From positions 2,939,501 through 3,003,500 of the forward strand of contig NZ_CP020370.1 of the NCBI RefSeq assembly GCF_002813775.1: a stretch of DNA of 64,000 nucleotides, in the 5' to 3' direction. The notes beneath the pieces are model-generated. The model was given only the letters and a program-made list of their open reading frames with translations, was not told the DNA's origin and did no database searches. Position 1 is the first letter of the stretch; each line of letters starts with the position of its first letter. This document shows, one piece after another, positions 1-64,000 of the stretch. Made by a program: the position numbers and the translations under genes. Origin of the DNA: Candidatus Thiodictyon syntrophicum (GTDB lineage Bacteria; Pseudomonadota; Gammaproteobacteria; Chromatiales; Chromatiaceae).

Positions 1-155
1 TGCGGGATGATAGCGACCCTCTGTGACCGCACCATTGCGGGCGGATGACGAACTGCCGACCCACATCCGGCCATTGCTCACGCCAGGTCGGCAAGCTCGC
101 CAGGAAATACCATCGTCTTGAAGCGGGCGCGGCCCGGCTGGGGACGCTCTTGCGT
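1..155. other. No gene seen at left edge
   Basis: I see no convincing coding signal here on either strand. The stretch lies just downstream of the minus-strand cytochrome gene and may carry its 3' untranslated region. Confidence 0.4.
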
Positions 156-611
156 TCAGGGGGCCGGGCTGAAGTCTTGAAGATAGGGGTTGTCGGTGCG
201 CCGCTGAATCTGGAGATAGGGCCGGTTGGCGGCCTTGTGGCAGCGATTGCAGGCGGCCAGAAGGTCATCGTAGGCCGTGTCGACGCGGCCCTGATCACCC
301 ACCTCGACCGCCTGTTCCAGGGCCTCGAAGGCGGGCGTCAGGTTGGCGGTGAGGAGTCTGCCGATCGCGATCCCGTCGCACTCCTCGATCTTCTCGACCT
401 CCTCGATCACCTCCTCCACCTCATGAACATAAAAGCCCTGGAGCGGCCGGTTCTGGGCACTGACCGCCAAACCCAGCTTGTGCACATAGTATTGGAGCCG
501 CCCCATCCAGGCGACCAGGCCCGAATCAGGTTCACTCGTCGCACCCGCCACGGGCAAGGACAAGGCGCCCAGCAGCACGAGGTGAAAGGCAACGATTCGA
601 TTCTGTTTCAT
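156..611 (-). CDS. Small exported c-type cytochrome-like protein
   Basis: About 151 residues from the chosen ATG. A short positively charged start (MKQNR) and a hydrophobic stretch to about residue 24 form a signal peptide, so it should be periplasmic. One haem-binding CNRCH motif sits near residues 121-125, followed by the IQR and QDF motifs that I associate with a small family of single-haem proteins whose C-terminus carries the haem site. The helical middle part fits this. An ATG two codons upstream (617) is equally possible; the long open extension beyond it runs through a GTTGTC hexamer repeat that would encode polythreonine and is not credible protein. Function beyond electron transfer or ligand sensing cannot be stated. 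Confidence 0.7.
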   Translation of the reverse strand: MKQNRIVAFHLVLLGALSLPVAGATSEPDSGLVAWMGRLQYYVHKLGLAVSAQNRPLQGFYVHEVEEVIEEVEKIEECDGIAIGRLLTANLTPAFEALEQAVEVGDQGRVDTAYDDLLAACNRCHKAANRPYLQIQRRTDNPYLQDFSPAP

Positions 612-703
612 CGACATGTCTCGACAGTCTCCAGGTTTAAGGGATCGCAGCCCGCGCGTCACCCGACGGCTGAGCCATGGCATCGTCTCCTGTTGCGACG
701 TGC

Positions 704-852
<149 letters not shown>

Positions 853-854
853 TG

Positions 855-1598
855 CTAGGCCACGACGGCCCCGAGGCTGAGGGTATGCAGTATCCGTGCG
901 CCCAGTTCCGCCGGGCTGCGGGAGATCAGTTCCCGCGGGATGCCGTGACGCACGGTGAGCCGCTCGAAGTCCTCGAATCCATATGACACCATGAAGGGAT
1001 GGATACCGGCGCCCACTGCCGCCTGGTAATCGGCGGCCTCGTCGCCGCAGGCAAAGGCGAGCGCCGGATTGACATCGAAGCGGTCGCGGATGGTGCGGAA
1101 GGCGTCGAGCTTGCCCAGGGCCAGCGGCAAATGGACCAGGAAGTCGAACCGGGCCGGGTCGAAGCCCTCCCGTTTGAACAGGGCCTCGAGGGTATCGACC
1201 GGATCGCGGGTGATGTTGCGGGTCACGATCCCGACCCGCACGCCCGGCCGACCCGCGAGCCGATCCAGCAACTGCGCCATCCCGTCATAGAGGTGCCCTT
1301 CGTCCCGGTAGACCTCGGTCAGGGTGGCGATGATCCGTGAGCGCTTCTGCCGGGCGATCTGCTTGCGCAGATTGCGGGGGAACTCCTTGATCCCGCCCAG
1401 ATACTTGAACACGTGGCGGCGCTTCTGGAAGCGGGCAAGCGGACCTAAGTCCATACCGTGCATGGCGAAGGTCTTGTCGATGGCGCTGAAGGCATCCACG
1501 GTGGTGCCGTCGGCGTCGAGGATGACCAAGCGGTCGTTGCTATACATAGGCAAATTGAAACCCGCGCGGGTGGGGCGCGCCTTGGACTGTTTCGCCAT
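855..1598 (-). CDS. HAD-superfamily hydrolase
   Basis: 247 residues. Motif I is LDADGTTVD near residue 27, giving the nucleophile and acid/base aspartates of the haloacid dehalogenase fold; motif II is the IVTRN segment (Thr) near residue 125, and the conserved acidic pair appears in GDEAADYQAA near residue 185. The length and an alpha-helical cap between motifs I and II suggest a phosphoglycolate-phosphatase-like enzyme, but the substrate cannot be read from the sequence. The start at 1598 has a weak AAGG upstream; a later in-frame ATG (about 1547, MYSND) is possible. It is separated by 277 bp from the glycosyltransferase upstream and is probably transcribed alone. Confidence 0.75.
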   Translation of the reverse strand: MAKQSKARPTRAGFNLPMYSNDRLVILDADGTTVDAFSAIDKTFAMHGMDLGPLARFQKRRHVFKYLGGIKEFPRNLRKQIARQKRSRIIATLTEVYRDEGHLYDGMAQLLDRLAGRPGVRVGIVTRNITRDPVDTLEALFKREGFDPARFDFLVHLPLALGKLDAFRTIRDRFDVNPALAFACGDEAADYQAAVGAGIHPFMVSYGFEDFERLTVRHGIPRELISRSPAELGARILHTLSLGAVVA

Positions 1599-1875
1599 CC
1601 GGCTGCCGACGCCTTACACCGCCCTCAAGGCAGGGCCTGCCTGGATCAGCCGCGGGCCAGGCAACCAGAGTGTAGCGGAAGGCTTGGTACCCTCCGGCAG
1701 GCACGCCGCGTCTTCGCGTTGCCACAACCCGGCGGTCAGCATTGCAACACGCAAGGGGCCGCGACCGCAATGACCCCACGCCCGGCGAGGAGCCGGTGCG
1801 GGCCTTGGCGACCATGCCGCCCGGCGCCCGGGCGGCTGACCAAGGTCCCGGACCGGTGGGCCGCGGGGCGCGCGC

Positions 1876-3060
1876 TCATTGCGGGGTCGGGGCCAGGTGT
1901 TGCGGCCCGGTCGCGGTTGCGCGTTGCTGGATCACGTCGAACAGACACTTCTCGACGGTGTCGATGACGCGGTCCCAGCCGAGTGTCTCGGCGGTCGCCC
2001 TGGCCTTGCGCCCGTAGTGGGGCAGGTTTTCCATATCCTGGGCCGCGGCCACCACGGCGTTGACGAAGGCCAGGTCGTCATAGGGATAGACGGTGATACC
2101 GTTGTCCCCGGTCCTGATGTAGTTGTGGGCCGCCGCGGCATCGAAGGCGACCACGGTCAGGCCGCTGGCCATGGCCTCCGGGACCACGTTGCCGAAGGTC
2201 TCGGTGAGGCTCGGGAAGACGAACAGGTCCGCACTGGCATAGTGTTCGGCGAGTTCGACGCCCACCTTGGCCCCGACGAAGTGAAACTGCGGGAAGCGGC
2301 GCGCCAGTCGGGACCGCTCCGGGCCATCGCCCACCAGCAGGCAGCGGGCCTTGGGAAGGCTCGCCTGGGTGGCGATGAAGCTCTCCAGGACCAACGCGAT
2401 ATTCTTCTCTGCCGCCAGGCGTCCGACATAGAGCAGCGTGGGGGCGTCCGGACCGCAGCCCCAGTGCGCACGCAAGGGTGCGCGGCGCCGCGTAGGGGAG
2501 AAGAGCTGGGTGTCGACCCCGCGCCCGAAGACCTGGACCTTGGTATAGCCCTGGGCGCGTAACCGGTCGCGTAACTCGCTCGTCGGGACCAGGGTGGCGT
2601 CGGAACGATTGTGAAAGGTCCGCAGTGACCGGGCAATGGGTTGCGCCAGCAACCCCAGCCCATAGTGCCTGCTGTATTGCTCGAACTGGGTATGAAAGCC
2701 GGTCGCCGTCGGGATACCGAGCGCCGCGGCGACCTTCAGTGCCGCGCGCCCCAGTGGACCCTCGGTGGCGATGTAGATCAGGTCCGGGCGCTCGACCTGC
2801 CATAGCCGCCGCAGGCGCGCGAAGACCGGCAGCCCGAAGCGCAAGCCGCGGTAACCCGGGATGGGCAGGCCGGGGACCAGGGTCTCGCCGGGGCGCGGGT
2901 CGCCGCTCCCGGCATCGGTCCCCTGCCGGGGCCGCACGACATGGAGCCGATGGCCGCGGTCCGTCAGGCCCGCGACCAGGTGGCGCATGGTGTTGGCGAC
3001 GCCGTTGATCTCGGGGGGATAGGTCTCGGTGACGACCGTGATGTGCAGGGCTGGTCTCAT
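1876..3060 (-). CDS. GT4-family glycosyltransferase
   Basis: 394 residues with the two-Rossmann GT-B layout. The N-terminal half begins TETYPPEINGVANT, typical of GT4 enzymes acting on lipid or polysaccharide acceptors. The C-terminal half has LYVGRLAAEKN and the nucleotide-sugar-binding LFVFPSLTETFGNVVPEAMASG with the EX7E-type acidic pair. It resembles the GDP-mannose-dependent mannosyltransferase/MgtA group, but donor and acceptor are not proven. It starts 6 bp after the stop of the OlsB-like acyltransferase gene, so the two are probably one operon; together they could build a glycosylated or ornithine-type membrane lipid (inference). Confidence 0.85.
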   Translation of the reverse strand: MRPALHITVVTETYPPEINGVANTMRHLVAGLTDRGHRLHVVRPRQGTDAGSGDPRPGETLVPGLPIPGYRGLRFGLPVFARLRRLWQVERPDLIYIATEGPLGRAALKVAAALGIPTATGFHTQFEQYSRHYGLGLLAQPIARSLRTFHNRSDATLVPTSELRDRLRAQGYTKVQVFGRGVDTQLFSPTRRRAPLRAHWGCGPDAPTLLYVGRLAAEKNIALVLESFIATQASLPKARCLLVGDGPERSRLARRFPQFHFVGAKVGVELAEHYASADLFVFPSLTETFGNVVPEAMASGLTVVAFDAAAAHNYIRTGDNGITVYPYDDLAFVNAVVAAAQDMENLPHYGRKARATAETLGWDRVIDTVEKCLFDVIQQRATATGPQHLAPTPQ

Positions 3061-3066
3061 CGGTCC

Positions 3067-3834
3067 TCAGGCGCCGCCCAGGCGCTCGATGAAATGCCGG
3101 GCATAGACCGGGTTGAGGTCCGCGACCCGCAGCAGGATCAGGACGTCGGCCACGCCGAAGTCCGGGTCCCGACAGGGCTCACCGCAGGCCCGGGCGCCCA
3201 GGCGCAGATAGGCCTTGAGCAGGGGGGGCAGCGGCGCGTCGAGGACGTCGCCCGGGACCTGGGCGCTGCGCAGCGGGACCCGCGGGCTCACGCGCAACTC
3301 AGGTCCCGTCAGGCCCTGGCGGCGCACCCGGTTCATGATCGCCGCGGCCTGGATATCGTCGGCGCCCAAGGGGATGCTGGCGCACCCGAACAGGTAATCG
3401 CACCGGTGCAGTTGCATGAAGGCGGCGAGTCCCGACCACAGGACCGCGATGGCGGCGCCCTGCCGATACTCCGGGTCGATGCAGGTGCGCCCGATCTCCA
3501 GCAGACTCCCGGGGAGTCCGACCAGCGGCCCCAGGTCGAACTCGCTCTGCGAATAGAAACCCCCGAGCTCCCGCGCCTTGACATCGGTCAGCAGGCGCGT
3601 GCAGCCGACCAGCCGGCCGGTCTGCACCTCGCGGACCAGGAGGTGTTGGCAGACGCCGTCAAAGGCATCGACATCCAGGCCGCGATCCCCCCCCTGGAGC
3701 CTGGCACCCAGTTCCTCGCCGAACACCCGAAAGCGCAGTGACTGGGCCTCGCGGACCTCCAACTCGGCGGTCGCGAGATCCACGAACAGGCGTTCTCCCC
3801 GCCGGGCGGGTAATGCAGGGGCGATGGCTGGCAT
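3067..3834 (-). CDS. olsB: OlsB-like GNAT N-acyltransferase
   Basis: 255 residues. The segment LRFRVFGEELG followed by VDAFDGVCQHLLV and the core LEIGRTCIDPEYRQGAAIAVLW match the ornithine-ACP N-acyltransferase type of GNAT fold (Acetyltransf_5 family), which transfers a 3-hydroxyacyl chain from ACP to the alpha amino group of ornithine, the first step of ornithine-lipid synthesis. No OlsA partner is visible here, and related haemolysin-annotated GNAT proteins have other substrates, so the symbol is a best match. It is followed after 6 bp by the glycosyltransferase gene. Confidence 0.7.
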   Translation of the reverse strand: MPAIAPALPARRGERLFVDLATAELEVREAQSLRFRVFGEELGARLQGGDRGLDVDAFDGVCQHLLVREVQTGRLVGCTRLLTDVKARELGGFYSQSEFDLGPLVGLPGSLLEIGRTCIDPEYRQGAAIAVLWSGLAAFMQLHRCDYLFGCASIPLGADDIQAAAIMNRVRRQGLTGPELRVSPRVPLRSAQVPGDVLDAPLPPLLKAYLRLGARACGEPCRDPDFGVADVLILLRVADLNPVYARHFIERLGGA

Positions 3835-3919
3835 GCGTCATCCTCGGGTCGTTAGAAGCGGCGGGATCGACTATAGCGACCCGGCGTTTCAGGTTCGCGA
3901 GGAAACGATGACGATGTGG

Positions 3920-4966
3920 TTACGGGTCGCACCGGGGGCAGTCCGGGTCCGGCGCGCCTGGGGGCGGAGCGGCGGGGGCGCGGTTGGTTTGGGCCAGCGT
4001 CAGCAGGCGGGTGGCCGCCAGGGTCGGGCTCAGGGTACCGGACGAGACGGCCCGTGTGAGGTCGGGCAGCAGGGCGCCGACGGCGGGATGCGCGCGAAAG
4101 TCGGCGCGCAGCCGCTCCTCGATCAGGTGCCACATCCAGTCGAGCGCCTGGGAGCGTCGCCGCCGCTCGAACGCACCGTCGCGGCACTGTAGCTCGCGAT
4201 AGCGCTCGATCTGCGACCAGACCGCGGCGACCGCCCCGCCGTCGCGCGCCGATAGCATCAGCACGGGCGGCTGCCAGTGGGGCGAAGCCGGGCGCAGGAT
4301 GGTCAGCGCGTCCGCGAGGGTCTGCCGGGCGGCAGCGGCGGCCGCGGGGGCCAAGTCAGACTTGGTGATGACGATCAGGTCGGCCAGTTCGAGGATGCCC
4401 TTCTTGATCGCCTGCAGCCCGTCGCCCGCCAGCGGCAGTTGCAGCAGCACCAGCAGATCGGTCATCCGCGCGACCGCGGTTTCCGCCTGTCCGACGCCCA
4501 TGGTCTCGACGATGACCACATCGAAGCCCGCCGCCTCGCACAGGAGCATCGCCTCGCGGGTGCGCGCCGCCACGCCGCCGGGGCAGGCGCCCGCGGGCGA
4601 TGGCCGGATGAAGGCCGCCGGGGCGCGCGCGAGCCCCTGCATCCGCGTCTTGTCGCCCAGGATGGCCCCGCCGCTCAAACTGCTCGTCGGGTCCACTGCC
4701 AGCACTGCGAGCCGGTGGCCCTGACCGATGATGTGCAGGCCCAGCGACTCGATAAGGGTCGACTTGCCGACCCCCGGCACGCCGCTGACGCCGATGCGCA
4801 GCGACCGACCGGTGTGCGGCAGCAGGGCCTCGATGAGCGCCTGCCCGCGGTCTTGCTGATCGCGGCGCGACGACTCCACCAGGGTGATCGCCTTGGCGAG
4901 GGCACGCCGGTCGCCCGCGAGCACACCCTCGATCAGGGCCGCATCGGCGCCTGCGTCGGGGGTCAC
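3920..4966 (-). CDS. meaB: MeaB-type methylmalonyl-CoA mutase chaperone GTPase
   Basis: 348 residues, a G3E-family GTPase that protects and reloads the cobalamin cofactor of methylmalonyl-CoA mutase. Walker A is GVPGVGKST near residues 62-70; the base-recognition ITKSD motif lies near residue 200; [12 protein letters not shown] and ETMGVGQAE are family signatures. The start is a GTG whose bases overlap the TGA stop of the mutase gene (GTGA), so translation is coupled. The neighbour is its known partner, which makes the call firm. Confidence 0.93.
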
Positions 4967-7119
4967 GCCGCCCCGGGGCCGCGCGACGCGCGGATGGCGG
5001 CGAGCACGGCGCGGGCGGCCTCGGCGATGACGGTGCCGGGACCGAACACGGCAGCGGCACCGGCGGCCCTCAGGACCTCATAGTCCGGCGCCGGGATGAC
5101 ACCGCCGACCACCACCACGATGTCCGCGGCACCCTGGGCGCGCAGCGCCGCCACCAGTTGCGGCACCAGCGTTTTGTGCGCGCCCGCCAGCGTGGACACG
5201 CCGACCGCGTGGACATCGTTCTCGACCGCCTGCCGGGCGGCCTCCTCCGGGCTCTGAAACAGCGGACCCAGGTCGACATCGAAGCCCAGGTCGGCAAATC
5301 CGGTGGCGATGACCCGGGCCCCGCGGTCGTGGCCGTCCTCGCCGAGCTTCGCCACCAGGATCCGCGGGCGGCGGCCCGCGGCGTCGGCGAAGGCGTCGAT
5401 CTCGGCCTTCAGTTCCTCCCAGTCGGGGTCGCCGGCGAAGGCGGCGCCGTAGACACCCGTCACGCAATCCGTATGGGGGCGGAAGCGGCCGAATACCGTC
5501 TCCAGCGCGTCGGAGACCTCGCCGACGGTGGCACGCACACGCATCGCCTGGACGCTGAGGCCGAGCAGATTGTCTTGCCCCAAGCGCGCCGCCTCGGTCA
5601 GGGCACCGAGCGCGGCGGTGACGGCCACCGCGTCGCGACCCGCCCGGACCTGGGCCAGGCGCCGGCATTGCGCCTCGCGCACGGCGGTGTTGTCGATCTC
5701 GCGGTACTGGAGCGGCGCCTCCTGGGCCAGCCGGTATTTGTTCACCCCGACGATGACATCCTCGCCGCGGTCGATCCGCGCCTGTTTCTGCGCCGCGCTG
5801 GCCTCGATCCGCAGCTTGGCCCAGCCGGAGTCGACGGCCTTGGCCATGCCGCCCAGGGCCTCGACCTGCGCGATGATGGCCCAGGCCTCATCGGCCATGT
5901 CCTGTGTCAGCCGCTCCATCATATAGGAACCGGCCCAGGGGTCGATCACGGTGCCGATGTGGGTCTCCTCCTGGATGATGAGCTGCGTATTGCGCGCGAT
6001 CCGGGCGGAGAACTCGGTCGGCAGTGCGATGGCCTCGTCGAAGGCGTTGGTGTGCAGCGATTGGGTGCCGCCGAACACCGCCGCCAGGGCCTCGATTGTG
6101 GTGCGCACCACATTGTCGTAGGGGTCCTGCGCGCTCAGCGACCAACCCGAGGTCTGACTGTGCGTGCGCAGCATCAGCGAGCGCGGCTGCCGTGCGCCGA
6201 AGTCATTCATGATCCGCCACCACAGCAGGCGCGCGGCGCGCAGCTTGGCGATCTCCAGATAAAAGTTCATCCCCACCGCCCAGAAAAAGGACAGGCGCCC
6301 GGCGAAGGCGTCCAGGTCCATACCGGCGGCGAGCGCGGTGCGCACATATTCCTTGCCGTCGGCCAGCGTGAAGGCGAGTTCCAGGGCCTGGGTGGCACCG
6401 GCCTCCTGCAGGTGATAGCCCGAGATCGAGATCGAATTGAACCGCGGCAGCTCCTGCGCCGTATAGGCGATGACATCGGCGATGATCCGCAGGGACGGGG
6501 CCGGCGGGTAGATATAGGTGTTGCGGACCATGAACTCCTTGAGGATATCGTTCTGGATGGTCCCGGTGAGCCGTTCCCGACCGACCCCCTGCTCTTCGGC
6601 GGCAACGATGAAGGCGGCGAGCACCGGCAGCACCGCCCCGCTCATCGTCAGCGACACCGAGACCTGGTCGAGCGGGATACCGTCGAACAGGATTTTCATG
6701 TCCTCGACCGAATCGACGGCCACCCCGGCCTTGCCGACATCGCCGGCGGCGCGCGGATGGTCGGAGTCGTGGCCGCGGTGGGTGGGCAGATCGAAGGCGA
6801 CCGACAGGCCCTGCCCACCCGCGGCGAGACTGCGCCGATAAAAGGCATTGGACTCCTCGGCCGTCGAGAACCCCGCGTACTGACGGATGGTCCAGGGGCG
6901 CTGCGCGTACATCGTCGGCTGCGGGCCGCGCACAAAGGGCGGCAGGCCGGGGAGGGTGTCGGAATACTTGAGACCCGCCAGATCTGCCGCCCGGTAGAGC
7001 GCCTTGACCGCGATGCCTTCGGGCGTGTGCCAGGTGAGGCTGTCGAGCGTCTGGCCGCGCAACGCCTGTGCCGCGGCGGCCAGCCACGCCTGGTAGGCGC
7101 GATCGTCGTCGGATGCCAT
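4963..7119 (-). CDS. scpA: Methylmalonyl-CoA mutase, single-chain
   Basis: About 718 residues from the chosen ATG, the usual length of the homodimeric enzyme that interconverts methylmalonyl-CoA and succinyl-CoA with adenosylcobalamin. The N-terminal catalytic barrel has the substrate-channel segment [18 protein letters not shown]; the C-terminal B12 domain has [24 protein letters not shown] with the cobalt-ligand histidine in DGHDRG, then GVSTLAGAH and VVVGGVIP. The start at 7119 is chosen because an AAGGGGGG Shine-Dalgarno lies 7 bases upstream; an extension to 7173 lacks one. It is translationally coupled to meaB. Confidence 0.95.
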
Positions 7120-7195
7120 CTCAAATCCCCCCTTAAGGTGTGCGCACGCCGCGCGAACCGGCGGACGCGGCAAGGGATCTTATACCCGCCGACGC

Positions 7196-7221
7196 GTCGT
7201 AGGGTCCGCTGCGCGGACCGC
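7196..7221. repeat. REP-like palindrome (TAGGGTCCGC family)
   Basis: Carries GGTCCGC-tgc-GCGGACC after TAG. The same palindrome recurs at about 12206, 13588, 41835, 41867, 46172 and 47570, always between genes. Confidence 0.8.
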
Positions 7222-7274
7222 GACCTCGCAGCCGGCCGCGACCTTCGCGAAACCGCAAGGACTTCCGATCCGGG

Positions 7275-8576
7275 TCAGATGTTCCGCTCGCGGATCGCCA
7301 TGGCGTGTGCCGCGAAACCCTCATATTCTGCGAATTGTTGGGCCTTGGGGCTGATTCCGGGATAACCCAGTTGCGACACATAGCCGATCGATGAGCGCTT
7401 CAGATAGTCGTGCACTGTGACCGCCGAGAACGATCTGGCAAATCCGCCGGTGGGGAGAATCGCATTCACGCCCAAGCAGAAATTCCCAACGGTAATGGGC
7501 GTAAACTGCCCCAACAGGATCTCACCCGCGTTCTTGATTGCCCCGAGTATCGCCATCGGATCGTCCACCAACACCTCCAGGTGCTCGGGGGCGAACTCGT
7601 TGACGAACGCGATCGATTCCTCCAAGGAGGGCGTGAGCACGATGCCGCCGTAGCCCGCAAGGACCGTCTCGCAATATTCCCGGCGCTTTGGTGGGAGCTT
7701 GGACACGAGGTCGGGGAGGAGCTTGGCGACCTCGTCAGCGACCCTCTTGTCATGCGTTACCAGCAGTGCGGTTGAGTCCGGTCCGTGCTCCGCCTCGATC
7801 AGCAGGTCGAGTCCGGCGATGCGCGGCTCGACATTTGCGTCGCAGAGGATAATGGACTCGCTGGGGCCGGCGGGCGTACCGGGGTCCACGACCCCATAGA
7901 GGATTCGTTTCGCGGCCGAGACATAGCTGTTTCCCGGTCCCAAGGTCTTGGCAACCCGCGGGATCGATGCGGTTCCGTACGCCAGGGCGGCAATGGCCTG
8001 AGCGCCGCCGACCCGATAAACGTCGTGCAGGCCGCAAATCCGCGCGGCATACAGCGTGGCGGGATCGACAGTGCCGTCCGGACGCGGGGGGGTACAGACG
8101 ACGACCCGAGGGACACCCGCGATTTGCGCCGGGATTCCCAGCATCAACATCACCGATGGAAATGAGCCCTTGCCGCTTGGCACATAGAGCCCCACCGAGG
8201 TGATCGGCGTCACCTTTTCCCCGGCGAGAATTCCCGGCGCGATTTCAACGAACCACATCTCCTCGGGCATCTGCGCCTGATGATAGCGCCGAATATTCGC
8301 CGCCGAATAGTCGAGCACCTCCTTGATCGAGGGGTCGAGCGACCCGATGGCGGAATCGATCTCGGCATCGGAGACACGCAGACCCTTGGCACGGAGGTCC
8401 GCACCGTCAAACTCGGCGGTGTACTTGAAAAGGGCCTCGTCCCCCGACGCCCTGACCGCGTCGATGATCGGCGACACGGTGGCGGCCAAGGTGGAAATGT
8501 CAGCCTCAGATCGGCGGCACAGGGCGCGGCGATCGGTCTCTGACATCTCATCGAGAACAAAATAGTTGATTTTCAT
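7275..8576 (-). CDS. hisD: Histidinol dehydrogenase family protein (probable paralogue)
   Basis: About 433 residues from the ATG at 8576, which has GGGAG 7 bases upstream. The HisD fold is clear: SVGLYVPSGKGSFPSVMLML, the LGPGNSYVSAAKR NAD-region, AEHGPDSTALL, and NEFAPEHLEV with the catalytic Glu-His pair. Compared with my memory of E. coli HisD, the zinc and substrate residues look altered: the Gln before AEHGP is Glu, the Asp of GDYASG is Asn (GNFCLG), and the His of TNHVLPT is Ala (NAILPT). It sits with a HisC-like gene and a HAD/IGPD-like fusion, but no other his genes. A different amino or sugar alcohol may be the substrate; hisD symbol marks the family only. Confidence 0.75.
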   Translation of the reverse strand: MKINYFVLDEMSETDRRALCRRSEADISTLAATVSPIIDAVRASGDEALFKYTAEFDGADLRAKGLRVSDAEIDSAIGSLDPSIKEVLDYSAANIRRYHQAQMPEEMWFVEIAPGILAGEKVTPITSVGLYVPSGKGSFPSVMLMLGIPAQIAGVPRVVVCTPPRPDGTVDPATLYAARICGLHDVYRVGGAQAIAALAYGTASIPRVAKTLGPGNSYVSAAKRILYGVVDPGTPAGPSESIILCDANVEPRIAGLDLLIEAEHGPDSTALLVTHDKRVADEVAKLLPDLVSKLPPKRREYCETVLAGYGGIVLTPSLEESIAFVNEFAPEHLEVLVDDPMAILGAIKNAGEILLGQFTPITVGNFCLGVNAILPTGGFARSFSAVTVHDYLKRSSIGYVSQLGYPGISPKAQQFAEYEGFAAHAMAIRERNI

Positions 8577-8688
8577 GGGCGGTCTCCCGCGGCAGTTGCG
8601 ATGCCGGTTAAGCAAAAACGTATCTTATCAACGATCGGGAGCAAGGTCGCCGGCTTTTGCGGTGGCGCCCCGGGCCGGAGTCCAAGGC

Positions 8689-8745
8689 TTCAGCCTTGGA
8701 TGTACAGGGCCAAGGCTGAAGCCTTGGACTCCAGAAGGTGGCCGC
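8689..8745. repeat. AAGGCTTCAGCCTT inverted repeat
   Basis: GAGTCCAAGGCTTCAGCCTTGG is followed by the reverse arrangement CCAAGGCTGAAGCCTTGGAC about 10 bases on. Near-identical units occur at 13890..13942 and form the ends of the element at 18293..18478. Confidence 0.85.
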
Positions 8746-8876
8746 TGGCCGGGACGATGATCGAGGGCCGTGCCGGCCAAGCCGGCATCTTCGCGATTTC
8801 CCTCTTAGGCGGCAGTCCCGGCCCACCGGCTCTTGTCCACTCTCGTGCGCGGACCTGCACATGGTTCAGGCTCTCG

Positions 8877-9980
8877 TTAAGCGGAAGCGTCGAGCGCGCT
8901 CGTGAACGCCGTTTGGAACCTGGACAACTGTTCGGGTATCGGGATTGCAATCCGCACCGCGGACGCAAGCCGCGCGTGGGCCTGCGGCGCCACCAGCACG
9001 CCGTTCGCTCGCAGTCGTTGTACTACATGATCGCGCTGCGATAAGTCGACGAGCACGAAATTGGCCGCGCTAGGGAAAACCTTCACGCCGCTGCCGTCGA
9101 AGAACCTGAGCAGTTGCGGCTTCGCTTCGCTCACGATCGCCCGAACGTACCGCCGCATAATGGAAAGGTCGGAAAAATGACCCGTCGCGGCACTGACGGC
9201 AAAGGCGTTGACATCGAACGGCAGGCGTAGTTTACGCAGTTGCCGAACGATCTCGGGGTGGGCCACAACATAGCCAAGCCGCAAACCAGCCAAGCCGAAG
9301 GCCTTGGAAAACGTACGTGTAACGATGATATTGGGGTGAGCGGCAAGGAGCGATACCGCGGTGATGCCGGCATACTCGTAGTAGGCCTCATCGACGATTA
9401 AGGGACCAGGCCGCGCGGCCGCTACCGCGCGTATCGACTCCAGTGGGATCAGGGTTCCGGTCGGGTTGTTCGGATTGACCAGGACACAGAGCCGCGGCCC
9501 CTGATCCATCGCTTCGATGAATCGCTCTGCGCTGAACGAAAAATCGCTTTCCAACGGTACGCAACGGACCTCGGCGCCAAGGGTCCGGGCGACGTGCGCG
9601 TAGATCGGAAATGAGGGGTCAATGACCTGCAACTGATCGCCGGGCGACAGAAAGGCCCGCAGGATCAGTTGTATCGCGTGGTCGGAGCCGTTGGTGACCA
9701 GAAGCTGCGACGGTGAAACTCCGACATAATCCGCCAATAATGGATAGAGCGGTGAATCGTCCGGATAGGCTGAAAAGCGCTGCGAGTCGATGACGCGCAG
9801 AATCGCATCGCGCACCAGCGGCGGCGCTGCCATCATGCTCTCGCTCAGGTCCAAACGCAGAAAGTCTGCCCGGTCTATCCCACACGATAGCGTCGGGAAC
9901 TCTCGGGCCTGGTCGACGAAAGGGTTTACGGTCGGGATCATGGTTGTCGATAATTCGGTTCGAGGCTCAGCGGGCGTCAT
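8877..9980 (-). CDS. hisC: HisC-like class I/II aminotransferase
   Basis: About 367 residues from the ATG at 9980, which overlaps the TGA of the upstream fusion gene (ATGA), so the two are translationally coupled. PLP-enzyme landmarks: TNGSDHAIQ, VNPNNPTGT, IVDEAYYEY and the Schiff-base lysine in TRTFSKAFGLAGLRLGYV. Overall spacing is that of histidinol-phosphate aminotransferase, which moves the amino group from glutamate to imidazole-acetol phosphate, although the same subfamily includes phenylalanine and cobalamin-pathway members. Its neighbours (HisD-like, HAD/IGPD-like) support a histidinol-like chemistry. Confidence 0.8.
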   Translation of the reverse strand: MTPAEPRTELSTTMIPTVNPFVDQAREFPTLSCGIDRADFLRLDLSESMMAAPPLVRDAILRVIDSQRFSAYPDDSPLYPLLADYVGVSPSQLLVTNGSDHAIQLILRAFLSPGDQLQVIDPSFPIYAHVARTLGAEVRCVPLESDFSFSAERFIEAMDQGPRLCVLVNPNNPTGTLIPLESIRAVAAARPGPLIVDEAYYEYAGITAVSLLAAHPNIIVTRTFSKAFGLAGLRLGYVVAHPEIVRQLRKLRLPFDVNAFAVSAATGHFSDLSIMRRYVRAIVSEAKPQLLRFFDGSGVKVFPSAANFVLVDLSQRDHVVQRLRANGVLVAPQAHARLASAVRIAIPIPEQLSRFQTAFTSALDASA

Positions 9981-11920
9981 GACAGGGTGGCCTTCACCCC
10001 AGGGGGTACTCCGCGGCGAAACGGATTGGGAAGGAAGGCCTCGGCAATCGCCTTGCCGAGACCGGTGAACACGCCCAACCATGTTTCATCCGGTGATACC
10101 GGCCGGCGAATGTGGATCATGATACTTGCCGCAAGCCCGCCGGCAAGACCATCGACGAAATCATCCAGATCTTCCGACCGCAGTGTGCCGAAGACGTCCT
10201 GTCCCACGAGAATGCGGCGTCTGAGTTGGCTATAGGATTCGCCAAAGGGTACGAAGGACCAGAATTTTCTCCCCTCGACGCTCAAGGCAACACCGACGGC
10301 CAGGTTTTGCAGATCGGCGGCGGTATGAATGTTGCTTCCTGCGCCGTCAGTCCCCTGCGACATCATCCGAATGACCAGCAACTCCAACAGGGCGCGGCCA
10401 ATGACGAGCGCGACGTCCTCAAAAAGCACATGCGATGACGTAATCACCGAAGCGGTAAAGGAAAGCTGCAGCGTGAACCCGGCATTGTCGGCCAGCGCCA
10501 GCAGGAGCTCGCTGAAGCCCTCGGTACATATCGACGGGCCGACCTGCAAATGAATAGCAGAAGGTTGCCGGCGCGCGAAATCAATGACCAGCGAGACCTC
10601 GCTCTCGGCGGTGCGCCGCGTCACTTCACAGAGGTCGCTGCCGACGCTGTGGACCCTGAGGTCACCAAGCACGCGGGTATTCTCTTGGCCATCCGTGGTC
10701 GGCGCAGCGTGCACTGGGCGTACTGGTCCGAAAATCCGACTCAGGGAGATGCCAACGGCGCGAAACACGCCCTCCCAGGTGTGATGCGGGTCCTCCGCGC
10801 TGCAGATCGTGACATCGATCGCTGCCTGGAGACCTTCGGCGAGTCCGGCGAGGAATTCCTGCAGCGGCGCACCGTTAGACAGTTGTTCGCAACGCAGAGA
10901 CAAGAACCAGTCGAGCGCGACCTCGCCTTGAGCATTAAGGTGGAAGACACCCGGGGCACGACCGGTATCCACCAGGACCTCGGCGCTGCCGTCATCGATC
11001 ATGCCCAGACAGGCCGCGCTGGCGGTCTTGAGCGGGAAGCGACGCAGCGCCGTGCCGAGGAGTGCTCCGGCGGCCCTGGAGTCATTGTTATTCCAAGCGA
11101 AATCAATCGAGGTGCCGAGTCGCCAGGCGATGTGCTCGACCATGTGACTCAGGAACTCATTGAGGGTGACGATCTGCTTGATTCTGACATCGCCGAATCT
11201 GAGATCGGCAACGTTCTCGCGGAAACTGGAGTAGACCCGTGCGCTTCCCGCGGCTTCGAGTGCGCCGGTATCAGCGCTGCCGGTGGCGACCCCGATCGTT
11301 CGGCATCCGGCGGCAATGCCGGCCGCTACCCCAAGGATGGAGTCCTCGACGACAACGCAGCGGGTTGGGTCAAGGCCGAGTTGTTTGGCCGCGAAGAGGT
11401 AGGTATCGGGTGCGGGCTTTTTCCGCAAAGCGGGGTCGTCGTTGCCGACGATCACCGAAAAGCTGTCGCGCAGCCCGCAGTTGTTCAGTATCGCGATGGT
11501 CTGGGATAGCGGATTATTGGAGACCACCGCGCAGGGGATCGCCCGGCGGGCAAGGTCGGCAAGGATGTCAGGAATTCCCGGGAGGATGGGAAAGGTCGCC
11601 GTCAGGCGCGCGGCCAAATAGTCCTCGCACATCGTCTCGGCATCTGTCGAGGGAAGCGGTGCGCCGCACTGATCTTGCAGGTGGGCCAGAATCGCCCGCC
11701 AGTACGCGGGCGGATCGAGCGGGAATACGCTCTTAAGAAAATCCGCATCGACACTCACCTGACTGCCATAACGTTCCATGATCAGGCGGCGCGACGCCTG
11801 TATCGCAAAAGACAGGGAATCGATCAGCACCCCGTCCATGTCCCATAAAACGGCGGCGGTATCGTCCGGCAAGAGAAACCGATTGCAAAGATTGATTTCT
11901 GCGGGTCGCGAGTGTAGCAC
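9977..11920 (-). CDS. HAD phosphatase fused to two degenerate IGPD-like domains
   Basis: 647 residues. Residues 1-225 are a beta-phosphoglucomutase-type HAD phosphatase: WDMDGVLIDS (Asp27, Asp29), SNNPLSQT, KPAPDTYLFAA and VVEDSILGV. Residues about 245-420 resemble imidazoleglycerol-phosphate dehydratase: the first half keeps HMVEH but has NDSRAAGA where HHTVED is expected; the second half keeps DPHHTWEGV. Residues about 430-640 look like a second dehydratase copy: SHVLFEDV keeps one His, and SPDETWLGV has lost the pair. E. coli HisB is also HAD plus IGPD, but its HAD is of another class and it has one IGPD. The upstream DNA is AT-rich. Product unknown; I infer a paralogous pathway, not standard histidine synthesis. 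Confidence 0.75.
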   Translation of the reverse strand: MLHSRPAEINLCNRFLLPDDTAAVLWDMDGVLIDSLSFAIQASRRLIMERYGSQVSVDADFLKSVFPLDPPAYWRAILAHLQDQCGAPLPSTDAETMCEDYLAARLTATFPILPGIPDILADLARRAIPCAVVSNNPLSQTIAILNNCGLRDSFSVIVGNDDPALRKKPAPDTYLFAAKQLGLDPTRCVVVEDSILGVAAGIAAGCRTIGVATGSADTGALEAAGSARVYSSFRENVADLRFGDVRIKQIVTLNEFLSHMVEHIAWRLGTSIDFAWNNNDSRAAGALLGTALRRFPLKTASAACLGMIDDGSAEVLVDTGRAPGVFHLNAQGEVALDWFLSLRCEQLSNGAPLQEFLAGLAEGLQAAIDVTICSAEDPHHTWEGVFRAVGISLSRIFGPVRPVHAAPTTDGQENTRVLGDLRVHSVGSDLCEVTRRTAESEVSLVIDFARRQPSAIHLQVGPSICTEGFSELLLALADNAGFTLQLSFTASVITSSHVLFEDVALVIGRALLELLVIRMMSQGTDGAGSNIHTAADLQNLAVGVALSVEGRKFWSFVPFGESYSQLRRRILVGQDVFGTLRSEDLDDFVDGLAGGLAASIMIHIRRPVSPDETWLGVFTGLGKAIAEAFLPNPFRRGVPPGVKATLS

Positions 11921-12638
11921 TAGATGGCCTGACTGTCTTGGGAATAGATTAGACTTATCAACATTATAACATGATAAGCTTCAAGAAACAAACCGTTTCA
12001 AATGGCTGGGGTTTTTTTCAACTTCGTCTGACCTGACTTCTGCAGCGGCAGAGCAGCCGGATCAGGAGTGCCACGTCCTTGGCGTTGTCTTTCAGGCCGA
12101 AAAGGGATTGATCACCTTCGCCCCGTCATAGCATCCCAATAGGCAATCCGGAAGCGCTCCGGCAGCCGCAGCGCATCCAGGGGCAGGGCGGCATCCGACG
12201 CGCCGTAGGGTCCGCTGTGCGGACCGCGACCGCGCGTCCGGGCGCGACCTTCGTGGATCCCCAGCACCGCCGGTCCGCGCAGGGGACCCTACGCGGGCCG
12301 CGCGGCACTTTGGTCCGGCACGGGGCGCACCGCGTCCACCTTGACCGTCGCCGACCGAGCGGCTAGGATCGCCCGTAACCTATTCACTGCCTGTTGAATT
12401 TTCCCCACGCGGCCGGCGGTCCCGCACGCGGCCGATCCTGGCGTGAGCCATTGCCCTGGAAAGAGTAGTTATCCACAGATGCACACAGATGAACACAGAT
12501 AATTCATTGACTTACACCTGGCCGGGGACTTACCCTGCCGGTGATTGTGACAATAGCAATAAGCCCATGACAATTTGAAGAAAACCTGTGTTCATTTGTG
12601 TTCATCTGTGGATTTAGTATTCCCGGAAATCTAAGGTC
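11921..12638. repeat. 718-bp gene-free stretch with two inverted repeats
   Basis: No credible gene. An AT-rich part at about 11935-12010 probably carries the promoter of the minus-strand fusion gene. At 12206..12300 TAGGGTCCGC-type palindromes face each other (TAGGGTCC near 12208, GGACCCTA near 12290). At 12469..12617 the motif TATCCACAGATG-CACACAGATG is matched by CATTTGTGTTCATCTGTGG in inverse orientation, a 150-bp hairpin-forming unit just before the next gene. Confidence 0.7.
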
Positions 12639-13415
12639 ATGACGATCCAATGCGAAACCCAGGCCCCGGTGGCCCGTGTCACGCTCGACGCGCCGGCCAG
12701 GCAAAACGCCTTGAGCGTCGACATGTGGCAGCGTCTGCGCCAGACCTTCGAGGACCTGGCCGGGCGCGACGACATCCACTGCATTGTGCTGCGCGGCGCC
12801 GGCGGCAACTTTGCCGCGGGTGCCGACATCACCGAATTTCCCCAGCAGCGCTTCGATCTCGCCTCCGGACGCCGCTACCACCTGGAGGTGATCGAGCCGG
12901 CGCTGCGGGCCGTCCGCGAGGCCCCGCAACCGGTCATCGCCGCCATCGAGGGCAGTTGTGTGGGCGGCGGGCTGGAGATCGCCGGCGTCTGCGACCTGCG
13001 CCTGGCCGCGCCCGGGAGTCGGCTCGGCGCGCCGGTGGGCAAGCTCGGCTTCCCGCTCGCCTTGCCGGAACTGGTGCCGCTGGTGCGACTGGTCGGCATC
13101 GCGCTCGCCTCCGACCTGCTGCTGACCGGCCGCCTGCTGGACGCCCACGAGGCCCTGGCCGCCGGCCTGGTGCAGCGCGTGTCCGCCGCCGACGGGCTGG
13201 ATGCGCTGATCGATGAGGTGGTACGGGCCCTCTTGGCGGGTTCACCGCTCGCGGCACGCCTGAACAAGCGCAACCTGCGGATGCTGGCCGATCAGGGCGG
13301 ACAATACAGCGCGGCGCAACTGGACGACAGTTTCGGCTTTTTCAGTTCGGACGACTATACCGAGGGGCTGAATGCATTCCTCGCGCACCGCAAGCCGCGG
13401 TTTCGCGGGCGCTGA
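12639..13415 (+). CDS. Enoyl-CoA hydratase/isomerase family protein
   Basis: 258 residues, the normal crotonase length. Oxyanion-hole motifs are present: VLRGAGGNFAAGADITEF near residue 50-67 and IEGSCVGGGLEIAGVCDLRLA near residue 97-117. At the second position where hydratases have the catalytic Glu pair, the sequence reads GKLGFPLALPELVPLVRL, so hydratase chemistry is less certain than isomerase or hydrolase chemistry. The start lies 2 bases after AAGG, a tight Shine-Dalgarno. It stands alone between repeats, with no beta-oxidation partner nearby. Confidence 0.85.
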   Translation: MTIQCETQAPVARVTLDAPARQNALSVDMWQRLRQTFEDLAGRDDIHCIVLRGAGGNFAAGADITEFPQQRFDLASGRRYHLEVIEPALRAVREAPQPVIAAIEGSCVGGGLEIAGVCDLRLAAPGSRLGAPVGKLGFPLALPELVPLVRLVGIALASDLLLTGRLLDAHEALAAGLVQRVSAADGLDALIDEVVRALLAGSPLAARLNKRNLRMLADQGGQYSAAQLDDSFGFFSSDDYTEGLNAFLAHRKPRFRGR

Positions 13416-13587
13416 ACGCGTCCTGCAGACCGGCAGGGTCAGCGAGACGGCCGCTCGCGTCCGACCGCGGGCATCGTAGCACCAGCGATCGGTCGAGACT
13501 GTCACGGGTGCGGTCCCGTGAAATTCTGGTCTTCAACCCCGGCCAGCCACTACAATCCACCCAACCGGCCCCAGGCCAACGGCCAGC

Positions 13588-13612
13588 CGTAGGGTCCGCT
13601 GCGCGGACCGAG
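13588..13612. repeat. REP-like palindrome (TAGGGTCCGC family)
   Basis: TAGGGTCCGCTGCGCGGACC, same family as at 7196. Confidence 0.8.
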
Positions 13613-13653
13613 CCCGCGCGCGGCCCTCAGGCTCGCGCGGTAAGACACCGCAC

Positions 13654-13956
13654 CGCGATCTGGATGTACTCAAGCCCGCCGCGGCCTTCGGCGCCTCCCG
13701 GCACTTGAGCGACGCCTTGGGCGAGGCCCTGGCCCTCGTCCCGGAGAAGCGACCGCAGACGGTGCGGGGGTTTCAGGCGCGGTTGTGGGGGGTTGGGACG
13801 GCGCCGGCCCCCGCGACGGCCGCGACCTGGACCGAGCCCAAGACCGGGATGGACTTCGTGCGGGTGCCGGGGGACAGTTTCCAGATGGAGTCCAAGGCTT
13901 CAGCCTTGGTGCGCCCCTCCAAGGCTGAAGCCTTGGACTCCAGCGCCTTGGGCTGA
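13654..13956 (+). pseudogene. Remnant of a Ser/Thr kinase-SUMF1 fusion, truncated by a repeat
   Basis: The reading frame shows LSDALGEALALVPEKRPQTV, typical of the C-terminal end of a bacterial Ser/Thr kinase domain, followed after a short linker by TGMDFVRVPGDSFQM, the usual opening of an FGE-sulfatase (SUMF1) domain. Immediately after FQM the sequence changes into the AAGGCTTCAGCCTT repeat at 13890..13942 and stops at 13956. The rest of the SUMF1 domain and the front of the kinase are missing. It is related in architecture to the kinase and SUMF1 genes of the 18-36 kb cluster. Confidence 0.65.
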
Positions 13957-14076
13957 CAGCGGTTGCTTGCCGAGGCGCGGCGCCTGGGAACGGGAGACTC
14001 TTGCGCGATGTTCCAGGGCATGATGGCCTCCTTATGTCTCTTTGTTGCGTCCATTCGCTCGCGCGACCATCCATCC

Positions 14077-14729
14077 ATGAACACGACGACCCCCTGGCAC
14101 CGCCTGCTCGGCATGGTCCTGACCGACCTCTTCACCGGTCGCCCCTGGCGGGTGGAACTGGAACAAGAGCTGGCGCTCAAGAGCCAGCGCCTCGATATCC
14201 TCATCATCGAGCGATAGTCGGGCGAGGCCACCAGTACCCAAGCGCAGGACCTCGCCGGTCTGCCCGACGGTCTGGAGACCCTGGCCGCACACAACCTGCT
14301 GACCTACAAATCGCACCATGAGGCACTCGATATCTGGGCGCTGGAGGAACTGACGGGGCACTATGTCACCTATCGGAACGCGGAACACTCGGACAACTGT
14401 TGCAACATCATCTAACCACTGCCTATCGCCTGGAGGTGCCTGACATGGCCTACACCGTCGATGACTTCATGCGTGATACCTACGAACTGATTGCCCGTGA
14501 CCTGGCCGCGTTGACCCCCCAACTGCGCGCTGCGGCGCTCGCACACTTGGACGTGGAGGAGCGTCTGGCTGGGCTGACGCCTGAGGAGCGCCTGCGTGGG
14601 CTGGCACCCGAGGAGCGACTGCGCGGTCTTGATCTGGAGGAGCGTCTGCGCGGCCTCGATCCGGAGGATCGCCTACGCGGGCTCGACCCCGAGTTGATCA
14701 AGGCTTGGCTCAAGCGCTCGGATCACTGA
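14077..14729 (+). pseudogene. Decayed Rpn/PD-(D/E)XK nuclease-like gene
   Basis: The first part from ATG 14077 reads PWHRLLGMVLTDLFTGRPW and LEQELALKSQRLDILIIER, the N-terminal nuclease-fold signature of a common cytosolic family, then hits an in-frame TAG at 14215. The same frame continues with DLPDGLETL-like and HHEALDIWALEEL segments to about 14397. A later piece from 14444 (MAYTVDDFMRD) carries the C-terminal tail with five EERLRGL-type heptad repeats and ends in LIKAWLKRSDH. The central part of about 100 residues is missing. The 14444..14729 part might still be translated. Confidence 0.7.
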
Positions 14730-14760
14730 GGCCAGGGCCCGGTGGCAGGTTCCAGGTGCC

Positions 14761-14961
14761 CCGTATAGGAAGAGAATCCAACTGGGCTATCCGAATCTGG
14801 AGGTGGTCGAGTCGGAACCCGCGGGACGCGCACTGCAACAGATCAAGGAGCGGGGCTATGTCGACAAATACCGGGCGGCGGGCCAGCCCATCCATCTGAT
14901 CGGGATCGAGTTCAGCCGGGAGAGCCGCACCCTGGTCGGCTTCGAGGTCGAGACGCTATGA
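14761..14961 (+). pseudogene. C-terminal remnant of an AAA-ATPase/PD-(D/E)XK protein
   Basis: One frame ending in TGA at 14959-14961 reads GYPNLEV, then ALQQIKERGYVDKYR and HLIGIEFSRESRTLVGFEVE, which is the C-terminal PDDEXK_9-type nuclease segment of a widespread family with an N-terminal AAA-ATPase-like domain. The ATPase part is absent, and the segment between GYPNLEV and ALQQIK is shorter than usual. Confidence 0.65.
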
Positions 14962-14986
14962 AACCCTTCCTATCTGTTCCTGGCAG

Positions 14987-16330
14987 TCAGCCGCAAGCGA
15001 CCCCCGGCATCACGATCTCCACCGTCAAGCCGCCCCCCGGCCGATTGCGGGCGCGAATAGTCCCCCCATGCGCCTCAATGGCCCGCCGGGCGATGGCCAG
15101 CCCCAGACCGAAGCCGGCGGTCGGGGTCCTGGTCTCGCTGCGGAAGAAGGGCTCGAAAATGGCTTCCAGGTCCCCCTCGGGAACACCGGGTCCGCGGTCG
15201 GAGACGCTCACCAGCAGCCGCTCGGGTGCCCCGTTGGGATCGGGGCGCCGCGCGATCTGCACCTCGACCCTGCTCCCGACCGCGGTGAACTTGACCGCAT
15301 TGCGGACCACATTCTCCAGGGCGCGGTGCAGGAGCTCGACGTTGGCGGTGACCGGTGCCTCGCCCGTGCCGACGAACCCGACCTCGCGCCCGCACGGCTG
15401 CGCCTCGAACCGGGCGTCGCGCGCGACCTCCCGCACCAGTTCGACCAGGTCGATCTCCTCGTCCGCGACCCTCGCCATCCCGGCCTGCATCCGCGCCAGG
15501 GTCAGGATCTCACCGACCAGTTGATCGAGCCGCCCCGCTTCGCGCTCGATGCGATCGAGCGTCTCGGCGAGCCGTTCCGGCCGCTGCCGCGCCAGGCCGA
15601 TGGCGGCCTCCAGCCGCGCCAGGGGCGAGCGCAGTTCATGGGAGACATCGTGCAGCAACCGCCGCTGGGAGTTGACCAGGGTCTGCAACTGCCCGGCCAT
15701 GCGATCGAAATCGCGCCCGAGGTCGGCGATCTCATCGCGCCGTCGCCCCATGCGCGCGCCGATGCGCGTGTCGAGCCGGCCCGCCGCCGCGGCGTCGAAG
15801 GCGCCGCGCAGGTGGCGGATCGGGGTCGACAGATACCAGGCGAGCCAGGCGCTGAAGGCGAGGCTCGCCAGGACGGCGACGCCGATCAGCAGCAACAGCG
15901 GCATGTGATGGAGCGGCTCGCGACCATCGGTCGGCAGGAATACCAGATAGTCGCGCCCCGCCATCCGTTCCACCCGGGCAATGCGCGGTTCCTGGCCCTC
16001 CTGCGCCAGCCGGTGGGCCTGCGTCAGCAGGTCCGGGGGGACGCCGCGCCCCAGCAATTCATGCCCGGCATCATCGACGACATAGACCTGCGCGCCGACG
16101 TGCAGGGCGCGTGATTCCTCCAGGAAACCGCGCAGCGCCGCGCTGCCGCCGTGCTGGAAGACCTGCGCCGCCGCCGCCACCAGAAAGGCGGTGCGGGGTC
16201 CGCCCGCCAGGTCCTGCCCGCGCTCGATGAGCGCCTGCTGGTGGAGCAGGAACAGGGTCGCCGCGCCCAGGCCGGCCGCGAGCAGGGCCAACCAGAAGGC
16301 GAAAAAGAACTTCCAGAACAGACGGCCCAT
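14987..16330 (-). CDS. cpxA: CpxA-type sensor histidine kinase
   Basis: 447 residues in the inner membrane. TM1 is near residues 7-30 (FFFAFWLALLAAGLGAATLF), a periplasmic sensor follows, TM2 is near 140-165, then HAMP, the dimerisation box LLHDVSHELRSPLARLEAA with the phospho-accepting His, and the ATPase boxes NVVRNAVKFT, SVSDRGPGVP and FGLGLAIARRA. It follows its regulator gene with 5 bp between, so it is co-transcribed. The CpxA symbol rests on the very CpxR-like partner and the matching operator upstream. Confidence 0.85.
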   Translation of the reverse strand: MGRLFWKFFFAFWLALLAAGLGAATLFLLHQQALIERGQDLAGGPRTAFLVAAAAQVFQHGGSAALRGFLEESRALHVGAQVYVVDDAGHELLGRGVPPDLLTQAHRLAQEGQEPRIARVERMAGRDYLVFLPTDGREPLHHMPLLLLIGVAVLASLAFSAWLAWYLSTPIRHLRGAFDAAAAGRLDTRIGARMGRRRDEIADLGRDFDRMAGQLQTLVNSQRRLLHDVSHELRSPLARLEAAIGLARQRPERLAETLDRIEREAGRLDQLVGEILTLARMQAGMARVADEEIDLVELVREVARDARFEAQPCGREVGFVGTGEAPVTANVELLHRALENVVRNAVKFTAVGSRVEVQIARRPDPNGAPERLLVSVSDRGPGVPEGDLEAIFEPFFRSETRTPTAGFGLGLAIARRAIEAHGGTIRARNRPGGGLTVEIVMPGVACG

Positions 16331-16335
16331 GGACG

Positions 16336-17028
16336 CTACTCCCGGACCAACTGGTAGCCCAGGCCGCGCACCGTCTGGATCGGCGAACGCCCCTCGGCAT
16401 CGAGTCCGAGCTTGTGCCGGATGCTGCTCAGGTGCACGTCGATGCCGCGGTCATAACGGGCCAGCGGACGGCCCAGGGCCTGCTGCGAGAGTTCCTGTTT
16501 GCTCACCACCCGGCCGGCATTGCGCACCAGCACCTCCAGCAGATTGAACTCGGTACTGGTGAGTTCGAGCGGTTGGCCCTGCCACTCCAGGCTGCGCCGC
16601 TCCGGCCACAGGGTCAGTGCCCCGGCCGTCAGCGGTCCGCAAGACGCGCCGTCGGGTTCCTGCACCTGGGTGCGCCGCAAGATGGCCCGGATGCGCGCGA
16701 CCAGTTCACGCGGGGTGCAGGGTTTGGGCACATAGTCGTCGGCGCCGAGTTCGAGTCCGACGATGCGGTCCACGTCGTCACCCCGCGCCGTGAGCATCAG
16801 CACCGGCAGGCGGCGGTCCTGCGCCCGGATGCGGCGCAGCGCCTCGATGCCGTTGCAGCCCGGCATCATCACGTCCAGCACGACGATCGCATAGGCGCCC
16901 GACAGGGCCGCACGCACACCGGTCTCGCCATCCTGCACGGCCGTGGCCGCGAAACCCTCCTGGTCGAGATACTCGGTCAGCATCTCGCCCAGTTCGCGGT
17001 CATCATCGACCAATAAGACCTTCGTCAT
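16336..17028 (-). CDS. cpxR: CpxR-type response regulator
   Basis: 230 residues from ATG 17028 (an adjacent ATG at 17031 is possible). The receiver domain has KVLLVDDDRELGEML, the phospho-acceptor in VVLDVMMPGCNGIEALR, LTARGDDVDRIVGLELGADDY and the KP switch; the winged-helix OmpR-type domain ends VRGLGYQLVRE. It is strikingly close to E. coli CpxR in the receiver (LGADDYxPKP, RELVARIRAILRR). It should bind the GTAAA-N5-GTAAA box found 90 bp upstream and thereby control itself and the divergent PepSY gene. Confidence 0.9.
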   Translation of the reverse strand: MTKVLLVDDDRELGEMLTEYLDQEGFAATAVQDGETGVRAALSGAYAIVVLDVMMPGCNGIEALRRIRAQDRRLPVLMLTARGDDVDRIVGLELGADDYVPKPCTPRELVARIRAILRRTQVQEPDGASCGPLTAGALTLWPERRSLEWQGQPLELTSTEFNLLEVLVRNAGRVVSKQELSQQALGRPLARYDRGIDVHLSSIRHKLGLDAEGRSPIQTVRGLGYQLVRE

Positions 17029-17117
17029 CATCGCCACCCGCCGCACTTGTCATGGGAGTCGACCATCATCGCGCCCCGCGCCTGAAAGCCAAGGGCATTA
17101 ACCGCTTCTTTCAAATC

Positions 17118-17132
17118 TTTACCTGTCTTTAC
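17118..17132 (-). promoter_or_regulatory. CpxR box
   Basis: On the minus strand the sequence is GTAAAGACAGGTAAA, an exact GTAAA-N5-GTAAA, the published E. coli CpxR consensus. It lies in the 200-bp divergent region between cpxR (start 17028) and the PepSY gene (start 17231), where it could serve both promoters. Confidence 0.8.
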
Positions 17133-17230
17133 ACCAGACTGACCCAGGTTAACGCGGACCCCGGCTAAGGTAACGGCAGTCCTGCTGCACCGGCAGGAAC
17201 GACTGTTCAACCATGCCGAGGACCTCGAAC

Positions 17231-18220
17231 ATGTTTTTGAAACAACTCAAGCGCCCGCTCCTGGTCGCTCACCGCTGGCTGGCCCTGATCCTGGCCCCCG
17301 TCTTCCTGCTCATCCTGCTGTCCGGGGCCATCCTCGCCTTCAAGCCGATCCTGGGTACCGACGGCGCCGCGCAGTCCACCCCCCGGGTCAGCGTCGGCGC
17401 GCTCGCCGCGGCGCTCGATGCCATCGATCCGGCCGGGCGGGCGGCCGCGGTCAGTCTCTCGGCCGACGGGCGCTCGATCGACCTGAAGTCCAAAGACCCT
17501 GCCGTGGCGGGCACCTATGATGTCGCAACGCGGACTGCCGCCGCGGGCCAGGGCTTTGACCTGTTCGCCTTTGCGCTCAATCTTCACAAGAATCTGCTGA
17601 TCGGTGCCGGCTTGCTGGTCGAAATCGCCACCTATGCCATGGTCGCACTCCTGCTCGCCGGACTCGCGTTTGGTCTGCCCAGGCTGCGCAACACGCTCGG
17701 GGGCTGGCACCGCGGCCTGGGGTGGTTCGCGTTCCCGCTGCTCGCGCTGCTGCCGGTCACCGGACTGCTGATGACGCTGCACGTCGGTAAGCCGGCAGTC
17801 CCCGCCCTCACAGCCGGTGAACCTATCTCCCTGGCGCAGGCGATCAAGGCGGTGCCGCTGCCGGCTGACGGTCAGATCGTCATGGCACGGCGCTTTCAGG
17901 CGGGCAGCGCCATGGTCAAGACGGCCTCACCCGCGGGCGAGTTGGTCCATGTGGTCCAATCCAACGGCCAGGTCGCGCTCACCGGGTCGCCGGGTTGGGT
18001 GGACGCGGTGCACGAAGGCACCTGGGCGGGCGCCTGGTCAGGCGTGCTGAATCTGGTGTCCGCCCTGCTTCTGATGGGATTGACCGTCACGGGACTCTAT
18101 TCCTGGCTGCGCCGCCGACCGTGGGCGCGTCGGGCCGGTCGGGTTGCGACCGCAGGGCGGCCCCAGGCGTCTCCTCGGAAGGCGGCCGTCGACCCGAGGC
18201 TCACTCCGGTCGCGCAGTGA
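17231..18220 (+). CDS. PepSY-associated membrane protein
   Basis: About 329 residues. TM1 follows a basic start (HRWLALILAPVFLLILLSG), the typical opening of PepSY-TM proteins; further TM segments lie near residues 140-160 (VEIATYAMVALLLAGLAFG), 175-195 and 285-305, the last followed by a basic tail. The GWHRGLGWFAFPLLALLPVTG segment is also characteristic. Such proteins are often linked to siderophore uptake or ferric reduction, or to periplasmic protease inhibition; nothing nearby decides. Start 17231 is preferred over 17213 because GAGG lies 9 bases upstream. It diverges from cpxR across a CpxR box and so may be an envelope-stress target. Confidence 0.75.
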   Translation: MFLKQLKRPLLVAHRWLALILAPVFLLILLSGAILAFKPILGTDGAAQSTPRVSVGALAAALDAIDPAGRAAAVSLSADGRSIDLKSKDPAVAGTYDVATRTAAAGQGFDLFAFALNLHKNLLIGAGLLVEIATYAMVALLLAGLAFGLPRLRNTLGGWHRGLGWFAFPLLALLPVTGLLMTLHVGKPAVPALTAGEPISLAQAIKAVPLPADGQIVMARRFQAGSAMVKTASPAGELVHVVQSNGQVALTGSPGWVDAVHEGTWAGAWSGVLNLVSALLLMGLTVTGLYSWLRRRPWARRAGRVATAGRPQASPRKAAVDPRLTPVAQ

Positions 18221-18292
18221 CGCCGCCTTGCCCCCCTCTGGAGGCTCACTGCAATTGAGTTAAGGCGCGCTCGCCGACCACGTCCCCTCTGC

Positions 18293-18478
18293 CTGGAGTC
18301 CAAGGCTTCAGCCTTGGCGCGCTCCAAGGCTAACGGCCATGGCGCCCGCGCCACCCCGAAAGATGAAAGTGCGGGCGCCATGGCCGTTCCCTCTCCCCGG
18401 CCCTCCCCCAGCGGGGGAGGGAGACTTGGAGCGCGCTCCCGGCGCGATTTTCGCGGTAAGCCTTGGACTCCAGGCGGC
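18293..18478. mobile_element. MITE-like element with inverted ends
   Basis: Ends are CTGGAGTCCAAGGCTT (left) and AAGCCTTGGACTCCAG (right, inverted). The inside contains GGCTAACGGCCATGGC with a CGCCACCCCG block shared with the element at 41920..42146, and one G-rich cluster repeat (18388..18423). No open reading frame of note. Confidence 0.65.
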
Positions 18479-18498
18479 GAAGGCCGCACAGCGCCCCG

Positions 18499-20091
18499 CT
18501 ACAAATCCACCATCCGCGCCCGGCGCCCGGCAACGGTGTCGCTTGGGACCGGCGGCTCGTCGGCCGCGGCCTCCGCGGCCTGGCGGCAGTTGGTCTGCGC
18601 CCACTGGCGCAGCGCCGCAACCTCCCGCGCCCGGGAGCGGGCCAGCGGGATGATCTCGCCGGCGGACTTCAGCAGATGCTCGGTGCGCAACTCCTGCCCC
18701 GGGTCCGCATACGCCTCGTAGAGTGCGTTGATGACCAGTTCTTCCAGCTCCGCCCCGCTGAAGCCCTCGGTGGCGCGGACGACACCGGCGAGGTCGTAGT
18801 CGGTGGGTACGCGCTTGCGCCGACCCAGGTGGATCATCAGGATCTCGGCGCGGTTGCGCGCGGTGGGCAGGTCCACAAAAAAGATCTCATCCAGGCGGCC
18901 CTTGCGCAGCAGTTCGGGCGGAAGCTGGGAGATGTCGTTGGCGGTGGCCACCACGAACACCGGCTGGGTCTTCTCCTCCATCCAGGTCAGCAGGGTACCG
19001 AAGACCCGGGTGCTGACCCCGCTGTCGCCGCTGCCGCCGATTCCGGACAGGCCCTTCTCCAACTCGTCGATCCACAACACGCAGGGGGCCACCCCCTCGG
19101 CCACCGCCAGCGCCTTGCGCATACGCTCCTCGGACTCGCCCACCAGCCCGGCAAAGACCCGGCCCAGGTCGAATTTCAGGAGCGGCTTCTGCCACTCCGC
19201 CGCCACCGCCTTGGCGCAGAGGCTCTTGCCGCAGCCCGGCACCCCCACCAACATGACCCCGCGCGGGTTGGGCAGGCCGAAGTCGCGCGCCTTCTGCGAG
19301 AAGCCCTCGTTGCGCTGGCGCAGCCAGGTCTTGAGGTTACCCAGGCCGCCGATGCCGCCGAAGTCCTCCACCGCCGCCGTGTATTCCAGTATCCCGGACT
19401 TGCGGATGATCTGTTCCTTCTCCTCCAGGATGGATTTCACGTCGGCCCCGGTCAGTCCCTGCTGGCTGACGATCGCCTTGGCCAGGGCATTCTCCGCCTC
19501 CGAGCGCGTGAGTCCCTGGCACGCCTTGACGATGGCGTCCGTGGCGTCCTCGGTCAGGCTCAAAGTCACCGTCGGGTTATCGCGCACCTGCTCCACCAGA
19601 CGCTTGAGCACCTCGCGATACTCGTCCTCGGTGGGCAGCGGCAGGTCCACCACCGTCACGTCTTTTTGCAGCTCGGTCGGAATCGCCAGCAGCGGGGAGA
19701 GCCACAGCAGGGTGCGCGGCGAGCCCTTGAGTTCCGGCACCAGGTCGCGCAGCAGCCGGATCAGGAGCGCGGCGTCCGGGGCGTTGTCCTTGAGATACGG
19801 GTGAAAGTCCTTGAACAGGAACAGCGCCCCCTCCTGGTACCCGGCGACGAAGGCCAGAGCGCGCTCGGGCCGGCGGGTATCCTCCTTGGTCGCCGGGCGC
19901 CCCTGCGGGTCCACGAAGCCGCGCGAGACCGACCACACGAAGAGCTTGCGCGGGCGCTTCCACATCTCCTTCTGGCGCAGCAGTTCGTCGACCAGTTCCA
20001 GGGCGCGGTCCTCCTCGCTGGAGACGATGGTGACGATGGGATAACCGGCGCGGATATAGGTCGCGAGGTCCTTGACGAAGGCCTTGGCCAT
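18499..20091 (-). CDS. Ycf46-like AAA+ ATPase (paralogue 1)
   Basis: 530 residues. The N-terminal 240 residues are the family-specific domain ([20 protein letters not shown], with [10 protein letters not shown]). The AAA+ module begins with an [11 protein letters not shown] linker; Walker A is GVPGCGKS at 283-290, Walker [13 protein letters not shown] near 337-348, sensor 1 [31 protein letters not shown] with the arginine finger. This is the cyanobacterial/chloroplast Ycf46 type, single AAA ring ATPase of unknown substrate. It is the last gene of the minus-strand cluster and lies 18 bp after the DUF2997 gene. Two more paralogues occur at 22754..25087 and 26274..27845. Confidence 0.88.
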
Positions 20092-20109
20092 GGTGGGGCT
20101 CCCGTCGGG

Positions 20110-20316
20110 CTAGAGGGTCACGCCTTCGGTCTCCTGGACCAGGACCCGCTCGGGCTCCCGCTCATAGTCGGCGGTCAGCTCGCGCGCCTGGACCGTGCCG
20201 AGCGCCTGTTCCATCGCCTTGGTGAAGTCCAGGCAGTTACCCCCCTCGCCGCCCTCCACGCGGATCTCGGTGCGACCGTCGCGCTTGATGGTGATTCTCA
20301 TCTTTTTCATCGGCAT
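20110..20316 (-). CDS. DUF2997 small protein
   Basis: 68 residues: MPMKKMRITIKRDGRTEIRV, then GGNCLDFTKAMEQALG. This is the DUF2997 pattern, a small beta-rich protein usually encoded next to DUF1257/Ycf35 and Ycf46-like ATPases, and both are present in this cluster. The start at 20316 is chosen for its GAGGAG 9 bases upstream; the upstream open extension shows no family similarity. Role unknown; co-occurrence suggests an adaptor or substrate of the ATPase. Confidence 0.75.
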   Translation of the reverse strand: MPMKKMRITIKRDGRTEIRVEGGEGGNCLDFTKAMEQALGTVQARELTADYEREPERVLVQETEGVTL

Positions 20317-20345
20317 GGGGTCTGTCTCCTCGATGGTCTCTGCGT

Positions 20346-20648
20346 TCATGGGGCGGCCAATCGCCCGCCCCAATAATCCGGCCGGCGGCTCCCGTGCGCG
20401 ACCGCCAGGATCAGGACGCCGTCGTCTTCGATCGCATAAACGAGTGCGTACGGAAAAGTGTGCACGCCTCGCTTGCGCACCCCGGGGCGGATTTCGGGTG
20501 CGAGCAATGGACATTCGGCGATCCGGGCGGCGGTGCGACGGACCTCGCGTAGCAGGCGCCGACCCAGCCCCTTGGCGCGAAGCTCCAGGAAGCCCAGCGC
20601 CTCGTACAGCTCAGCCTCGGCAGCCTCGTGGTAACGGACCTCAATCAC
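20346..20648 (-). CDS. RelE/ParE-family toxin
   Basis: About 100 residues from a GTG (VIEVRYHEAAEAELYEAL) that lies inside the end of the antitoxin gene. The ParE/RelE fold is shown by the N-terminal beta-alpha-alpha arrangement and by RKRGVHTFPYALVYAIEDDGVLILAVAHGSRRPDYW, where the final strands and Arg-rich tail are characteristic. An ATG-start extension to 20681 is possible but overlaps more. It would poison gyrase or translation if free; the partner precedes it. Confidence 0.8.
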   Translation of the reverse strand: MIEVRYHEAAEAELYEALGFLELRAKGLGRRLLREVRRTAARIAECPLLAPEIRPGVRKRGVHTFPYALVYAIEDDGVLILAVAHGSRRPDYWGGRLAAP

Positions 20649-20871
20649 CCAGCAGTCGCTCCGCCTGGGCGTACACATCATCCGCCGACCGCGCCCGGGC
20701 CGAGCCGTTGCGGTAGGCGGCGAGCCGTCGCTCCACCTCCTCGCCCCAGAGCCCGTCCCACTCGTGCTCGTCCAAGTCGTCCAGGCTCGCCAGGAGTCGT
20801 TCGGCCAGTACCGCCCGGTCTTCGACCGGCAAGCGGAGTGCGGTCTTCAAGACATCTTCAACGATGACCAT
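20641..20871 (-). CDS. Addiction-module antitoxin
   Basis: 76 residues starting MVIVEDVLKTALRLPVEDRA, with the LAERLLASLDD segment and tail of the addiction module component family (TIGR02574 type) that pairs with ParE/RelE-like toxins. AGAGGA lies 5 bases before the ATG. It overlaps the toxin gene by 8 bp, the normal coupled order. The pair interrupts the AAA/SUMF1 gene run but keeps its orientation. Confidence 0.8.
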   Translation of the reverse strand: MVIVEDVLKTALRLPVEDRAVLAERLLASLDDLDEHEWDGLWGEEVERRLAAYRNGSARARSADDVYAQAERLLGD

Positions 20872-20964
20872 GGATTCCTCTCTCGTAGCGTCTTCTCGTG
20901 ATGCAGCTAATGATAAGGCCGGACATCCGCGGCCGTCTTGACCTCTCTCCCCATACCCTCCCCT

Positions 20965-21136
20965 GAGAGGGGTATGAAGTACGAACGCACAGGTCAGCGC
21001 CAGGCCGCGTGCTCGCCGCGCCGCCTCGCCTACCGGCGGGCGGCCCGGCGGCACGCGGGCCACCGCCCCCCTTGTGGGGGATGGGTGGGGGATGAGCGGG
21101 TAGGGTGTTCATGAAGGCAAGGACGGGGAAGCTGGC
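20965..21136. repeat. Diverged copy of the target-gene 3' flank cassette
   Basis: Contains GCCGCGTGCTCGCC, CGCCTCGCCTACCGGCGGGC and a terminal GGGGAAGCTGGC, the same order as the cassettes behind the two DGR targets (31166..31359 and 33997..34192), but much changed. Confidence 0.6.
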
Positions 21137-21924
21137 CTCACGAGACGAAACCCCAGGTAGTTGAAGCGGTCGCGCGGGTCGTTCCAGCCGCGGCACGCAC
21201 CCCGGCACCCCTTCTCGGGCGCGACGTGCCACCAGCTCCCGCCGCGGTACACCCGGCCCCAGCCTCCCTCCGGCCCCCGGGGGTCACGCACCGGTGACTT
21301 GCCGTAGTAGTCGCTACCGTACCAGTCCGCGCACCATTCCCAGACGTTGCCGCTCTGGTTGTAGGTCCCGTAGCCGCAGACCCCGCCCGGATAGCCGGAC
21401 ACCGGACAGGTCGTCTCGTTGCCCTTGTTCTCGTCGTGCCGGCACCGGCGCGCGTCCCACGCGTTGCCCCACGGATAGATCAGCCCGGCAGGTCCCCGCG
21501 CTGCCTTCTCCCACTGCGCCTCGCTCGGCAACGCGCCGCCCGCCCAGTTCGCATAGGCCACCGCGTCGTCCCAGGAGACGCACACCACCGGGTGCTCGGC
21601 CTTCTCCGGCGGGAAACTCTGCCCCGACCAGATTGCTTGGCCAAGATAGTCCTCGTCCGGCACCCGATGGCCGGTCGCCTCGACGAACCGCAGGTACTGC
21701 GCATTGGTCACCGCATAGACCCCGATCCAGTAGGCCGTCAGATGCACCCGATGCTTAAGGTAATTAAGGTAATCCGTGTCCCGCCCGTCGCCCATCTCAA
21801 ACTCACCCGCCGGCACATAGACCATGACCGAACCGTCCCGGACGTTGACCGCCAGCGGCGGCGGGCAGCCGTCGTCCAGCCATTCGCGGGTGCCGTAGCG
21901 CGTTGTTTGGATGTCTGTCGCCAT
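21109..21924 (-). CDS. FGE-sulfatase/C-type-lectin-fold protein, non-matching DGR-target paralogue
   Basis: 271 residues, one SUMF1 domain: VYVPAGEFEMGDGRDTDY near 34-51, YWIGVYAVTNAQYLRFVEATGH, PVVCVSWDDAVAYANWAG, LPSEAQWEKAARGPAGLIYPWG, GNVWEWCADWYGSDYYGKS and the C-terminal RGGSWW...RGACR...LGFRLVRPAS. The family includes formylglycine-generating enzymes, but the catalytic double-Cys arrangement after GGSW is not preserved as such. The C-terminus aligns with the DGR variable repeats yet has one extra codon and changes at non-adenine positions, so the local template cannot have written it as it stands. Confidence 0.85.
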   Translation of the reverse strand: MATDIQTTRYGTREWLDDGCPPPLAVNVRDGSVMVYVPAGEFEMGDGRDTDYLNYLKHRVHLTAYWIGVYAVTNAQYLRFVEATGHRVPDEDYLGQAIWSGQSFPPEKAEHPVVCVSWDDAVAYANWAGGALPSEAQWEKAARGPAGLIYPWGNAWDARRCRHDENKGNETTCPVSGYPGGVCGYGTYNQSGNVWEWCADWYGSDYYGKSPVRDPRGPEGGWGRVYRGGSWWHVAPEKGCRGACRGWNDPRDRFNYLGFRLVRPASPSLPS

Positions 21925-21956
21925 GTCAGATCCTCAGTTCAGGTGGGATGTCCTCG

Positions 21957-22094
21957 CCCTCTCCCCCGGCCCCCTCCCCCACGGGGGGAGGGGAATCACA
22001 GGGTCGATACCCCCACGGACGGTTCCTCCTTCTCCCCCTCCCCCGCCGGGGGAGGGGGCCGGGGGGAGAGGGGAGAGGGAGAGAGGGGGAGAGA
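21957..22094. repeat. G-rich cluster repeats, two units
   Basis: Units of the form CTCTCCCC-CGGCCCC-CTCCCCC followed by its inverse GGGGGAGGGG, with GGGGGAGAGG endings. On the minus strand this lies between the DUF1257 gene and the SUMF1 gene. Confidence 0.9.
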
Positions 22095-22099
22095 CTGCA

Positions 22100-22495
22100 T
22101 CAGAATCGCTCGCACACCAGGATCTCGATCTCCCCATTCTCCAGCACCCGCTCCTCCTCGATGATGAGCCCCTGTTCCAGCACCTGCTGCTTGACCGCGA
22201 GGTGCGCATAGGTGCGGTTCAGTTCCTGGGCAAAGCTCTCCTCACGCAGCGTAGTGTTGCCGCGCACCCCCCACCAGTCGGCGCAGAGGGCGAAGGTCGC
22301 GTCGGGTTGGCGTTGGAAGCCGATGTCGTATTGGCTGCCGGTGTCGATGACGACCTGGCCGTACTCGGTGTTGCCCTGGTAGCCGCGGATCGGGACGCGC
22401 TCCCCGGCCTGGTAGCGGTGGTGCAACTGGCGCAGGGTGTCCTCCAGCAGGATTTGGTCGCGGATGACCGTCTGGACGCGGGTGAAATGGGACAT
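22100..22495 (-). CDS. Ycf35-like DUF1257 protein
   Basis: 131 residues beginning MSHFTRVQTVIRDQILLEDT and containing RGYQGNTEYGQVVIDTGSQYDIGF, then TYAHLAVKQQVLEQGLIIEEE; this is the DUF1257/Ycf35 family. Ycf35 and Ycf46 are classically co-conserved in cyanobacteria and plastids, and DUF2997 is their small companion; all three are here. GGAGG lies 8 bases before the ATG at 22495. Biochemical function is unknown. Confidence 0.85.
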   Translation of the reverse strand: MSHFTRVQTVIRDQILLEDTLRQLHHRYQAGERVPIRGYQGNTEYGQVVIDTGSQYDIGFQRQPDATFALCADWWGVRGNTTLREESFAQELNRTYAHLAVKQQVLEQGLIIEEERVLENGEIEILVCERF

Positions 22496-22573
22496 GGGTT
22501 GGGCCTCCGGCGGCGATGTTCGTAGGTTGTTGGTTGGGGTTGGGGTTTTTCCCGCGGGCTCGGCGCCCACTTT

Positions 22574-22745
22574 CCCCCTCTCCCCCGGCCCCTCCCCCCA
22601 GGGGGAGGGGAGAAGGAGACCGAGAGCGCGGCGAGAACGCCCTCTTCCTCCCCCTCCCCCCGAGGGGAGCGGAAAAGGAGGTGCGTGGCGGGGATGGCCT
22701 CTTCCCCCCCTCCCCCCGAGGGGGAGGGGGCCGGGGGGAGAGGGC
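22574..22745. repeat. G-rich cluster repeats, three units
   Basis: Three palindromic C-run/G-run units between the kinase-AAA gene stop (22754) and the DUF1257 start (22495). Confidence 0.9.
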
Positions 22746-22753
22746 GCAGAGTG

Positions 22754-25087
22754 CTACGCCGCCCTTGCATTGCCCGCCGCCCACTGTTGCAGGTACTCAA
22801 GCTCCCCCGCCCGCGCCTTCGAGAGCGGTGGCGACTCGGCCAGGGCTGCGCGGATGTCGCCATCGGTCAACTCCCGCGCGTCCTCGGCAAAGGCCCGATA
22901 GAGCCCGGCGACCACGGCCGCCTCGATCTCAGCGCCGGAGTAGCCCGCGCTCGCCGCCGCCAAGGCGGGGAGGTCGAAGCCGACCGGGTCGCGCTGGCGG
23001 CGGGCGAGGTGGATGCGGAAGATCCCCGCCCGCTCGTCGGCCCCCGGCAGACCGACGAAGAAAACCTCATCGAAGCGTCCCTTGCGGGTGAACTCCGGCG
23101 GCAGGCGCTGGATGTCGTTGGCGGTGGCGGCGACGAAGACCGCCGCCTGGCGGTCCTCCAGCCAGGTCAGGAAGGTGCCGAAGAGCCGCTTGGCCACGCC
23201 GCTGTCGCGCGCCTGACCCAGCCCGCTGAAGGCCTTCTCCAGTTCGTCGATCCACAGGATGCAGGGGCTCACCGCCTCGGCGGTGTGCAGGGCGCGGCGC
23301 AACCGTCCCTCGGACTCGCCGAGCAGGGAGGCGTAGACCCGGCCCAAATCCAGGCGCAGCAGGGGCACCTGCCAGTCCGCCGCCAGGGCCTTGGCGGTCA
23401 GGCTCTTGCCGCAGCCCGGCACCCCCACCAGCACCACCCCGCGCGGCGGCCGCAGCCCGAAGCGCCGGCCGGCGGGGTCGAAGGCCTGGCGGCGCTTGCC
23501 GAACCAGGTCTTGAGCCCGGTCAGCCCGCCGACATCGCCGAAGCCCACCGTCGGTCGGCAGAACTCCAGCACCCCCTCCTTGCGCACCGTCTGCTCCTTG
23601 TCCGCCAGCACCGCCTCGGCCACGCTGGCGTCCAGTGCACCGCGGCTCAGGATGCCGCGGCGCAGCACCCGCTCGGCTTCGCGCCCGGTGAGCCCGAGCA
23701 GCGCCCGCGCCAGGGTCTCCTTGAGTGCTCCCTCGGGTTCAGGGCAGCCGGCGTCCGCGGCGGTGTCCTCCACCAGCCGCTCCAGCTCCGGCAGCTCCGG
23801 CGGCGGGTAGAAGAGCAGGGTGGCGTCGGCCGCCAGCTCCTCCGGGATCACCGGCGAGGGGCCGACGAAGACCAGGCTCTTGCGGGCGCGCTTCACCGTC
23901 CAGATGGCATCGCGGATCAGGCGCACGACCACCGGGGTGAAGTGCCGGTGCATGTCCAGGAACACATAGATCGCCTCGTCCGGACCGCGGAAGACGTGCT
24001 CCAGCGCCAGCAGCGGATCGCCGTGCGACTGGGAGCCGCCCGACCCGCCCACCGGCTGGCCGTCGCGGTCGCACAGCCCGGTGGTCGCGCTCCAGACGAA
24101 CAGCTCGATCGGGCGCCGCTCGGCCATCGCCTCGCGCACCCGCCGCAGCGAGGCGAGCGCCCGCTCCTCCTCGTAGGTCTGGAGACAGACCAGCGGGAAA
24201 TGGGCGCGCAGGTGGACCTCGATCTGCCCCTCCACATGGTTGATCAGGGCGCCGTGACGCTGGGCGGCGCGGAGATCCGCGAGCAGCTCTGCGGCGCTCT
24301 GATAGCGCCGTTCCGGCTCCTTCTCCAGCACCTTGGCGATCACCCGGGCCAGGCGCGGGTCGAAGGCGTCGGTGGCGAGCGGCGTCAGGTCCGGCGGATC
24401 GTAGAGGATCTGGCGCACCAGGCTGCCCTCGTCCCGGCCCGGGAAGGGCAGGGTGTTGGTCAGCAGTTGATAGAAGGTCACCCCCAGGCCCCACAGGTCC
24501 GCGTTGAGCCCGGCAGCGCCGGAGAACTGCTCCGGGGCCATGTAGGCGACCGATCCAACCCGGGTCGCCGCGCGGTACTGGGAGTGGGCCATCAGCCGCG
24601 CCAGGCCGAAGTCCAGGATCTTCACGGTCCCGTCCGGACGCCGCATCAGGTTGGCGGGCTTGATGTCGCGGTGGATGGCGAGCCCGGCGTGGGCATAGTC
24701 CAGGGCCGCGCCGGCCTGGCGGACGATCTCGATCGCCTCCTCCAGGGGCAGCGGGCCGCGCTGGGCCAGCACGGTGCTGAGCGGCTCACCCTCCACCAGT
24801 TCCATGACCGCGAACAGCACGCCGTCGGACTCCGCCAGGCCTAGCTCCTGGACGATATTCGGATGGTTCAGGGTACGCACCACCCGCAGCTCGTTGCGCA
24901 GCAGTTCGCGCGCCTCCTCGTCCTGGGCGTGGGGCACGCATACCGCCACCTGCTCCGGCCAGCCGTTGGCGGCCTGGTTGAGGTTGCGGGCGGCGTAGAC
25001 GGTCTTGAAGCCGCCGCGCCCCAAGGGCCGTTCGATCAGGAAATCGCCCAGGCGCTCGCCGGGGCGCACGCTGCCGTCTGCGCTCAT
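22754..25087 (-). CDS. Ser/Thr kinase-like domain fused to Ycf46-like AAA+ ATPase (paralogue 2)
   Basis: 777 residues. Residues about 13-270 are a eukaryotic-type kinase domain: [13 protein letters not shown] glycine loop, [13 protein letters not shown] hinge, [10 protein letters not shown] catalytic loop, DFGLARLM and MAPEQFSG. The beta-3 position reads VAVCVPHA, so the usual VAIK lysine is Cys; activity is uncertain. From about 285 the Ycf46-type N-domain follows, then AAA+: GVPGCGKS Walker A near 557, [12 protein letters not shown] Walker [28 protein letters not shown] sensor region. The start ATG overlaps the stop of the HTH gene (25084..25087). The fusion links phosphorylation signalling physically to the ATPase. 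Confidence 0.88.
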
Positions 25088-25308
25088 GGGTGTTCACCCC
25101 CAGGTTTCTTCGCGGGCCGGCGGGAGGACTCGGTGAGCTTGCGCCGATCCTCCAGCCAGGCGTCGATGTCGGCCTTACGGAAGCGCCAGGCCGAGCCGAT
25201 CTTGATGCCGGGGATGGTTCCCTTCTGGGCGTAGCCGTAGAGGGTCTTTTCGGCGATCTTGAGATAGACGGAGAGGTCTTGGAGGGTGAGGATTTCTTCT
25301 TCGGTCAT
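25084..25308 (-). CDS. Excisionase-type helix-turn-helix protein
   Basis: 74 residues: LTLQDLSVYLKIAEKTLYGY (winged helix-turn-helix), GTIPGIKIGSAWRFRKADIDAWL, the MerR-like excisionase family signature, then a short basic tail. Such proteins act as small DNA-binding regulators or recombination directionality factors. Its stop overlaps the start of the kinase-AAA gene by 4 bp, so it is coupled to it and may regulate the cluster. Confidence 0.85.
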   Translation of the reverse strand: MTEEEILTLQDLSVYLKIAEKTLYGYAQKGTIPGIKIGSAWRFRKADIDAWLEDRRKLTESSRRPAKKPGGEHP

Positions 25309-25372
25309 TGGTTGCTAGCTCTGGAAGCCACTCTCTCCCGATCCCTGTGCTTAGGGATGGCGGAGTCGGTGT

Positions 25373-26194
25373 TCATGAAGAACAGGAGAGCGAAGCGCTC
25401 TTCGCGATACGAAAACCAAGCGAGAAAACGCGACCATCGCTTTGGCACTGCCCGAAACGAGTCGCGCCCCGGAAATCTAATTCATCTAAGTGCTCAAAAC
25501 TCCCGCCACGGATCACACGTACGGAGCCTGTCTCCGGCCCTGTTGGGTCGCGCTCTGGGGAGTTACCGTAATAGCCGTCTTCCCGCCAATCCGCGCACCA
25601 CTCCCAGATGTTGCCACTCTGGTTGTAAGTCCCGTAACTGGATACCCCGCCAGGATGGTCGTATGCTTGACAGGTGGTCTCGCCACCTTTGTTTTGGAGG
25701 TGTCGGCATTTGTTTGCGTCCCAGTCCCGGCCCCAGGGATAAATCAAGCCCTCACGCCCCCGTGCCGCCTTTTCCCACTGCGCTTCCGTGGGCAACTCGC
25801 AACCAGCCCACTTTGCATAGGCCTGCGCGTCATCCCAGGAAATGCCGACTACCGGGTGATCGGCCTTCGCTGCCGGGAAGCTGCGACCGACCCAGATCGG
25901 ATCTCCCCTATCTGTTCGATCCGGCGCCCGATGCCCGGTCGCTTCCACGAATCTGAGATACTGCACATTGGTCACAGGATAAACCCCGATCCAGAAGTCC
26001 GAAAGATAAACGCGATGTTTGGGACAGCCACTTCCGACCCCCCCGCCGGAATCCTGATCGTCTCCCATCTCAAACTCCCCTTCGGGGACATAGACCAAAA
26101 TCGAGCCATCCCTCTGATTGACCGCGAGCGGGTGCTCAATAACATATTGGCCGGGCGCGTGCTCCCGGATGATCTTTAATGGCTTGATAAGCAT
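25373..26194 (-). CDS. FGE-sulfatase/C-type-lectin-fold protein, diverged paralogue
   Basis: 273 residues with the complete SUMF1 frame: ILVYVPEGEFEMGDDQDSGG, FWIGVYPVTNVQYLRFVEATGH, PVVGISWDDAQAYAKWAG, LPTEAQWEKAARGREGLIYPWG, GNIWEWCADWREDGYYGNS and RGGSF...FRGATRF...LGFRIAKS. Base composition is lower in GC than in the other three copies. The C-terminus aligns in position with the DGR variable region but has changes at many non-adenine template positions, so it is either an old target or a fixed sensor. It sits between the HTH gene and an AAA+ gene. Confidence 0.85.
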   Translation of the reverse strand: MLIKPLKIIREHAPGQYVIEHPLAVNQRDGSILVYVPEGEFEMGDDQDSGGGVGSGCPKHRVYLSDFWIGVYPVTNVQYLRFVEATGHRAPDRTDRGDPIWVGRSFPAAKADHPVVGISWDDAQAYAKWAGCELPTEAQWEKAARGREGLIYPWGRDWDANKCRHLQNKGGETTCQAYDHPGGVSSYGTYNQSGNIWEWCADWREDGYYGNSPERDPTGPETGSVRVIRGGSFEHLDELDFRGATRFGQCQSDGRVFSLGFRIAKSASLSCSS

Positions 26195-26273
26195 GATTGC
26201 GCTGCTGGCCTCTCCCCATTAGCACCAGCTATCGATTATCTACTCTCAGTCCCTATACGATTCGGGGAGCAGG

Positions 26274-27845
26274 CTAGAGATCCAACAACCGCTCCCCCCG
26301 CACCTTCTCCACCTTCACCTCATCCGCCGCCCCGACCTTGGAGGCATTGCGCGCCTCCCCGCGCAGGACCAACTGGCGCAGCCGCTCGATGCGCTCGCGG
26401 TGCGACTTGGCCAGCGGCACCATGTCGCCGGCGGCGCGCAGCAGGTCCTCGGTCTCGATCTCGCGCTGGCCGTCCATGAAGGGGGCGAACATGCCGTCCT
26501 TGACCACGGCCTCCAGCTCGGCGCCGACGAAGCCCTCGGTGGCGCGGGCGATGGCCGGCAGGTCGAAACGGCTGCGCACCATCGGCAGGCCCTTGCGGTT
26601 CAAGTGCACCTCCAGGATCTGCTCGCGCTCCCGCCCCGTGGGCAGGTCGAGGAAGAACAGCTCGTCAAAGCGCCCCTTGCGCAGGAACTCGGGCGGCAGG
26701 CGCTCCACGTCGTTGGCGGTGGCGAAGACGAAAACCGGGGTCTGCTTCTCCTGCATCCAGGTGAGGAAGGTGCCCAGCACCCGGCTGGAGGTGCCGCTGT
26801 CACCGGCGGAGCCGGCGAAGGCCTTCTCGATCTCGTCGACCCAGAGCACGCAGGGGGCGATGACCTCGGCGATCTGCATCGCCTCGCGGATGTTCTTCTC
26901 CGAGGACCCCAGGATGCCGCCGAATACCGCACCCATGTCCAGGCGCAGCAGCGGCAGCTTCCACATCCCGGCGGCAACCTTGGCGCACAGGCTCTTACCG
27001 GTGCCGGGGATGCCGATCAGGGCCACACCGCGCGGCAGGTCCAGGCCGTAGTCGCGCGCCGCCTCGCTGAAGGCGAGCCGCCGCTTGGCCAGCCAGTCCT
27101 TGAGCGATTCCAGGCCGCCGATGCGGTCCTCCTGTTCAACGAAGGGATAGAGTTCCAGGGCGCCGCTCTCCCGGATGATGGCGCGCTTCTCCTCGACGAT
27201 CAGGTCGATGCAGCGCTCGTCGAGCCGCCCGCCGCGGCCACTGACCACCGCCTTCTGGAAGACCCGCCGCGCCTGGGTGCTGGTGAGGCCGAGCGCCGCC
27301 TCCACCAGCTTGGCACGCAGCCCCGGTGTGACCTGGCGCAGGGCGCCGACGTCGCCGACGGTGCGCTCCAGCAGGGCGTCCATCTCCGCCGCGTCGGGCT
27401 TAGCCAGTTCCAGGACGGGCAGGTCGTGTTTCAGCTCCGCCGGCAGGCAATGCTCCGGGGTGGTGATGAGGATGCTCTTGCGCGGGCTGCGCGCCGGCAG
27501 GCTGGCGGCCAGGTTGCGCAGGCCGCGCAGGGTCCCGCGCTTGGCCTCCCACACCTGATGGAAGTCCTTCAGCACGAAGGTCGCCCCGCCGGGGTAGTCG
27601 CGCAGCATCCGCAGGATGGTGTCCGGGGTCGCCTCGCGCTTGTCGTCGAAGGGCACCTTGGCGGGCTTGAGGCAGGTGAACTGGTCGGCGATATCCCAGG
27701 TGTAGAGCCCCTCGTCCGCCGGCCAGCCGGGACCGCGGCACAGGGCCTCGATCTCGGCGAGCACGCGCGCCTCCTCGGTGGTGACCACGTTGACGATGGC
27801 GATGCGGGCGTCGAAGTGGAGTTTCAGGTCTTCTGCGAAAGTCAT
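26274..27845 (-). CDS. Ycf46-like AAA+ ATPase (paralogue 3)
   Basis: 523 residues. N-domain MTFAEDLKLHFDARIAIVNV with FVLKDFHQVW; AAA+ module with IGGLESLKDWL, Walker A GIPGTGKS near residue 282, CVLWVDEIEKAF Walker B, and FVFATANDVERLPPEFLRKGRFDELFFLDLP. The ATG overlaps the TGA of the radical-SAM gene (ATGA), so the two are made together. C-terminal tail is basic and ends in RGERLLDL, similar to the other paralogues. Confidence 0.88.
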   Translation of the reverse strand: MTFAEDLKLHFDARIAIVNVVTTEEARVLAEIEALCRGPGWPADEGLYTWDIADQFTCLKPAKVPFDDKREATPDTILRMLRDYPGGATFVLKDFHQVWEAKRGTLRGLRNLAASLPARSPRKSILITTPEHCLPAELKHDLPVLELAKPDAAEMDALLERTVGDVGALRQVTPGLRAKLVEAALGLTSTQARRVFQKAVVSGRGGRLDERCIDLIVEEKRAIIRESGALELYPFVEQEDRIGGLESLKDWLAKRRLAFSEAARDYGLDLPRGVALIGIPGTGKSLCAKVAAGMWKLPLLRLDMGAVFGGILGSSEKNIREAMQIAEVIAPCVLWVDEIEKAFAGSAGDSGTSSRVLGTFLTWMQEKQTPVFVFATANDVERLPPEFLRKGRFDELFFLDLPTGREREQILEVHLNRKGLPMVRSRFDLPAIARATEGFVGAELEAVVKDGMFAPFMDGQREIETEDLLRAAGDMVPLAKSHRERIERLRQLVLRGEARNASKVGAADEVKVEKVRGERLLDL

Positions 27846-28519
27846 CTGGTTGTCCTCATGAAAGCACTTTGCTGCCGGCTTCTCCCCTCTCCCCCGGCCC
27901 CTCCCCCTCGGGGGGAGGGGAGGAAGATGGCCGCGGGTCTCCCCCTCCCCCCGAGGGGGAGGGGGTCGGGGGGAGAGGGGGAGAGGGGAAATCCGGTCAC
28001 GGTCATAGCCCCATCGGCCCCGATCCGAAACTCCGTGCGCCGCGGCCCCAACTCAGCGTGCCGATAGCGCCCGGTCAGGAAGATCAGTTCCTGATTGGCG
28101 CTCGCCAGCAGCGGGTGGCGGATCGGGGACTCCTGCCGGTAGGGTCCGGCCACCAGCAGGTCGGCGGCGGCGAGCAACCGGCGGGTGTCGGCGTCCGTGT
28201 CCGTGCGCAGGGCCGCGGCGGTGTGGCCGGTAAAGATCAGCACGCCCTTGCCCGCCGCCCGGACCCGCTCGGCCAGGTCAGCCAAGGGCGCGGCCTGGGC
28301 GAAGGGCTCGCCGCCGGAGAGACTCAGGCCCTCGGTGTCCGGCGCGGCCAAGACCCAGTCGGCAACCGCGACGACCGGCACCACCCGGCCGCCGTCGCAG
28401 GGCAGAAACGCCGGGTTGAAGCAACCGGGGCAGCGTTGCGGGCAGCCCTGCACCCACAGCACCGAGCGCAGGCCGGGGCCGTTGGCGCGGGAGCGGGGGA
28501 GGTAGGCGGCGACCCGCAC
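27842..28519 (-). CDS. Radical-SAM activase-like 4Fe-4S protein with repeat-encoded tail
   Basis: About 225 residues from a GTG at 28519. VQGCPQRCPGCFNP gives the CxxxCxxC radical-SAM cluster near residues 26-33, then LSLSGGEPFAQAAPL, the SAM-binding GGEP motif, and LLVAGPYRQ; this is the small NrdG/PflA-like activating-enzyme type. About 50 C-terminal residues (after TVTGF) are encoded by the G-rich repeat at 27883..27988 read in frame, and the reading frame still ends precisely in an ATGA overlap with the next AAA+ gene. Start is an inference: the GGGGGAGAGG of another repeat unit stands just upstream and would serve as Shine-Dalgarno. Target unknown. Confidence 0.75.
   Translation of the reverse strand: MRVAAYLPRSRANGPGLRSVLWVQGCPQRCPGCFNPAFLPCDGGRVVPVVAVADWVLAAPDTEGLSLSGGEPFAQAAPLADLAERVRAAGKGVLIFTGHTAAALRTDTDADTRRLLAAADLLVAGPYRQESPIRHPLLASANQELIFLTGRYRHAELGPRRTEFRIGADGAMTVTGFPLSPSPPDPLPLGGRGRPAAIFLPSPRGGGAGGEGRSRQQSAFMRTTR
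27883..27988. repeat. G-rich cluster repeats inside the radical-SAM gene
   Basis: Two palindromic units, read in frame as the protein C-terminus (Pro/Gly/Arg-rich). Confidence 0.85.
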
Positions 28520-28626
28520 CCTCTCCCCCGGCCCCTCCCCCAAGGGGGGAGGGGGGAAAGAGGCGCGGAGCTCGCTGCGGGCGCCTCCCCCTCCCCCCGA
28601 GGGGGAGGGGGCCGGGGGGAGAGGGT
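28520..28626. repeat. G-rich cluster repeats, two units
   Basis: Fills the gap between the Hsp70-like gene stop and the radical-SAM start; supplies the purine-rich sequence before that start. Confidence 0.88.
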
Positions 28627-30356
28627 TAGAGCGCGACAAACGGCACCTCCTTGATCGGCAACTCCAGCCGTTCCCCGCTCGACAACTGCACATAGGAGCG
28701 GTTGCCTGGCTCCAGGTCCTTGAGCGACAGGGTGAGCCGTTTGTTGGCGTCCACCCCGAAGCCGGCCACCAGGCGCCGGGCGCCGACGGTGCCGGGCGGG
28801 TCCAGGTGGATGAACTCGCGGTCCCCGGGGTTGAGCTCGCGCAGGGCGATGTCCTCGCGGCGCTGGGTGCCGACCGCCTTGAGGGCGCCGCCGTCCACCT
28901 CATAGAGCGTCTCGGGGCGCAGCATCGCGGAACGTTCCACCACCACCAGGCCGAGGCGGGTGGCGCCCTCGCAGGCGGCGTTGACGAACAGGGCCTTGGT
29001 CGCCTTCTCGGTCGGGTAGCGGGTGCCCTTGGGCACCACCGGGACCAGCACATAGTCCTTGCGCTCGCGGTCCCAACTCGACAGGCAGTAGTCATGCACC
29101 AGGGCCAGGTTGATGTCCTCCCCGGCATAGCGGCAGGCGCCGCGGGCGATGGCCTCGAAGGGGTCCTCGCAATGGACCGGGCAGTCCGGGAACAGGTTGC
29201 GCAGCACCCCGGCCACGCCGAGCAACAGGCTGGAGCCGCCGGCCATGAACACCGCCCGGACCTCGGACTTCTTGATGCCGTAGCGCTCCTGGGCGCCCTC
29301 CAGCGCGCGCTCCAGGGTGCGGGCGATCAGCCGGTAGAGGCTGAGCCCCCGCAACTCCGGGCGGTCGGTCTCCAGGGTCCGGCGCAGCCCGTCGGCGGTG
29401 AAGTCGTGGCCGATCAGGCGCGCGGTGAGATCATTGAACTGGGTGACCTCCACTCGCGCCTCGTCGCCGGACAGGCGCACCTTGGCGTCCTCGATGGCGT
29501 GCAGCAGGGCCGTGCCCACGTCGGCCACGTCCTGGTCGCTCAGGTCTTGGGCCTGTTGCAGTTCCTTGAGCAGCCACTGGTCCACCAGCGAGCCGCCAAT
29601 CTCCTCCCCGGCGCGCGCCAGGACCTCGCAGGGGCGGGTCTCCCCGGCCCCCAGGTCGCGGGTCTTTATGAGCGACACGTCCAGGGTACCGCCGCCGAAG
29701 TCGAAGACCACATAGACCTGCCCCTCGCGCACATGGGTGTCGTAGCCCAGGATGCAGGCGGTGGCCTCATCCAGCATCCGCACCGTACCGCGAAAGCTCT
29801 GGAGCACCGCCCCCTGGAGCCAGTCCACATAGGTGTCGTAGGACTCCACCGGCAGGGTCACCACCAGCTCCTCGCCGCCCCCGCCCGCCGCCAGCAGGAC
29901 CTGGCCGATCAGGTCCTCCGCCGCCTGGCGCGGGGTGACGAGCGAGCCGTTGATGCGCCGCGCCCGATTGTTGTTGCGCAGGATGTCGAGCTTGGCCCAG
30001 CGGAAGGTCCCGCGGTGGCTCACGAGCCCCGCGTTCTCCACCTGGGCGCCGGTGCGCAGGGTGTTGCCCTCGCCGTAATGGATGAGCGAAGGCACTACGG
30101 CCGATTCCCTCTCCCCCCGACCCCCTCCCCCAAAGGGGGAGGGGGAGGAAGCTTCCCCCCTCCCCCTGAGGGGGAGGGGCCGGGGGAGAGGGCGCTTCTC
30201 CCCTCCCCCCATGGGGGAGGGGTCAGGGGAGAGGCCCGGCCGGTACCGATAGGTCTTCGTCAACCCATCCAGCCGCACCGTCTCCACACTGCGCGTCGCC
30301 GCGTTCCAGCGTGCCAGCACCGTGTTGCAGGTGCCGAAGTCCAGGGCCATGGTCAT
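28626..30356 (-). CDS. Hsp70/DnaK-like ATPase with in-frame repeat insertion
   Basis: 576 residues. N-terminal phosphate-loop ALDFGTCNTVLA, VVPSLIHYG, LVVTLPVESY, FDFGGGTLDVSLIK and the adenosine motif VFMAGGSSLLLGV define the actin-like Hsp70 ATPase; the C-terminal 170 residues are shorter than in DnaK and lack a clear helical lid. Residues about 41-85 are a Pro/Gly/Arg-rich block encoded by three G-rich cluster repeats (30107..30234) inserted between KTYRYRP and AVVPSL. GGAGG lies 9 bases before the ATG. The GrpE-like gene precedes it by 18 bp, so they form a dedicated chaperone/exchange-factor pair. Confidence 0.85.
   Translation of the reverse strand: MTMALDFGTCNTVLARWNAATRSVETVRLDGLTKTYRYRPGLSPDPSPMGGGEKRPLPRPLPLRGRGEASSPSPFGGGGRGERESAVVPSLIHYGEGNTLRTGAQVENAGLVSHRGTFRWAKLDILRNNNRARRINGSLVTPRQAAEDLIGQVLLAAGGGGEELVVTLPVESYDTYVDWLQGAVLQSFRGTVRMLDEATACILGYDTHVREGQVYVVFDFGGGTLDVSLIKTRDLGAGETRPCEVLARAGEEIGGSLVDQWLLKELQQAQDLSDQDVADVGTALLHAIEDAKVRLSGDEARVEVTQFNDLTARLIGHDFTADGLRRTLETDRPELRGLSLYRLIARTLERALEGAQERYGIKKSEVRAVFMAGGSSLLLGVAGVLRNLFPDCPVHCEDPFEAIARGACRYAGEDINLALVHDYCLSSWDRERKDYVLVPVVPKGTRYPTEKATKALFVNAACEGATRLGLVVVERSAMLRPETLYEVDGGALKAVGTQRREDIALRELNPGDREFIHLDPPGTVGARRLVAGFGVDANKRLTLSLKDLEPGNRSYVQLSSGERLELPIKEVPFVAL
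30107..30234. repeat. G-rich cluster repeats inside the Hsp70-like gene
   Basis: Three units in frame in the coding sequence; total length keeps the frame open. Confidence 0.85.
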
Positions 30357-30374
30357 GCTGTCGTTCCTCCGGGT

Positions 30375-30932
30375 TCAGGCCGCGTCCGCCGGTTCCGCCG
30401 GGGCCCCGGCGCGGCTGACCAGCGCCTTGAGCAGAATGGTCTCGCCCAGGCGATAGCCGACGAAGCGCACCGTCACCGCCGCGTCGTCCGCCACGTCCGC
30501 GCCGCTCAGGCGCTGGTGCAGGCGGGTGTCGAAAGGCACCTGCTCTCCGACGGTGCCGATGCGGGTGAGCCCGGCCTCGGCCAGGACCGACTCGACCTTG
30601 CCGAAGAGCTTGAGGATGTCCGGCACCCGCACCTCCCGGCCGTCCGCGGCCAGGGCCTGGATGGTGGCGAGTTGGGACAGCAGGGGGGCCAGGTGGCGCG
30701 CCAGGTCGCCAAGGCCGGCCGCCGCCGCGCCGGCGCGCTCGCGCTCGGCCTGACCGCCCAGGCGCTCGTACTCGGCGCGCACGCGATTCAGTTCCGCGTC
30801 GCGCTCGCGCAGATCCAGTTCCAGGGCGGCGATGCGGGCGCGCGGGTCGCCGGGGTCGCGCACGGGTGCGCCGCGCAGGGCCTGCCAGGCGGCACTGAGG
30901 CGGGAGGGCCAGTGGTTCGTTGGTGCTGTCAT
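30375..30932 (-). CDS. GrpE-like nucleotide exchange factor
   Basis: 185 residues. A long helical segment (about 30-75, ARIAALELDLRERDAELNRV) suggests the GrpE coiled coil, and the C-terminal part VGEQVPFDTRLHQRL...VRFVGYRLGETILLKALV matches the GrpE beta domain that opens the Hsp70 nucleotide cleft. It lies immediately upstream of the Hsp70-like gene, which fits the role. It is diverged from housekeeping GrpE, so probably specific to this cluster. Confidence 0.78.
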   Translation of the reverse strand: MTAPTNHWPSRLSAAWQALRGAPVRDPGDPRARIAALELDLRERDAELNRVRAEYERLGGQAERERAGAAAAGLGDLARHLAPLLSQLATIQALAADGREVRVPDILKLFGKVESVLAEAGLTRIGTVGEQVPFDTRLHQRLSGADVADDAAVTVRFVGYRLGETILLKALVSRAGAPAEPADAA

Positions 30933-30963
30933 GGTGTTGTCCTCAGTGGTGAACGATCATTCG

Positions 30964-31125
30964 CCCTCTCCCCCCGGCCCCCTCCCCCTCGGGGGAGGGG
31001 GGGAAGAGGATCCGCCTGCGCGGCCACTCTCCCACCGTCTTCTCCCTCCCCCATGGGGGAGCGGCTGGGGGAGAGGCTCTTCATCCTTCGCCCCTCCCCC
31101 CGCGGGGGAGGGGTCGGGGGAGAGG
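30964..31125. repeat. G-rich cluster repeats, three units
   Basis: Between the DGR target (31332) and the GrpE-like gene start. Confidence 0.9.
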
Positions 31126-31165
31126 TCCGTCCTCCCCTCTCGCTAATACACTTTATGTGTGTATC

Positions 31166-31359
31166 AAAAAAAATCGCCGCGGGCCCCACCTCCTGCGCAG
31201 CGCCGCGTGCTCGCCCGGTCGCCTCGCCTACCGGCGGGCGACCGGGCGGCACGCTACCCACCCCGCGAGCACTCGCCTTTCTTTCCCACACGGATGGGGG
31301 GACGGTGTGTGGGCAAGAGGGGGTGGGGGGGTCATGAAGGCAGGGACGGGGAAGCTGGC
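31166..31359 (-). repeat. Target-gene 3' flank cassette with hairpin and T-run
   Basis: About 194 bp nearly identical to 33997..34192. Read on the minus strand it runs from the end of the variable repeat through the stop codon, a CCCACAC/GTGTGGG hairpin, a perfect 12-bp stem (31212..31223 with 31237..31248) and ends in GGCGATTTTTTTT. It could be a terminator, a DGR-associated hairpin aiding retrohoming, or both. Confidence 0.7.
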
Positions 31360-32129
31360 CTCACGAGCCGAAACCCCCGGGCGGCGTTGCGGTAACCCGG
31401 CCCCCACCTGTAGCGGAACGCGCCCCGAAAGTACACGGGGGCGCCGGACCCCCAACTCCCGCCTCGGCGCACCCGGAGCGAGCCTCCCTCCGGCCCCCGG
31501 GGGTCACGCGCCACCGACTTGCCGTAATAGTCCCTGTCGTACCAGTCCGCACACCATTCCCAGACGTTGCCGCTCTGGTTGCAGGTGCCGTAGCCCGAGA
31601 CCCCGCCCGGGTAGCCGGACACTGGACAGGTCGTCTCGTTGCCCTTGTTATTGTCGTTGCGGCACCGGCCCGCATCCCAGTCGTTGCCCCAGGGATAAAT
31701 CAGCCCCTTGGAACCACGCGCCGCCTTCTCCCACTGCGCCTCCGTCGGCAACGCGCAACCGGCCCACTTCGCATAGGCGGTCGCGTCGTCCCAGGAGACG
31801 CACACCACCGGGTGATCGGCCTTCTCCGGCGGGAAACTCCGCCCCGACCAGATCGCCCGCCCACCGTCGGCCTGGTCCGGCACCCGATGCCCGGTCGCCT
31901 CAACGAATCGCAGATATTGCGCATTGGTCACCGCATAGACCCCAATCCAGTAGGCAGAAAGCGTCACCCGGTGCTTGGGGCAATCCGTGTCCTTCCCATC
32001 GCCCATCGCGAACTCACCCTCAGGGACATAAACCATGACCGAGCCGTCCTGGGCATTGACCGCCAGCGGATGCTCGATGCGATACCGCCCCTTGCCCAGT
32101 TCGCGCAGGATTCCGCCGCCGTCAGACAT
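31332..32129 (-). CDS. DGR target protein A (FGE-sulfatase/C-type-lectin fold)
   Basis: 265 residues from ATG 32129, chosen for AAGGAG 9 bases upstream. SUMF1 landmarks: VMVYVPEGEFAMGDGKDTD, YWIGVYAVTNAQYLRFVEATGH, PVVCVSWDDATAYAKWAG, GLIYPWG, GNVWEWCADWYDRDYYGKS. Residues about 215-257 are the variable repeat: RGGSW, then a run of hypervariable residues, FRGA, more variable residues and the constant RGFRLVRPAS. The formylglycine-enzyme cysteines after GGSW are absent, so it is a binding protein, not an enzyme. No signal peptide is visible, so it acts in the cytoplasm, in line with the ATPases around it. It follows the reverse transcriptase gene by about 180 bp. Confidence 0.92.
   Translation of the reverse strand: MSDGGGILRELGKGRYRIEHPLAVNAQDGSVMVYVPEGEFAMGDGKDTDCPKHRVTLSAYWIGVYAVTNAQYLRFVEATGHRVPDQADGGRAIWSGRSFPPEKADHPVVCVSWDDATAYAKWAGCALPTEAQWEKAARGSKGLIYPWGNDWDAGRCRNDNNKGNETTCPVSGYPGGVSGYGTCNQSGNVWEWCADWYDRDYYGKSVARDPRGPEGGSLRVRRGGSWGSGAPVYFRGAFRYRWGPGYRNAARGFRLVRPASPSLPS
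31360..31486 (-). repeat. DGR variable repeat VR-A
   Basis: 127 bp aligned without gaps to the template at 35324..35450. By my manual alignment there are 21 differences, and all 21 are at positions where the template sense strand has A. The 3' end in sense direction (CGGCTCGTGAG) is identical and should act as the initiation of mutagenic homology. Confidence 0.95.
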
Positions 32130-32181
32130 CGCTGATGCTCCTTGATTAAAGTTGGCCATGGGGCGCCCGCTCGCGCGCTCG

Positions 32182-32303
32182 CCCTCTCCCCCGGCCCCTC
32201 CCCCTCGGGGGGAGGGGAGAAAGAGGGTTCAGGTGCGCCGGGGGGGGGCTTCCCCCCCTCCCCCCGAGGGGGAGGGGGCCGGGGGGAGAGGGGGGAGAGG
32301 GCG
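32182..32303. repeat. G-rich cluster repeats, two units
   Basis: Between the reverse transcriptase stop (32308) and target A. Confidence 0.9.
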
Positions 32304-32307
32304 GCCG

Positions 32308-33294
32308 TCACACATCAATGGTGCTCCGCAACGGTTCGCCATAACCCAGGAACTTCCGCGGCCCAGCCAGGGCGCGCACGCAGTCCTGGAGCTTGTCGGC
32401 CCCGATCTCACCCGCCAGGTATTGCGCCTCGCGTCGCACAAGCAGGCGCCGCTGCCGACGCAGACGCGGCCCCTGCTGGCGCAGCAGCCCCGGATAGACC
32501 CGCCAGCCGAGAAAGGGCATCCCCTCGCCGACCGGGGCGATGAGCGTGCGCTCCTCCTTCAATTCCAGGGCCAGTCGCGCGGCCAGCAGGGCGCGCAGAT
32601 CGGCCGCCAGGGCGAAGAGGCGCTCCTTGTCGTGGGCCCACAGGGCCAGGTCGTCCATGTAACGCACGTAGCCCGGGATGCGCTCGACCTCCCTGACCCA
32701 GTGGTCCACCTCGTCCAGATAGAGGTTGGCGAACCACTGGCTGGTGAGGTTGCCGATGGGCAGGCCCTTGCCGGGGATGGGGTGCTCCACGATCACGGCC
32801 AACAGGCGACGCAGCGCCGGCTCGCGGCACAAGGCGTAGAGCTTGGCCAGCAGGATGACGTGGTCGATAGAGTCGTAGTAACGGCGGATGTCGGTCTTGA
32901 GATACCAGCCGTGACGGCGGGCGAAGCCTTGGGCGCGCAACAGGGCGCGGTGGCTGCCCTTACCTTCCCGGCAGGCATAGTTGTCGGCGATCAGGCGCCG
33001 CTCGATGAGTGGCGCCAGGACGGCGCAGACGGCATGGTGCACCACCCGGTCGCGAAAGTGGGCGCAACTGATGCGCCGGGGTTTGGGGTCGCAGATGGAA
33101 AACTGCTCGTAGGGGCGCGGGCGGTAGGTGCCGGCGGCGAGTTCTTCGCGCAGGCGCGGGAGCGCGGTCGCGCGCTCGGCCAGCAGGCGCTGCACCGGGG
33201 CGCGCTCGCGCTTGCCGCGGGCGGCGCGCTCCAGCGCGGCGTCGAGGTTCGCGGGATCAAGGATGCGCTCGAACAGGCCGCCATAGGACTTCAT
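32308..33294 (-). CDS. DGR reverse transcriptase
   Basis: 328 residues. Palm motifs: YLKTDIRRYYDSID (motif A, first catalytic Asp at 134), LPIGNLTSQ at 178-186 followed by WFANLYLDEVDHWV, and YMDD at 212-215. The (I/V/L)GxxxSQ signature in place of the QGxxxSP of group II intron and retroviral enzymes is diagnostic for diversity-generating retroelements. No maturase, X or endonuclease domain is attached. The ATG overlaps the stop of the HRDC gene (33291..33294), so both are co-translated. It copies the template RNA with errors at adenines and the product replaces the variable repeats. Confidence 0.95.
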   Translation of the reverse strand: MKSYGGLFERILDPANLDAALERAARGKRERAPVQRLLAERATALPRLREELAAGTYRPRPYEQFSICDPKPRRISCAHFRDRVVHHAVCAVLAPLIERRLIADNYACREGKGSHRALLRAQGFARRHGWYLKTDIRRYYDSIDHVILLAKLYALCREPALRRLLAVIVEHPIPGKGLPIGNLTSQWFANLYLDEVDHWVREVERIPGYVRYMDDLALWAHDKERLFALAADLRALLAARLALELKEERTLIAPVGEGMPFLGWRVYPGLLRQQGPRLRRQRRLLVRREAQYLAGEIGADKLQDCVRALAGPRKFLGYGEPLRSTIDV

Positions 33295-33806
33295 CGTCTG
33301 GGCTCCGCGGGCCCGGCCGGCGGGGCTGCGGCGGGCGCCGGGGCGGGCGCGGCCGGCGCCTCCTTCGGCAGCAGGGCGAGCAGCGCCGCGCCGTATTTGG
33401 TGCAGGTCGCCTCACCGATACCGTCGATCTCGCGCAGGGCCGCCAGGGTGCGCGGCAGGCGCTTGCAGATCTCGGCCAACTGGGTGTTGCGCAGGATGGT
33501 GTAGGAGGGGATGCCGGCCTTCTTGGCGGTCTCGTTGCGCCATTCCCGCAGGTCGCGATAGAGCGGGCGCAGGGCCTCGGGCAGGGTCAGGCCGGGGTCG
33601 TCTTCCGGGCGCGACGGTGGCCGCTGGCCGTTGCCGGGACCGTCGGCCAGCATCACGACCAGGGCCAGGTGGGGAATGCCGCCGAGCACGAAGAAATGCT
33701 CGCGCACCTCCAGCACCTCGTGCCCGGCGGTGGCCGCGCGCAGGGCGTCCTCCGGGAAACCCTGGAGGCCCTCGCTATAGCGGAGTGTGACGACACGGAT
33801 GTTCAT
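33291..33806 (-). CDS. HRDC-domain DGR accessory protein
   Basis: 171 residues from ATG 33806. The N-terminal part (MNIRVVTLRYSEGLQGFPED, VLEVREHFFVLGGIPHLALVV) is a conserved lead found in such accessories; residues about 65-145 are an HRDC nucleic-acid-binding domain (LRPLYRDLREWRNETAKKAG, SYTILRNTQLAEICKRLP, LREIDGIGEATCTKYG). HRDC proteins are a known substitute for Avd in some DGRs. The tail is Ala/Pro-rich. It overlaps the reverse transcriptase gene by 4 bp. An upstream extension of the frame is repeat-derived and was not used. Confidence 0.88.
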   Translation of the reverse strand: MNIRVVTLRYSEGLQGFPEDALRAATAGHEVLEVREHFFVLGGIPHLALVVMLADGPGNGQRPPSRPEDDPGLTLPEALRPLYRDLREWRNETAKKAGIPSYTILRNTQLAEICKRLPRTLAALREIDGIGEATCTKYGAALLALLPKEAPAAPAPAPAAAPPAGPAEPRR

Positions 33807-33836
33807 AACTCTTTTACCTGTGCAATCGAATCCGGC

Positions 33837-33959
33837 CCCTCTCCCCCCGACCCCCTCCCCCGAAGGGGGAGGGGGAGGGCACACCCTTGCCCCCGACACT
33901 TCCTCCTTGGGCGTCCATCTTCTCCCCTCCCCCCGAGGGGGAGGGGCCGGGGGAGAGGG
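33837..33959. repeat. G-rich cluster repeats, two units
   Basis: Between target B cassette and the HRDC gene. Confidence 0.9.
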
Positions 33960-33996
33960 CGCCTTCATCTCTTGAACAAACACATATTGTGTATAG

Positions 33997-34192
33997 AAAA
34001 AAAATCGCCGCGGGCCCCACCTCCCGCGCAGCGCCGCGTGCTCGCCCGGTCGCCTCGCCTACCGGCGGGCAACCGGGCGGCACGCTACCCACCCCGCGAG
34101 CACTCGCCTTTCTCTCCCGCACGAATGGGGGGACGGTGTGTGGGGAAGAGGGGGGGTGGGATGTTCATGAAGGCGGGGGTGGGGAAGCTGGC
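33997..34192 (-). repeat. Target-gene 3' flank cassette, second copy
   Basis: About 196 bp nearly identical to 31166..31359, including the octa-T end and the GC-rich stem (one mismatch in the right arm). Confidence 0.75.
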
Positions 34193-34980
34193 CTCACGAG
34201 CCGAAACCCCTGGCGGCCGTAGCGGTAACCCGGCTCCCTCCAGTTGCGGTTCGCGCCCCGAAAGTACACGGGGTCGTCGTACCACCAACTCCCGCCTCGG
34301 TCCACCCGGCGCGAGCCTCCCTCCGGCCCCCGGGGGTCACGCGCCGGCGACTTGCCGTAGTAACCGCCGCCGTACCAGTCCGCGCACCATTCCCAGACGT
34401 TCCCGCCCTGGTTATAGGTCCCATAGCCCGACACCCCGCCCGGGTAGCCGGACACCGGACAGGTCGTCTCGTTGCCCTTGTTCTTGTCGTTGCGGCACCG
34501 GCTCGCATCCCAGTCGTTGCCCCAGGGATAGATCAGCCCGCCAGGCCCCCGCGCTGCCTTCTCCCACTGCGCCTCCGTCGGCAACGCACCGCCCGCCCAC
34601 TTGGCATAGGCAGTCGCGTCGTCCCAGGAGACGCACACCACCGGGTGATCGGCCTTCTCCGGCGGGAAGCTTCGGCCTTTCCACACCGGGTTACCATAAT
34701 CGGCCTTATCCGGCGCCCGATGCTTGGTCGCCTCCACGAACCGGAGATACTGCGCATTGGTCACGCAGTACACCCCGATCCAGTAGGCCGACAGATGCAC
34801 TTTATGCTTGGGGCAATCGTTGCCCTGCCCGTCACCCATCTCGAACTCGCCCGCCGGGACATAGATCATCGGTGAGCCGTCCTTGCGATTGACGGCGAGG
34901 CGCTGCGAGAGTCCTTCAAATTGGATCGCCCGCGCCAGGTCAATGGCTTTGGGGATGCTGTCGGTCTTTGTTGCCGTCAT
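34165..34980 (-). CDS. DGR target protein B (FGE-sulfatase/C-type-lectin fold)
   Basis: 271 residues. SUMF1 landmarks: MIYVPAGEFEMGDGQGND, YWIGVYCVTNAQYLRFVEAT, PVVCVSWDDATAYAKWAGG, GLIYPWG, GNVWEWCADWYGGGYYGKS. The variable repeat covers residues about 221-263, with DRGGSWWYDD, FRGANRNW and GYRYGRQGFRLVRPA. Tyr and Trp are frequent at the variable sites, as in known DGR-diversified lectin folds. No signal peptide. AGGTGATCC stands before the ATG. It lies between the template repeat and the HRDC gene and is about as similar to target A as recent duplicates are. Confidence 0.92.
   Translation of the reverse strand: MTATKTDSIPKAIDLARAIQFEGLSQRLAVNRKDGSPMIYVPAGEFEMGDGQGNDCPKHKVHLSAYWIGVYCVTNAQYLRFVEATKHRAPDKADYGNPVWKGRSFPPEKADHPVVCVSWDDATAYAKWAGGALPTEAQWEKAARGPGGLIYPWGNDWDASRCRNDKNKGNETTCPVSGYPGGVSGYGTYNQGGNVWEWCADWYGGGYYGKSPARDPRGPEGGSRRVDRGGSWWYDDPVYFRGANRNWREPGYRYGRQGFRLVRPASPPPPS
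34193..34319 (-). repeat. DGR variable repeat VR-B
   Basis: 127 bp, ungapped to the template. By manual alignment 13 differences, all 13 at template adenines (T on the plus strand). It has fewer changes than VR-A, suggesting a more recent or lighter round of mutagenic homing. Confidence 0.95.
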
Positions 34981-35006
34981 GGATCACCTGTCGATTGAGC
35001 CTCGTG

Positions 35007-35298
35007 CCCTCTCCCCCGGCCCCTCCCCCAACGGGGGAGGGGAGTAGATAGAGTGGCCGGGCGGCGGCGGTGGCCCCGCGGGGGGGCTACTGGCCGCCGC
35101 TGGCCTGTCGGTTTCGGTCCCGCCATGGCGGGACACGGGTCTGAGTGGATGGGACAGCTTCCAGTCCTCGCGCCCTCTCCCCTGCCCCTCCCCCTCGGGG
35201 GGAGGGGTAAGAGGGATCGGGGGTGAAAAGGGCACTTCCGCACGCATCCCCTCCCTCCCCCCCTCCCCCCATGGGGGAGGGGGCCGGGGGGAGAGGGT
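35007..35298. repeat. G-rich cluster repeats, three units with spacer
   Basis: Units at about 35007-35047, 35171-35213 and 35251-35298, between the template repeat and target B. Confidence 0.88.
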
Positions 35299-35323
35299 CC
35301 GAGTCCTTGCCTTGAAACCTGTG

Positions 35324-35450
35324 CTCACGAGCCGAAACCCCTGGTTGTCGTTGCGGTTACCCGGCTCCCTCCTGTTGCGGTTCGCGCCCCGAAAGTTCTC
35401 GGGGTCGTCGTTCCTCCAACTCCCGCCTCGGTTCACCCGGTTCGAGCCTC
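35324..35450 (-). repeat. DGR template repeat (TR)
   Basis: 127 bp. Read on the minus strand in the frame of the targets it holds nine AAC codons at exactly the positions that vary in VR-A and VR-B, the hallmark of a DGR template. It is not inside a credible gene: an open frame runs through it, but both sides are G-rich repeats. The bases flanking it (GGTTTCAAGG after the common CTCGTGAG on the minus strand) differ from the variable-repeat flank, as expected for the donor that must not be overwritten. Confidence 0.95.
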
Positions 35451-35459
35451 TGCTCCACT

Positions 35460-35663
35460 CACCCTCTCCCCTGCCCCTCCCCCTCGGGGGGAGGGGTAAG
35501 AAAACACTGCCCTCCCCCTCGGGGGGAGGGCTAAGAAAAGACTGCCCTCCCCCGCGGGGAAGGGGGCCGGGGGGAGAGGGAGTTGAGCGCCAGCCTTCCG
35601 CACCCACCGAGCCTTTTCCCCCCCTCCCCCCGAGGGGGAGGGGGCCGGGGGGAGAGGGCGGAG
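35460..35663. repeat. G-rich cluster repeats, four units
   Basis: Between the template repeat and the stop of the 480-residue gene; last units of the array when read from the left. Confidence 0.9.
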
Positions 35664-35669
35664 ACGGCG

Positions 35670-37112
35670 CTACTCGAACTCCACCTCCCCCGCATCCTCC
35701 AACTCCACCGCCCCCCGGTCGGTCGCCTCGCCGGTCTCGTCGACCGTGATCCCCCCGGCGACGAAGACGCCCTGGAAGGTGCACAGGATCGACAGCAGGC
35801 CGCGGGTGCGGGCGGCGGCGGGGCCGCTCGCCTGCTGGAACCGGGCGCTGTGGCGCGCATAGTCCTCCGGGGTGCCGCCAATCGGCGCGGCGAGCAGGCC
35901 GGCGTCACCGGCGCAGGCGTTGACCCAGAGGACGTGATCCTCCGGGGCGCCGGCCAGGGCGGCGGGGTCGAGCAGGCGGGCGATGAGGCGCTCGGGCCAG
36001 TGCTCGCTCGTGGCGGCGGCGGTTAGGCGCTGGGCTTCGACCAGATTGCGCTCCTGACCCAGATAGAGCCCGCGGGCCTTGCGGAAGGGGTCTTCCGCGG
36101 TCAGGTCGGCACGTAGGTCGGCATCGCTGGGCTCTTGGTCGCGCCAGAAGTCGAAGAGATCGACCATTCCGTCGGGCAACTCGGGGCCGGGCTCGACCTT
36201 GAATGCGCCCAGGCTGCGATACTCACTCACCGCTTTGTCCACGGCGGCGCGGTGGGCGGGATGTGCGGGCCGGCCTGGGACCGCGGCCCAGCGCTCGCAC
36301 AGGCCCAGCACGTCCAGCAGGCGCAGGTGGCGGGTCTGCTCGAAGAGTCCGTCCTCGTCCCCGACCAGCTTGAGGTTCTCGACGCTTTGCGCCTTGTCCA
36401 CCGCACCGCTGGAGAGGGCACGCCGGTAGGCTTCCTTGATCCCCCGGTCCGGGCTGGCGGCAACGGTCTGTGCCAGACGTGAACGGAAGGGCTCGGGGGC
36501 CATGGCGAAGGCCTGCACCAACAAGACGCCGTCCTGGTCCTTCAGTGCCGCATAGCGCTCCAGCCGGCCGGTGACCAAGGCGTGCAGGGCCTCCAGGGCG
36601 GGACTGGCGGATTGGCGCCTCTGCTCGGTGATCAGGGTCTCCAGTTCCGGCGATTGGGACCGTATCCAGGCGGCATAGATGGCGTCGTTGCCGACCTCGT
36701 CCGCGACGGGCAGGGCGCGGGCGACGCGGGTAACGGCTTGCAGGGTCTCCTTGTCGGCGCCCTCGTTGGCGAGGGCGAGCAGGTCACGCGCCGTCTTCGC
36801 CGGCACCGCCCGCCCCGGCGGCCAGCCGATCTGGGTCAGCACGCCGGCCAGGGCGGGACCCGGTGTGCGTGAGAAATAGTCCCACAGGGCCTCGACCTTT
36901 TCGGCGTCCGCGGGCGCGGCGAGCCGGCCCAGGCCGTTCAGGATCTCCTTGGGGTGCGGGTGGCCCTGGCCGAGGGCCGCGGCCAGTGCCAGCACCCCCT
37001 CCGGACCGGGCGACCCCAGCAGCACCTTGAGCGCCGCGCGGCGACGCCTGCCGCCGAGCAGGAATCCCGTGTCGAATAACCGTTTGCGTGCCTCGTCCAG
37101 CGTCATTTTCAT
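35670..37112 (-). CDS. Helical-repeat protein of unknown function
   Basis: 480 residues from ATG 37112. Nearly all-helical, with many Leu/Ala heptads (for example ALKVLLGSPGPEGVLALAAAL and FRSRLAQTVAASPDRGIKEA), suggesting a HEAT-like solenoid; no catalytic motif or signal peptide is visible. I do not recognise a named family. It is the first gene of the minus-strand DGR cluster, with an AT-richer promoter-like region upstream (about 37140-37200), so it is a likely scaffold for the system (inference). The next ATG (37106) is possible. Confidence 0.7.
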   Translation of the reverse strand: MKMTLDEARKRLFDTGFLLGGRRRRAALKVLLGSPGPEGVLALAAALGQGHPHPKEILNGLGRLAAPADAEKVEALWDYFSRTPGPALAGVLTQIGWPPGRAVPAKTARDLLALANEGADKETLQAVTRVARALPVADEVGNDAIYAAWIRSQSPELETLITEQRRQSASPALEALHALVTGRLERYAALKDQDGVLLVQAFAMAPEPFRSRLAQTVAASPDRGIKEAYRRALSSGAVDKAQSVENLKLVGDEDGLFEQTRHLRLLDVLGLCERWAAVPGRPAHPAHRAAVDKAVSEYRSLGAFKVEPGPELPDGMVDLFDFWRDQEPSDADLRADLTAEDPFRKARGLYLGQERNLVEAQRLTAAATSEHWPERLIARLLDPAALAGAPEDHVLWVNACAGDAGLLAAPIGGTPEDYARHSARFQQASGPAAARTRGLLSILCTFQGVFVAGGITVDETGEATDRGAVELEDAGEVEFE

Positions 37113-37350
37113 GCCCCCGAGTGTCAGTCCCGCCACGTCTATGCAGAGTAGTATAGAGCAACAGATAGCAATAGAGAGTTTTTTTGCGTCTTTCGCAGGG
37201 AGTAAATCGGCGCGGCGATCACCCCGGGGCGAGGCGTCGTCGGCCGCGAGCGGGCGTCGGTAGCACGATCCCGGCGTTCCCCTGCGTGTCGTGTTGATGT
37301 GGGAACCGGCCGCGGCGACCGGCGAGCGGTGGAACGGTTTGGAGGTTGAG

Positions 37351-37725
37351 ATGGCAAGAAAGGCGATCGTGCGGGTAGCGCACTGGACACGGACCAAGGC
37401 CGAGTTGGCGGACCTGGCGCGGCGGGCACAGACGGGCGAGGCCTTGCCGGAGACGGACTATCAACTGGGCTTTGCCAGCGCGGCGCAACTCTTCGACGAG
37501 TTGACACCGGCGCGGCTGGCGATGCTCGACCGACTGAAGGGACTGGGGCCTGTCTCCATCGTCGCCTTGGCCGGGCACCTGGCGCGCGACTCCCGCCAAG
37601 TGCAGATCGACATCGCCAAGCTCTTGGATTTAGCACTGGTGGAGCAAGACGCGACGGGACTCGTCTGCGTGCCCTGGGATGAGATTCAGATCCAAGTCAC
37701 CCTGGCCAGGGCCAAGGCGGCTTAG
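37351..37725 (+). CDS. HVO_A0114-like winged-HTH regulator
   Basis: 124 residues from ATG 37351, with GGAGG 5 bases upstream. The segment LAMLDRLKGLGPVSIVALAGHLARDSRQVQIDIAKLLDLALVE is a MarR/ArsR-like winged helix, followed by VPWDEIQIQV. Relatives are often antitoxins of RelE-like toxins, but no toxin gene adjoins. It diverges from the 18-kb minus-strand cluster across a 238-bp intergenic region, so it is a plausible cluster regulator. Confidence 0.7.
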   Translation: MARKAIVRVAHWTRTKAELADLARRAQTGEALPETDYQLGFASAAQLFDELTPARLAMLDRLKGLGPVSIVALAGHLARDSRQVQIDIAKLLDLALVEQDATGLVCVPWDEIQIQVTLARAKAA

Positions 37726-37766
37726 CGGGGGAATGCGGGGCCTTGGCGGACAGGGCGGACGCGCTC

Positions 37767-38339
37767 TTACCGGAAGTCCGGGAAGAGCAGATCGACCAGC
37801 GAGTCCAGCGTCCGGGTGGCGTCGCCAAAACCGGTGGCGCGCTCGAACCGCTCCAGCACCGCCAGGGCCTCGTCGAGGCTCGCGGTGTGCAGGGCCTCGA
37901 ACTCCACGCAGTGCACCGCGCGGTCGCCGCTGCGTGCCTGGTAGCGGACGATCTCGCACTGGGGGAACTCCCAGACCTCGATGTCCTTGGTGATGTCGCC
38001 GCGCCAGGTGGCGCCGAGTTGCGCAACGAAGGCATCCACCGCGGCCGACTGGTCACCCGCGTGCTGGCCTAAGTCCAGATTGATCTCGGTGCGCACTTCG
38101 GGGTCGGCCGCAAGGGCCTTGACCGTGAGGTGCTGGAGCACGGCATCGTAGCGGTGGCGAATTACATAGCGGTGCGCGCGGCCGTGCTCGGTCAGGAAAT
38201 AGCGGTCCAGCACGCGCAGGGTAAAGCGGCGCAGCGGGGGCGGATCGAGCGCCTGGACGAGGCCCCGGAAGGCGTCGACATCAAACTGCTCACTCACCAC
38301 GAACTTGTGCTCGATCTCAGTGAAGCGCATCACATCCAT
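37767..38339 (-). CDS. CYTH-like domain protein
   Basis: About 190 residues. It begins MRFTEIEHKFVV, the EIExKF-type signature of the CYTH (triphosphate tunnel) fold, and has alternating charged strands (HRYVIRHRYDAVL, RTEINLDLG, CVEFEAL). Members hydrolyse triphosphates or bind polyphosphate; substrate unknown. It starts 5 bp after the phospholipase-D-like gene and is the last gene of a four-gene operon. Confidence 0.65.
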   Translation of the reverse strand: MDVMRFTEIEHKFVVSEQFDVDAFRGLVQALDPPPLRRFTLRVLDRYFLTEHGRAHRYVIRHRYDAVLQHLTVKALAADPEVRTEINLDLGQHAGDQSAAVDAFVAQLGATWRGDITKDIEVWEFPQCEIVRYQARSGDRAVHCVEFEALHTASLDEALAVLERFERATGFGDATRTLDSLVDLLFPDFR

Positions 38340-38343
38340 CGCA

Positions 38344-39498
38344 TTACATCCACCATTTGAAGGGACCAAGGGCGGCGATGCGCAGGCGCAGGCCCAGCGG
38401 CAGCGCCGCGAAAGACTCCGGCGTCACCAGGACGTTCTCCGGGGCGCCGCGCAGTTCATCAAGGATCGCACGGGCAGGCATCACCGCGCGCGGGTCGCGA
38501 CTGGCGAGCATGGCCTCCGCCAGCCGGTCGTGGGCGGCGTCCTCGAAGTTGTAGCTGCCGAACGCCACCCAGGCCTCGTCCACCAGCACGATCTTCGAGT
38601 GCTCGCCGCGCCGGTTCTCGCGTATGACCACGCCGGCCCGGAGCAGGGGCCCGTAGTTCGCGGCTGCCGCGATCCAGGCCAGGGCCGTCGTCGGCAGCGC
38701 CGCGCGGTGTGAGTGGAAGACCTCGACCCGCACGCCGCGTCCGGCCGCCCGCACCACGGCCGCCATCAGGCGGGGAACCGGCTTGAAGTAGAAGGCGGTG
38801 ATCGCGAGCGAGGTGCGCGCCGCATCGCACATGGCGATCATGCGCTCGGTCACCTCGTTCTCGCCGCGCCAGCCCAGGGGGCCGAGCCGGCCCTGCAGCA
38901 GGTTCGGGTTGCACACCCAGTAGTCCAGCAGGTGGTCGGCCTCAGCCGGGTCCCCGCCCAGTGCCTCCAGTGCCTCCAGGTGCTCCGGCCGCAGTGGGCC
39001 GCCGATGTCAGGAAAGCCGGCGAGCAGGGTCCGCACGATCGGCCCGCGCAGCGCCACGCAGTATTCGTTCCAGTCCTCGAAGGACGTGCGGGTGATATTG
39101 CTGCTGCCGAAGATGGCCTCGCACGTATCGGCCACCTGGATCTTCACATGCTGGCCGCCGCCGATAGAGCGCTGCACCAGGCCGCGCGGGCGGTAGAAGG
39201 TGACGATGCCGCCGCCGGCCCGCAGGCCGGCGAGCCGCCTCGCCAGTTCGCGCCGTTGGGGTGCCGTCATCAGCACGCCGCCCAGGATCTGGCCGTAGCC
39301 GTCCACCAGCAGGTTCACCTGCACGCCGCGGCCTTGCGCGTCGTCCAGCGCGTCGAGCAGCGTCTGCCCGTAGGCGTCCCACTCGATATAAAAGGTGGAG
39401 AGATAGATGAACTGGCGCGCGTCGCGAATCATCGCAAGGCGCCGGTGCCACTCTGCCGCGCGGTCCCAGAGCGGCAGGAAGAAAGAGGCGGCCGGCAT
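38344..39498 (-). CDS. Phospholipase D-like protein
   Basis: 384 residues with two PLD half-sites: HVKIQVADTCEAIFGSSNITR near 130-150 and HSKIVLVDEAWVAFGSYNFED near 305-325; the second retains HxK and Asp, and the first lacks a clean HxKxxxxD Asp spacing variant but is recognisable. Architecture resembles cardiolipin synthase-like or PLDc_2 proteins. No TM segment. It is encoded between the SDR and CYTH genes. Confidence 0.8.
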   Translation of the reverse strand: MPAASFFLPLWDRAAEWHRRLAMIRDARQFIYLSTFYIEWDAYGQTLLDALDDAQGRGVQVNLLVDGYGQILGGVLMTAPQRRELARRLAGLRAGGGIVTFYRPRGLVQRSIGGGQHVKIQVADTCEAIFGSSNITRTSFEDWNEYCVALRGPIVRTLLAGFPDIGGPLRPEHLEALEALGGDPAEADHLLDYWVCNPNLLQGRLGPLGWRGENEVTERMIAMCDAARTSLAITAFYFKPVPRLMAAVVRAAGRGVRVEVFHSHRAALPTTALAWIAAAANYGPLLRAGVVIRENRRGEHSKIVLVDEAWVAFGSYNFEDAAHDRLAEAMLASRDPRAVMPARAILDELRGAPENVLVTPESFAALPLGLRLRIAALGPFKWWM

Positions 39499-39502
39499 CC
39501 GG

Positions 39503-40225
39503 CTAGAGGCGGTAGCCGCCCGCCACGTCGAGGTTCACGCCCGTCACATACCCCGCCTCAAGCAGATACACCAGCGCCTGGGCGATGTCGTCCAGCGTGC
39601 CGGGGCGCGCCAGCGGCACCTCCAGCCCGATCTCGTCGGGGCCCGGCAGGTCGACTGAGTTGTCGAGTTGCCCGGGCGAAATCATGTTCACGCGAATCTT
39701 CCGGTCGGCATACCCGGCGGCCAGCGCGCGCGTCAGCACCAGGAGCCCCGTCTTGCTGACGTAGTAGTCCGCACCGCGGCGGTTGGCGCGGATACCCTCC
39801 AGTCCGGCCATGCCGATGCTGATGATCTGGCCGCCGTCCGGCATCAGCCCGAGGGCGTGATAGCAGCAGTAATAGCCCCCGGACAGGTTGGCGCCGATAG
39901 TGTCGTCCCACACCGTCGGGTCGAGCCGCGTCACGTCCTGCGGGTTGTAGTTGCCGACGTTGTGCACCAGGAGATCCACCCGCCCTTCCTGGGCGCGGAT
40001 GTTCTCAAAGGCGGCGGCGACCTCGGTACGCCGACTGACATCGGTGCGCAGACAGCGGGCACGCCCCCCGGCAGCGGCAATCTCCTGCTCCAGGGTCCGG
40101 GCGTCCAGTTCGGAGGCACGATAGAGGCAGACGATATCGTAGCCCCGCGCCGACAGCGTGAGGCACAGATGGCGCCCCAGGCGCCGCGCGCCGCCCGTGA
40201 CCACCGCAACCCGGCGTTCGCTCAT
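39503..40225 (-). CDS. SDR oxidoreductase, FolM/pteridine-reductase-like
   Basis: 240 residues. Cofactor motif TGGARRLGRHL near 10-20 followed by YRASELDA, where Arg suggests NADPH; NVGNY motif; catalytic Tyr-Lys in DYYVSKTGLLVLTRALA. The TGxxxRLG start and the adjacent dihydroneopterin-aldolase-like gene suggest dihydromonapterin/dihydrofolate reductase (FolM) activity. ATG overlaps the stop of that gene (40222..40225). Confidence 0.75.
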   Translation of the reverse strand: MSERRVAVVTGGARRLGRHLCLTLSARGYDIVCLYRASELDARTLEQEIAAAGGRARCLRTDVSRRTEVAAAFENIRAQEGRVDLLVHNVGNYNPQDVTRLDPTVWDDTIGANLSGGYYCCYHALGLMPDGGQIISIGMAGLEGIRANRRGADYYVSKTGLLVLTRALAAGYADRKIRVNMISPGQLDNSVDLPGPDEIGLEVPLARPGTLDDIAQALVYLLEAGYVTGVNLDVAGGYRL

Positions 40226-40581
40226 GCGCGCCGCCGCTCCAGCCGCACGAAGGAGTACTGCGCGGTCGGCACCGCTGCCGGCTTGCGAATCTCCAGCCGG
40301 ACGGTTTGTGCCGCCGCAATCCGGCTCAACAGCAGCGCCGCCGCCTCTTCCGCCATGGTCTCGATCAACTGGAACTGCCGCTCCTTGATGAGTTGCGTGA
40401 CCGACGACACCAGCAGGTCATAGTCGGCCGCGTCGCCGATGTTGTCCGAGGCGGCGGCGGCCGCGAAGTCGTAGTCGATCTCGATATCGAGCAGCACCGG
40501 CTGTTCCGCTGCCCGCTCATGGGGATAGATGCCGACGATGCAGTCTACCTGCAGTTGGCGAACGCCTGCCGTGCCGATCAT
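40222..40581 (-). CDS. Dihydroneopterin aldolase/epimerase family protein (FolB or FolX)
   Basis: 119 residues: VRQLQVDCIVGIYPHERAAEQPVLLDIEI is the family opening, with DYDLLVSSVTQLI and QLIETMAEEAAALL, then RLEIRKPAA. It forms the tunnel-fold octamer in the folate or tetrahydromonapterin pathway. Pairing with a FolM-like reductase favours FolX (epimerase) over FolB, but the active-site Lys/Glu pattern does not decide it by eye. AAGAGG stands 5 bases before the ATG. Confidence 0.8.
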   Translation of the reverse strand: MIGTAGVRQLQVDCIVGIYPHERAAEQPVLLDIEIDYDFAAAAASDNIGDAADYDLLVSSVTQLIKERQFQLIETMAEEAAALLLSRIAAAQTVRLEIRKPAAVPTAQYSFVRLERRRA

Positions 40582-40888
40582 AGTTGCCTCTTGTGCGCCC
40601 CCCACACCTGCTCGCCGGTCGGCAGGGGGGCGCCGTCCGAATTGAAGTTCTGCCGTCCGAAACCCGGTATCGCCAGGATGTTAGCCGTTCCAACGACACC
40701 GGGCAAGCGCGCCGGCGGCGGAGTCGGGCGATCTGGGGGTGGGGGGAGGGACGGGGCCAGGCCGAATTGCCCGTTGCTCCGGCGCCGGTCTGCATCATTG
40801 ACCCTGGCCCGTTTTCCCACACCCACCCAGCGCCATTTACTGCCGACGGCGGGGGAGGGCGTTGAACGACAATGCCATTAAGTCTAGC

Positions 40889-41011
40889 CATTCTGGCTCC
40901 CACGCTCCTGCGTGGGAGCAAGTGCGGGCGCTCCGCGTCCAGCGCCAAGACCGGACGCGGAACGCCCGCCCGGCATTCCCACGCGGAGCGTGGGAACGAG
41001 AAGCCGCACCG
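40889..41011. repeat. CCCACGCTCCTGCGTGGGA palindromic repeat, copy 1
   Basis: Starts with CTCCCACGCTCCTGCGTGGG, then GGGCGCTCCGCGTCC, and closes with CCCACGCGGAGCGTGGGAA. A related unit is at 44247..44340. The 40582..42990 region has no firm gene. Confidence 0.8.
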
Positions 41012-41039
41012 TCGGAGCTTAACTTAATGGCATTGCGTT

Positions 41040-41150
41040 GGACGATCGTTGTCGTTGTCGTAATCGTAATCGGAGAAGCGATGCACTGTGGCGCACGAGA
41101 GAATTCGATGCGCTACGATAACAACGACAACGACAACGACAACGACCTCA
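41040..41150. repeat. Hexamer-flanked palindromic element, copy 2
   Basis: GTTGTC hexamers left (41046-41061), GACAAC hexamers right (41119-41146), core sharing AAGCGATG, CGAGAGAAT and GCGCTACG with the reverse complement of the core at 704..852. Confidence 0.78.
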
Positions 41151-41161
41151 TCGCGCCGATT

Positions 41162-41842
41162 TCAACCTTGGGGATCCTTGGGCGCCGGTCGCGTACCAGG
41201 GCGGGTGGAGCGATGGGGACCACTGAGCGGCCGGGGGCGGCCCGTGGTGGTCCTGGCGGGCGTGGTCGTGGACTTCTTCGGCGGCGTAGTCAGCGTCAGC
41301 GGGGAGCGGGTGTTCGTCTTGTCCCTACCCTGGGGCGTTGGCGGCCCTGAGACGGCCGGGACGACCTGCCGGGGCGCCGGCAGGGGTTCGGGGGTGGTGG
41401 CGAGGGCCGCGCCGGCACCAACACCGGCAGCCGCGATGGCATCGTCCACTTCAACGGTGCCGCGATAGCCCTGGTTGCGCACGAAGGCATAGGCGGCGTC
41501 GATGCTCGACCAGTGGTGCCGTTCCCCCGGCGTGGTGTGGATCGGGTGCGACGCGGACTCGGCCAGGGTCTGACCCACACGGACCCAGACCTCCCACTGC
41601 TCGCCGCGGTGGACGATGCCCACGCTGCGCACGGCGGCGGCGCTTGACAAGGCGGCGAAGGTGGAGGGGTCGAGCGACAAGGGGGTTGCTCTGGAGGTGG
41701 CGGGCGTGAGGCGCCTAGAGTAACAGCAGTCGATCGCTTGCCGGCGCAAAAAATAGAGGGGCGGGCTTAGGCCGGGCCCGGGGGGTGTGACCTTGATCGT
41801 GGTTGGGGCCCTTTGGTGTGCTGCGGGGGAGTCGGTCCGCAC
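41162..41842 (-). CDS. Uncertain hypothetical protein
   Basis: An open frame whose middle (about 41430-41690) reads like real protein: VRSVGIVHRGEQWEVWVRVG and HHWSSIDAAYAFVRNQGYRGTVEV, a two-part pattern reminiscent of small partition-associated proteins. The N-terminal 50 and the Thr/Pro/Arg-rich C-terminal 70 residues look spurious, and no good start is visible; a TTG near 41680 would give a shorter protein. Confidence 0.35.
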   Translation of the reverse strand: MRTDSPAAHQRAPTTIKVTPPGPGLSPPLYFLRRQAIDCCYSRRLTPATSRATPLSLDPSTFAALSSAAAVRSVGIVHRGEQWEVWVRVGQTLAESASHPIHTTPGERHHWSSIDAAYAFVRNQGYRGTVEVDDAIAAAGVGAGAALATTPEPLPAPRQVVPAVSGPPTPQGRDKTNTRSPLTLTTPPKKSTTTPARTTTGRPRPLSGPHRSTRPGTRPAPKDPQG

Positions 41843-41890
41843 AGCGGACCTTACGGCCCTGTGCCCGTAGGGTCCGCTGTGCGGGCCTTG
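41835..41890. repeat. Two REP-like palindromes (TAGGGTCCGC family)
   Basis: GGTCCGCACAGCGGACC at 41835 and TAGGGTCCGCTGTGCGGG at 41867, facing each other. Confidence 0.8.
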
Positions 41891-41919
41891 ATCGTCGTTC
41901 CGGCCGCAGGGGACAGGAG

Positions 41920-42146
41920 GTCGAGGCTTTAGCCGGTCGACGGCGCGTCAGCGCGCCCCGGGTCCGGCTAACGGTCATGGCACCCGCGCCACCCCGGAAC
42001 ATGAAAGTCCTCTCGACCGCTAGCTCGATGGCCAGCGTGCGGGGCGGCGTAGTCAGGGCTTCCAGCCCTGACCGTTCCAGCCCCGACACCGTCAGGCCAG
42101 GATGGCCTGACTACGCACTTTCACGGTAAAGCCTCGACCTCCGGTG
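41920..42146. mobile_element. MITE-like element with GGTCGAGGCTTTA ends
   Basis: Left end AGGTCGAGGCTTTAGCC, right end (inverted) GGTAAAGCCTCGACCT. Internal block GGCTAACGGTCATGGC with CGCCACCCCGG is shared with 18293..18478; a similar left end and core occur at 61040..61155. Confidence 0.65.
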
Positions 42147-42223
42147 TGAGACCTCGCGACAGCGGCCGAAACGATGAGCAAGGCCCGAACCGCGTGCAGG
42201 AGGGAAACCTCTCGTGCTCGTTT

Positions 42224-42329
42224 GTCTTAATCCCTTTCCATTTGGGTCGTCGGTCGGGCTCCTACTACCGAGGATATTACCCAGCCCCGGGCGTCTTAAT
42301 CCCCTTCAATTCGGGTCTTCGGTCGGGCT
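42224..42329. CRISPR. Two-repeat CRISPR remnant
   Basis: Two 37-bp repeats (42224..42260 and 42293..42329) with four mismatches between them, separated by a 32-bp spacer. Repeats begin GTCTTAATCCC and end TCGGTCGGGCT, which is typical of type III/I CRISPR repeats. No adjacent cas1/cas2. A Cas6 gene lies 4.1 kb to the right. Confidence 0.7.
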
Positions 42330-42437
42330 TATCCGCGTGAAGGGTACTAACCCCTTTACCCCCCCTGACCCTTTTACCTGACCCCTTTACCTCTTGATCA
42401 TGGCTCCGGCCGCGACCCTGCCCGGTTCCGAAATTTC

Positions 42438-42711
42438 TTGACAGGATTAATTCTACTTTGTCACCTTGTCCAACGCTTTGATTATATTAATATTATCGAC
42501 GGGGAAAATATCCCCTATTCAAAATAGAATCTGGCGCTCGACTCGCTGCATTAATTGCAAATATATGATTTATAACGCCTTATGCTGGATTGGTCGAAAT
42601 ATCCGTATCCTTGCACTCAGCGCCACCGAATTAAGGTGACAAAGTAGAATTAACAAGATTTACAAGATTGGAAACAAATAACATCTTGTAAATCTTGTTA
42701 ATCCTGTCTAA
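42438..42711. repeat. Low-GC nested inverted-repeat element
   Basis: Outer ends GACAGGATTAA and TTAATCCTGTC. Inside, a perfect 21-bp inverted repeat (42447..42467 with 42633..42653, TTAATTCTACTTTGTCACCTT) and a 19-bp-arm hairpin (42650..42668 with 42683..42701). AT content far above the surroundings; no gene inside. Confidence 0.8.
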
Positions 42712-42849
42712 ATGTCTTGGTTTCGCGCTCGCCGTGCGGTGTGGGACCGCCACTGTAAGACCTCACTCCTGTCGATGCTGGCCGGAACGACGATCAAGGC
42801 CCTTTACTCCCTCTGACCCTTTTACTCCCTGTATAAGGGTACTGACCCG

Positions 42850-44121
42850 AATGGCACTGACTTAAGCCGCAGCCCCAGAGGTTGTCGACTGCGGCCCGGT
42901 CGGTGCTTCAGGAGGGGTGGCGGCGGCCCGACCGTTGAACATTCGCCGCCGATCGCTATCTGCTCTCGGGTTAAGTCCGACAGGCTGCTAGACTAGGGCC
43001 CAGACTGATCGGACCCCGAGCCGCCGATGACCGACAGCAACAGCGCCGCAACACCCAGCGACCACGACAGCCCCTGGAAGGAGGCGCTGGAGCGCTATTT
43101 CCCCGATTTCCTGGCGCTCTTGTTCCCGCACATCCATGCCGAGATCGACTGGACGCGCGGGCATAGCTTCCTGGACAAGGAGTTGCAGCGCATCGTGCGC
43201 GATGCCGAGACCGGCCGGCGCTACGTGGACAAGCTGGTCGCGGTCGCGCGCCGCGACGGCAGCCCCGCTTGCGTCCTGGTGCATGTGGAGGTGCAGGGCG
43301 AGCCGGAGGCGGCGCAACGCCCAGCGCATGTTCGTCTACAACCATCGGCTGCGCGATGCCCGCGGTGCACCGGTGGCGAGCCTCGCGGTCCTCGCCGACG
43401 TAAGCCCGCGCTTCCGCCCCAAGCGCTACCGGGAGAGCCTCTGGGGCTGCTCCATCGACTTTCGCTTTCCCGTCGCCAAGCTGCTCGACTGGGACCGGCC
43501 CGCGCGTTGGGCGGAGTTGGAGCGGAGCGACAACCGCTTCGCGCTGGTGGTCATGGCCCAGATTCGCGCCAAGGACCGGGGCGATGCGGACCAGCGCCGG
43601 GCCTGGAAGCTACGCTTGATCCGGCTGATGTATGATCGCGGCTACGACCGCGGCACGGTCCTGGAGCTGTTTCGGGTCATCGACTGGATGATCCGGCTAC
43701 CCGCGCAGGCCGAGGCCGCCTTTCGCAAAGACCTCTACGACTTCGAGACGAGCAAGCAGATGCCCTATATCACGACGGTCGAACGTGCGGGAATCAAGAA
43801 GGGCCTTCGGCGGGGGCTCCAGCGGGGGCGCCAGCAGGGGGTCCGGCAGGGGGTCCAACAGGGGGTCCAACAGGGGGTCCAGCAAGGCGAGGCCGCATTG
43901 CTCCTGTGGCAGATCGAGAAAAAGTTCGGCACGGACGTCGCGCAGCGCTGTCGCGACCGGGTGGAGACCGCCGACAGCGACGACCTGCGGATCTGGTCGG
44001 AGCGCATCCTGACGGCGGACAGCATTGCGCAGGTGCTCGACTGAGCGAGCAAGTGACTGCTTGCCGATCCGCATGTAAGCGACTGATTTATCGATGTCGC
44101 ACCTTAAGTCAGTGCCATTCG
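42850..44121. mobile_element. Segment bounded by 19-bp inverted repeats around an Rpn-type gene
   Basis: CGAATGGCACTGACTTAAG at 42850..42868 is repeated exactly in inverse at 44103..44121, flanking only the frameshifted nuclease gene. Could be a transposable or recombining unit; no target duplication was identified. Confidence 0.5.
43027..44044 (+). pseudogene. Frameshifted Rpn/PD-(D/E)XK nuclease-like protein
   Basis: From ATG 43027 the frame reads WKEALERYFPDFLALLFPHI, IDWTRGHSFLDKELQRI and VHVEVQGEPEAA with the nuclease-fold acidic residues. Near 43310-43325 the frame shifts; the second frame continues AQRMFVYNHRLRD, then RPKRYRESLWG, LRLIRLMYDRGYDR and ends at 44044. The tail holds a GVQQG repeat (15-bp DNA tandem, about 43836-43885) and a C-terminal helical segment. 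Both halves are well conserved, so the break is recent, or an assembly error. Confidence 0.75.
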
Positions 44122-44144
44122 GTACTGACCCATTTACCCCCATT

Positions 44145-44666
44145 TACCCTTTGCGGCAACCCGTCGCGGCCGGGGGCCGCTCCTACGGCGCAAGAGCGGC
44201 CCCACTGCCGTTCAGTCAAGCGCGAGGCGCTCCGGTGCGGGCGTCTCGTTCCCACGCTCCTGCGTGGGAATGCCGGGCGGGCGCTCCGCGTCCCGTCTTA
44301 TTAACAGAGGCGCAGCACCCGCCCTTGCTCCCACGCAGGGGCGTGCGAGCCGGCGTGGCTTGACTTAACGGCATTGGGAGCGGCCCCCCGGCCGCGATGG
44401 CTATCACCCTTGAGGTGGCGGTAATAATGATCAAGGCCGCCTTGGCATGAGTAACTGCTGGACTTAGGTTCGGGCGCCTTGCACGATGAGCGGCCATAGC
44501 CGGAATGAAGATCACGGCAGGGCGAAGCAAGCAGGCTAATACCACCTGACGCAATTACTTACGCCATTGGCGTAGGGTGCGCCGTGCGCACCCTAGAGGC
44601 TGCGGTTGATCGCCGCGGCCAAGGGCTCGGACGGCGCCATGGTGCGCTCGGCGCACCCTACGGTCG
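44145..44666. repeat. Mixed palindromic repeats
   Basis: A half copy of the 57-bp palindrome family (about 44152-44200), the CCCACGCTCCTGCGTGGGA family (44247..44340), and two TAGGGTGCGCCGTGCGCACCCTA units (44571..44597, 44638..44666). No gene in 44045..44782. Confidence 0.7.
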
Positions 44667-44782
44667 CGGTCCGACCAATGGTCCGAGTATTTCCGTCGTG
44701 CAGTACTGCGGTGGACAACCGCAGCGCAGGCTAACAATAGCGGCCCGTGATTCGCTGAGCTTCGTACGCCCTCTCGGGCTCC

Positions 44783-45945
44783 GGCACTGGTTCAGTTTAA
44801 TTCCTGTTTACAAGACATTGAAATATATGTAATATATCTAGTTCGGCGCGGGTTTCCGTCACTTTTTGAATAAGTGAGAACTTCTTGAACGGACAATGGA
44901 CATGCCCTCATTGCAATTCACAGAATTGTCGGCATCACAAGACGTATCAAACCGGTCATAACGGTACGCGTTTGCTGTGGCGATGTCAAAGTTGCAATAG
45001 GCTCTTTTCCGAGACCAAAGCCACCCTTATCGAGGGGCTCAGGAAACCGACCAGCTTCATCATTCAAGTGCTCAAAACGCGCACTGAGGGGATCGGCTTG
45101 AACGCCGCCTGCCGGGCCTTCGCGATTGCGAAGAATACGTTGCTCCTATGGGAGCGTCGCCTGGCCGATTGCAAGGATGTGCTGGTCATATATGCCCTGA
45201 CGCACACCTTTATTGAGCAACTGATCGAAGGTGATGAGCTTTATACGAAAGTGAATAGGAATGTCCCCCCGGAGGATTGTGAAGGCTGGACGATCGTACT
45301 GATGGAAAGGGCAAGTCGATTTATCTGGGCGCTTCAGTGCGGGAAAAAGGATCGCAGCCTATTTTCATATGCCATACAAATACTTAGAGATGTCATCCTG
45401 CGTACTGGCGATGTCACTCTAGTCACCGACGGGGAACGTCGGTATGGCAATCTCCTGTTTGAAATTTGCCACGAAGTATTGCGAACCGGAAAACGCGGCC
45501 GCCCACCGAAAGTGCTTCGTCGCGGTGTGAAGGTGCGCCTTAAGAATAAAGGGAAAGGAACTGATAGAACGGGGCACTCGCGTCCCAAATACGAAACCCC
45601 TCATCCGGAGCATCCAGAAACCGATCAAGATGTGACGCCAGCCGATATTCATGCTAATCATTTGGAAGCATCGAACGCTTCATTTCGGCGAAAGAATTCT
45701 GCTTATCGCCGCCGAACGAATACGTACGCGAAGAGCATTTCTGGTTTGCAAAGAACATTGGATATGTTGTGGATTGTCCATAACTTTATTCGCAGCCACT
45801 TCACGACAAAACAGGTTCCTGCGGTGGCTCTGGGGATTCTCCAGCAGGGACTCTCGTGGGATGAGGTCCTTAGAGTTCGACAGCCCAGGTTATAAAAATA
45901 CTACAAAAACATAAGGATAAGGAAGAACCAAACTGAACCAGTGCC
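44783..45945 (+). mobile_element. Insertion sequence with terminal inverted repeats, IS1-like
   Basis: 1163 bp. Left end GGCACTGGTTCAGTTT and right end AAACTGAACCAGTGCC are exact inverse copies over 16 bp, with weaker match beyond. One transposase gene inside. Base composition is clearly lower in GC than the neighbourhood. I see no target duplication next to the ends. Confidence 0.85.
44885..45895 (+). CDS. IS transposase, IS1-like
   Basis: 336 residues from TTG 44885 (an in-frame TGA lies 6 codons upstream and no ATG is near). N-terminal zinc finger CPHCNSQNCRHHKT...WRCQSCNRLFSETKA, then an HTH region (LNAACRAFAIAKNTLLLWERR), then a DDE-type core with EGDELYTKVN, VTDGERRYGNLLFE and a C-terminal basic segment NASFRRKNSAYRRRTNTYAK. 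The zinc finger plus HTH order and the length fit single-ORF IS1-family members; IS1595 is the alternative. Confidence 0.75.
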   Translation: MNGQWTCPHCNSQNCRHHKTYQTGHNGTRLLWRCQSCNRLFSETKATLIEGLRKPTSFIIQVLKTRTEGIGLNAACRAFAIAKNTLLLWERRLADCKDVLVIYALTHTFIEQLIEGDELYTKVNRNVPPEDCEGWTIVLMERASRFIWALQCGKKDRSLFSYAIQILRDVILRTGDVTLVTDGERRYGNLLFEICHEVLRTGKRGRPPKVLRRGVKVRLKNKGKGTDRTGHSRPKYETPHPEHPETDQDVTPADIHANHLEASNASFRRKNSAYRRRTNTYAKSISGLQRTLDMLWIVHNFIRSHFTTKQVPAVALGILQQGLSWDEVLRVRQPRL

Positions 45946-46166
45946 GACGGCGCCCACACAGGAAACAATTGCAATAGGGGCGCGCGCCCTGGGGAGGGCG
46001 GCGGATGAGTTGCTGGCGTGGCCGGGGGGGTGCGTCGGCGTCAAGGGGGCCGATCCGTTTGGGTTTTTATTGATCCGTCACTGGATAATACGCGCGGATT
46101 TGGCGCTTGAAAAGCGGTTGGGGGTCGCTTGGGCCATGGGCATGATCTCCGCCACAGGGCTTGTTG

Positions 46167-46332
46167 CGAGGTCGTTGGTCCGCACAGCGGACCCTACGGG
46201 CGCGGGGCCTTGATCAAGACTCCGCCACGCGCCCTTGCGGCCACCCGTCGCGGCCTGGGGGCCGCTCCTACGCCGTAGGAGCGGCCCCCAGGCCGCGACG
46301 GATGTCACCCTCGAGGTGGCCGGAGTTATGAT
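46167..46332. repeat. Composite repeat with 57-bp perfect palindrome, left of cas6
   Basis: Begins with GGTCCGCACAGCGGACCCTACGGG, then the palindrome 46245..46301 (27-bp arms around GCC), then GATGTCACCCTCGAGGTGGCCGGA-like sequence in short. Same order as 47567..47741. Confidence 0.85.
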
Positions 46333-46434
46333 CGATGTCGGTCGATTCGTGGGATGCGACGCACGCGCCGGGCGGCGGTCAAGACTCAGGTCGTTTCGCT
46401 TTACCGCCGCCTCTGAAGGTGCGCACGGCGCACC

Positions 46435-47436
46435 CTACGCCGATGGCGCCTGGCGGTTCTCGATCGCCTCCAGCCGATAGGCACCGAGCCCAAAGGCGGT
46501 CCCTTTGCCGACATGGGCCCATTGGCCGAACCAGAGTTCGGGCCAGACCTGGCTCAGGGCGGGGCCGCCGATGACCAGGTCGCCCATGAGGCCGCCCAGT
46601 TGCATCAGCGTTTGTTGGCGGGATGAATAGCGGGTCCAGTCGTGCCAGGTCAAGGCGGGGTCCTGTAACCGCAGGCCGCTGAGCAGGGCCTGGGCTTTTG
46701 GCCAATCAAAGGTCTGCGGTTGGCCGCCGTACATCAGGGCCAGGCGCTGCAAGCGATTGTAGAGGTGGCGCAAGAGGTCGGTGAGCGTGAATTGCTCGGG
46801 TCCGATGAAGCGGCCATGGTGTTTGATGCGCAGAGGGGTGAGCAGGCGCAGCCGGACCAGTGCGGGGGCCGGCGGCGGGTTCAGCGGGGGCACCTGGCCC
46901 TGTCGGCAGGCGCCGCTGCCGGTGTCGTAGACCGTCTCCCAGAGCGCGGTCCCGGGGGCGGTCTCGCGCTGGACGGCTTCCAGCGCGAAGCGGCCGCGCT
47001 CCCACCCGAGGCCCTGGGTCCCGGCGGCGGTCAGGGCGTGGATCAGGTAGGGAAGCTGGCCGATCGCCGGGCCGATGAGGGTGATGCCGAGTGCGAGCGC
47101 GGCGCCGCTGTGGTAGCGACGGGGCGCCTGCGGGTCGAGGTCGAGCACGAAGGGGTGGGGCATGGCGGTGAAGCCGGCGCTGTCGTGCGCGGGCGGCGGC
47201 GGGGTCTCGAAGATCAGTGAGTAGACGCACTGGTGGATGAGGAGGCACCCGGCGCAGGTCGGTTGGCGGGTGACGCAGGCGGTGCGGCGCAGTCCGTGGC
47301 CGAGCAGGCCGCGCCAGGCGGACCCGGGATAGTCGGGCAGGGCGATGTCGTCCAGGGCGCGCAGTGCGAAGTTGAAGCGGGCCAAGGGGGGAAAGCGGCC
47401 GGTGGTGGCGGTTTCATGCTGCGCGTCGTCGCTCAT
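46435..47436 (-). CDS. cas6: Cas6 CRISPR RNA endoribonuclease (orphan)
   Basis: 333 residues from ATG 47436 (AGAGGA 9 bases upstream). N-terminal FALRALDDIALPDYPGSAWRG and a Cys-rich CAGCLLIHQCVY patch, middle ITLIGPAIGQLPYLIHAL, and the C-terminal glycine-rich loop GKGTAFGLGAYRLE are the pattern of the long Cas6 RAMP proteins (PF10040 type) that process pre-crRNA of type I and III systems. No effector, cas1 or cas2 genes are in the window. It is enclosed by direct copies of a composite palindromic repeat. Confidence 0.85.
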   Translation of the reverse strand: MSDDAQHETATTGRFPPLARFNFALRALDDIALPDYPGSAWRGLLGHGLRRTACVTRQPTCAGCLLIHQCVYSLIFETPPPPAHDSAGFTAMPHPFVLDLDPQAPRRYHSGAALALGITLIGPAIGQLPYLIHALTAAGTQGLGWERGRFALEAVQRETAPGTALWETVYDTGSGACRQGQVPPLNPPPAPALVRLRLLTPLRIKHHGRFIGPEQFTLTDLLRHLYNRLQRLALMYGGQPQTFDWPKAQALLSGLRLQDPALTWHDWTRYSSRQQTLMQLGGLMGDLVIGGPALSQVWPELWFGQWAHVGKGTAFGLGAYRLEAIENRQAPSA

Positions 47437-47566
47437 GCCAGTGTTTCCTCTCTGCGGGGACGGGCCGTGCCTTGCGATGGTTTGTGCGTAGCGTAGCACT
47501 GCGCCGGCGCTGGGCAGGGACTGGACCTTGGCCTTGGTCCCGCACGTCGTGCGCGCGGGCAGGTCG

Positions 47567-47741
47567 TTGGTCCGCACAGCGGACCCTACGGGCTTGATCG
47601 GGGCCGTCGTGCGGGCCTTGATAATTGCTCCGGCCACACGCCCTTGCGGCAACCCGTCGCGGCCTGGGGGCCGCTCCTACGGCGTAGGAGCGGCCCCCAG
47701 GCCGCGACGGATGCCACCCTCGATGTGGCCGGAATCATGAT
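47567..47741. repeat. Composite repeat with 57-bp perfect palindrome, right of cas6
   Basis: GGTCCGCACAGCGGACCCTACGGG, palindrome 47654..47710 with 27-bp arms, then a GATGCCACCC...GTGGCCGGAATCATGATC tail, direct orientation relative to the left copy. Confidence 0.85.
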
Positions 47742-47827
47742 CTCCCCGGGGCCGGCAGGCGCGCCCCGCCGCCGCACGGCGGCAATTTCCGCACGGTGCG
47801 ACGCCCGTTGTGGTTAAAATGCGGACC

Positions 47828-49078
47828 ATGTTTCATCCCATACCGCTCTACATCGGCCTGCGCTACACCCGCGCCAAGCGCCGCAACCACTTCATCTCCT
47901 TCATCTCGCTGATCTCCATGCTGGGGATCATGCTGGGCATCATGGCGCTCATCGTGGTGCTGTCGGTGATGAACGGGTTCCACCAGGAGATCCGCGAGCG
48001 GATCCTGTCCATGGCCTCGCACGCGACCCTGAGCGACCCCAACGGGGGCGGGATGGCGGACTGGCGCGAGGTGCTCGAGAAGGTCCGCGCCCATCCGGAC
48101 GTGGTGGGCGCTGCGCCCTTCGTGGAGGTCCAGGCCATGTTGGTCGGTCCCTCCAACGTCAGCGGCGCCCTGGTGCGGGGCATCGTGCCGGTGGAGGAGG
48201 ATCAGGTGGCGGAGTTGCGCCGGGATATGGTGCACGGCTCGGTGGATGATCTGAAGGCCGGGGATTTCAACATCGTCCTGGGGCGGGACCTGGCGCAGTT
48301 CCTGGGCGTGGTGCCGGGGGACAAGGTGACCGTGGTCACGCCCCAGGTGAGTGCCACCCCGGTGGGGGTCATGCCCCGGCTCAAACGCTTTACCGTGAGC
48401 GGTGTCTTCTCCGTCGGGATGGCGGACTATGACCGCAGCGCCGCCTTCATCCAACTGGACGACGCCGCCAAGCTGATGGCCTTCGGGGACGCGGTGTCCG
48501 GGGTGCGCCTGAAGCTGACCGACATGTGGGAGGCGCCCCGGCAGGCGCGGGAGATCGCCTACGACCTGGGCGGCCTCTACCGGCTGGTCGACTGGACCCA
48601 GGTCCACGCCAACTTCTTCCGCGCCCTGGCGATCGAGAAGCGGATGATGAGCGTCATCCTGTCGCTGATCGTGGCGGTGGCGGCCTTCAACATCGTCTCG
48701 GCCCTGGTGATGGCGGTCACGGACAAGCGTGCCGACATTGCCGTGCTGCGCACCCTGGGGGCCTCGCCGCTCAGCGTCATGGGCATCTTCATCGTCCAGG
48801 GCACCGCCATCGGGCTCATCGGAACCCTGCTCGGGGTGGTCACGGGGGTGCTCCTGGCCCTCAACCTGGAGCCCATCATCGTCGGCATCGAGACCCTGTT
48901 CGGTGTCCGCTTCCTGGACCCGAGCATCTATTACATCAGTGAACTGCCATCCGATGTCCACTGGCAGGACGTGGTGGTGATCGCCGTTTCGGCCTTCGTG
49001 ATGTCAATCGTCGCCACCCTCTATCCGGCCTGGCGCGCCGCCAACACCCAGCCCGCGGAGGCGCTGCGCTATGAATAG
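47828..49078 (+). CDS. lolC: Lipoprotein-releasing ABC transporter permease LolC/LolE
   Basis: About 416 residues. [18 protein letters not shown] and [18 protein letters not shown] form the family start with TM1; FtsX-like TM segments at the C-terminus (near 270-295, 315-345, 375-400) with [19 protein letters not shown] and the final [19 protein letters not shown]. With LolD it lifts lipoproteins from the inner membrane. The start at 47828 follows the family; ATG 47819 and GTG 47810 are alternatives. Only one permease gene is present, so it may be the homodimeric (LolF-like) kind. Confidence 0.9.
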
Positions 49079-49823
49079 CACCGCCGCGCCGGGGGACGAT
49101 GACAGCGCGCCCCTGACGGCCGCGCCGGTGCTGGCCGCCGCTGGTCTGGGCAAGGTCTTCAGCCAGGGTCCCCAGGCGGTGGAGGTGCTGCGCGGGGTGG
49201 ACCTGGCGGTGGCGGCCGGGGCGCGGATCGCCATCATCGGCGCCTCGGGCTCGGGTAAGAGTACGCTGCTGCACTGCATCGGGGGGCTGGAGCGGCCGAC
49301 CACCGGCCTGGTCGCGTGGCTGGGCGAGGATGTCGGCAAGCTCTCGGAGGTGCGCCGCGGCCGGCTGCGCAACCGCCATCTGGGCTTTGTCTACCAGTTC
49401 CACCACCTGCTCGCCGAGTTCACGGCGATCGAGAACGTGGCGATGCCGCTGCTGATCGGCGGTGACTCGGCGGTGCAGGCGCGGATCAAGGCGGAGGCGA
49501 TCCTGGTGCGGGTCGGTCTCGGGCACCGCGGCACCCACAAGCCGTCGGAACTCTCGGGCGGCGAGCGCCAGCGCGCGGCCATCGCCCGCGCCCTGGTGAC
49601 CCGTCCCGCCTGCCTCCTGGCGGACGAGCCCACGGGCAATCTGGATCGGCACACGGCCGGCCAGGTCTACGAACTGATGCTGGAGTTGAATGCGGACTTC
49701 GGTACCGCGCTCGTCATCGTGACCCATGACCCGACGCTGGCGGCGCGCATGGATCAGGTCTGGCGGTTGGACGACGGGGTGCTGACGACCGGTGCCGACA
49801 CCAGGGCCGCCGCGATTACCTGA
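49071..49823 (+). CDS. lolD: Lipoprotein-releasing ABC ATPase LolD
   Basis: 250 residues. Walker [11 protein letters not shown]-loop [10 protein letters not shown], signature [16 protein letters not shown], Walker [12 protein letters not shown] and H-loop THDP. The gene overlaps lolC by 8 bp. The 3' end overlaps the convergent DUF2062 gene by 70 bp. Confidence 0.95.
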
Positions 49824-50338
49824 GCGCGCATCTGCTGATAACGCTGCCGCCGCCGCGCGATCTCGCGGCGCAGGGTCCAGCGCCAGAGGGCCTGGACGCC
49901 GAAATAGCCCAGTGCGGCGCACAGCAGCGCACACACCAGGCTGCCGATCAGGAACGGCGTCAGGACCCCGAGCCAGTTGTGCGGGTCGATCCAGAAGTCC
50001 AGGTCGAAGCCCTTGGGGCGCACCCCCATCACCAAGGACCCTACCGCATAGGCCGAATAGGAGATGGGCGCGAGCGTCAGCGGGTTGTTGAGCCACACCG
50101 CCGCGAGGGTGACCGGCAGGTTGACGCGCAGCGCGATGGCCAGGGCCGCCGCCACCAGCATGTGGGCGAACGGCGGCATATAGGCGACGAAAAACCCGAC
50201 GGCGACGGCGCCGGAGGCGGAGCGGCGGTTCAGGTGCCAGAGGTTCGCGTCATGGATGCGTTTGCCGAAGACGGACAGGTGGCGGCTCTCCAGGATGGTC
50301 CTGGGATCGGGCATGATCCGCTTGAGCAGTTTTTTCAC
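49754..50338 (-). CDS. DUF2062 membrane protein
   Basis: 194 residues. [19 protein letters not shown] then a hydrophobic pair ([43 protein letters not shown]) and a third region ([20 protein letters not shown]) are the DUF2062 signature, an inner-membrane protein of unknown function that often lies next to glycosyltransferase or comEC genes. Its end overlaps the lolD end in opposite orientation. Confidence 0.85.
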
Positions 50339-50564
50339 GTCGCTATCCGGGGGCTTTCTAGGGTTGAGCGGGAGGGCAGCCGACGGGAGGCGGCGCGGTA
50401 ACGGGGGGCGTCCCTGATTCCCGGGGCGGGGTCCGAACGCGCGGCCTCAAGCGTCTGGCCTGCACGGTCGGTGGCGGCGGCTCCTATCGCTTGTTAGGGA
50501 TGGGCCCCCTCTGGAACGGAGGATGATACGCGGTTCCGACCGCCGCCCCGGCGATTTTCACGTC

Positions 50565-52259
50565 TCAGGTCCCGGCCGCAATCGCCTCGCGGAGCGAACG
50601 CACCCGGGCGACACCTTGGTCGTCGGCGAGCTTGACGTAGGCCGACTCCGCCTGATCGAGCACCTCCAGTGCCTCGCCCTTCTCCCCGCGCATGGCGAGC
50701 ACCTGAGCGAGCAGTTGTCCAACGGCGCCGATGCCGTCGGGCCGGCCTAGTTTACGCATGATCTCGAATGACTCGGCCAAGTCGTCATGGATTTGCTGAA
50801 ATCCGCCGGTCTGAAGATCGCCGCGCTGGAGTCGAATCTGGGCCATCGAGTACTTGATATGGGCGATGATATGGATGTCCCCCATCTGCTGTGCGATCGG
50901 CAGCCGCTGATCATGTAAGGCCAGCGCCGCGTCCAACTCCCCGCGCGCCTCCAAGATGTCGGCGATTCGGCCCTGCGTCACCGTCTTCTCGCGCACGGCG
51001 CCCAGCCGCTCGAAGACCGGGAGTTCCTCCTCGGTGCGGATGCGCAGCGCCGCGTCCAATTCCCCGCGTGCCTGCAGGATGTTGGCGATTCGGCCCTGCG
51101 TCACCGCCTTCGCGTGCGCGTCGCCCAAGCGCTCGAAGACCGGCAGTTGTTCCTTCGTCCAGATACGCAGCGCCGCGTCCAAGTCCCCGCGTGCCTTCAG
51201 GATGTCGGCGATCTTGCCCTGCGTCACCGCCTTCTCGCGTAAGTCGCCCAGGCGCTCGTAGACCGGCAGTTGTTCGTCGGTACGGATGCGCAGCGCCGCG
51301 TCCAGTTCCCCGCGCGCCTGCAGGATGTCGGCGATTTTTCCCTGCGTCACAGCCTTCGCCCGCATGTCGCCCAGCCGCTCGAAGACGGGCAGTTCTTCCT
51401 CGGTGTGAATGCGCAGCGCCGCATCCAACTCCCCGCGCGCTTCCAGGATGTCGGCAATCTTGCTCTGCGTCACCGCCTTCGCGCGCACGTCGCCCAGGCG
51501 CTCTGCCAGCGGCAGCGCCCCCTCTCGCAATACCCGCTGCGCCAGGTCCCACTGGCCGAGGGACTCGTAAACATCGCCCTGCTCAATGAGCAGAAGCAAA
51601 CGCAAATCATCCGGGATCGCGGCGGCCTCCTCCCCATCCAGTTGCTGATGCAAGACGGCGAGTCGCCGGCTGCGTTGGGCCAGGGTCAGGGGGCCTATGT
51701 CTAATGAGACTTTAGGCCGATTCGCAAGGCCCATGCGCTGCTCCGGCACCGCCGCCACAAAATCGAAGACCCCGGCGCGCCAGGACCAGGCGTCCGGCGC
51801 CTCCCGCGCCACCCGCTCCAGGGCCGCGGGGGGCAGCCACCACAGCAGGGCGGCATCGAGCCGCTTCGCCAAGGCATCGCGTCGCACGTTCAGTGACTGT
51901 AGCCGCGGTCCTTGCAGCCAGTGGCCGGTGTTCACCAGGTGGATCACCGCTTGTCCTTGCCCCAGGGCCGCAAGCCAGGTCTCCAGTGCCTCGAAGTCCG
52001 GAAAGCGCTCGTCGTCGGCGAGATCGGCCGTGTGGACCGGCCGGCCGGCGCTCGCGAGCAGGTCTTGCAGCTTGCCGATCAAGAGGCCCCGATAGGACTC
52101 GTCGGCGATGCGCGCGAAGAGCAGTTGGAAGCGCGGGGCAAAGCGCAGCAACTTGACCAGGCGCTGGAAGTCCTCCTGGTGTTGCGGCAGCAGGTCCTGG
52201 GCGGCGAGGTGTCGCCGGTAGTCGAATTGGAATGGGTCGGCCGCGGGGGAGGCGATCAT
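50565..52259 (-). CDS. TPR-repeat protein partnered with an ATPase
   Basis: 564 residues from ATG 52259, which overlaps the stop of the AAA gene (ATGA). The N-terminal 200 residues (FDYRRHLAAQDLLPQHQEDF, FQLLFARIADESYRGLL, WLAALGQGQAVIHLVNTGHWL) form a globular domain I do not recognise. From about residue 260 come TPR-like units; five of them (about 50930-51540 in DNA) are nearly identical 40-residue repeats containing KAVTQGKIADIL and ARGELDAALRI. Such young tandem repeats imply recent expansion. The pairing suggests an NTPase-sensor system. Confidence 0.8.
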   Translation of the reverse strand: MIASPAADPFQFDYRRHLAAQDLLPQHQEDFQRLVKLLRFAPRFQLLFARIADESYRGLLIGKLQDLLASAGRPVHTADLADDERFPDFEALETWLAALGQGQAVIHLVNTGHWLQGPRLQSLNVRRDALAKRLDAALLWWLPPAALERVAREAPDAWSWRAGVFDFVAAVPEQRMGLANRPKVSLDIGPLTLAQRSRRLAVLHQQLDGEEAAAIPDDLRLLLLIEQGDVYESLGQWDLAQRVLREGALPLAERLGDVRAKAVTQSKIADILEARGELDAALRIHTEEELPVFERLGDMRAKAVTQGKIADILQARGELDAALRIRTDEQLPVYERLGDLREKAVTQGKIADILKARGDLDAALRIWTKEQLPVFERLGDAHAKAVTQGRIANILQARGELDAALRIRTEEELPVFERLGAVREKTVTQGRIADILEARGELDAALALHDQRLPIAQQMGDIHIIAHIKYSMAQIRLQRGDLQTGGFQQIHDDLAESFEIMRKLGRPDGIGAVGQLLAQVLAMRGEKGEALEVLDQAESAYVKLADDQGVARVRSLREAIAAGT

Positions 52260-53637
52260 GAGCGGCCTTTGCCGGTTCCGCGACGCCCGGTCGGCCCCGT
52301 GTGCCTGGCCGGCGTTGGTGCCAGTGCGCGCAACGCCTCCTGATAGCCTTCCAGCCGCCGCACCACCGGGTGGCTGGCGCGCCACGAGCCGTCGTTGTAG
52401 TGCAGCAGGGCCAGGCGCCAGAGCAGATTGCGGGTGCGTTCGTCGTTACCGACGTGGGCCCCCTTCCTGGCATCCACTTCCGCAAGCAGCTTGTAGTCCG
52501 CGGGCTGGAGCCAGTAACGGAAATCGGCGGCCAGCTTGTCGATGGCCCGCTCGACCGTCGGGGCCTCGATCCGCTCGGATTCAGTCAGCTCGCACGCCAT
52601 GCGCAGGAGTCGCAGCAGTTCCCGTGGGTGACCGCCGCTGTATTCGATCAGCCGGTCGATCAGGGCGGGGTCGGCAAAGGTCGCGGTCTCGATGCGCCTG
52701 GCGAGCAGGTCCCGCATCGTCTGCCAGCCGGCCTCATGGCGCCCACCGTCGCGCTGCTGGAGCTTGATGATGGGCAGCACCTCGTCCGTATCCAGCTTGC
52801 TGACGCTGGTACCGCCGTATTTCAGCGTGATGGGGGCGGTATAGAGCACCAGGGCCTGGATCGCCAGCAATTGTTCCGATTCGTGGATGAAGAGCCGCTC
52901 GGCATCGTCCAGCGGGATCTTGTCGGTGCCGTCCGCGATGAGCAACAGCCGCTCGGCCAGGCCGCGCTCCGCCAGGGTCTCCTCGGCGGCCTCGAACAAG
53001 GCGTTGAAGGCATCGGCGAACTGGGTAAAGGTCTTCTTCACCACCTCGCGCAGGGAGTCCTTGTAGACCGATGAGGTCTTGAACGCGGCGGTGAGCCGGG
53101 CGGTCAACTTGGCCAGGAAGGGGATGCCGAACTCCGCGCCAGCCTCGTTGGTGATCGAGGCCATCAGCTCGTTGATCTTGTCGTCCGTGCGGACCTGCTC
53201 GGCGAACCACTGTTCGAGCGCCTTGAGCTTGCCGCGGGGATGTCGAGTCCTTGTGTTTCCAACTCCCGGACCACCGCCATGGCCATGGCCATGAGTACGT
53301 CCGCGTATTGGAGGTTGTTGATGTCGATCTCGCTGCGCACATTGAGCAGGATCGGCAGCAGGCGCTTGCCCTGCCTCAGGGTGTCGTCGAGGCGCAGCAG
53401 TTCGGTGGATTTGCCGCTGCCGATGGGTCCGAACAGCAGTACGTGCCGCTTCCGGGTCGGGAAGAAGAGGTCCAACTCCAGATCGAGTCCGAACTTGCGT
53501 GCCAGATTGCGCTGGGTGCCGACCCCGCCGCGCGCCGCATCGGTATCGACAAAGCGCGGGTCTTTGGGGCCGAACGCCTCGTCCAGGTTGAGCTTTTGCA
53601 GCACTTCCAGCGGGTGGCCGGGTGGACTGTAGGACAT
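52256..53637 (-). pseudogene. Frameshifted AAA/STAND-like ATPase
   Basis: From ATG 53637 (AGGAG 7 bases upstream) the frame reads HPLEVLQKLNLDEAFG and Walker A LLFGPIGSGKSTELLRL, and runs to GLDIP near 53240. There a GC-run (53237-53240, four G on the plus strand) appears one base short; the next frame continues GKLKALEQWFAEQV and on through LLLIADGTDKIP and the helical YSGGHPRELLRLLRMA to the stop at 52256. With one base restored the protein would be about 460 residues and end in an ATGA overlap with the TPR gene. It may be a real mutation or a homopolymer error. Confidence 0.75.
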
Positions 53638-53699
53638 TGCGGGTCTCCTGGGGCGAACGGGCGTTGTCGAATCGGGCCTGGCAAGCAAGACCAGCCGAT

Positions 53700-53815
53700 G
53701 AAAGGCGGGCGTGGGAGCGACTTCAGCCGCGACGAGGCCACGGCGGCTGGTGCGGTCGCGTCGCGGCGCAAGCCGCTCCCACCCTTGCCCGGTCTGACTT
53801 TCAAGGCAAAGAATA
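53700..53815. repeat. GTGGGAGCGGCTTCAGCCGCGAC repeat
   Basis: Left part GTGGGAGCGACTTCAGCCGCG, right part (inverted) CGGCGCAAGCCGCTCCCAC. Related copies at about 60457..60490 and 61160..61195. Confidence 0.75.
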
Positions 53816-53930
53816 ACCCGAAGCGGTGCCGAGCGCGTCGGTCCGCGTCGGGTTCCTGGACGGCGGATGCGACTTTCTGCGGAATCGGGCATGATCCGCT
53901 CCAGCCATTTCCACAGGTGCTCATCCGGGT

Positions 53931-56369
53931 ATGGAGCAGGCGAAGACGCTGTCTGAAGGGCCATCCTCGCGCGTCCCGGCGGGGTCCGGGTCCGGGCTCG
54001 CGCCCCTGGGTCTGGCCTTCGCGCTCGGGGTCGCCTGCTTCTATCTGTTGCCGCAGTTGCCGCCAACCTGGACGACGGGAGTCTATGCGGTCCTGGCGGC
54101 CATCCTGACGATGTTCCGGCGGCCCGGGCTCTGCCGCCCGGTTGCGGCCTTGCTGGTCGGCGTCCTCTATGCCCAGGTCCACACCGCGGTCCAACTCGCC
54201 AACCCCTTCCCGGAGCGACTGGCACGGGCGCCGCTGACACTCGTGGGGCGCATCGCCTCGCTGCCCGCTGACCTGGGTCAGGCGCGCCGCTTCCTGTTCG
54301 AGGTCGAGCAAGCGGACACGGCGGACGGCGCGCCCCTGCCGTTTACCGGCCTGGTGCGCCTGAGTTGGTACGAGGAGGCCCAGCGGCTGCGCGCCGGTGA
54401 GCGCTGGCGCCTGCCGGTGCGGCTCAAACCGCGCCACGGGCTCAGCAATCCGGGCGGTTTCGACTATGAGCGTTGGCTCTTCGAGCAGGGCATCAAGGCC
54501 ACCGGCACGGTCCGCCGTGGGGCGGGCGCCCAGCGGCTCGATCCCGGCCCAGGCCCCTATCGGCTGATGCGCCTGCGCCAGAATTTCAACGAGCACCTGG
54601 CCGCGGTGCTGGGCCCGGTGCGCTCCCTGCCGCTGGTGCAGGCCCTGGTGACCGGGGATCAGTCCGGGTTCGAGCGGACCGACTGGGAGGCCATGACCCG
54701 GACCGGCACCAGCCACCTGGTGGCGATCTCCGGGCTGAACCTGGGTCTGATCGCCGCCGTCGCCTTCTTTCTGATCCGCGCCCTCTGGTCGCGCTGTCCG
54801 TCCTGCGCCCTGACCCTGGCGGCCCCGCGGGCGGCGGCGCTCGGGGCCTTCGGCGCGGCCTTCGCCTATGCCGCCCTGGCCGGGTTCTCGGTGTCGACCC
54901 AGCGCGCCCTGATCATGGCCGCGGTGCTGTTTGCGGTGCTGGTGTGGGAGCGCACCCCGCGCCATTGGCACGCCCTGATCCTGGCCCTGACCGGGGTCCT
55001 GCTGTGGGACCCCCGCGCCGCCCTGTCCTTCGGGTTCTGGCTGTCCTTCGCCGCGGTCGCCGTACTGCTGTTCAACCTCGGGCAGCGGCTGCCGCGGCGC
55101 GACCTCTGGAGCCGCTTGGGGCGGGCCCAATGGGCGGTGGCGGTGGGGCTGCTGCCGCTGCTGCTGCTCCTGTTCGGGCGGGTGTCGGCCATCTCGCCGC
55201 TGGTGAATCTGGTGGCCGAGCCGCTCTTTACCCTGATCCTGTTCCCCTTGGTCCTGGGCAGCGCGCTGCTCAGCCTGGTGCCGGGTCTGACCCTGCCCCT
55301 GGTGCTCACCGCGCAGCTCCTCAACTGGTGCCTCGCCGCCCTGGCCTGGATCGCTGCCTTCCCCTGGGCGGTCGTCGCCCTGCCGCTGGGTCCCCCCTGG
55401 GTCTGGCCCTTCGCCTTCCTGGGGGTGGGGCTGCTCCTGGCCCCGCGGGGGCTGCCGGGGCGCTGGCTGGGTCTGCCGCTGCTCCTGCCGCTGGTGCTGG
55501 TGCGCCCGCCGGCACCGGCACCGGGCGAGCTCTGGTTCACGCTGCTGGACGTGGGGCAGGGGTTGTCGGCCGTGCTGCGAACGCGGGACGGCACCCTGGT
55601 CTTCGACACCGGCCCCGCGTTCGACAGCGGCTTCACGGCCGGGGCCGCTGTCGTCGCGCCCTTCCTGACGGCGGCCGGGGTGACGCGGGTGGACGTGCTG
55701 ATGGTCAGCCATGCCGATCGCGACCACGCCGGCGGTGCGGCGGCCCTGCTGGAGCGCCTGCCGGTGGGACTGGTCCGCAGCGGCGAGCCCGCGGCCCTGG
55801 GGGTTGCGGGTGTTGAGGCCTGCCGGGCCGGGGACGGCTGGACCTGGTCCGGGGTACGCTTCGCCATCCTGTATCCCGCGGTGCCGCCGGACGGGTCCGC
55901 CGCGCCGCGGGGCAACGACGCCTCCTGTGTGCTGCGGGTCGAAACCGGCGGGCGCTCGGTCCTCCTCACCGGCGACCTGGGGCAGCGCCCGGAGTCGGAC
56001 CTGGTGCAGCGCCTGGGGCCAGGGTTGGCGAGCGATGTGCTGGTGGCCGGTCACCACGGCAGCCCGACCTCCACCGGCGCCGCCTTTCTGGACGCGGTGG
56101 CGCCGCGCTGGGTGCTCTATGCCTCGGGCTATGCGAACCACTTCGGCTTTCCATCCCGGGAGGTGCGCGAGCGGGTGGCGGCGCGCGGCATCCCGGCGCT
56201 CGACACCGGGGTCAGCGGCGCCATCGAGGTGCGGCTCGGTGCGGACGGGTCCCTGACGGGCCCCCGCGCCTGGCGGGAGCGCGCGCGCCGGGTCTGGACC
56301 CAGGTCGGCGCCGCGGGTGCCGACCAAGCCGCTCCTGAGCGCGACGCGGGACTTCCGATCTCCCGCTGA
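53931..56369 (+). CDS. comEC: DNA-uptake channel protein ComEC
   Basis: 812 residues. Several N-terminal TM helices (about 25-75), the DUF4131/OB-like periplasmic part (NPFPERLARAPLTLVGRI), the competence domain (SHLVAISGLNLGLIAAVAFF and the following 8-9 TM segments), and a C-terminal metallo-beta-lactamase-like domain (FTLLDVGQGLSAVLRTRDG, VSHADRDHAGG, HHGSPTST). This is the full Rec2/ComEC layout for single-strand DNA import across the inner membrane. Upstream DNA is repeat-rich; no other com genes are near. Confidence 0.93.
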   Translation: MEQAKTLSEGPSSRVPAGSGSGLAPLGLAFALGVACFYLLPQLPPTWTTGVYAVLAAILTMFRRPGLCRPVAALLVGVLYAQVHTAVQLANPFPERLARAPLTLVGRIASLPADLGQARRFLFEVEQADTADGAPLPFTGLVRLSWYEEAQRLRAGERWRLPVRLKPRHGLSNPGGFDYERWLFEQGIKATGTVRRGAGAQRLDPGPGPYRLMRLRQNFNEHLAAVLGPVRSLPLVQALVTGDQSGFERTDWEAMTRTGTSHLVAISGLNLGLIAAVAFFLIRALWSRCPSCALTLAAPRAAALGAFGAAFAYAALAGFSVSTQRALIMAAVLFAVLVWERTPRHWHALILALTGVLLWDPRAALSFGFWLSFAAVAVLLFNLGQRLPRRDLWSRLGRAQWAVAVGLLPLLLLLFGRVSAISPLVNLVAEPLFTLILFPLVLGSALLSLVPGLTLPLVLTAQLLNWCLAALAWIAAFPWAVVALPLGPPWVWPFAFLGVGLLLAPRGLPGRWLGLPLLLPLVLVRPPAPAPGELWFTLLDVGQGLSAVLRTRDGTLVFDTGPAFDSGFTAGAAVVAPFLTAAGVTRVDVLMVSHADRDHAGGAAALLERLPVGLVRSGEPAALGVAGVEACRAGDGWTWSGVRFAILYPAVPPDGSAAPRGNDASCVLRVETGGRSVLLTGDLGQRPESDLVQRLGPGLASDVLVAGHHGSPTSTGAAFLDAVAPRWVLYASGYANHFGFPSREVRERVAARGIPALDTGVSGAIEVRLGADGSLTGPRAWRERARRVWTQVGAAGADQAAPERDAGLPISR

Positions 56370-56436
56370 CCCTGATGCACTTATACTGTCGAGATGCGAA
56401 GTACCGAGGCTTGGGTTCGGCGGACGGGCAACGACG

Positions 56437-58376
56437 ATGAGCACCTATTTTCCAAACGATGCGTCCTGGCCGCGGTTGCGCCGGACGCTCGCCCTGGCCC
56501 TGGCCCTGGCCCTCAGTGTGGCGCCGACGCAGTCGTCGGCCGCCGCACCCCTGGTCATCTGTTACGGCAGTCCGGCCTCGGCCCTGGTACCGCTGGCAGG
56601 GCTCCGGAACTTCTATGCGGCCGAGGGTCTCGAGGTGCAGACCCGACTGTACCCAAGCGGTTTTCAGGCGCTCCAGGCGATGATGGCCGGCGACTGCACC
56701 CTGGCGACCGCCGCGGTCCCGCCGGTGGTGTATCAGGCCCTGCGCCGCGGCGATTTCCGTATCCTGGCCCAAATCTCCTCTGGGGGCGATGCCGACCGCA
56801 TCGTCGCGCGGCGCGACCACTGTATCGGGGCGCCCGCGGACCTGCGCGGACACCGTATCGCCGTGCCGCAGGCCACGTCCGCCCATTATTTTCTGGACAT
56901 GTTTCTGGCCGCTCAAGGCCTGACACCGGCGGACCTGACCCAGGTCTACCTGCCGGCCCAGGAGGTCGGTCCCGCCCTGCTCGCCGGCACGGTCGATGCG
57001 GCGGCCCTGTGGGAGCCGAACATCCGCAATCTGGCGACGACGCTGGGGGACCAGGCGCAGGTCTTCACCTTCTCCGGTCTGGTGGTCAGCCCCTTCCTCC
57101 TGCTGGCACCCCAGGCCTTCGCCCGGCAGGAGCCGGGTGCCATCCAGGGGGTCCTGAGGGCACTGGTGCGCGCCGAGCGCTCGCTGGTGGAGGCCCCCGT
57201 GGCGGCCGTGCGGCTCCTGGCACCCCCCTACGGCGTGTCGTTCGAGGAGTTCGACTTCATGCGCTCCGACTCTTGCTGGAGGGGACCGCCGTCAGCCGCG
57301 AGCAGGTGGCGGGGGCCTTGCTGGTCAAGGTCCAGGACCTGCGCTTCAAGGCGCGGCGCCTGGCGAGCCGCGAGCACCAGGAGGTGGTCCTGATCCAGCG
57401 CCGTGCCGATCACCTGGTCCTCGTCGCCCTGGCGGCCCTGACGCTCCTGAGTGTGACCCTGCTGACCTGGCTCAGTCGGCGCCTGCTGCGCGGACTGGAC
57501 CGGCTGGGCGCCGGGATGCACCGGGTCGCGGGCGGCGATCTCGCCCACGAGGTGACGGGCGAGCGTGACGACGAACTCGGTCGCCTGGCCGCGGCCTTCA
57601 ACGGCATGACCGGTCGGCTGCGCGCGTCTCAGGCCTTGGTGGAGGAGCGCACGGCGGCGCTGAAGCGCCGCGGCGCGGAGTTGGTGGCGGCCAACGCGGA
57701 CCTGGAGGCCTTCAGCTATTCAGTGTCTCATGACCTGCGCGCGCCCTTGCGCGCCATCGACGGTTTCGCGGCGATCCTGCGCGAGGACTATGCCCCCCGG
57801 CTGGACACGGAGGGGGTGCGGCTGCTCGGGGTGGTCAGCGACAACGCCCGCCGGATGGGGCAACTGATCGACGACATCCTGGCCTTCTCGCGCGCCGGGC
57901 GCCAGACCCTGCGGCTGGTCAGGCTGGACATGAAGGCCCTGGTACTGGAGGTCTGGCAGGGTCTGGAGCCTCAGCGGGCGGGGCGGGCGGTCGAACTGCG
58001 CCTGGCCGAGTTGCCGCCCGCCTGGGGCGACCCGGGCGCGGTCCGTCAGGTGTGGCAGAACCTGCTGGGCAATGCCCTGAAGTTCAGCCGGTCGCGCGAC
58101 CCGGCCCTGATCGAGATCACTGGCCGGCAGGAGGCCGACGCGACACACTATTGTGCCAGCGACAACGGTGTGGGTTTCGACCCGGCCTATTCCGGCAAAC
58201 TGTTCGGTCTGTTCCAGCGTCTGCACGGCATGGACGAGTTCGAGGGCACCGGGGTGGGGCTGGCCATCGTCAAACGCTACATCGAAAAACACGGCGGCCT
58301 GGTGGCGGGCGAGGGCCATCCGGGCACCGGCGCATGCTTCCGCTTCAGCCTGCCGGGAGGTCCAGATGATCACTGA
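56437..58376 (+). pseudogene. Substrate-binding domain-histidine kinase fusion, frameshifted
   Basis: From ATG 56437: signal peptide (LALALALALSVAPTQSSAA), then an NMT1/SsuA-like periplasmic binding domain (LVICYGSPASALVPLAGL, GLEVQTRLYPSGFQALQAMM, AALWEPNIRNLATTL). Near 57265-57290 the frame changes; the second frame gives LLLEGTAVSREQVAG, a TM helix (LVLVALAALTLLSVTLLTWL), HAMP, FSYSVSHDLRAPLRAIDGF with the phospho-His, and ATPase boxes NLLGNALKFSR, DNGVGFD and GTGVGLAIVKRYI. A sensor kinase with a fused solute-binding sensor is intended; a frameshift or small deletion breaks it. Confidence 0.75.
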
Positions 58377-58506
58377 CGTCGCGGTGGATATCCTTTTCGT
58401 GTCGAAGCCGGTGGCCTTCGAGGAGTTTGCGCGGACCGTGGCCGATTTGGGGTTGTACTGGATGCTGATCAATCGGGTGCCCCCGGGGGTCGGGCCGGCG
58501 TCGTGA
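58366..58506 (+). pseudogene. Response-regulator stump with deleted receiver domain
   Basis: 46 codons: a VDIL start followed directly by SKPVAFEEFARTVADLGLYW, the C-terminal end of an Rcp1-type response regulator. The whole phospho-acceptor core is missing between them. It overlaps the end of the kinase frame and the start of the HD-GYP regulator gene. Confidence 0.65.
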
Positions 58507-60413
58507 GCGAACCCCTGCGCCTGCTGTTGGTGGAAGACTCGCCCACCGATGCGGAACTCAACGAGCGGGAACTGCGCAAGGCGGGAATCGCATTCGTCGC
58601 GTTGCGGGTGGATCAGGAGCGGACCCTGGTCGCGGCCCTGGACGGATTCCAACCGGACCTGATCCTGGCGGACTATCACCTGCCCGGATTCGACGGGCTG
58701 CGCGCGCTGGCGATCTGTCGCGAGCACGCGCCGACCATCCCCTTCATCTTCGTCACCGGCGCCATGGGCGAGGAACTGGCGGTCGCGAGCATCAAGGCCG
58801 GTGCCACCGACTACATCCTCAAGGACCGCCTGGCACGCCTGCCCGCGGCGGTCAGTCGCGCCCTGGAGGAACGGGGGGCGAGAACCCGGCACACCCAGGC
58901 GCAGACGGCACTGCGCGACAGTGAGGAGCGCTACCATCAGTTGTTCGAGACCATGGGCAGCGGGGTGGCCATCTATCGACCAGACCCGACCGGTGAGTCC
59001 TTCACCATCGCCTCGGTCAACCGGGCGGTGGAGCGCATCGAGGGTCTCGCGCGCGCGGACCTGTTGGGGCGCGATCTGGAGACGGTCTTTCCCGGGGTCG
59101 CGGCCATCGGCCTGCTGGAGGCCTTGCGGCGGGTGGCGCGCACCGGTGCGGCCGAGCAACTGACCCCCGCACTCTATCGGGATGGCCGGATCAGCGGCTG
59201 GCGCGAGAACCGGGTCTACCGTCTGGGTACCGGCGAGGTGGTGGCGCTCTACGAGGACGTCACCGAGCGGATCGAGCGGGAGGTGCGGATCCGTCGGCTG
59301 AACCGCACCCTGCGCACCCTGTCGGCCTGCAACCAGGACCTGGTGCGGGCGCGCTGCGAGGAGGACCTGCTCCAGAGCGTCTGCCGTGACCTGGTCGAGG
59401 TCGGGCTGTACCCGCTGGTCTGGGTGGCCTATCCGGACCCGGACGGCCCCGGCGGGCTGCGCACGGGCGCGGCCCACGGGGGCCAGACGGCGTTGCGCGA
59501 ATTGGCTCAATGGGCGCGCGACCCGGAGCAGGTCCGCGCCAGCCTCACCGGTCGCGCGCTGCGCGATGGCCGGACCCTGGTCGGCACCGCGGGTCAGGTC
59601 GCCGGGGTCGACACCGACATCGCCCTGCCCCTTATCCACGACCGGGAGGTGCTCGGCGTGCTCACGGTCTGGGCGGCGGGCGCTGAGGCCTTCGATGGCG
59701 AGGAGGTGCAACTGCTGGAGGAACTGGCGGCGGATCTCGTCCACGGGATCGCCGCGGTGCGCACCACGCTGGAGCGCAATCGCTACCTGGGTCAGGTGGG
59801 TCAGGCGATGCGGGGCACGGTCGCCGCACTCACACGCACGGTGGAGATGCGTGATCCCTATACCGCCGGCCATCAGCAGCGGGTGGCCGCCCTGGCGGCG
59901 GCCGTGGGGCGTGCCATGGGGCTTGCCGAGCGGCAGGTCGAGGGGCTCTATTTCGGCGGCATGATCCATGACATCGGTAAGATCGCGGTGCCCGCCGAGA
60001 TCCTCAGCAAGCCTAGCCGGCTGACCCCCATCGAGTATCAGTTGATCCAGCAACACGCGGCGACCGGCTCCCAGATCCTCGCCGACATCGAGTTCCCCTG
60101 GCCCCTGGCGCAGATGATCCTGCAGCACCACGAGCGCATCGACGGTTCGGGCTATCCGCACGGCCTGCACGGGGAGGCGATGCTCCTGGAGTCGCGCATC
60201 CTGGCGGTCGCCGACGTGGTCGAGGCCATGTCCTCACACCGTCCCTACCGTATCGCCCTGGGAATGCAGATGGCGCTGGCGGAGATCGAGCGGGGCAAGG
60301 GCACCCAGTATGACCCGCAAGTCGTTGCGGCCTGCGTGCAGGTCATTCGCGCGGGCGACATGCGGCTGCCGGAGGCCGCGGGCTTTGCGGGGGCAGAGGT
60401 GGTCGCCCTCTGA
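58503..60413 (+). CDS. Response regulator with PAS, GAF-like and HD-GYP domains
   Basis: 636 residues from GTG 58503, overlapping the stump's TGA. Receiver at 1-125 (LLLVEDSPTDAELNERELRK, phospho-Asp in LILADYHLPGFDGL, ILKDRL); PAS at about 140-260 (YHQLFETMGSGVAIYRPDP, RENRVYRL); a GAF-like part to about 410; HD-GYP at about 440-620 with MIHDIGKIAVPAEIL, and HHERIDGSGYPHGL, the c-di-GMP phosphodiesterase signature, plus ILAVADVVEAMSSHRPY. It should lower c-di-GMP on phosphorylation by a kinase; the broken upstream kinase is the natural partner. Confidence 0.9.
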   Translation: MSEPLRLLLVEDSPTDAELNERELRKAGIAFVALRVDQERTLVAALDGFQPDLILADYHLPGFDGLRALAICREHAPTIPFIFVTGAMGEELAVASIKAGATDYILKDRLARLPAAVSRALEERGARTRHTQAQTALRDSEERYHQLFETMGSGVAIYRPDPTGESFTIASVNRAVERIEGLARADLLGRDLETVFPGVAAIGLLEALRRVARTGAAEQLTPALYRDGRISGWRENRVYRLGTGEVVALYEDVTERIEREVRIRRLNRTLRTLSACNQDLVRARCEEDLLQSVCRDLVEVGLYPLVWVAYPDPDGPGGLRTGAAHGGQTALRELAQWARDPEQVRASLTGRALRDGRTLVGTAGQVAGVDTDIALPLIHDREVLGVLTVWAAGAEAFDGEEVQLLEELAADLVHGIAAVRTTLERNRYLGQVGQAMRGTVAALTRTVEMRDPYTAGHQQRVAALAAAVGRAMGLAERQVEGLYFGGMIHDIGKIAVPAEILSKPSRLTPIEYQLIQQHAATGSQILADIEFPWPLAQMILQHHERIDGSGYPHGLHGEAMLLESRILAVADVVEAMSSHRPYRIALGMQMALAEIERGKGTQYDPQVVAACVQVIRAGDMRLPEAAGFAGAEVVAL

Positions 60414-61315
60414 CGGCCGCCGCAGGCTTTACCGTGACAGTCGCGCAGCGATGCTGTGGGAGCGGCTTCAGCCGCGACGAGGCCTCGCGGGTTACCCGAG
60501 CGTCGCGGGTCACCGACTCTGCGCCGCTGCGCCTCCGCGTGAAACCTCTTCTGCGCGAGACCTCTTAAGAATCTCACGCAGAGGCGCAGAGACGCAGAGA
60601 AGAAGCGCGCAAGTCGGGTTACCGTGAAAGCCCTCCCGCCGGGGGCTTTCATGTTCCGGGGTGTCGGACACTCCCTTCATGGCCGTTACCCCTGGTGATC
60701 CGCCGTCGCCGTCGGCGGCTCGGCCGTGCCGTGCCCGGGTCCCGGCCTTGCTCACCCTGGAGCCTTGTTCCTGCACCAGTCACCCGCTTCGGACGACCCC
60801 TGAAAATGATACCGCTCACCCGGCCGGCGCGGCAGCTTGGGCGCGAATCGTCAGCGCAAAAAAAACCCATCCGCGACGCCGCGCTTCCGAACATAGTCCG
60901 CGGGCGCGCCGGTCTCTACCCCTGGGCGTAGGGTGCGCCGCGCGCACCGGTGCGACCGCGATGCCGTGTCGTCCCGGCGGAAGGTGTGCGCGCCGCACCC
61001 GATGCCGAGCGCCGGCCAGTGGCGGTCCGTCCGCAACCGGAGGTCGAGGCTTTAGCCGGTGGCGGTTCCCGAGCTATCCAAGAGCAATCCATGGCGCCGG
61101 CCCTCCGGACCGGCCAACGGCCATGGCAGCAAGACCAGCTACCCCGGACGATGAAAGGCGTGCGTGGGAGCGGCGTCAGCCGCGACGAGGCCACGGCAGC
61201 TTGCGCGGTCGCAGAGACCGGGGATAGACCGCCGATTCCGGATTCCCGCCGCACTGCCGACGCTCGTTATTGTCCCCTATACTCAGGTCAACCGGACAAA
61301 CGATACTTGCCAGCC
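60414..61315. repeat. 902-bp gene-free repeat zone
   Basis: Contains two GTGGGAGCGGCTTCAGCCGCGAC copies (about 60457 and 61160), a CGCAGAGGCGCAGAGACGCAGAGA hairpin unit (about 60540-60605), a TAGGGTGCGCCGCGCGCACC unit (60927), and an end-plus-core of the GGTCGAGGCTTTA element (61040..61155). No credible gene. Confidence 0.7.
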
Positions 61316-61789
61316 ATGCTGACCGACCGACTTCCCCGCGATACTGCGACCCGCCTCGAGCATTGCGTCCACGAGGAGACCCGGCTGCGTCTGCGCGGGC
61401 AACTGGCCTTGCGCAAGCTGCTGGAGGGCGCGGGCGGGGTCTACACCGCCGCCGAGGTCGCGACACTGCTCGGCATCACCGCGGACGCGGTGCGTAAACG
61501 TACCGCTCGGGGCAAGCTGTTGGTCCTGCCGCAGGGCGGGCACGGGGTTTATCCGGCCTTCCAGTTCGATACCGAAGCCAATCGGGTCGTTGCCGGACTC
61601 GAGGCCGTCCTCGCCCAACTCGACACCGATAGCGCCGCGGCCAAGGTGCGTTTTTTCCTTACCCCGGATCGCGACCTGGGCACGGAAGCGGGGACGACCC
61701 CGATCGCGGCGCTGCGGGCCGCGGACGGGGCCGCGTGCGCCCTGGTGGCGCGCAAGGCGTGCCAATTCGGTGTCCAGGCGGCGCGATGA
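61316..61789 (+). CDS. HTH antitoxin-like protein of a RES-type module
   Basis: 157 residues from ATG 61316. LEHCVHEETRLRLRGQLALR, then a helix-turn-helix (TAAEVATLLGITADAVRKRT), and a C-terminal part KVRFFLTPDRDLG...PIAALRA resembling the toxin-binding end of Xre/MbcA/ParS-type antitoxins. The next gene encodes the N-terminal part of a RES domain, the usual toxin partner. A second such module follows directly. Confidence 0.7.
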   Translation: MLTDRLPRDTATRLEHCVHEETRLRLRGQLALRKLLEGAGGVYTAAEVATLLGITADAVRKRTARGKLLVLPQGGHGVYPAFQFDTEANRVVAGLEAVLAQLDTDSAAAKVRFFLTPDRDLGTEAGTTPIAALRAADGAACALVARKACQFGVQAAR

Positions 61790-61865
61790 TCCGGTCCATG
61801 GGGATACCGCAGGGAGGGTAGCACCGGACCACCGGTGGGAACCGGCACTACGACCAAGCCATCCG

Positions 61866-62117
61866 ATGAACGTCGCCCCGCCGCCCGCCGCTGGTCAAAC
61901 CAAGCTCAAGACGCTGCGCCTGCCTGCCGGAACCGTTCGCTACCGTATCAGCCATCGCCGCTATGGCACGGCTCTGCACTTCTCCACCGGTGCCGATGCC
62001 CGCTGGAACGACCCACTCGTGCGGTACGGCGTACTCTACGTCGCCGATACTCCCGAGACCGCCTTCGCCGAGACCTTCGGCCACGACCTCGACGCGCAAG
62101 GCTGGGGCTTGGTCTGA
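61866..62117 (+). pseudogene. Truncated RES-domain toxin
   Basis: 84 residues: LPAGTVRYRISHRRYGTALHF and VRYGVLYVADTPETAFAETFG, the N-terminal half of the RES fold including the conserved Arg and the YGVLYxA segment. It stops at 62117 where roughly 100 residues of the NAD-degrading fold should follow. Without them it is unlikely to be active. Confidence 0.7.
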
Positions 62118-62207
62118 TCCGGTCCTCAAGTGTACGCCGGTTTGCGTGCGAGCCATCTGGCGCATATAATTTTGCCATGTGGCGTCATTCACTTAAGAGG
62201 TGTGTCT

Positions 62208-62654
62208 ATGGCACAGGCCGCGCTGCGCAAAGAAACCCCCGACGGGGCCGACCCGCTCGCCGACTACCTCGGTGTGCTGCAGATGCCGACTGAACGCTTG
62301 GTCGAGCGGGTCCGTGCCGGGTTTCCCTTCCCCGAGTTGGAGGCGTTACGGGTGCGACTGGGGATGACGCTGCAAGAGGCCGCCGACCTGGCCGGGATAC
62401 CAGGGCGGACCCTGGCGCGCCGCCGACAGGCCGGGCGGTTGGACCCAGGCGAGTCGGAGCGGGTCTTAAGGATCGAGCGGTTGTTCGCTCTCGCGACCCA
62501 AATGCTGCGCGATGGCGATCGGGCGCGTGACTGGTTGAAGTCGCCCAAGGCCGCGCTGGCGGGACAGACGCCCTTAGACTATGCAGACACGGAAGTGGGT
62601 GCGCGCGAGGTCGAGCACCTGATCGGTCGGCTGCGCCACGGGGTCTTCGCTTGA
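62208..62654 (+). CDS. Xre/MbcA/ParS-type antitoxin
   Basis: 148 residues from ATG 62208 (AAGAGG 8 bases upstream). HTH FPELEALRVRLGMTLQEAADLAGIPGRTLARRR, then RLFALATQMLRDGDRARDWLKSPKAALAGQTPLDYADTEVGAREVEHL, the DUF2384 toxin-binding signature. It precedes the intact RES gene with a 4-bp overlap (TTGA). Confidence 0.9.
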   Translation: MAQAALRKETPDGADPLADYLGVLQMPTERLVERVRAGFPFPELEALRVRLGMTLQEAADLAGIPGRTLARRRQAGRLDPGESERVLRIERLFALATQMLRDGDRARDWLKSPKAALAGQTPLDYADTEVGAREVEHLIGRLRHGVFA

Positions 62655-63121
62655 CGAGTTTCCGTCTGGTCGATGAGGACTATCTGGAGTCGGCCTTCAG
62701 CGGAGACGGGGCGCGTCTCTATGGTGGACGGTGGAACACACCGGGCGTGGCGGTGATCTACACGGCGCAGTCGCTCTCTCTGGCGCAGTTGGAACTGCTG
62801 GTCCATCTGGAGGCGGACGATGTGCTGCGTCGGCATTGGCGGTATTTTGCCGTGGAGGTGGATTCGCGGGCCATCCTCGTGTGTGAGTCCTGGGCGGATC
62901 TGCCCCCGGATTATGCCGCTTGGCCGGCACCGGCCTCCACGCGGGCGCTCGGGGAGCGCTGGATCGCGGAGTCCGTCTCGGTGGGCCTGTCCGTTCCGAG
63001 CGCGGTGACGCCGGGTGAACACAACATCTTGTTGAACCCGGCCCATCCCGGGTACGCCGCCGCCGTGGTCGTTGGTGCCCCGCGGCCGTTGCGGTTGGAC
63101 CGGCGGCTGGTCAAGGGCTGA
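62651..63121 (+). CDS. RES-domain toxin
   Basis: 156 residues from TTG 62651. DGARLYGGRWNTPGVAVIYTAQSLSLAQLELLVHL is the RES core (Arg, Gly-Gly-Arg-Trp-Asn, Tyr, Glu), and SVPSAVTPGEHNILLNPAHP the C-terminal signature with the catalytic-region Ser and Asn. Such toxins degrade NAD+ or ADP-ribosylate. The unusual TTG start keeps the toxin below the antitoxin. Confidence 0.9.
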   Translation: MTSFRLVDEDYLESAFSGDGARLYGGRWNTPGVAVIYTAQSLSLAQLELLVHLEADDVLRRHWRYFAVEVDSRAILVCESWADLPPDYAAWPAPASTRALGERWIAESVSVGLSVPSAVTPGEHNILLNPAHPGYAAAVVVGAPRPLRLDRRLVKG

Positions 63122-63277
63122 GGCAACATCGTCGCCGATGCCGCTCGGCGGAAGCCGCGATCCTGGGTAGCCGAAATCTTCCCCCGATGCGGTACATTCC
63201 CCTGAAAGACTGGGAAAGATAGTTCGTTCGCCGAAGTCTCGTTAACTGGACAAGTCCACTAATCTAAGGTATTAGTA

Positions 63278-64000
63278 ATGATTAACTTAGAAAAATGCCC
63301 CTATATACTTGATAAAAAAATGGAAGATCGTCTGTTAGAGGACATTAAGAAACTTGAGGAGCGCGTGAATCTGCTTCGGCTTCAAGGTATTCTCACTCAA
63401 GAAACATTGCAAAGATATTATGGACAGAAGCGATTCGAACACGTTGCTGAGTCAAACGCCATCGAAGGAAGTACGTTGTCAGCCGGTGAAACGGAGTTGG
63501 CGGTCTTAAAAGGGATAACTATTACTGGACATGACCCTGCTTACATTAGAGATGCTATTGCGCTTGATCGAGCTTTGCAGCGCTTAACTGAACTGGCAAA
63601 AGATCATAATCCAACTGATTTAAGACAAGTGAGGGAGATACATGAGTTAATCATGGGCGACCGCCCTTCCGCCGGTATTTTCAGAAACGAAAGAGTACGA
63701 ATTACAGGCTCGAAACATACCCCCCCAAAGACATGGGAGCAAGTGATGGAAGGCATGGAGAATTGGGAACGATGGTCCAGTGAAAATAGAGATTTACCAG
63801 CGGTAATAAGAGCAACGGTCCTGCATGCTTGGTTTGTTCATGTTCATCCCTTTATTGATGGTAACGGAAGAACAGCTCGCGCGATAACCAATCTTGAGCT
63901 TGTAAGAGCTGGCTATCCTTCAATCATAATTAAGAAAAAAGAAAGAGTTCGTTATATTGATGCCTTGGGAATTTCTGACGAAGGCGGGGATTTAAGTGAA
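63278..64000 (+). CDS. Fic-family protein, cut by the window edge
   Basis: 241 codons from ATG 63278 to the edge, no stop reached. The auto-inhibitory motif SNAIEGSTLS lies near residue 56-65, and the catalytic loop HPFIDGNGRTARA near 190-202 matches HxFx(D/E)GNGRxxR. It would AMPylate a target using ATP. AT-rich codons and sequence contrast sharply with neighbours, indicating recent acquisition. Downstream C-terminal part unseen. Confidence 0.9.
   Translation, partial: MINLEKCPYILDKKMEDRLLEDIKKLEERVNLLRLQGILTQETLQRYYGQKRFEHVAESNAIEGSTLSAGETELAVLKGITITGHDPAYIRDAIALDRALQRLTELAKDHNPTDLRQVREIHELIMGDRPSAGIFRNERVRITGSKHTPPKTWEQVMEGMENWERWSSENRDLPAVIRATVLHAWFVHVHPFIDGNGRTARAITNLELVRAGYPSIIIKKKERVRYIDALGISDEGGDLSE

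Follow-up and report, generated by a model that had tools for sequence, protein, structure and literature searches.

Long bulged hairpins behind the putative targets of an HRDC-type diversity-generating retroelement in Candidatus Thiodictyon syntrophicum

How diversity-generating retroelements (DGRs) find their targets is only partly known, and in the accessible portion of the literature the experiments concern a single phage. In this phage, BPP-1, adenines of a template repeat (TR) are mutagenized on transfer to the variable repeat (VR), and a hairpin or cruciform with a GRNA loop on the sense strand is situated 3' of the VR. Phage hairpins of this kind have stems of 7–10 bp at a distance of 4–34 bp from the VR, while the accessory gene of a DGR is either avd or HRDC (PMC3240598, available sections). 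The DGR of Treponema denticola, as far as its main text describes it (PMC4891356), shares with the locus considered here an HRDC gene overlapping the gene of the reverse transcriptase (RT) and an FGE-type target (match to 2y3c); that text uses none of the terms hairpin, cruciform and inverted repeat. Nanoarchaeal DGRs (PMC4372165, in the part accessible) have hairpins with three-base GRA loops at their targets, as do many relatives collected in this study, but these hairpins lie inside the target gene and the accessory is Avd-like. Among the open papers of PMC, within their accessible text, neither a long-hairpin variant nor a link between HRDC and hairpins was found.

The cassette described below lies in a 64,000-nt stretch of the Candidatus Thiodictyon syntrophicum chromosome, hereafter the window (Table 1). 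Its sequence identifies it as a DGR, and two more were found in the 7.7-Mb genome; by coordinates all features of the cassette belong to the minus strand, as the initial annotation had proposed.

Table 1. Features of the cassette and related elements in the window (positions of the window, strand)
Feature	Position	Strand	Description
ORF P575	35670..37397	-	family unassigned; directly upstream of TR
Template repeat (TR)	35324..35450	-	31 adenines in 127 nt; 9 AAC codons
Target gene B	34165..34980	-	FGE-sulfatase (C-type-lectin-like) domain protein, 271 aa; PF03781, E 1.6e-55
Variable repeat B (VR-B)	34193..34319	-	13 differences from TR, every one at template A
Second copy of 164-nt segment	33997..34160	-	after target B; 95% identity
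Hairpin B	34036..34085	-	22-bp stem, GGTA loop, single A bulges on 3' arm; 107 nt past VR-B
HRDC-domain accessory	33291..33806	-	171 aa from ATG 33806; ORF open to 33983; overlaps RT start
DGR reverse transcriptase	32308..33294	-	328 aa; motifs LPIGNLTSQ, YMDD
Target gene A	31332..32159	-	FGE-sulfatase domain protein, 275 aa; PF03781 match
Variable repeat A (VR-A)	31360..31486	-	21 differences from TR, every one at template A
164-nt segment with hairpin A	31166..31329	-	3' of target A
Hairpin A	31205..31254	-	22-bp stem, GGTA loop; 105 nt past VR-A
Related FGE gene C	25373..26194	-	without hairpin (z +0.7); internal contrast
Related FGE gene D	21109..21924	-	VR-like end against TR: 18 A-site and 14 other differences, 3-nt gap
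Hairpin D	21007..21056	-	3' of gene D; same architecture and loop, stem altered

RTs of DGRs carry the signature xGxxxSQ in place of QGxxxSP. Both RT motifs listed in the initial annotation were located in the frame at 32308–33294, and the enzyme sided with DGR RTs rather than with introns, the alternative raised there: on the tree a 100/100 branch separated it and 62 further DGR RTs from four other RTs of the same genome, which may be intron RTs. Its best relative of solved structure was chain 8ub7 (E 3.2e-47), presumably the BPP-1 enzyme, while the group II intron RT 6ar1 reached only 6e-17. A group II intron RT/maturase was rejected on these weaker structure matches and on the score with NCBIfam TIGR04416 (110.7 bits, where the cut-off is 300). 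The accessory protein is an HRDC protein, as annotated (PF00570, E 1.8e-19), whereas BPP-1 has Avd (PMC3240598, available sections). Up to 2.5 kb from the RT no Avd was detected; the designation of the DGR as “complete” holds if HRDC counts as the accessory. The AlphaFold2 model of the HRDC protein alone (pLDDT 48.5) was set aside, and PADLOC returned generic matches only (kinase, AAA as IetA, RT, and HRDC as DpdF).

Base-by-base realignment of the three 127-nt repeats proceeded without gaps and reproduced the annotated count of differences, all on template adenines, together with the nine AAC codons in the template frame. Mismatches at the 96 non-adenine template positions were looked for and numbered 0 in VR-A and 0 in VR-B (0/192 together), which is the BPP-1 type of mutagenesis as that system is described in the accessible text. 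Under random placement, the chance of adenine-only differences is ~1.4e-13 for VR-A (21/21) and ~1.1e-8 for VR-B (13/13). It is barely conceivable that ordinary gene duplication or gene conversion produced the repeats and that they differ at adenines by chance: A and B are indeed paralogues with a common 3' segment, but 34/34 differences fall on template adenines and a DGR-type RT adjoins the repeats. No adenine change in the TR frame can create a stop codon, and up to ~10^16 protein variants per target would be reachable. Each VR occupies the 3' end of its gene, 28 nt from the gene end in both targets; in the IMH/IMH* comparison, read from the sequence, the VRs continue with GCCAGC and the TR with CACAGG.

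Of the 600 bases just upstream of the VR, A and B share 493 and differ at 107, while their non-adenine VR positions are identical in 96 of 96 cases and equal to the TR, so that copying went on after A and B had diverged. The “direct evidence of retrohoming” claimed in the initial annotation is evidence of past copying. It is quite improbable that the DGR is a silent remnant, once active, whose targets are no longer diversified. The related locus L078 has lost its RT core, and with one genome of the species current variation cannot be judged; against this reading, RT, HRDC and both targets are in open frames, and none of the 192 non-adenine VR positions has drifted while the flanking coding sequence of A and B has changed at 107 of 600.

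The targets belong to the FGE fold family, with the DGR target 2y3c among their structure matches. From the composition of its VR-like end we infer that gene D is a former target. The order P575–TR–target is repeated in two related genomes (L078 and L177). Neighbours in the window include kinase-AAA, AAA, radical SAM, Hsp70 and GrpE genes. Large genomes with several DGRs, according to the published text available, similarly have FGE/CLec targets, frequently two of them, which adjoin AAA-type ATPases and have been proposed as antigen sensors; the words HRDC and hairpin are absent from the main text of that paper. Unlike those genomes, the window gave no Pfam match to MoxR, vWA or STAND models among the 27 ORFs scanned, and a MoxR–vWA ternary conflict system, in which a MoxR-like ATPase, a vWA protein and VMAP accompany the target, was rejected for want of vWA or MoxR-type matches in these ORFs.

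The span of 31332–35450 assigned to the cassette initially is right as far as it reaches, and leaves out hairpin A, which is situated immediately beyond it. Hairpin B had gone unmentioned, and neither the kinship of gene D nor the remaining two DGRs of this genome could have been recognized from that span. For hairpins A, B and D none of 100 shuffles was as stable in each case, while no hairpin follows FGE gene C. According to blastn against the own genome (E 0.001; 40 of 69 candidates scored) the 164-nt segment occurs only at the ends of A, B and D, a fourth match being the hairpin against its own complement; with the same scope, a REP/MITE origin of the hairpin was set aside for the window. 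Rfam at gathering threshold gave no match in 18000–38000. The bulged hairpin recurs in another genus with compensating changes. In an alignment of four sequences 97.7% of the cells of 22 pairs are paired and 4 pairs are altered on both sides, as many both-side changes being reached by 42 of 500 shuffles and as many cells by 1 of 500. With BPP-1, in the available sections of PMC3240598, these structures share a four-nucleotide GRNA loop on the sense strand 3' of the VR (GGTA in A, B and D, GGCA in L078), but their stem of 22 bp with bulges exceeds the 7–10 bp of phage hairpins, as does their distance of 105–107 nt compared with 4–34 bp.

The location of the hairpin 3' of the stop codon, in a segment which is common to A and B over its whole 164 nt and upstream of a terminator-like hairpin with a T-run (34028–34009), might indicate a transcription terminator or mRNA 3'-end element of the targets that has no role in target recognition. 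This we consider improbable. The T-run belongs to that other hairpin, separate from hairpin B; TTTT within 12 nt on the 3' side was found in 0 of 32 HRDC-only hairpins; and FGE gene C has no such structure. Moreover, the loops are strand-oriented (at Avd-only loci GNA/GRNA hairpins with a stem of at least 5 occurred in 20/45 sense flanks and 0/45 antisense ones) and of the kind required in BPP-1 (PMC3240598, available sections).

Relatives of the locus were obtained by an alignment scan, a single-protein scan of genome contigs having yielded none. Inputs without a TR/VR pair were dropped (4/41, 12/38 and 19/80), as were VRs with less than 140 nt of flank (4/97 in the first set, 1/78 in the hold-out) and locus L154, where the TR direction was unclear. 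No hold-out RT was more than 71.3% identical to any RT of the first set; L279 and L280, which are Avd loci of the hold-out, have identical RTs and were each counted. A strict scan for loops of exactly 4 nt gave no enrichment in VR flanks by eye; a scan allowing bulges and three-base loops did. In the first set all 60 shuffles were beaten by 27 of 32 HRDC-only VR flanks, compared with 2/18 HRDC TR flanks and 0/33 HRDC VR upstream flanks. Three spaced GCGGAGC copies occur at 25 places in 210 genomes, the 8 most stable being the 8 directly after an FGE-type gene, and 5 of these 8 are new to the locus set. A long hairpin was present there in 16 of 17 scorable HRDC-only loci versus 0 of 33 Avd-only loci, with a cut-off chosen after seeing the set. 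With the criterion frozen, the hold-out gave 4/12 versus 0/31, and for loci with any HRDC 7/27 versus 0/31 (Fisher p 0.003). The link between HRDC and the long hairpin repeats, but is weaker than the first set implied. Since only 3/9 loci with both HRDC and Avd, and 3/15 in the hold-out, passed, HRDC alone is no predictor of the hairpin. The first tree suggested that losing Avd triggers the long hairpin, but the hold-out did not support this (HRDC-only versus HRDC with Avd, p 0.34). HRDC loci are more GC-rich (medians 0.72 versus 0.52 and 0.56 versus 0.43), for which z-scores correct only partly, and the within-genome order by z fails in 2 of 5 genomes.

Based on these data we assign a probability of about 0.87 to the whole explanation that an HRDC-type DGR diversifies two FGE-fold targets and has the 3' hairpin as target mark. 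As in the known DGR mechanism, reverse transcription of the template RNA would insert random bases opposite adenines, and the resulting cDNA would replace the variable repeat; diversity would fall on a binding surface, perhaps of conflict-system sensor proteins. The comparison of loci supports a role as target mark in the DNA for the long bulged hairpin, with its GNA/GRNA-type loop, on the 3' side of each VR; the HRDC protein might, speculatively, take part in reading it.

For the origin of the hairpin length, even odds can be given to inheritance within one RT clade, unrelated to HRDC, the structure being a target mark that merely keeps the target strand open for cDNA. Rows with HRDC form nearly one clade in the tree (28 rows, 95/90), so that the link is one of association; independent contrasts on the trees numbered 2, and 1–2, too few for significance; and in the proposal of a BPP-1 study (PMC12875486, accessible part) the open state lasts longer because of the stem-loop. 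On the other side, the window and L078 have long hairpins inside a 9-row clade whose other seven rows have HRDC with Avd, five of the seven having weak hairpins (z above −2.5); this clade is separate from the one of 17 HRDC-only rows. The association is also seen again in many phyla. A further-reaching proposal, which we regard as rather doubtful, is that HRDC DGRs possess an address of their own, a long bulged strand-oriented cruciform; HRDC would recognize it as a four-way junction, whereas the Avd type reads a short hairpin. In a subgroup the address would be a triple GCGGAGC, at the hairpin apex and at each foot, by which remote or orphan targets could be located even where a genome has no detectable DGR RT.

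Under the preferred reading of an HRDC-type DGR with hairpin-marked targets, the DGR itself appears ordinary and the new element would be the long hairpin at the targets. The cassette adds an ordinary member to the family, in a genome where three DGRs probably generate variants of FGE-fold proteins encoded near genes with a predicted role in signalling. With a structural mark that accompanies the accessory protein, the way in which HRDC DGRs recognize their targets becomes directly testable, and genomes can be searched for targets distant from the RT. The long hairpin may show how HRDC-type cassettes find their targets.

According to the initial annotation the variable repeats differ from the template only at its adenines, and this was borne out when the reverse-complemented segments were compared position by position: VR-A departs from the template repeat (TR) at 21 sites and VR-B at 13, every one of them a template adenine, while the other 96 positions carry no difference in either repeat (0/96 non-adenine mismatches). 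If placed at random, the differences would all fall on the 31 adenines of TR with a probability of about 1e-13 for VR-A and about 1e-8 for VR-B. VR-A and VR-B share eleven altered adenine sites, and at five of these they carry an identical base. Read in the frame of the targets, TR does have the nine AAC codons ascribed to it; about 10^16 protein variants can be reached from it by adenine changes, and no stop codon. At E<1, blastn with TR as query gave no match other than TR itself, both VRs and the L062 template, L062 being another DGR of this genome. Directly upstream of the VRs 493 of 600 bases are identical between genes A and B, and all 96 non-adenine VR positions are equal between the two genes and equal to TR; such likeness outside the adenines is what copying from a single template maintains. 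As far as sequence comparison goes, this shows that copying was active after targets A and B had diverged, that is, past activity only.

The assignment of the reverse transcriptase (RT) to the DGR kind also stood. In a tree of 67 rows a 100/100 branch separated 63 DGR RTs, this one included, from four other, untyped RTs of the same genome. Its closest solved relative was chain 8ub7 (E 3.2e-47), which is listed merely as 'Reverse transcriptase' and which we take to be the BPP-1 DGR enzyme; the group II intron RT 6ar1 came far behind (E 6e-17). BPP-1 brt was matched by tblastn with 35.8% identity and 81% of the query covered. A domain match confirmed the HRDC accessory, and iterated profile searches found no Avd, the alternative DGR accessory, within 2.5 kb of the RT. 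PF03781 is present in both targets, and the relatives of target A with a solved structure include the Treponema denticola variable protein 2y3c (E 2.1e-13). The cassette is thus a genuine DGR, and an ordinary one.

Features of the DGR cassette, its surroundings and related loci
Feature	Position	Strand	Remarks
TR	35324-35450	-	127 bp
VR-A	31360-31486	-	127 bp
VR-B	34193-34319	-	127 bp
Target gene A	31332-32159	-
Target gene B	34165-34980	-
RT	32308-33294	-
HRDC accessory	33291-33806	-
ORF P575	35670-37397	-	upstream of TR
FGE gene C	25373-26194	-
FGE gene D	21109-21924	-
Hairpin A	31205-31254	-	3' of gene A
Hairpin B	34036-34085	-	3' of gene B
Hairpin D	21007-21056	-	3' of gene D
Gene cluster	18499-31000	-
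Radical SAM ORF	27842-29128	-
GC-rich palindromes	35100-35680		flanking TR
L062, second DGR	G000:C1:2220000-2238000		TR 9086-9211; VRs 6833-6958, 10226-10351; HRDC type, two targets
L096, third DGR	G000:C1:3489000-3506000		TR 9840-9956; VR 7863-7979; Avd type
L078, related locus with HRDC-RT fusion	3200-3838

On contig 1 of this three-contig, 7.74-Mb genome the window spans 2.94-3.00 Mb. Gene order on the minus strand is P575, TR, target B, HRDC, RT, target A, GrpE-like, Hsp70-like, radical SAM, AAA, FGE gene C, HTH, kinase-AAA, DUF1257, FGE gene D, antitoxin-like, DUF2997 and AAA. The cluster following target A comprises kinase-AAA, two AAA, radical SAM, Hsp70-like, GrpE-like, DUF1257 and DUF2997 genes together with FGE genes C and D; it resembles a single signalling or conflict system, to which the libraries searched gave no name. 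Since vWA, MoxR and STAND models had no match among the 27 window ORFs, it does not correspond to the MoxR-vWA ternary system of PMC7159879 and PMC10907252. The open frame of the radical SAM ORF reaches far back into the Hsp70 gene; because its domain matches begin near residue 207-215, translation probably starts internally. TR is flanked, and many other intergenic gaps are filled, by short GC-rich palindromes (CCCTCCCCC...GGGGGAGGG type), which are MITE-like as judged by eye.

Of 210 genomes of the order, three encode a close relative of the Hsp70-like protein (E at most 1e-25) and six a close relative of P575 (E at most 1e-10), both counts including the own genome. The P575-TR-target order recurs in two other DGR-related loci, L078 and L177. 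The VR of L177 differs from its template at 23 adenines and 11 other sites, so not all relatives are clean. In L078 a deletion joins the HRDC start to the RT end, and 18 adenines and one other site distinguish VR from TR; the cassette may be dead or served in trans, or the short contig may have been misassembled. Outside the window the own genome holds two further DGRs, L062 with 13 and 14 adenine changes in its VRs and L096 with 12, in both cases with 0 others; hairpins of 29 and 27 bp lie 3' of the L062 VRs.

A 164-nt segment, 95% identical between its copies, follows both targets; blastn against the own genome placed it only after A, B and, partly, gene D (40 of 69 candidates scored), a fourth match being the hairpin's own complement. 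Hairpins A and B stand 105 nt (A) and 107 nt (B) past the VR; each has a GGTA loop on a 22-bp stem whose 3' arm is interrupted by two single A bulges. None of 100 dinucleotide shuffles was as stable as the sequence 3' of genes A, B and D (z -6.0, -6.3 and -7.7), and 79 of 100 were so for gene C (z +0.7). Among the hairpins of A, B, D and L078, the last with a GGCA loop, 97.7% of cells are paired and 4 of 22 pairs are changed on both sides; in the control, doubly changed cells were matched in 1 of 500 column shuffles and such pairs in 42 of 500. For phage DGR hairpins, passages of PMC3240598 give a GRNA loop consensus, a stem of 7-10 bp and a distance of 4-34 bp from the VR. Both GGTA and GGCA agree with that consensus, whereas stem and distance in the window lie beyond those ranges. 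The VR-like end of gene D departs from TR at 14 non-adenine positions and by an indel, yet the gene keeps a strong hairpin; it may be a target since retired, or one whose template has been lost.

RT relatives were found in 23/210 genomes of the order, 13/369 of a class sample and 17/398 of a phylum sample, own genome counted each time. An adenine-mismatch scan of 79 inputs, the window and three plasmid records included, gave a first set of 62 loci with TR/VR pairs, a further locus (L154) being left out by hand. Its 97 VRs carry 1489 adenine and 43 other mismatches, the latter count being low partly by selection, since pairs with more than three others were excluded. Accessories were Avd in 33 loci, HRDC in 18, both in 9 and neither in 2. 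A perfect hairpin with a GNA/GRNA loop and five or more stem pairs was present at most 150 nt from the VR in 20/45 sense and 0/45 antisense flanks of Avd-only loci (controls: TR flanks 2/62, VR upstream flanks 5/90, shuffles 36/1860), and in 6/32 sense and 2/32 antisense flanks of HRDC-only loci. The best bulged hairpin of HRDC-only loci has a median of 24 bp; in 27 of 32 VR flanks it outdid every one of the 60 shuffles, compared with 9/45 for Avd and 3/13 for both (HRDC controls: TR flanks 2/18, VR upstream flanks 0/33). By a long-hairpin criterion fixed after the first-set data had been seen (dG of -17 or lower, 18 bp or more, and a dG lower than in any shuffle), 16/17 HRDC-only, 3/9 both, 0/33 Avd-only and 1/2 neither loci were positive; per-locus z gave p 3.6e-6 for HRDC-only and p 0.0005 for any HRDC versus Avd-only. 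In all five first-set genomes with both kinds the dG of every HRDC-only VR was below that of every Avd-only VR; by z this order is broken in two of the five (G159, G616).

The same criterion, written down beforehand, was then applied to a hold-out sample. Named genomes of many phyla, scanned with a query alignment rich in HRDC-clade RTs, gave 573 relatives, of which the best 80 made up this sample; no RT is shared with the first set above 71.3% identity. TR/VR pairs came from 61 of the 80 inputs (78 VRs, 1229 adenine and 43 other mismatches), and 60 loci had a long enough flank. Long hairpins accompanied 4/12 HRDC-only, 3/15 both, 0/31 Avd-only and 0/2 neither loci, and 1/60 TR flanks (any HRDC versus Avd-only: Fisher p 0.003, per-locus z p 0.0009). 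The HRDC association therefore repeats, though without the near-perfect rate seen in the first set. Loss of Avd as the deciding factor is unsupported here (HRDC-only versus both, p 0.34). The orientation of loops was seen again, more weakly than in the first set (Avd-only 10/41 sense, 2/41 antisense; TR flanks 5/60).

The heptamer GCGGAGC occurs in 17/32 sense and 1/32 antisense HRDC-only flanks (8% in shuffles), with no copy up to 150 nt from the window's own VRs. In several HRDC-only loci it forms a triple with 31-39 nt spacing, its middle copy lying at the hairpin apex. Of 210 genomes, 15 contain the spaced triple, at 25 places in all; the reversed pattern is commoner (62 places, 35 of them in a single genome), which means that the triple is not rare in itself. 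The eight most stable places (dG -21.6 to -44.5) are the eight directly 3' of an FGE-type gene, and the other 17 (dG -8.7 to -20.9, overlapping matches sharing one value) have no such gene upstream; the stability gap is narrow, and three of the eight are loci that supplied the motif. The five new ones are in genomes G020 (2), G145, G150 and G159. Two different queries found no DGR RT in G145 and G150, where an FGE gene stands with a triple-heptamer hairpin (L189, G145:C111; L191, G150:C242); these genes are candidate orphan targets.

In the RT tree the HRDC rows are nearly one clade, and the independent contrasts, 2 in the first set and 1-2 in the hold-out, are too few to test the HRDC-hairpin link; GC content is also unequal between accessory groups. 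By analogy, the hairpin might be a cruciform read by the HRDC protein; the competing view, put forward in passages of PMC12875486, is that a stem-loop holds the target strand open. The long target hairpin accompanying the HRDC kind of DGR is the part worth following.
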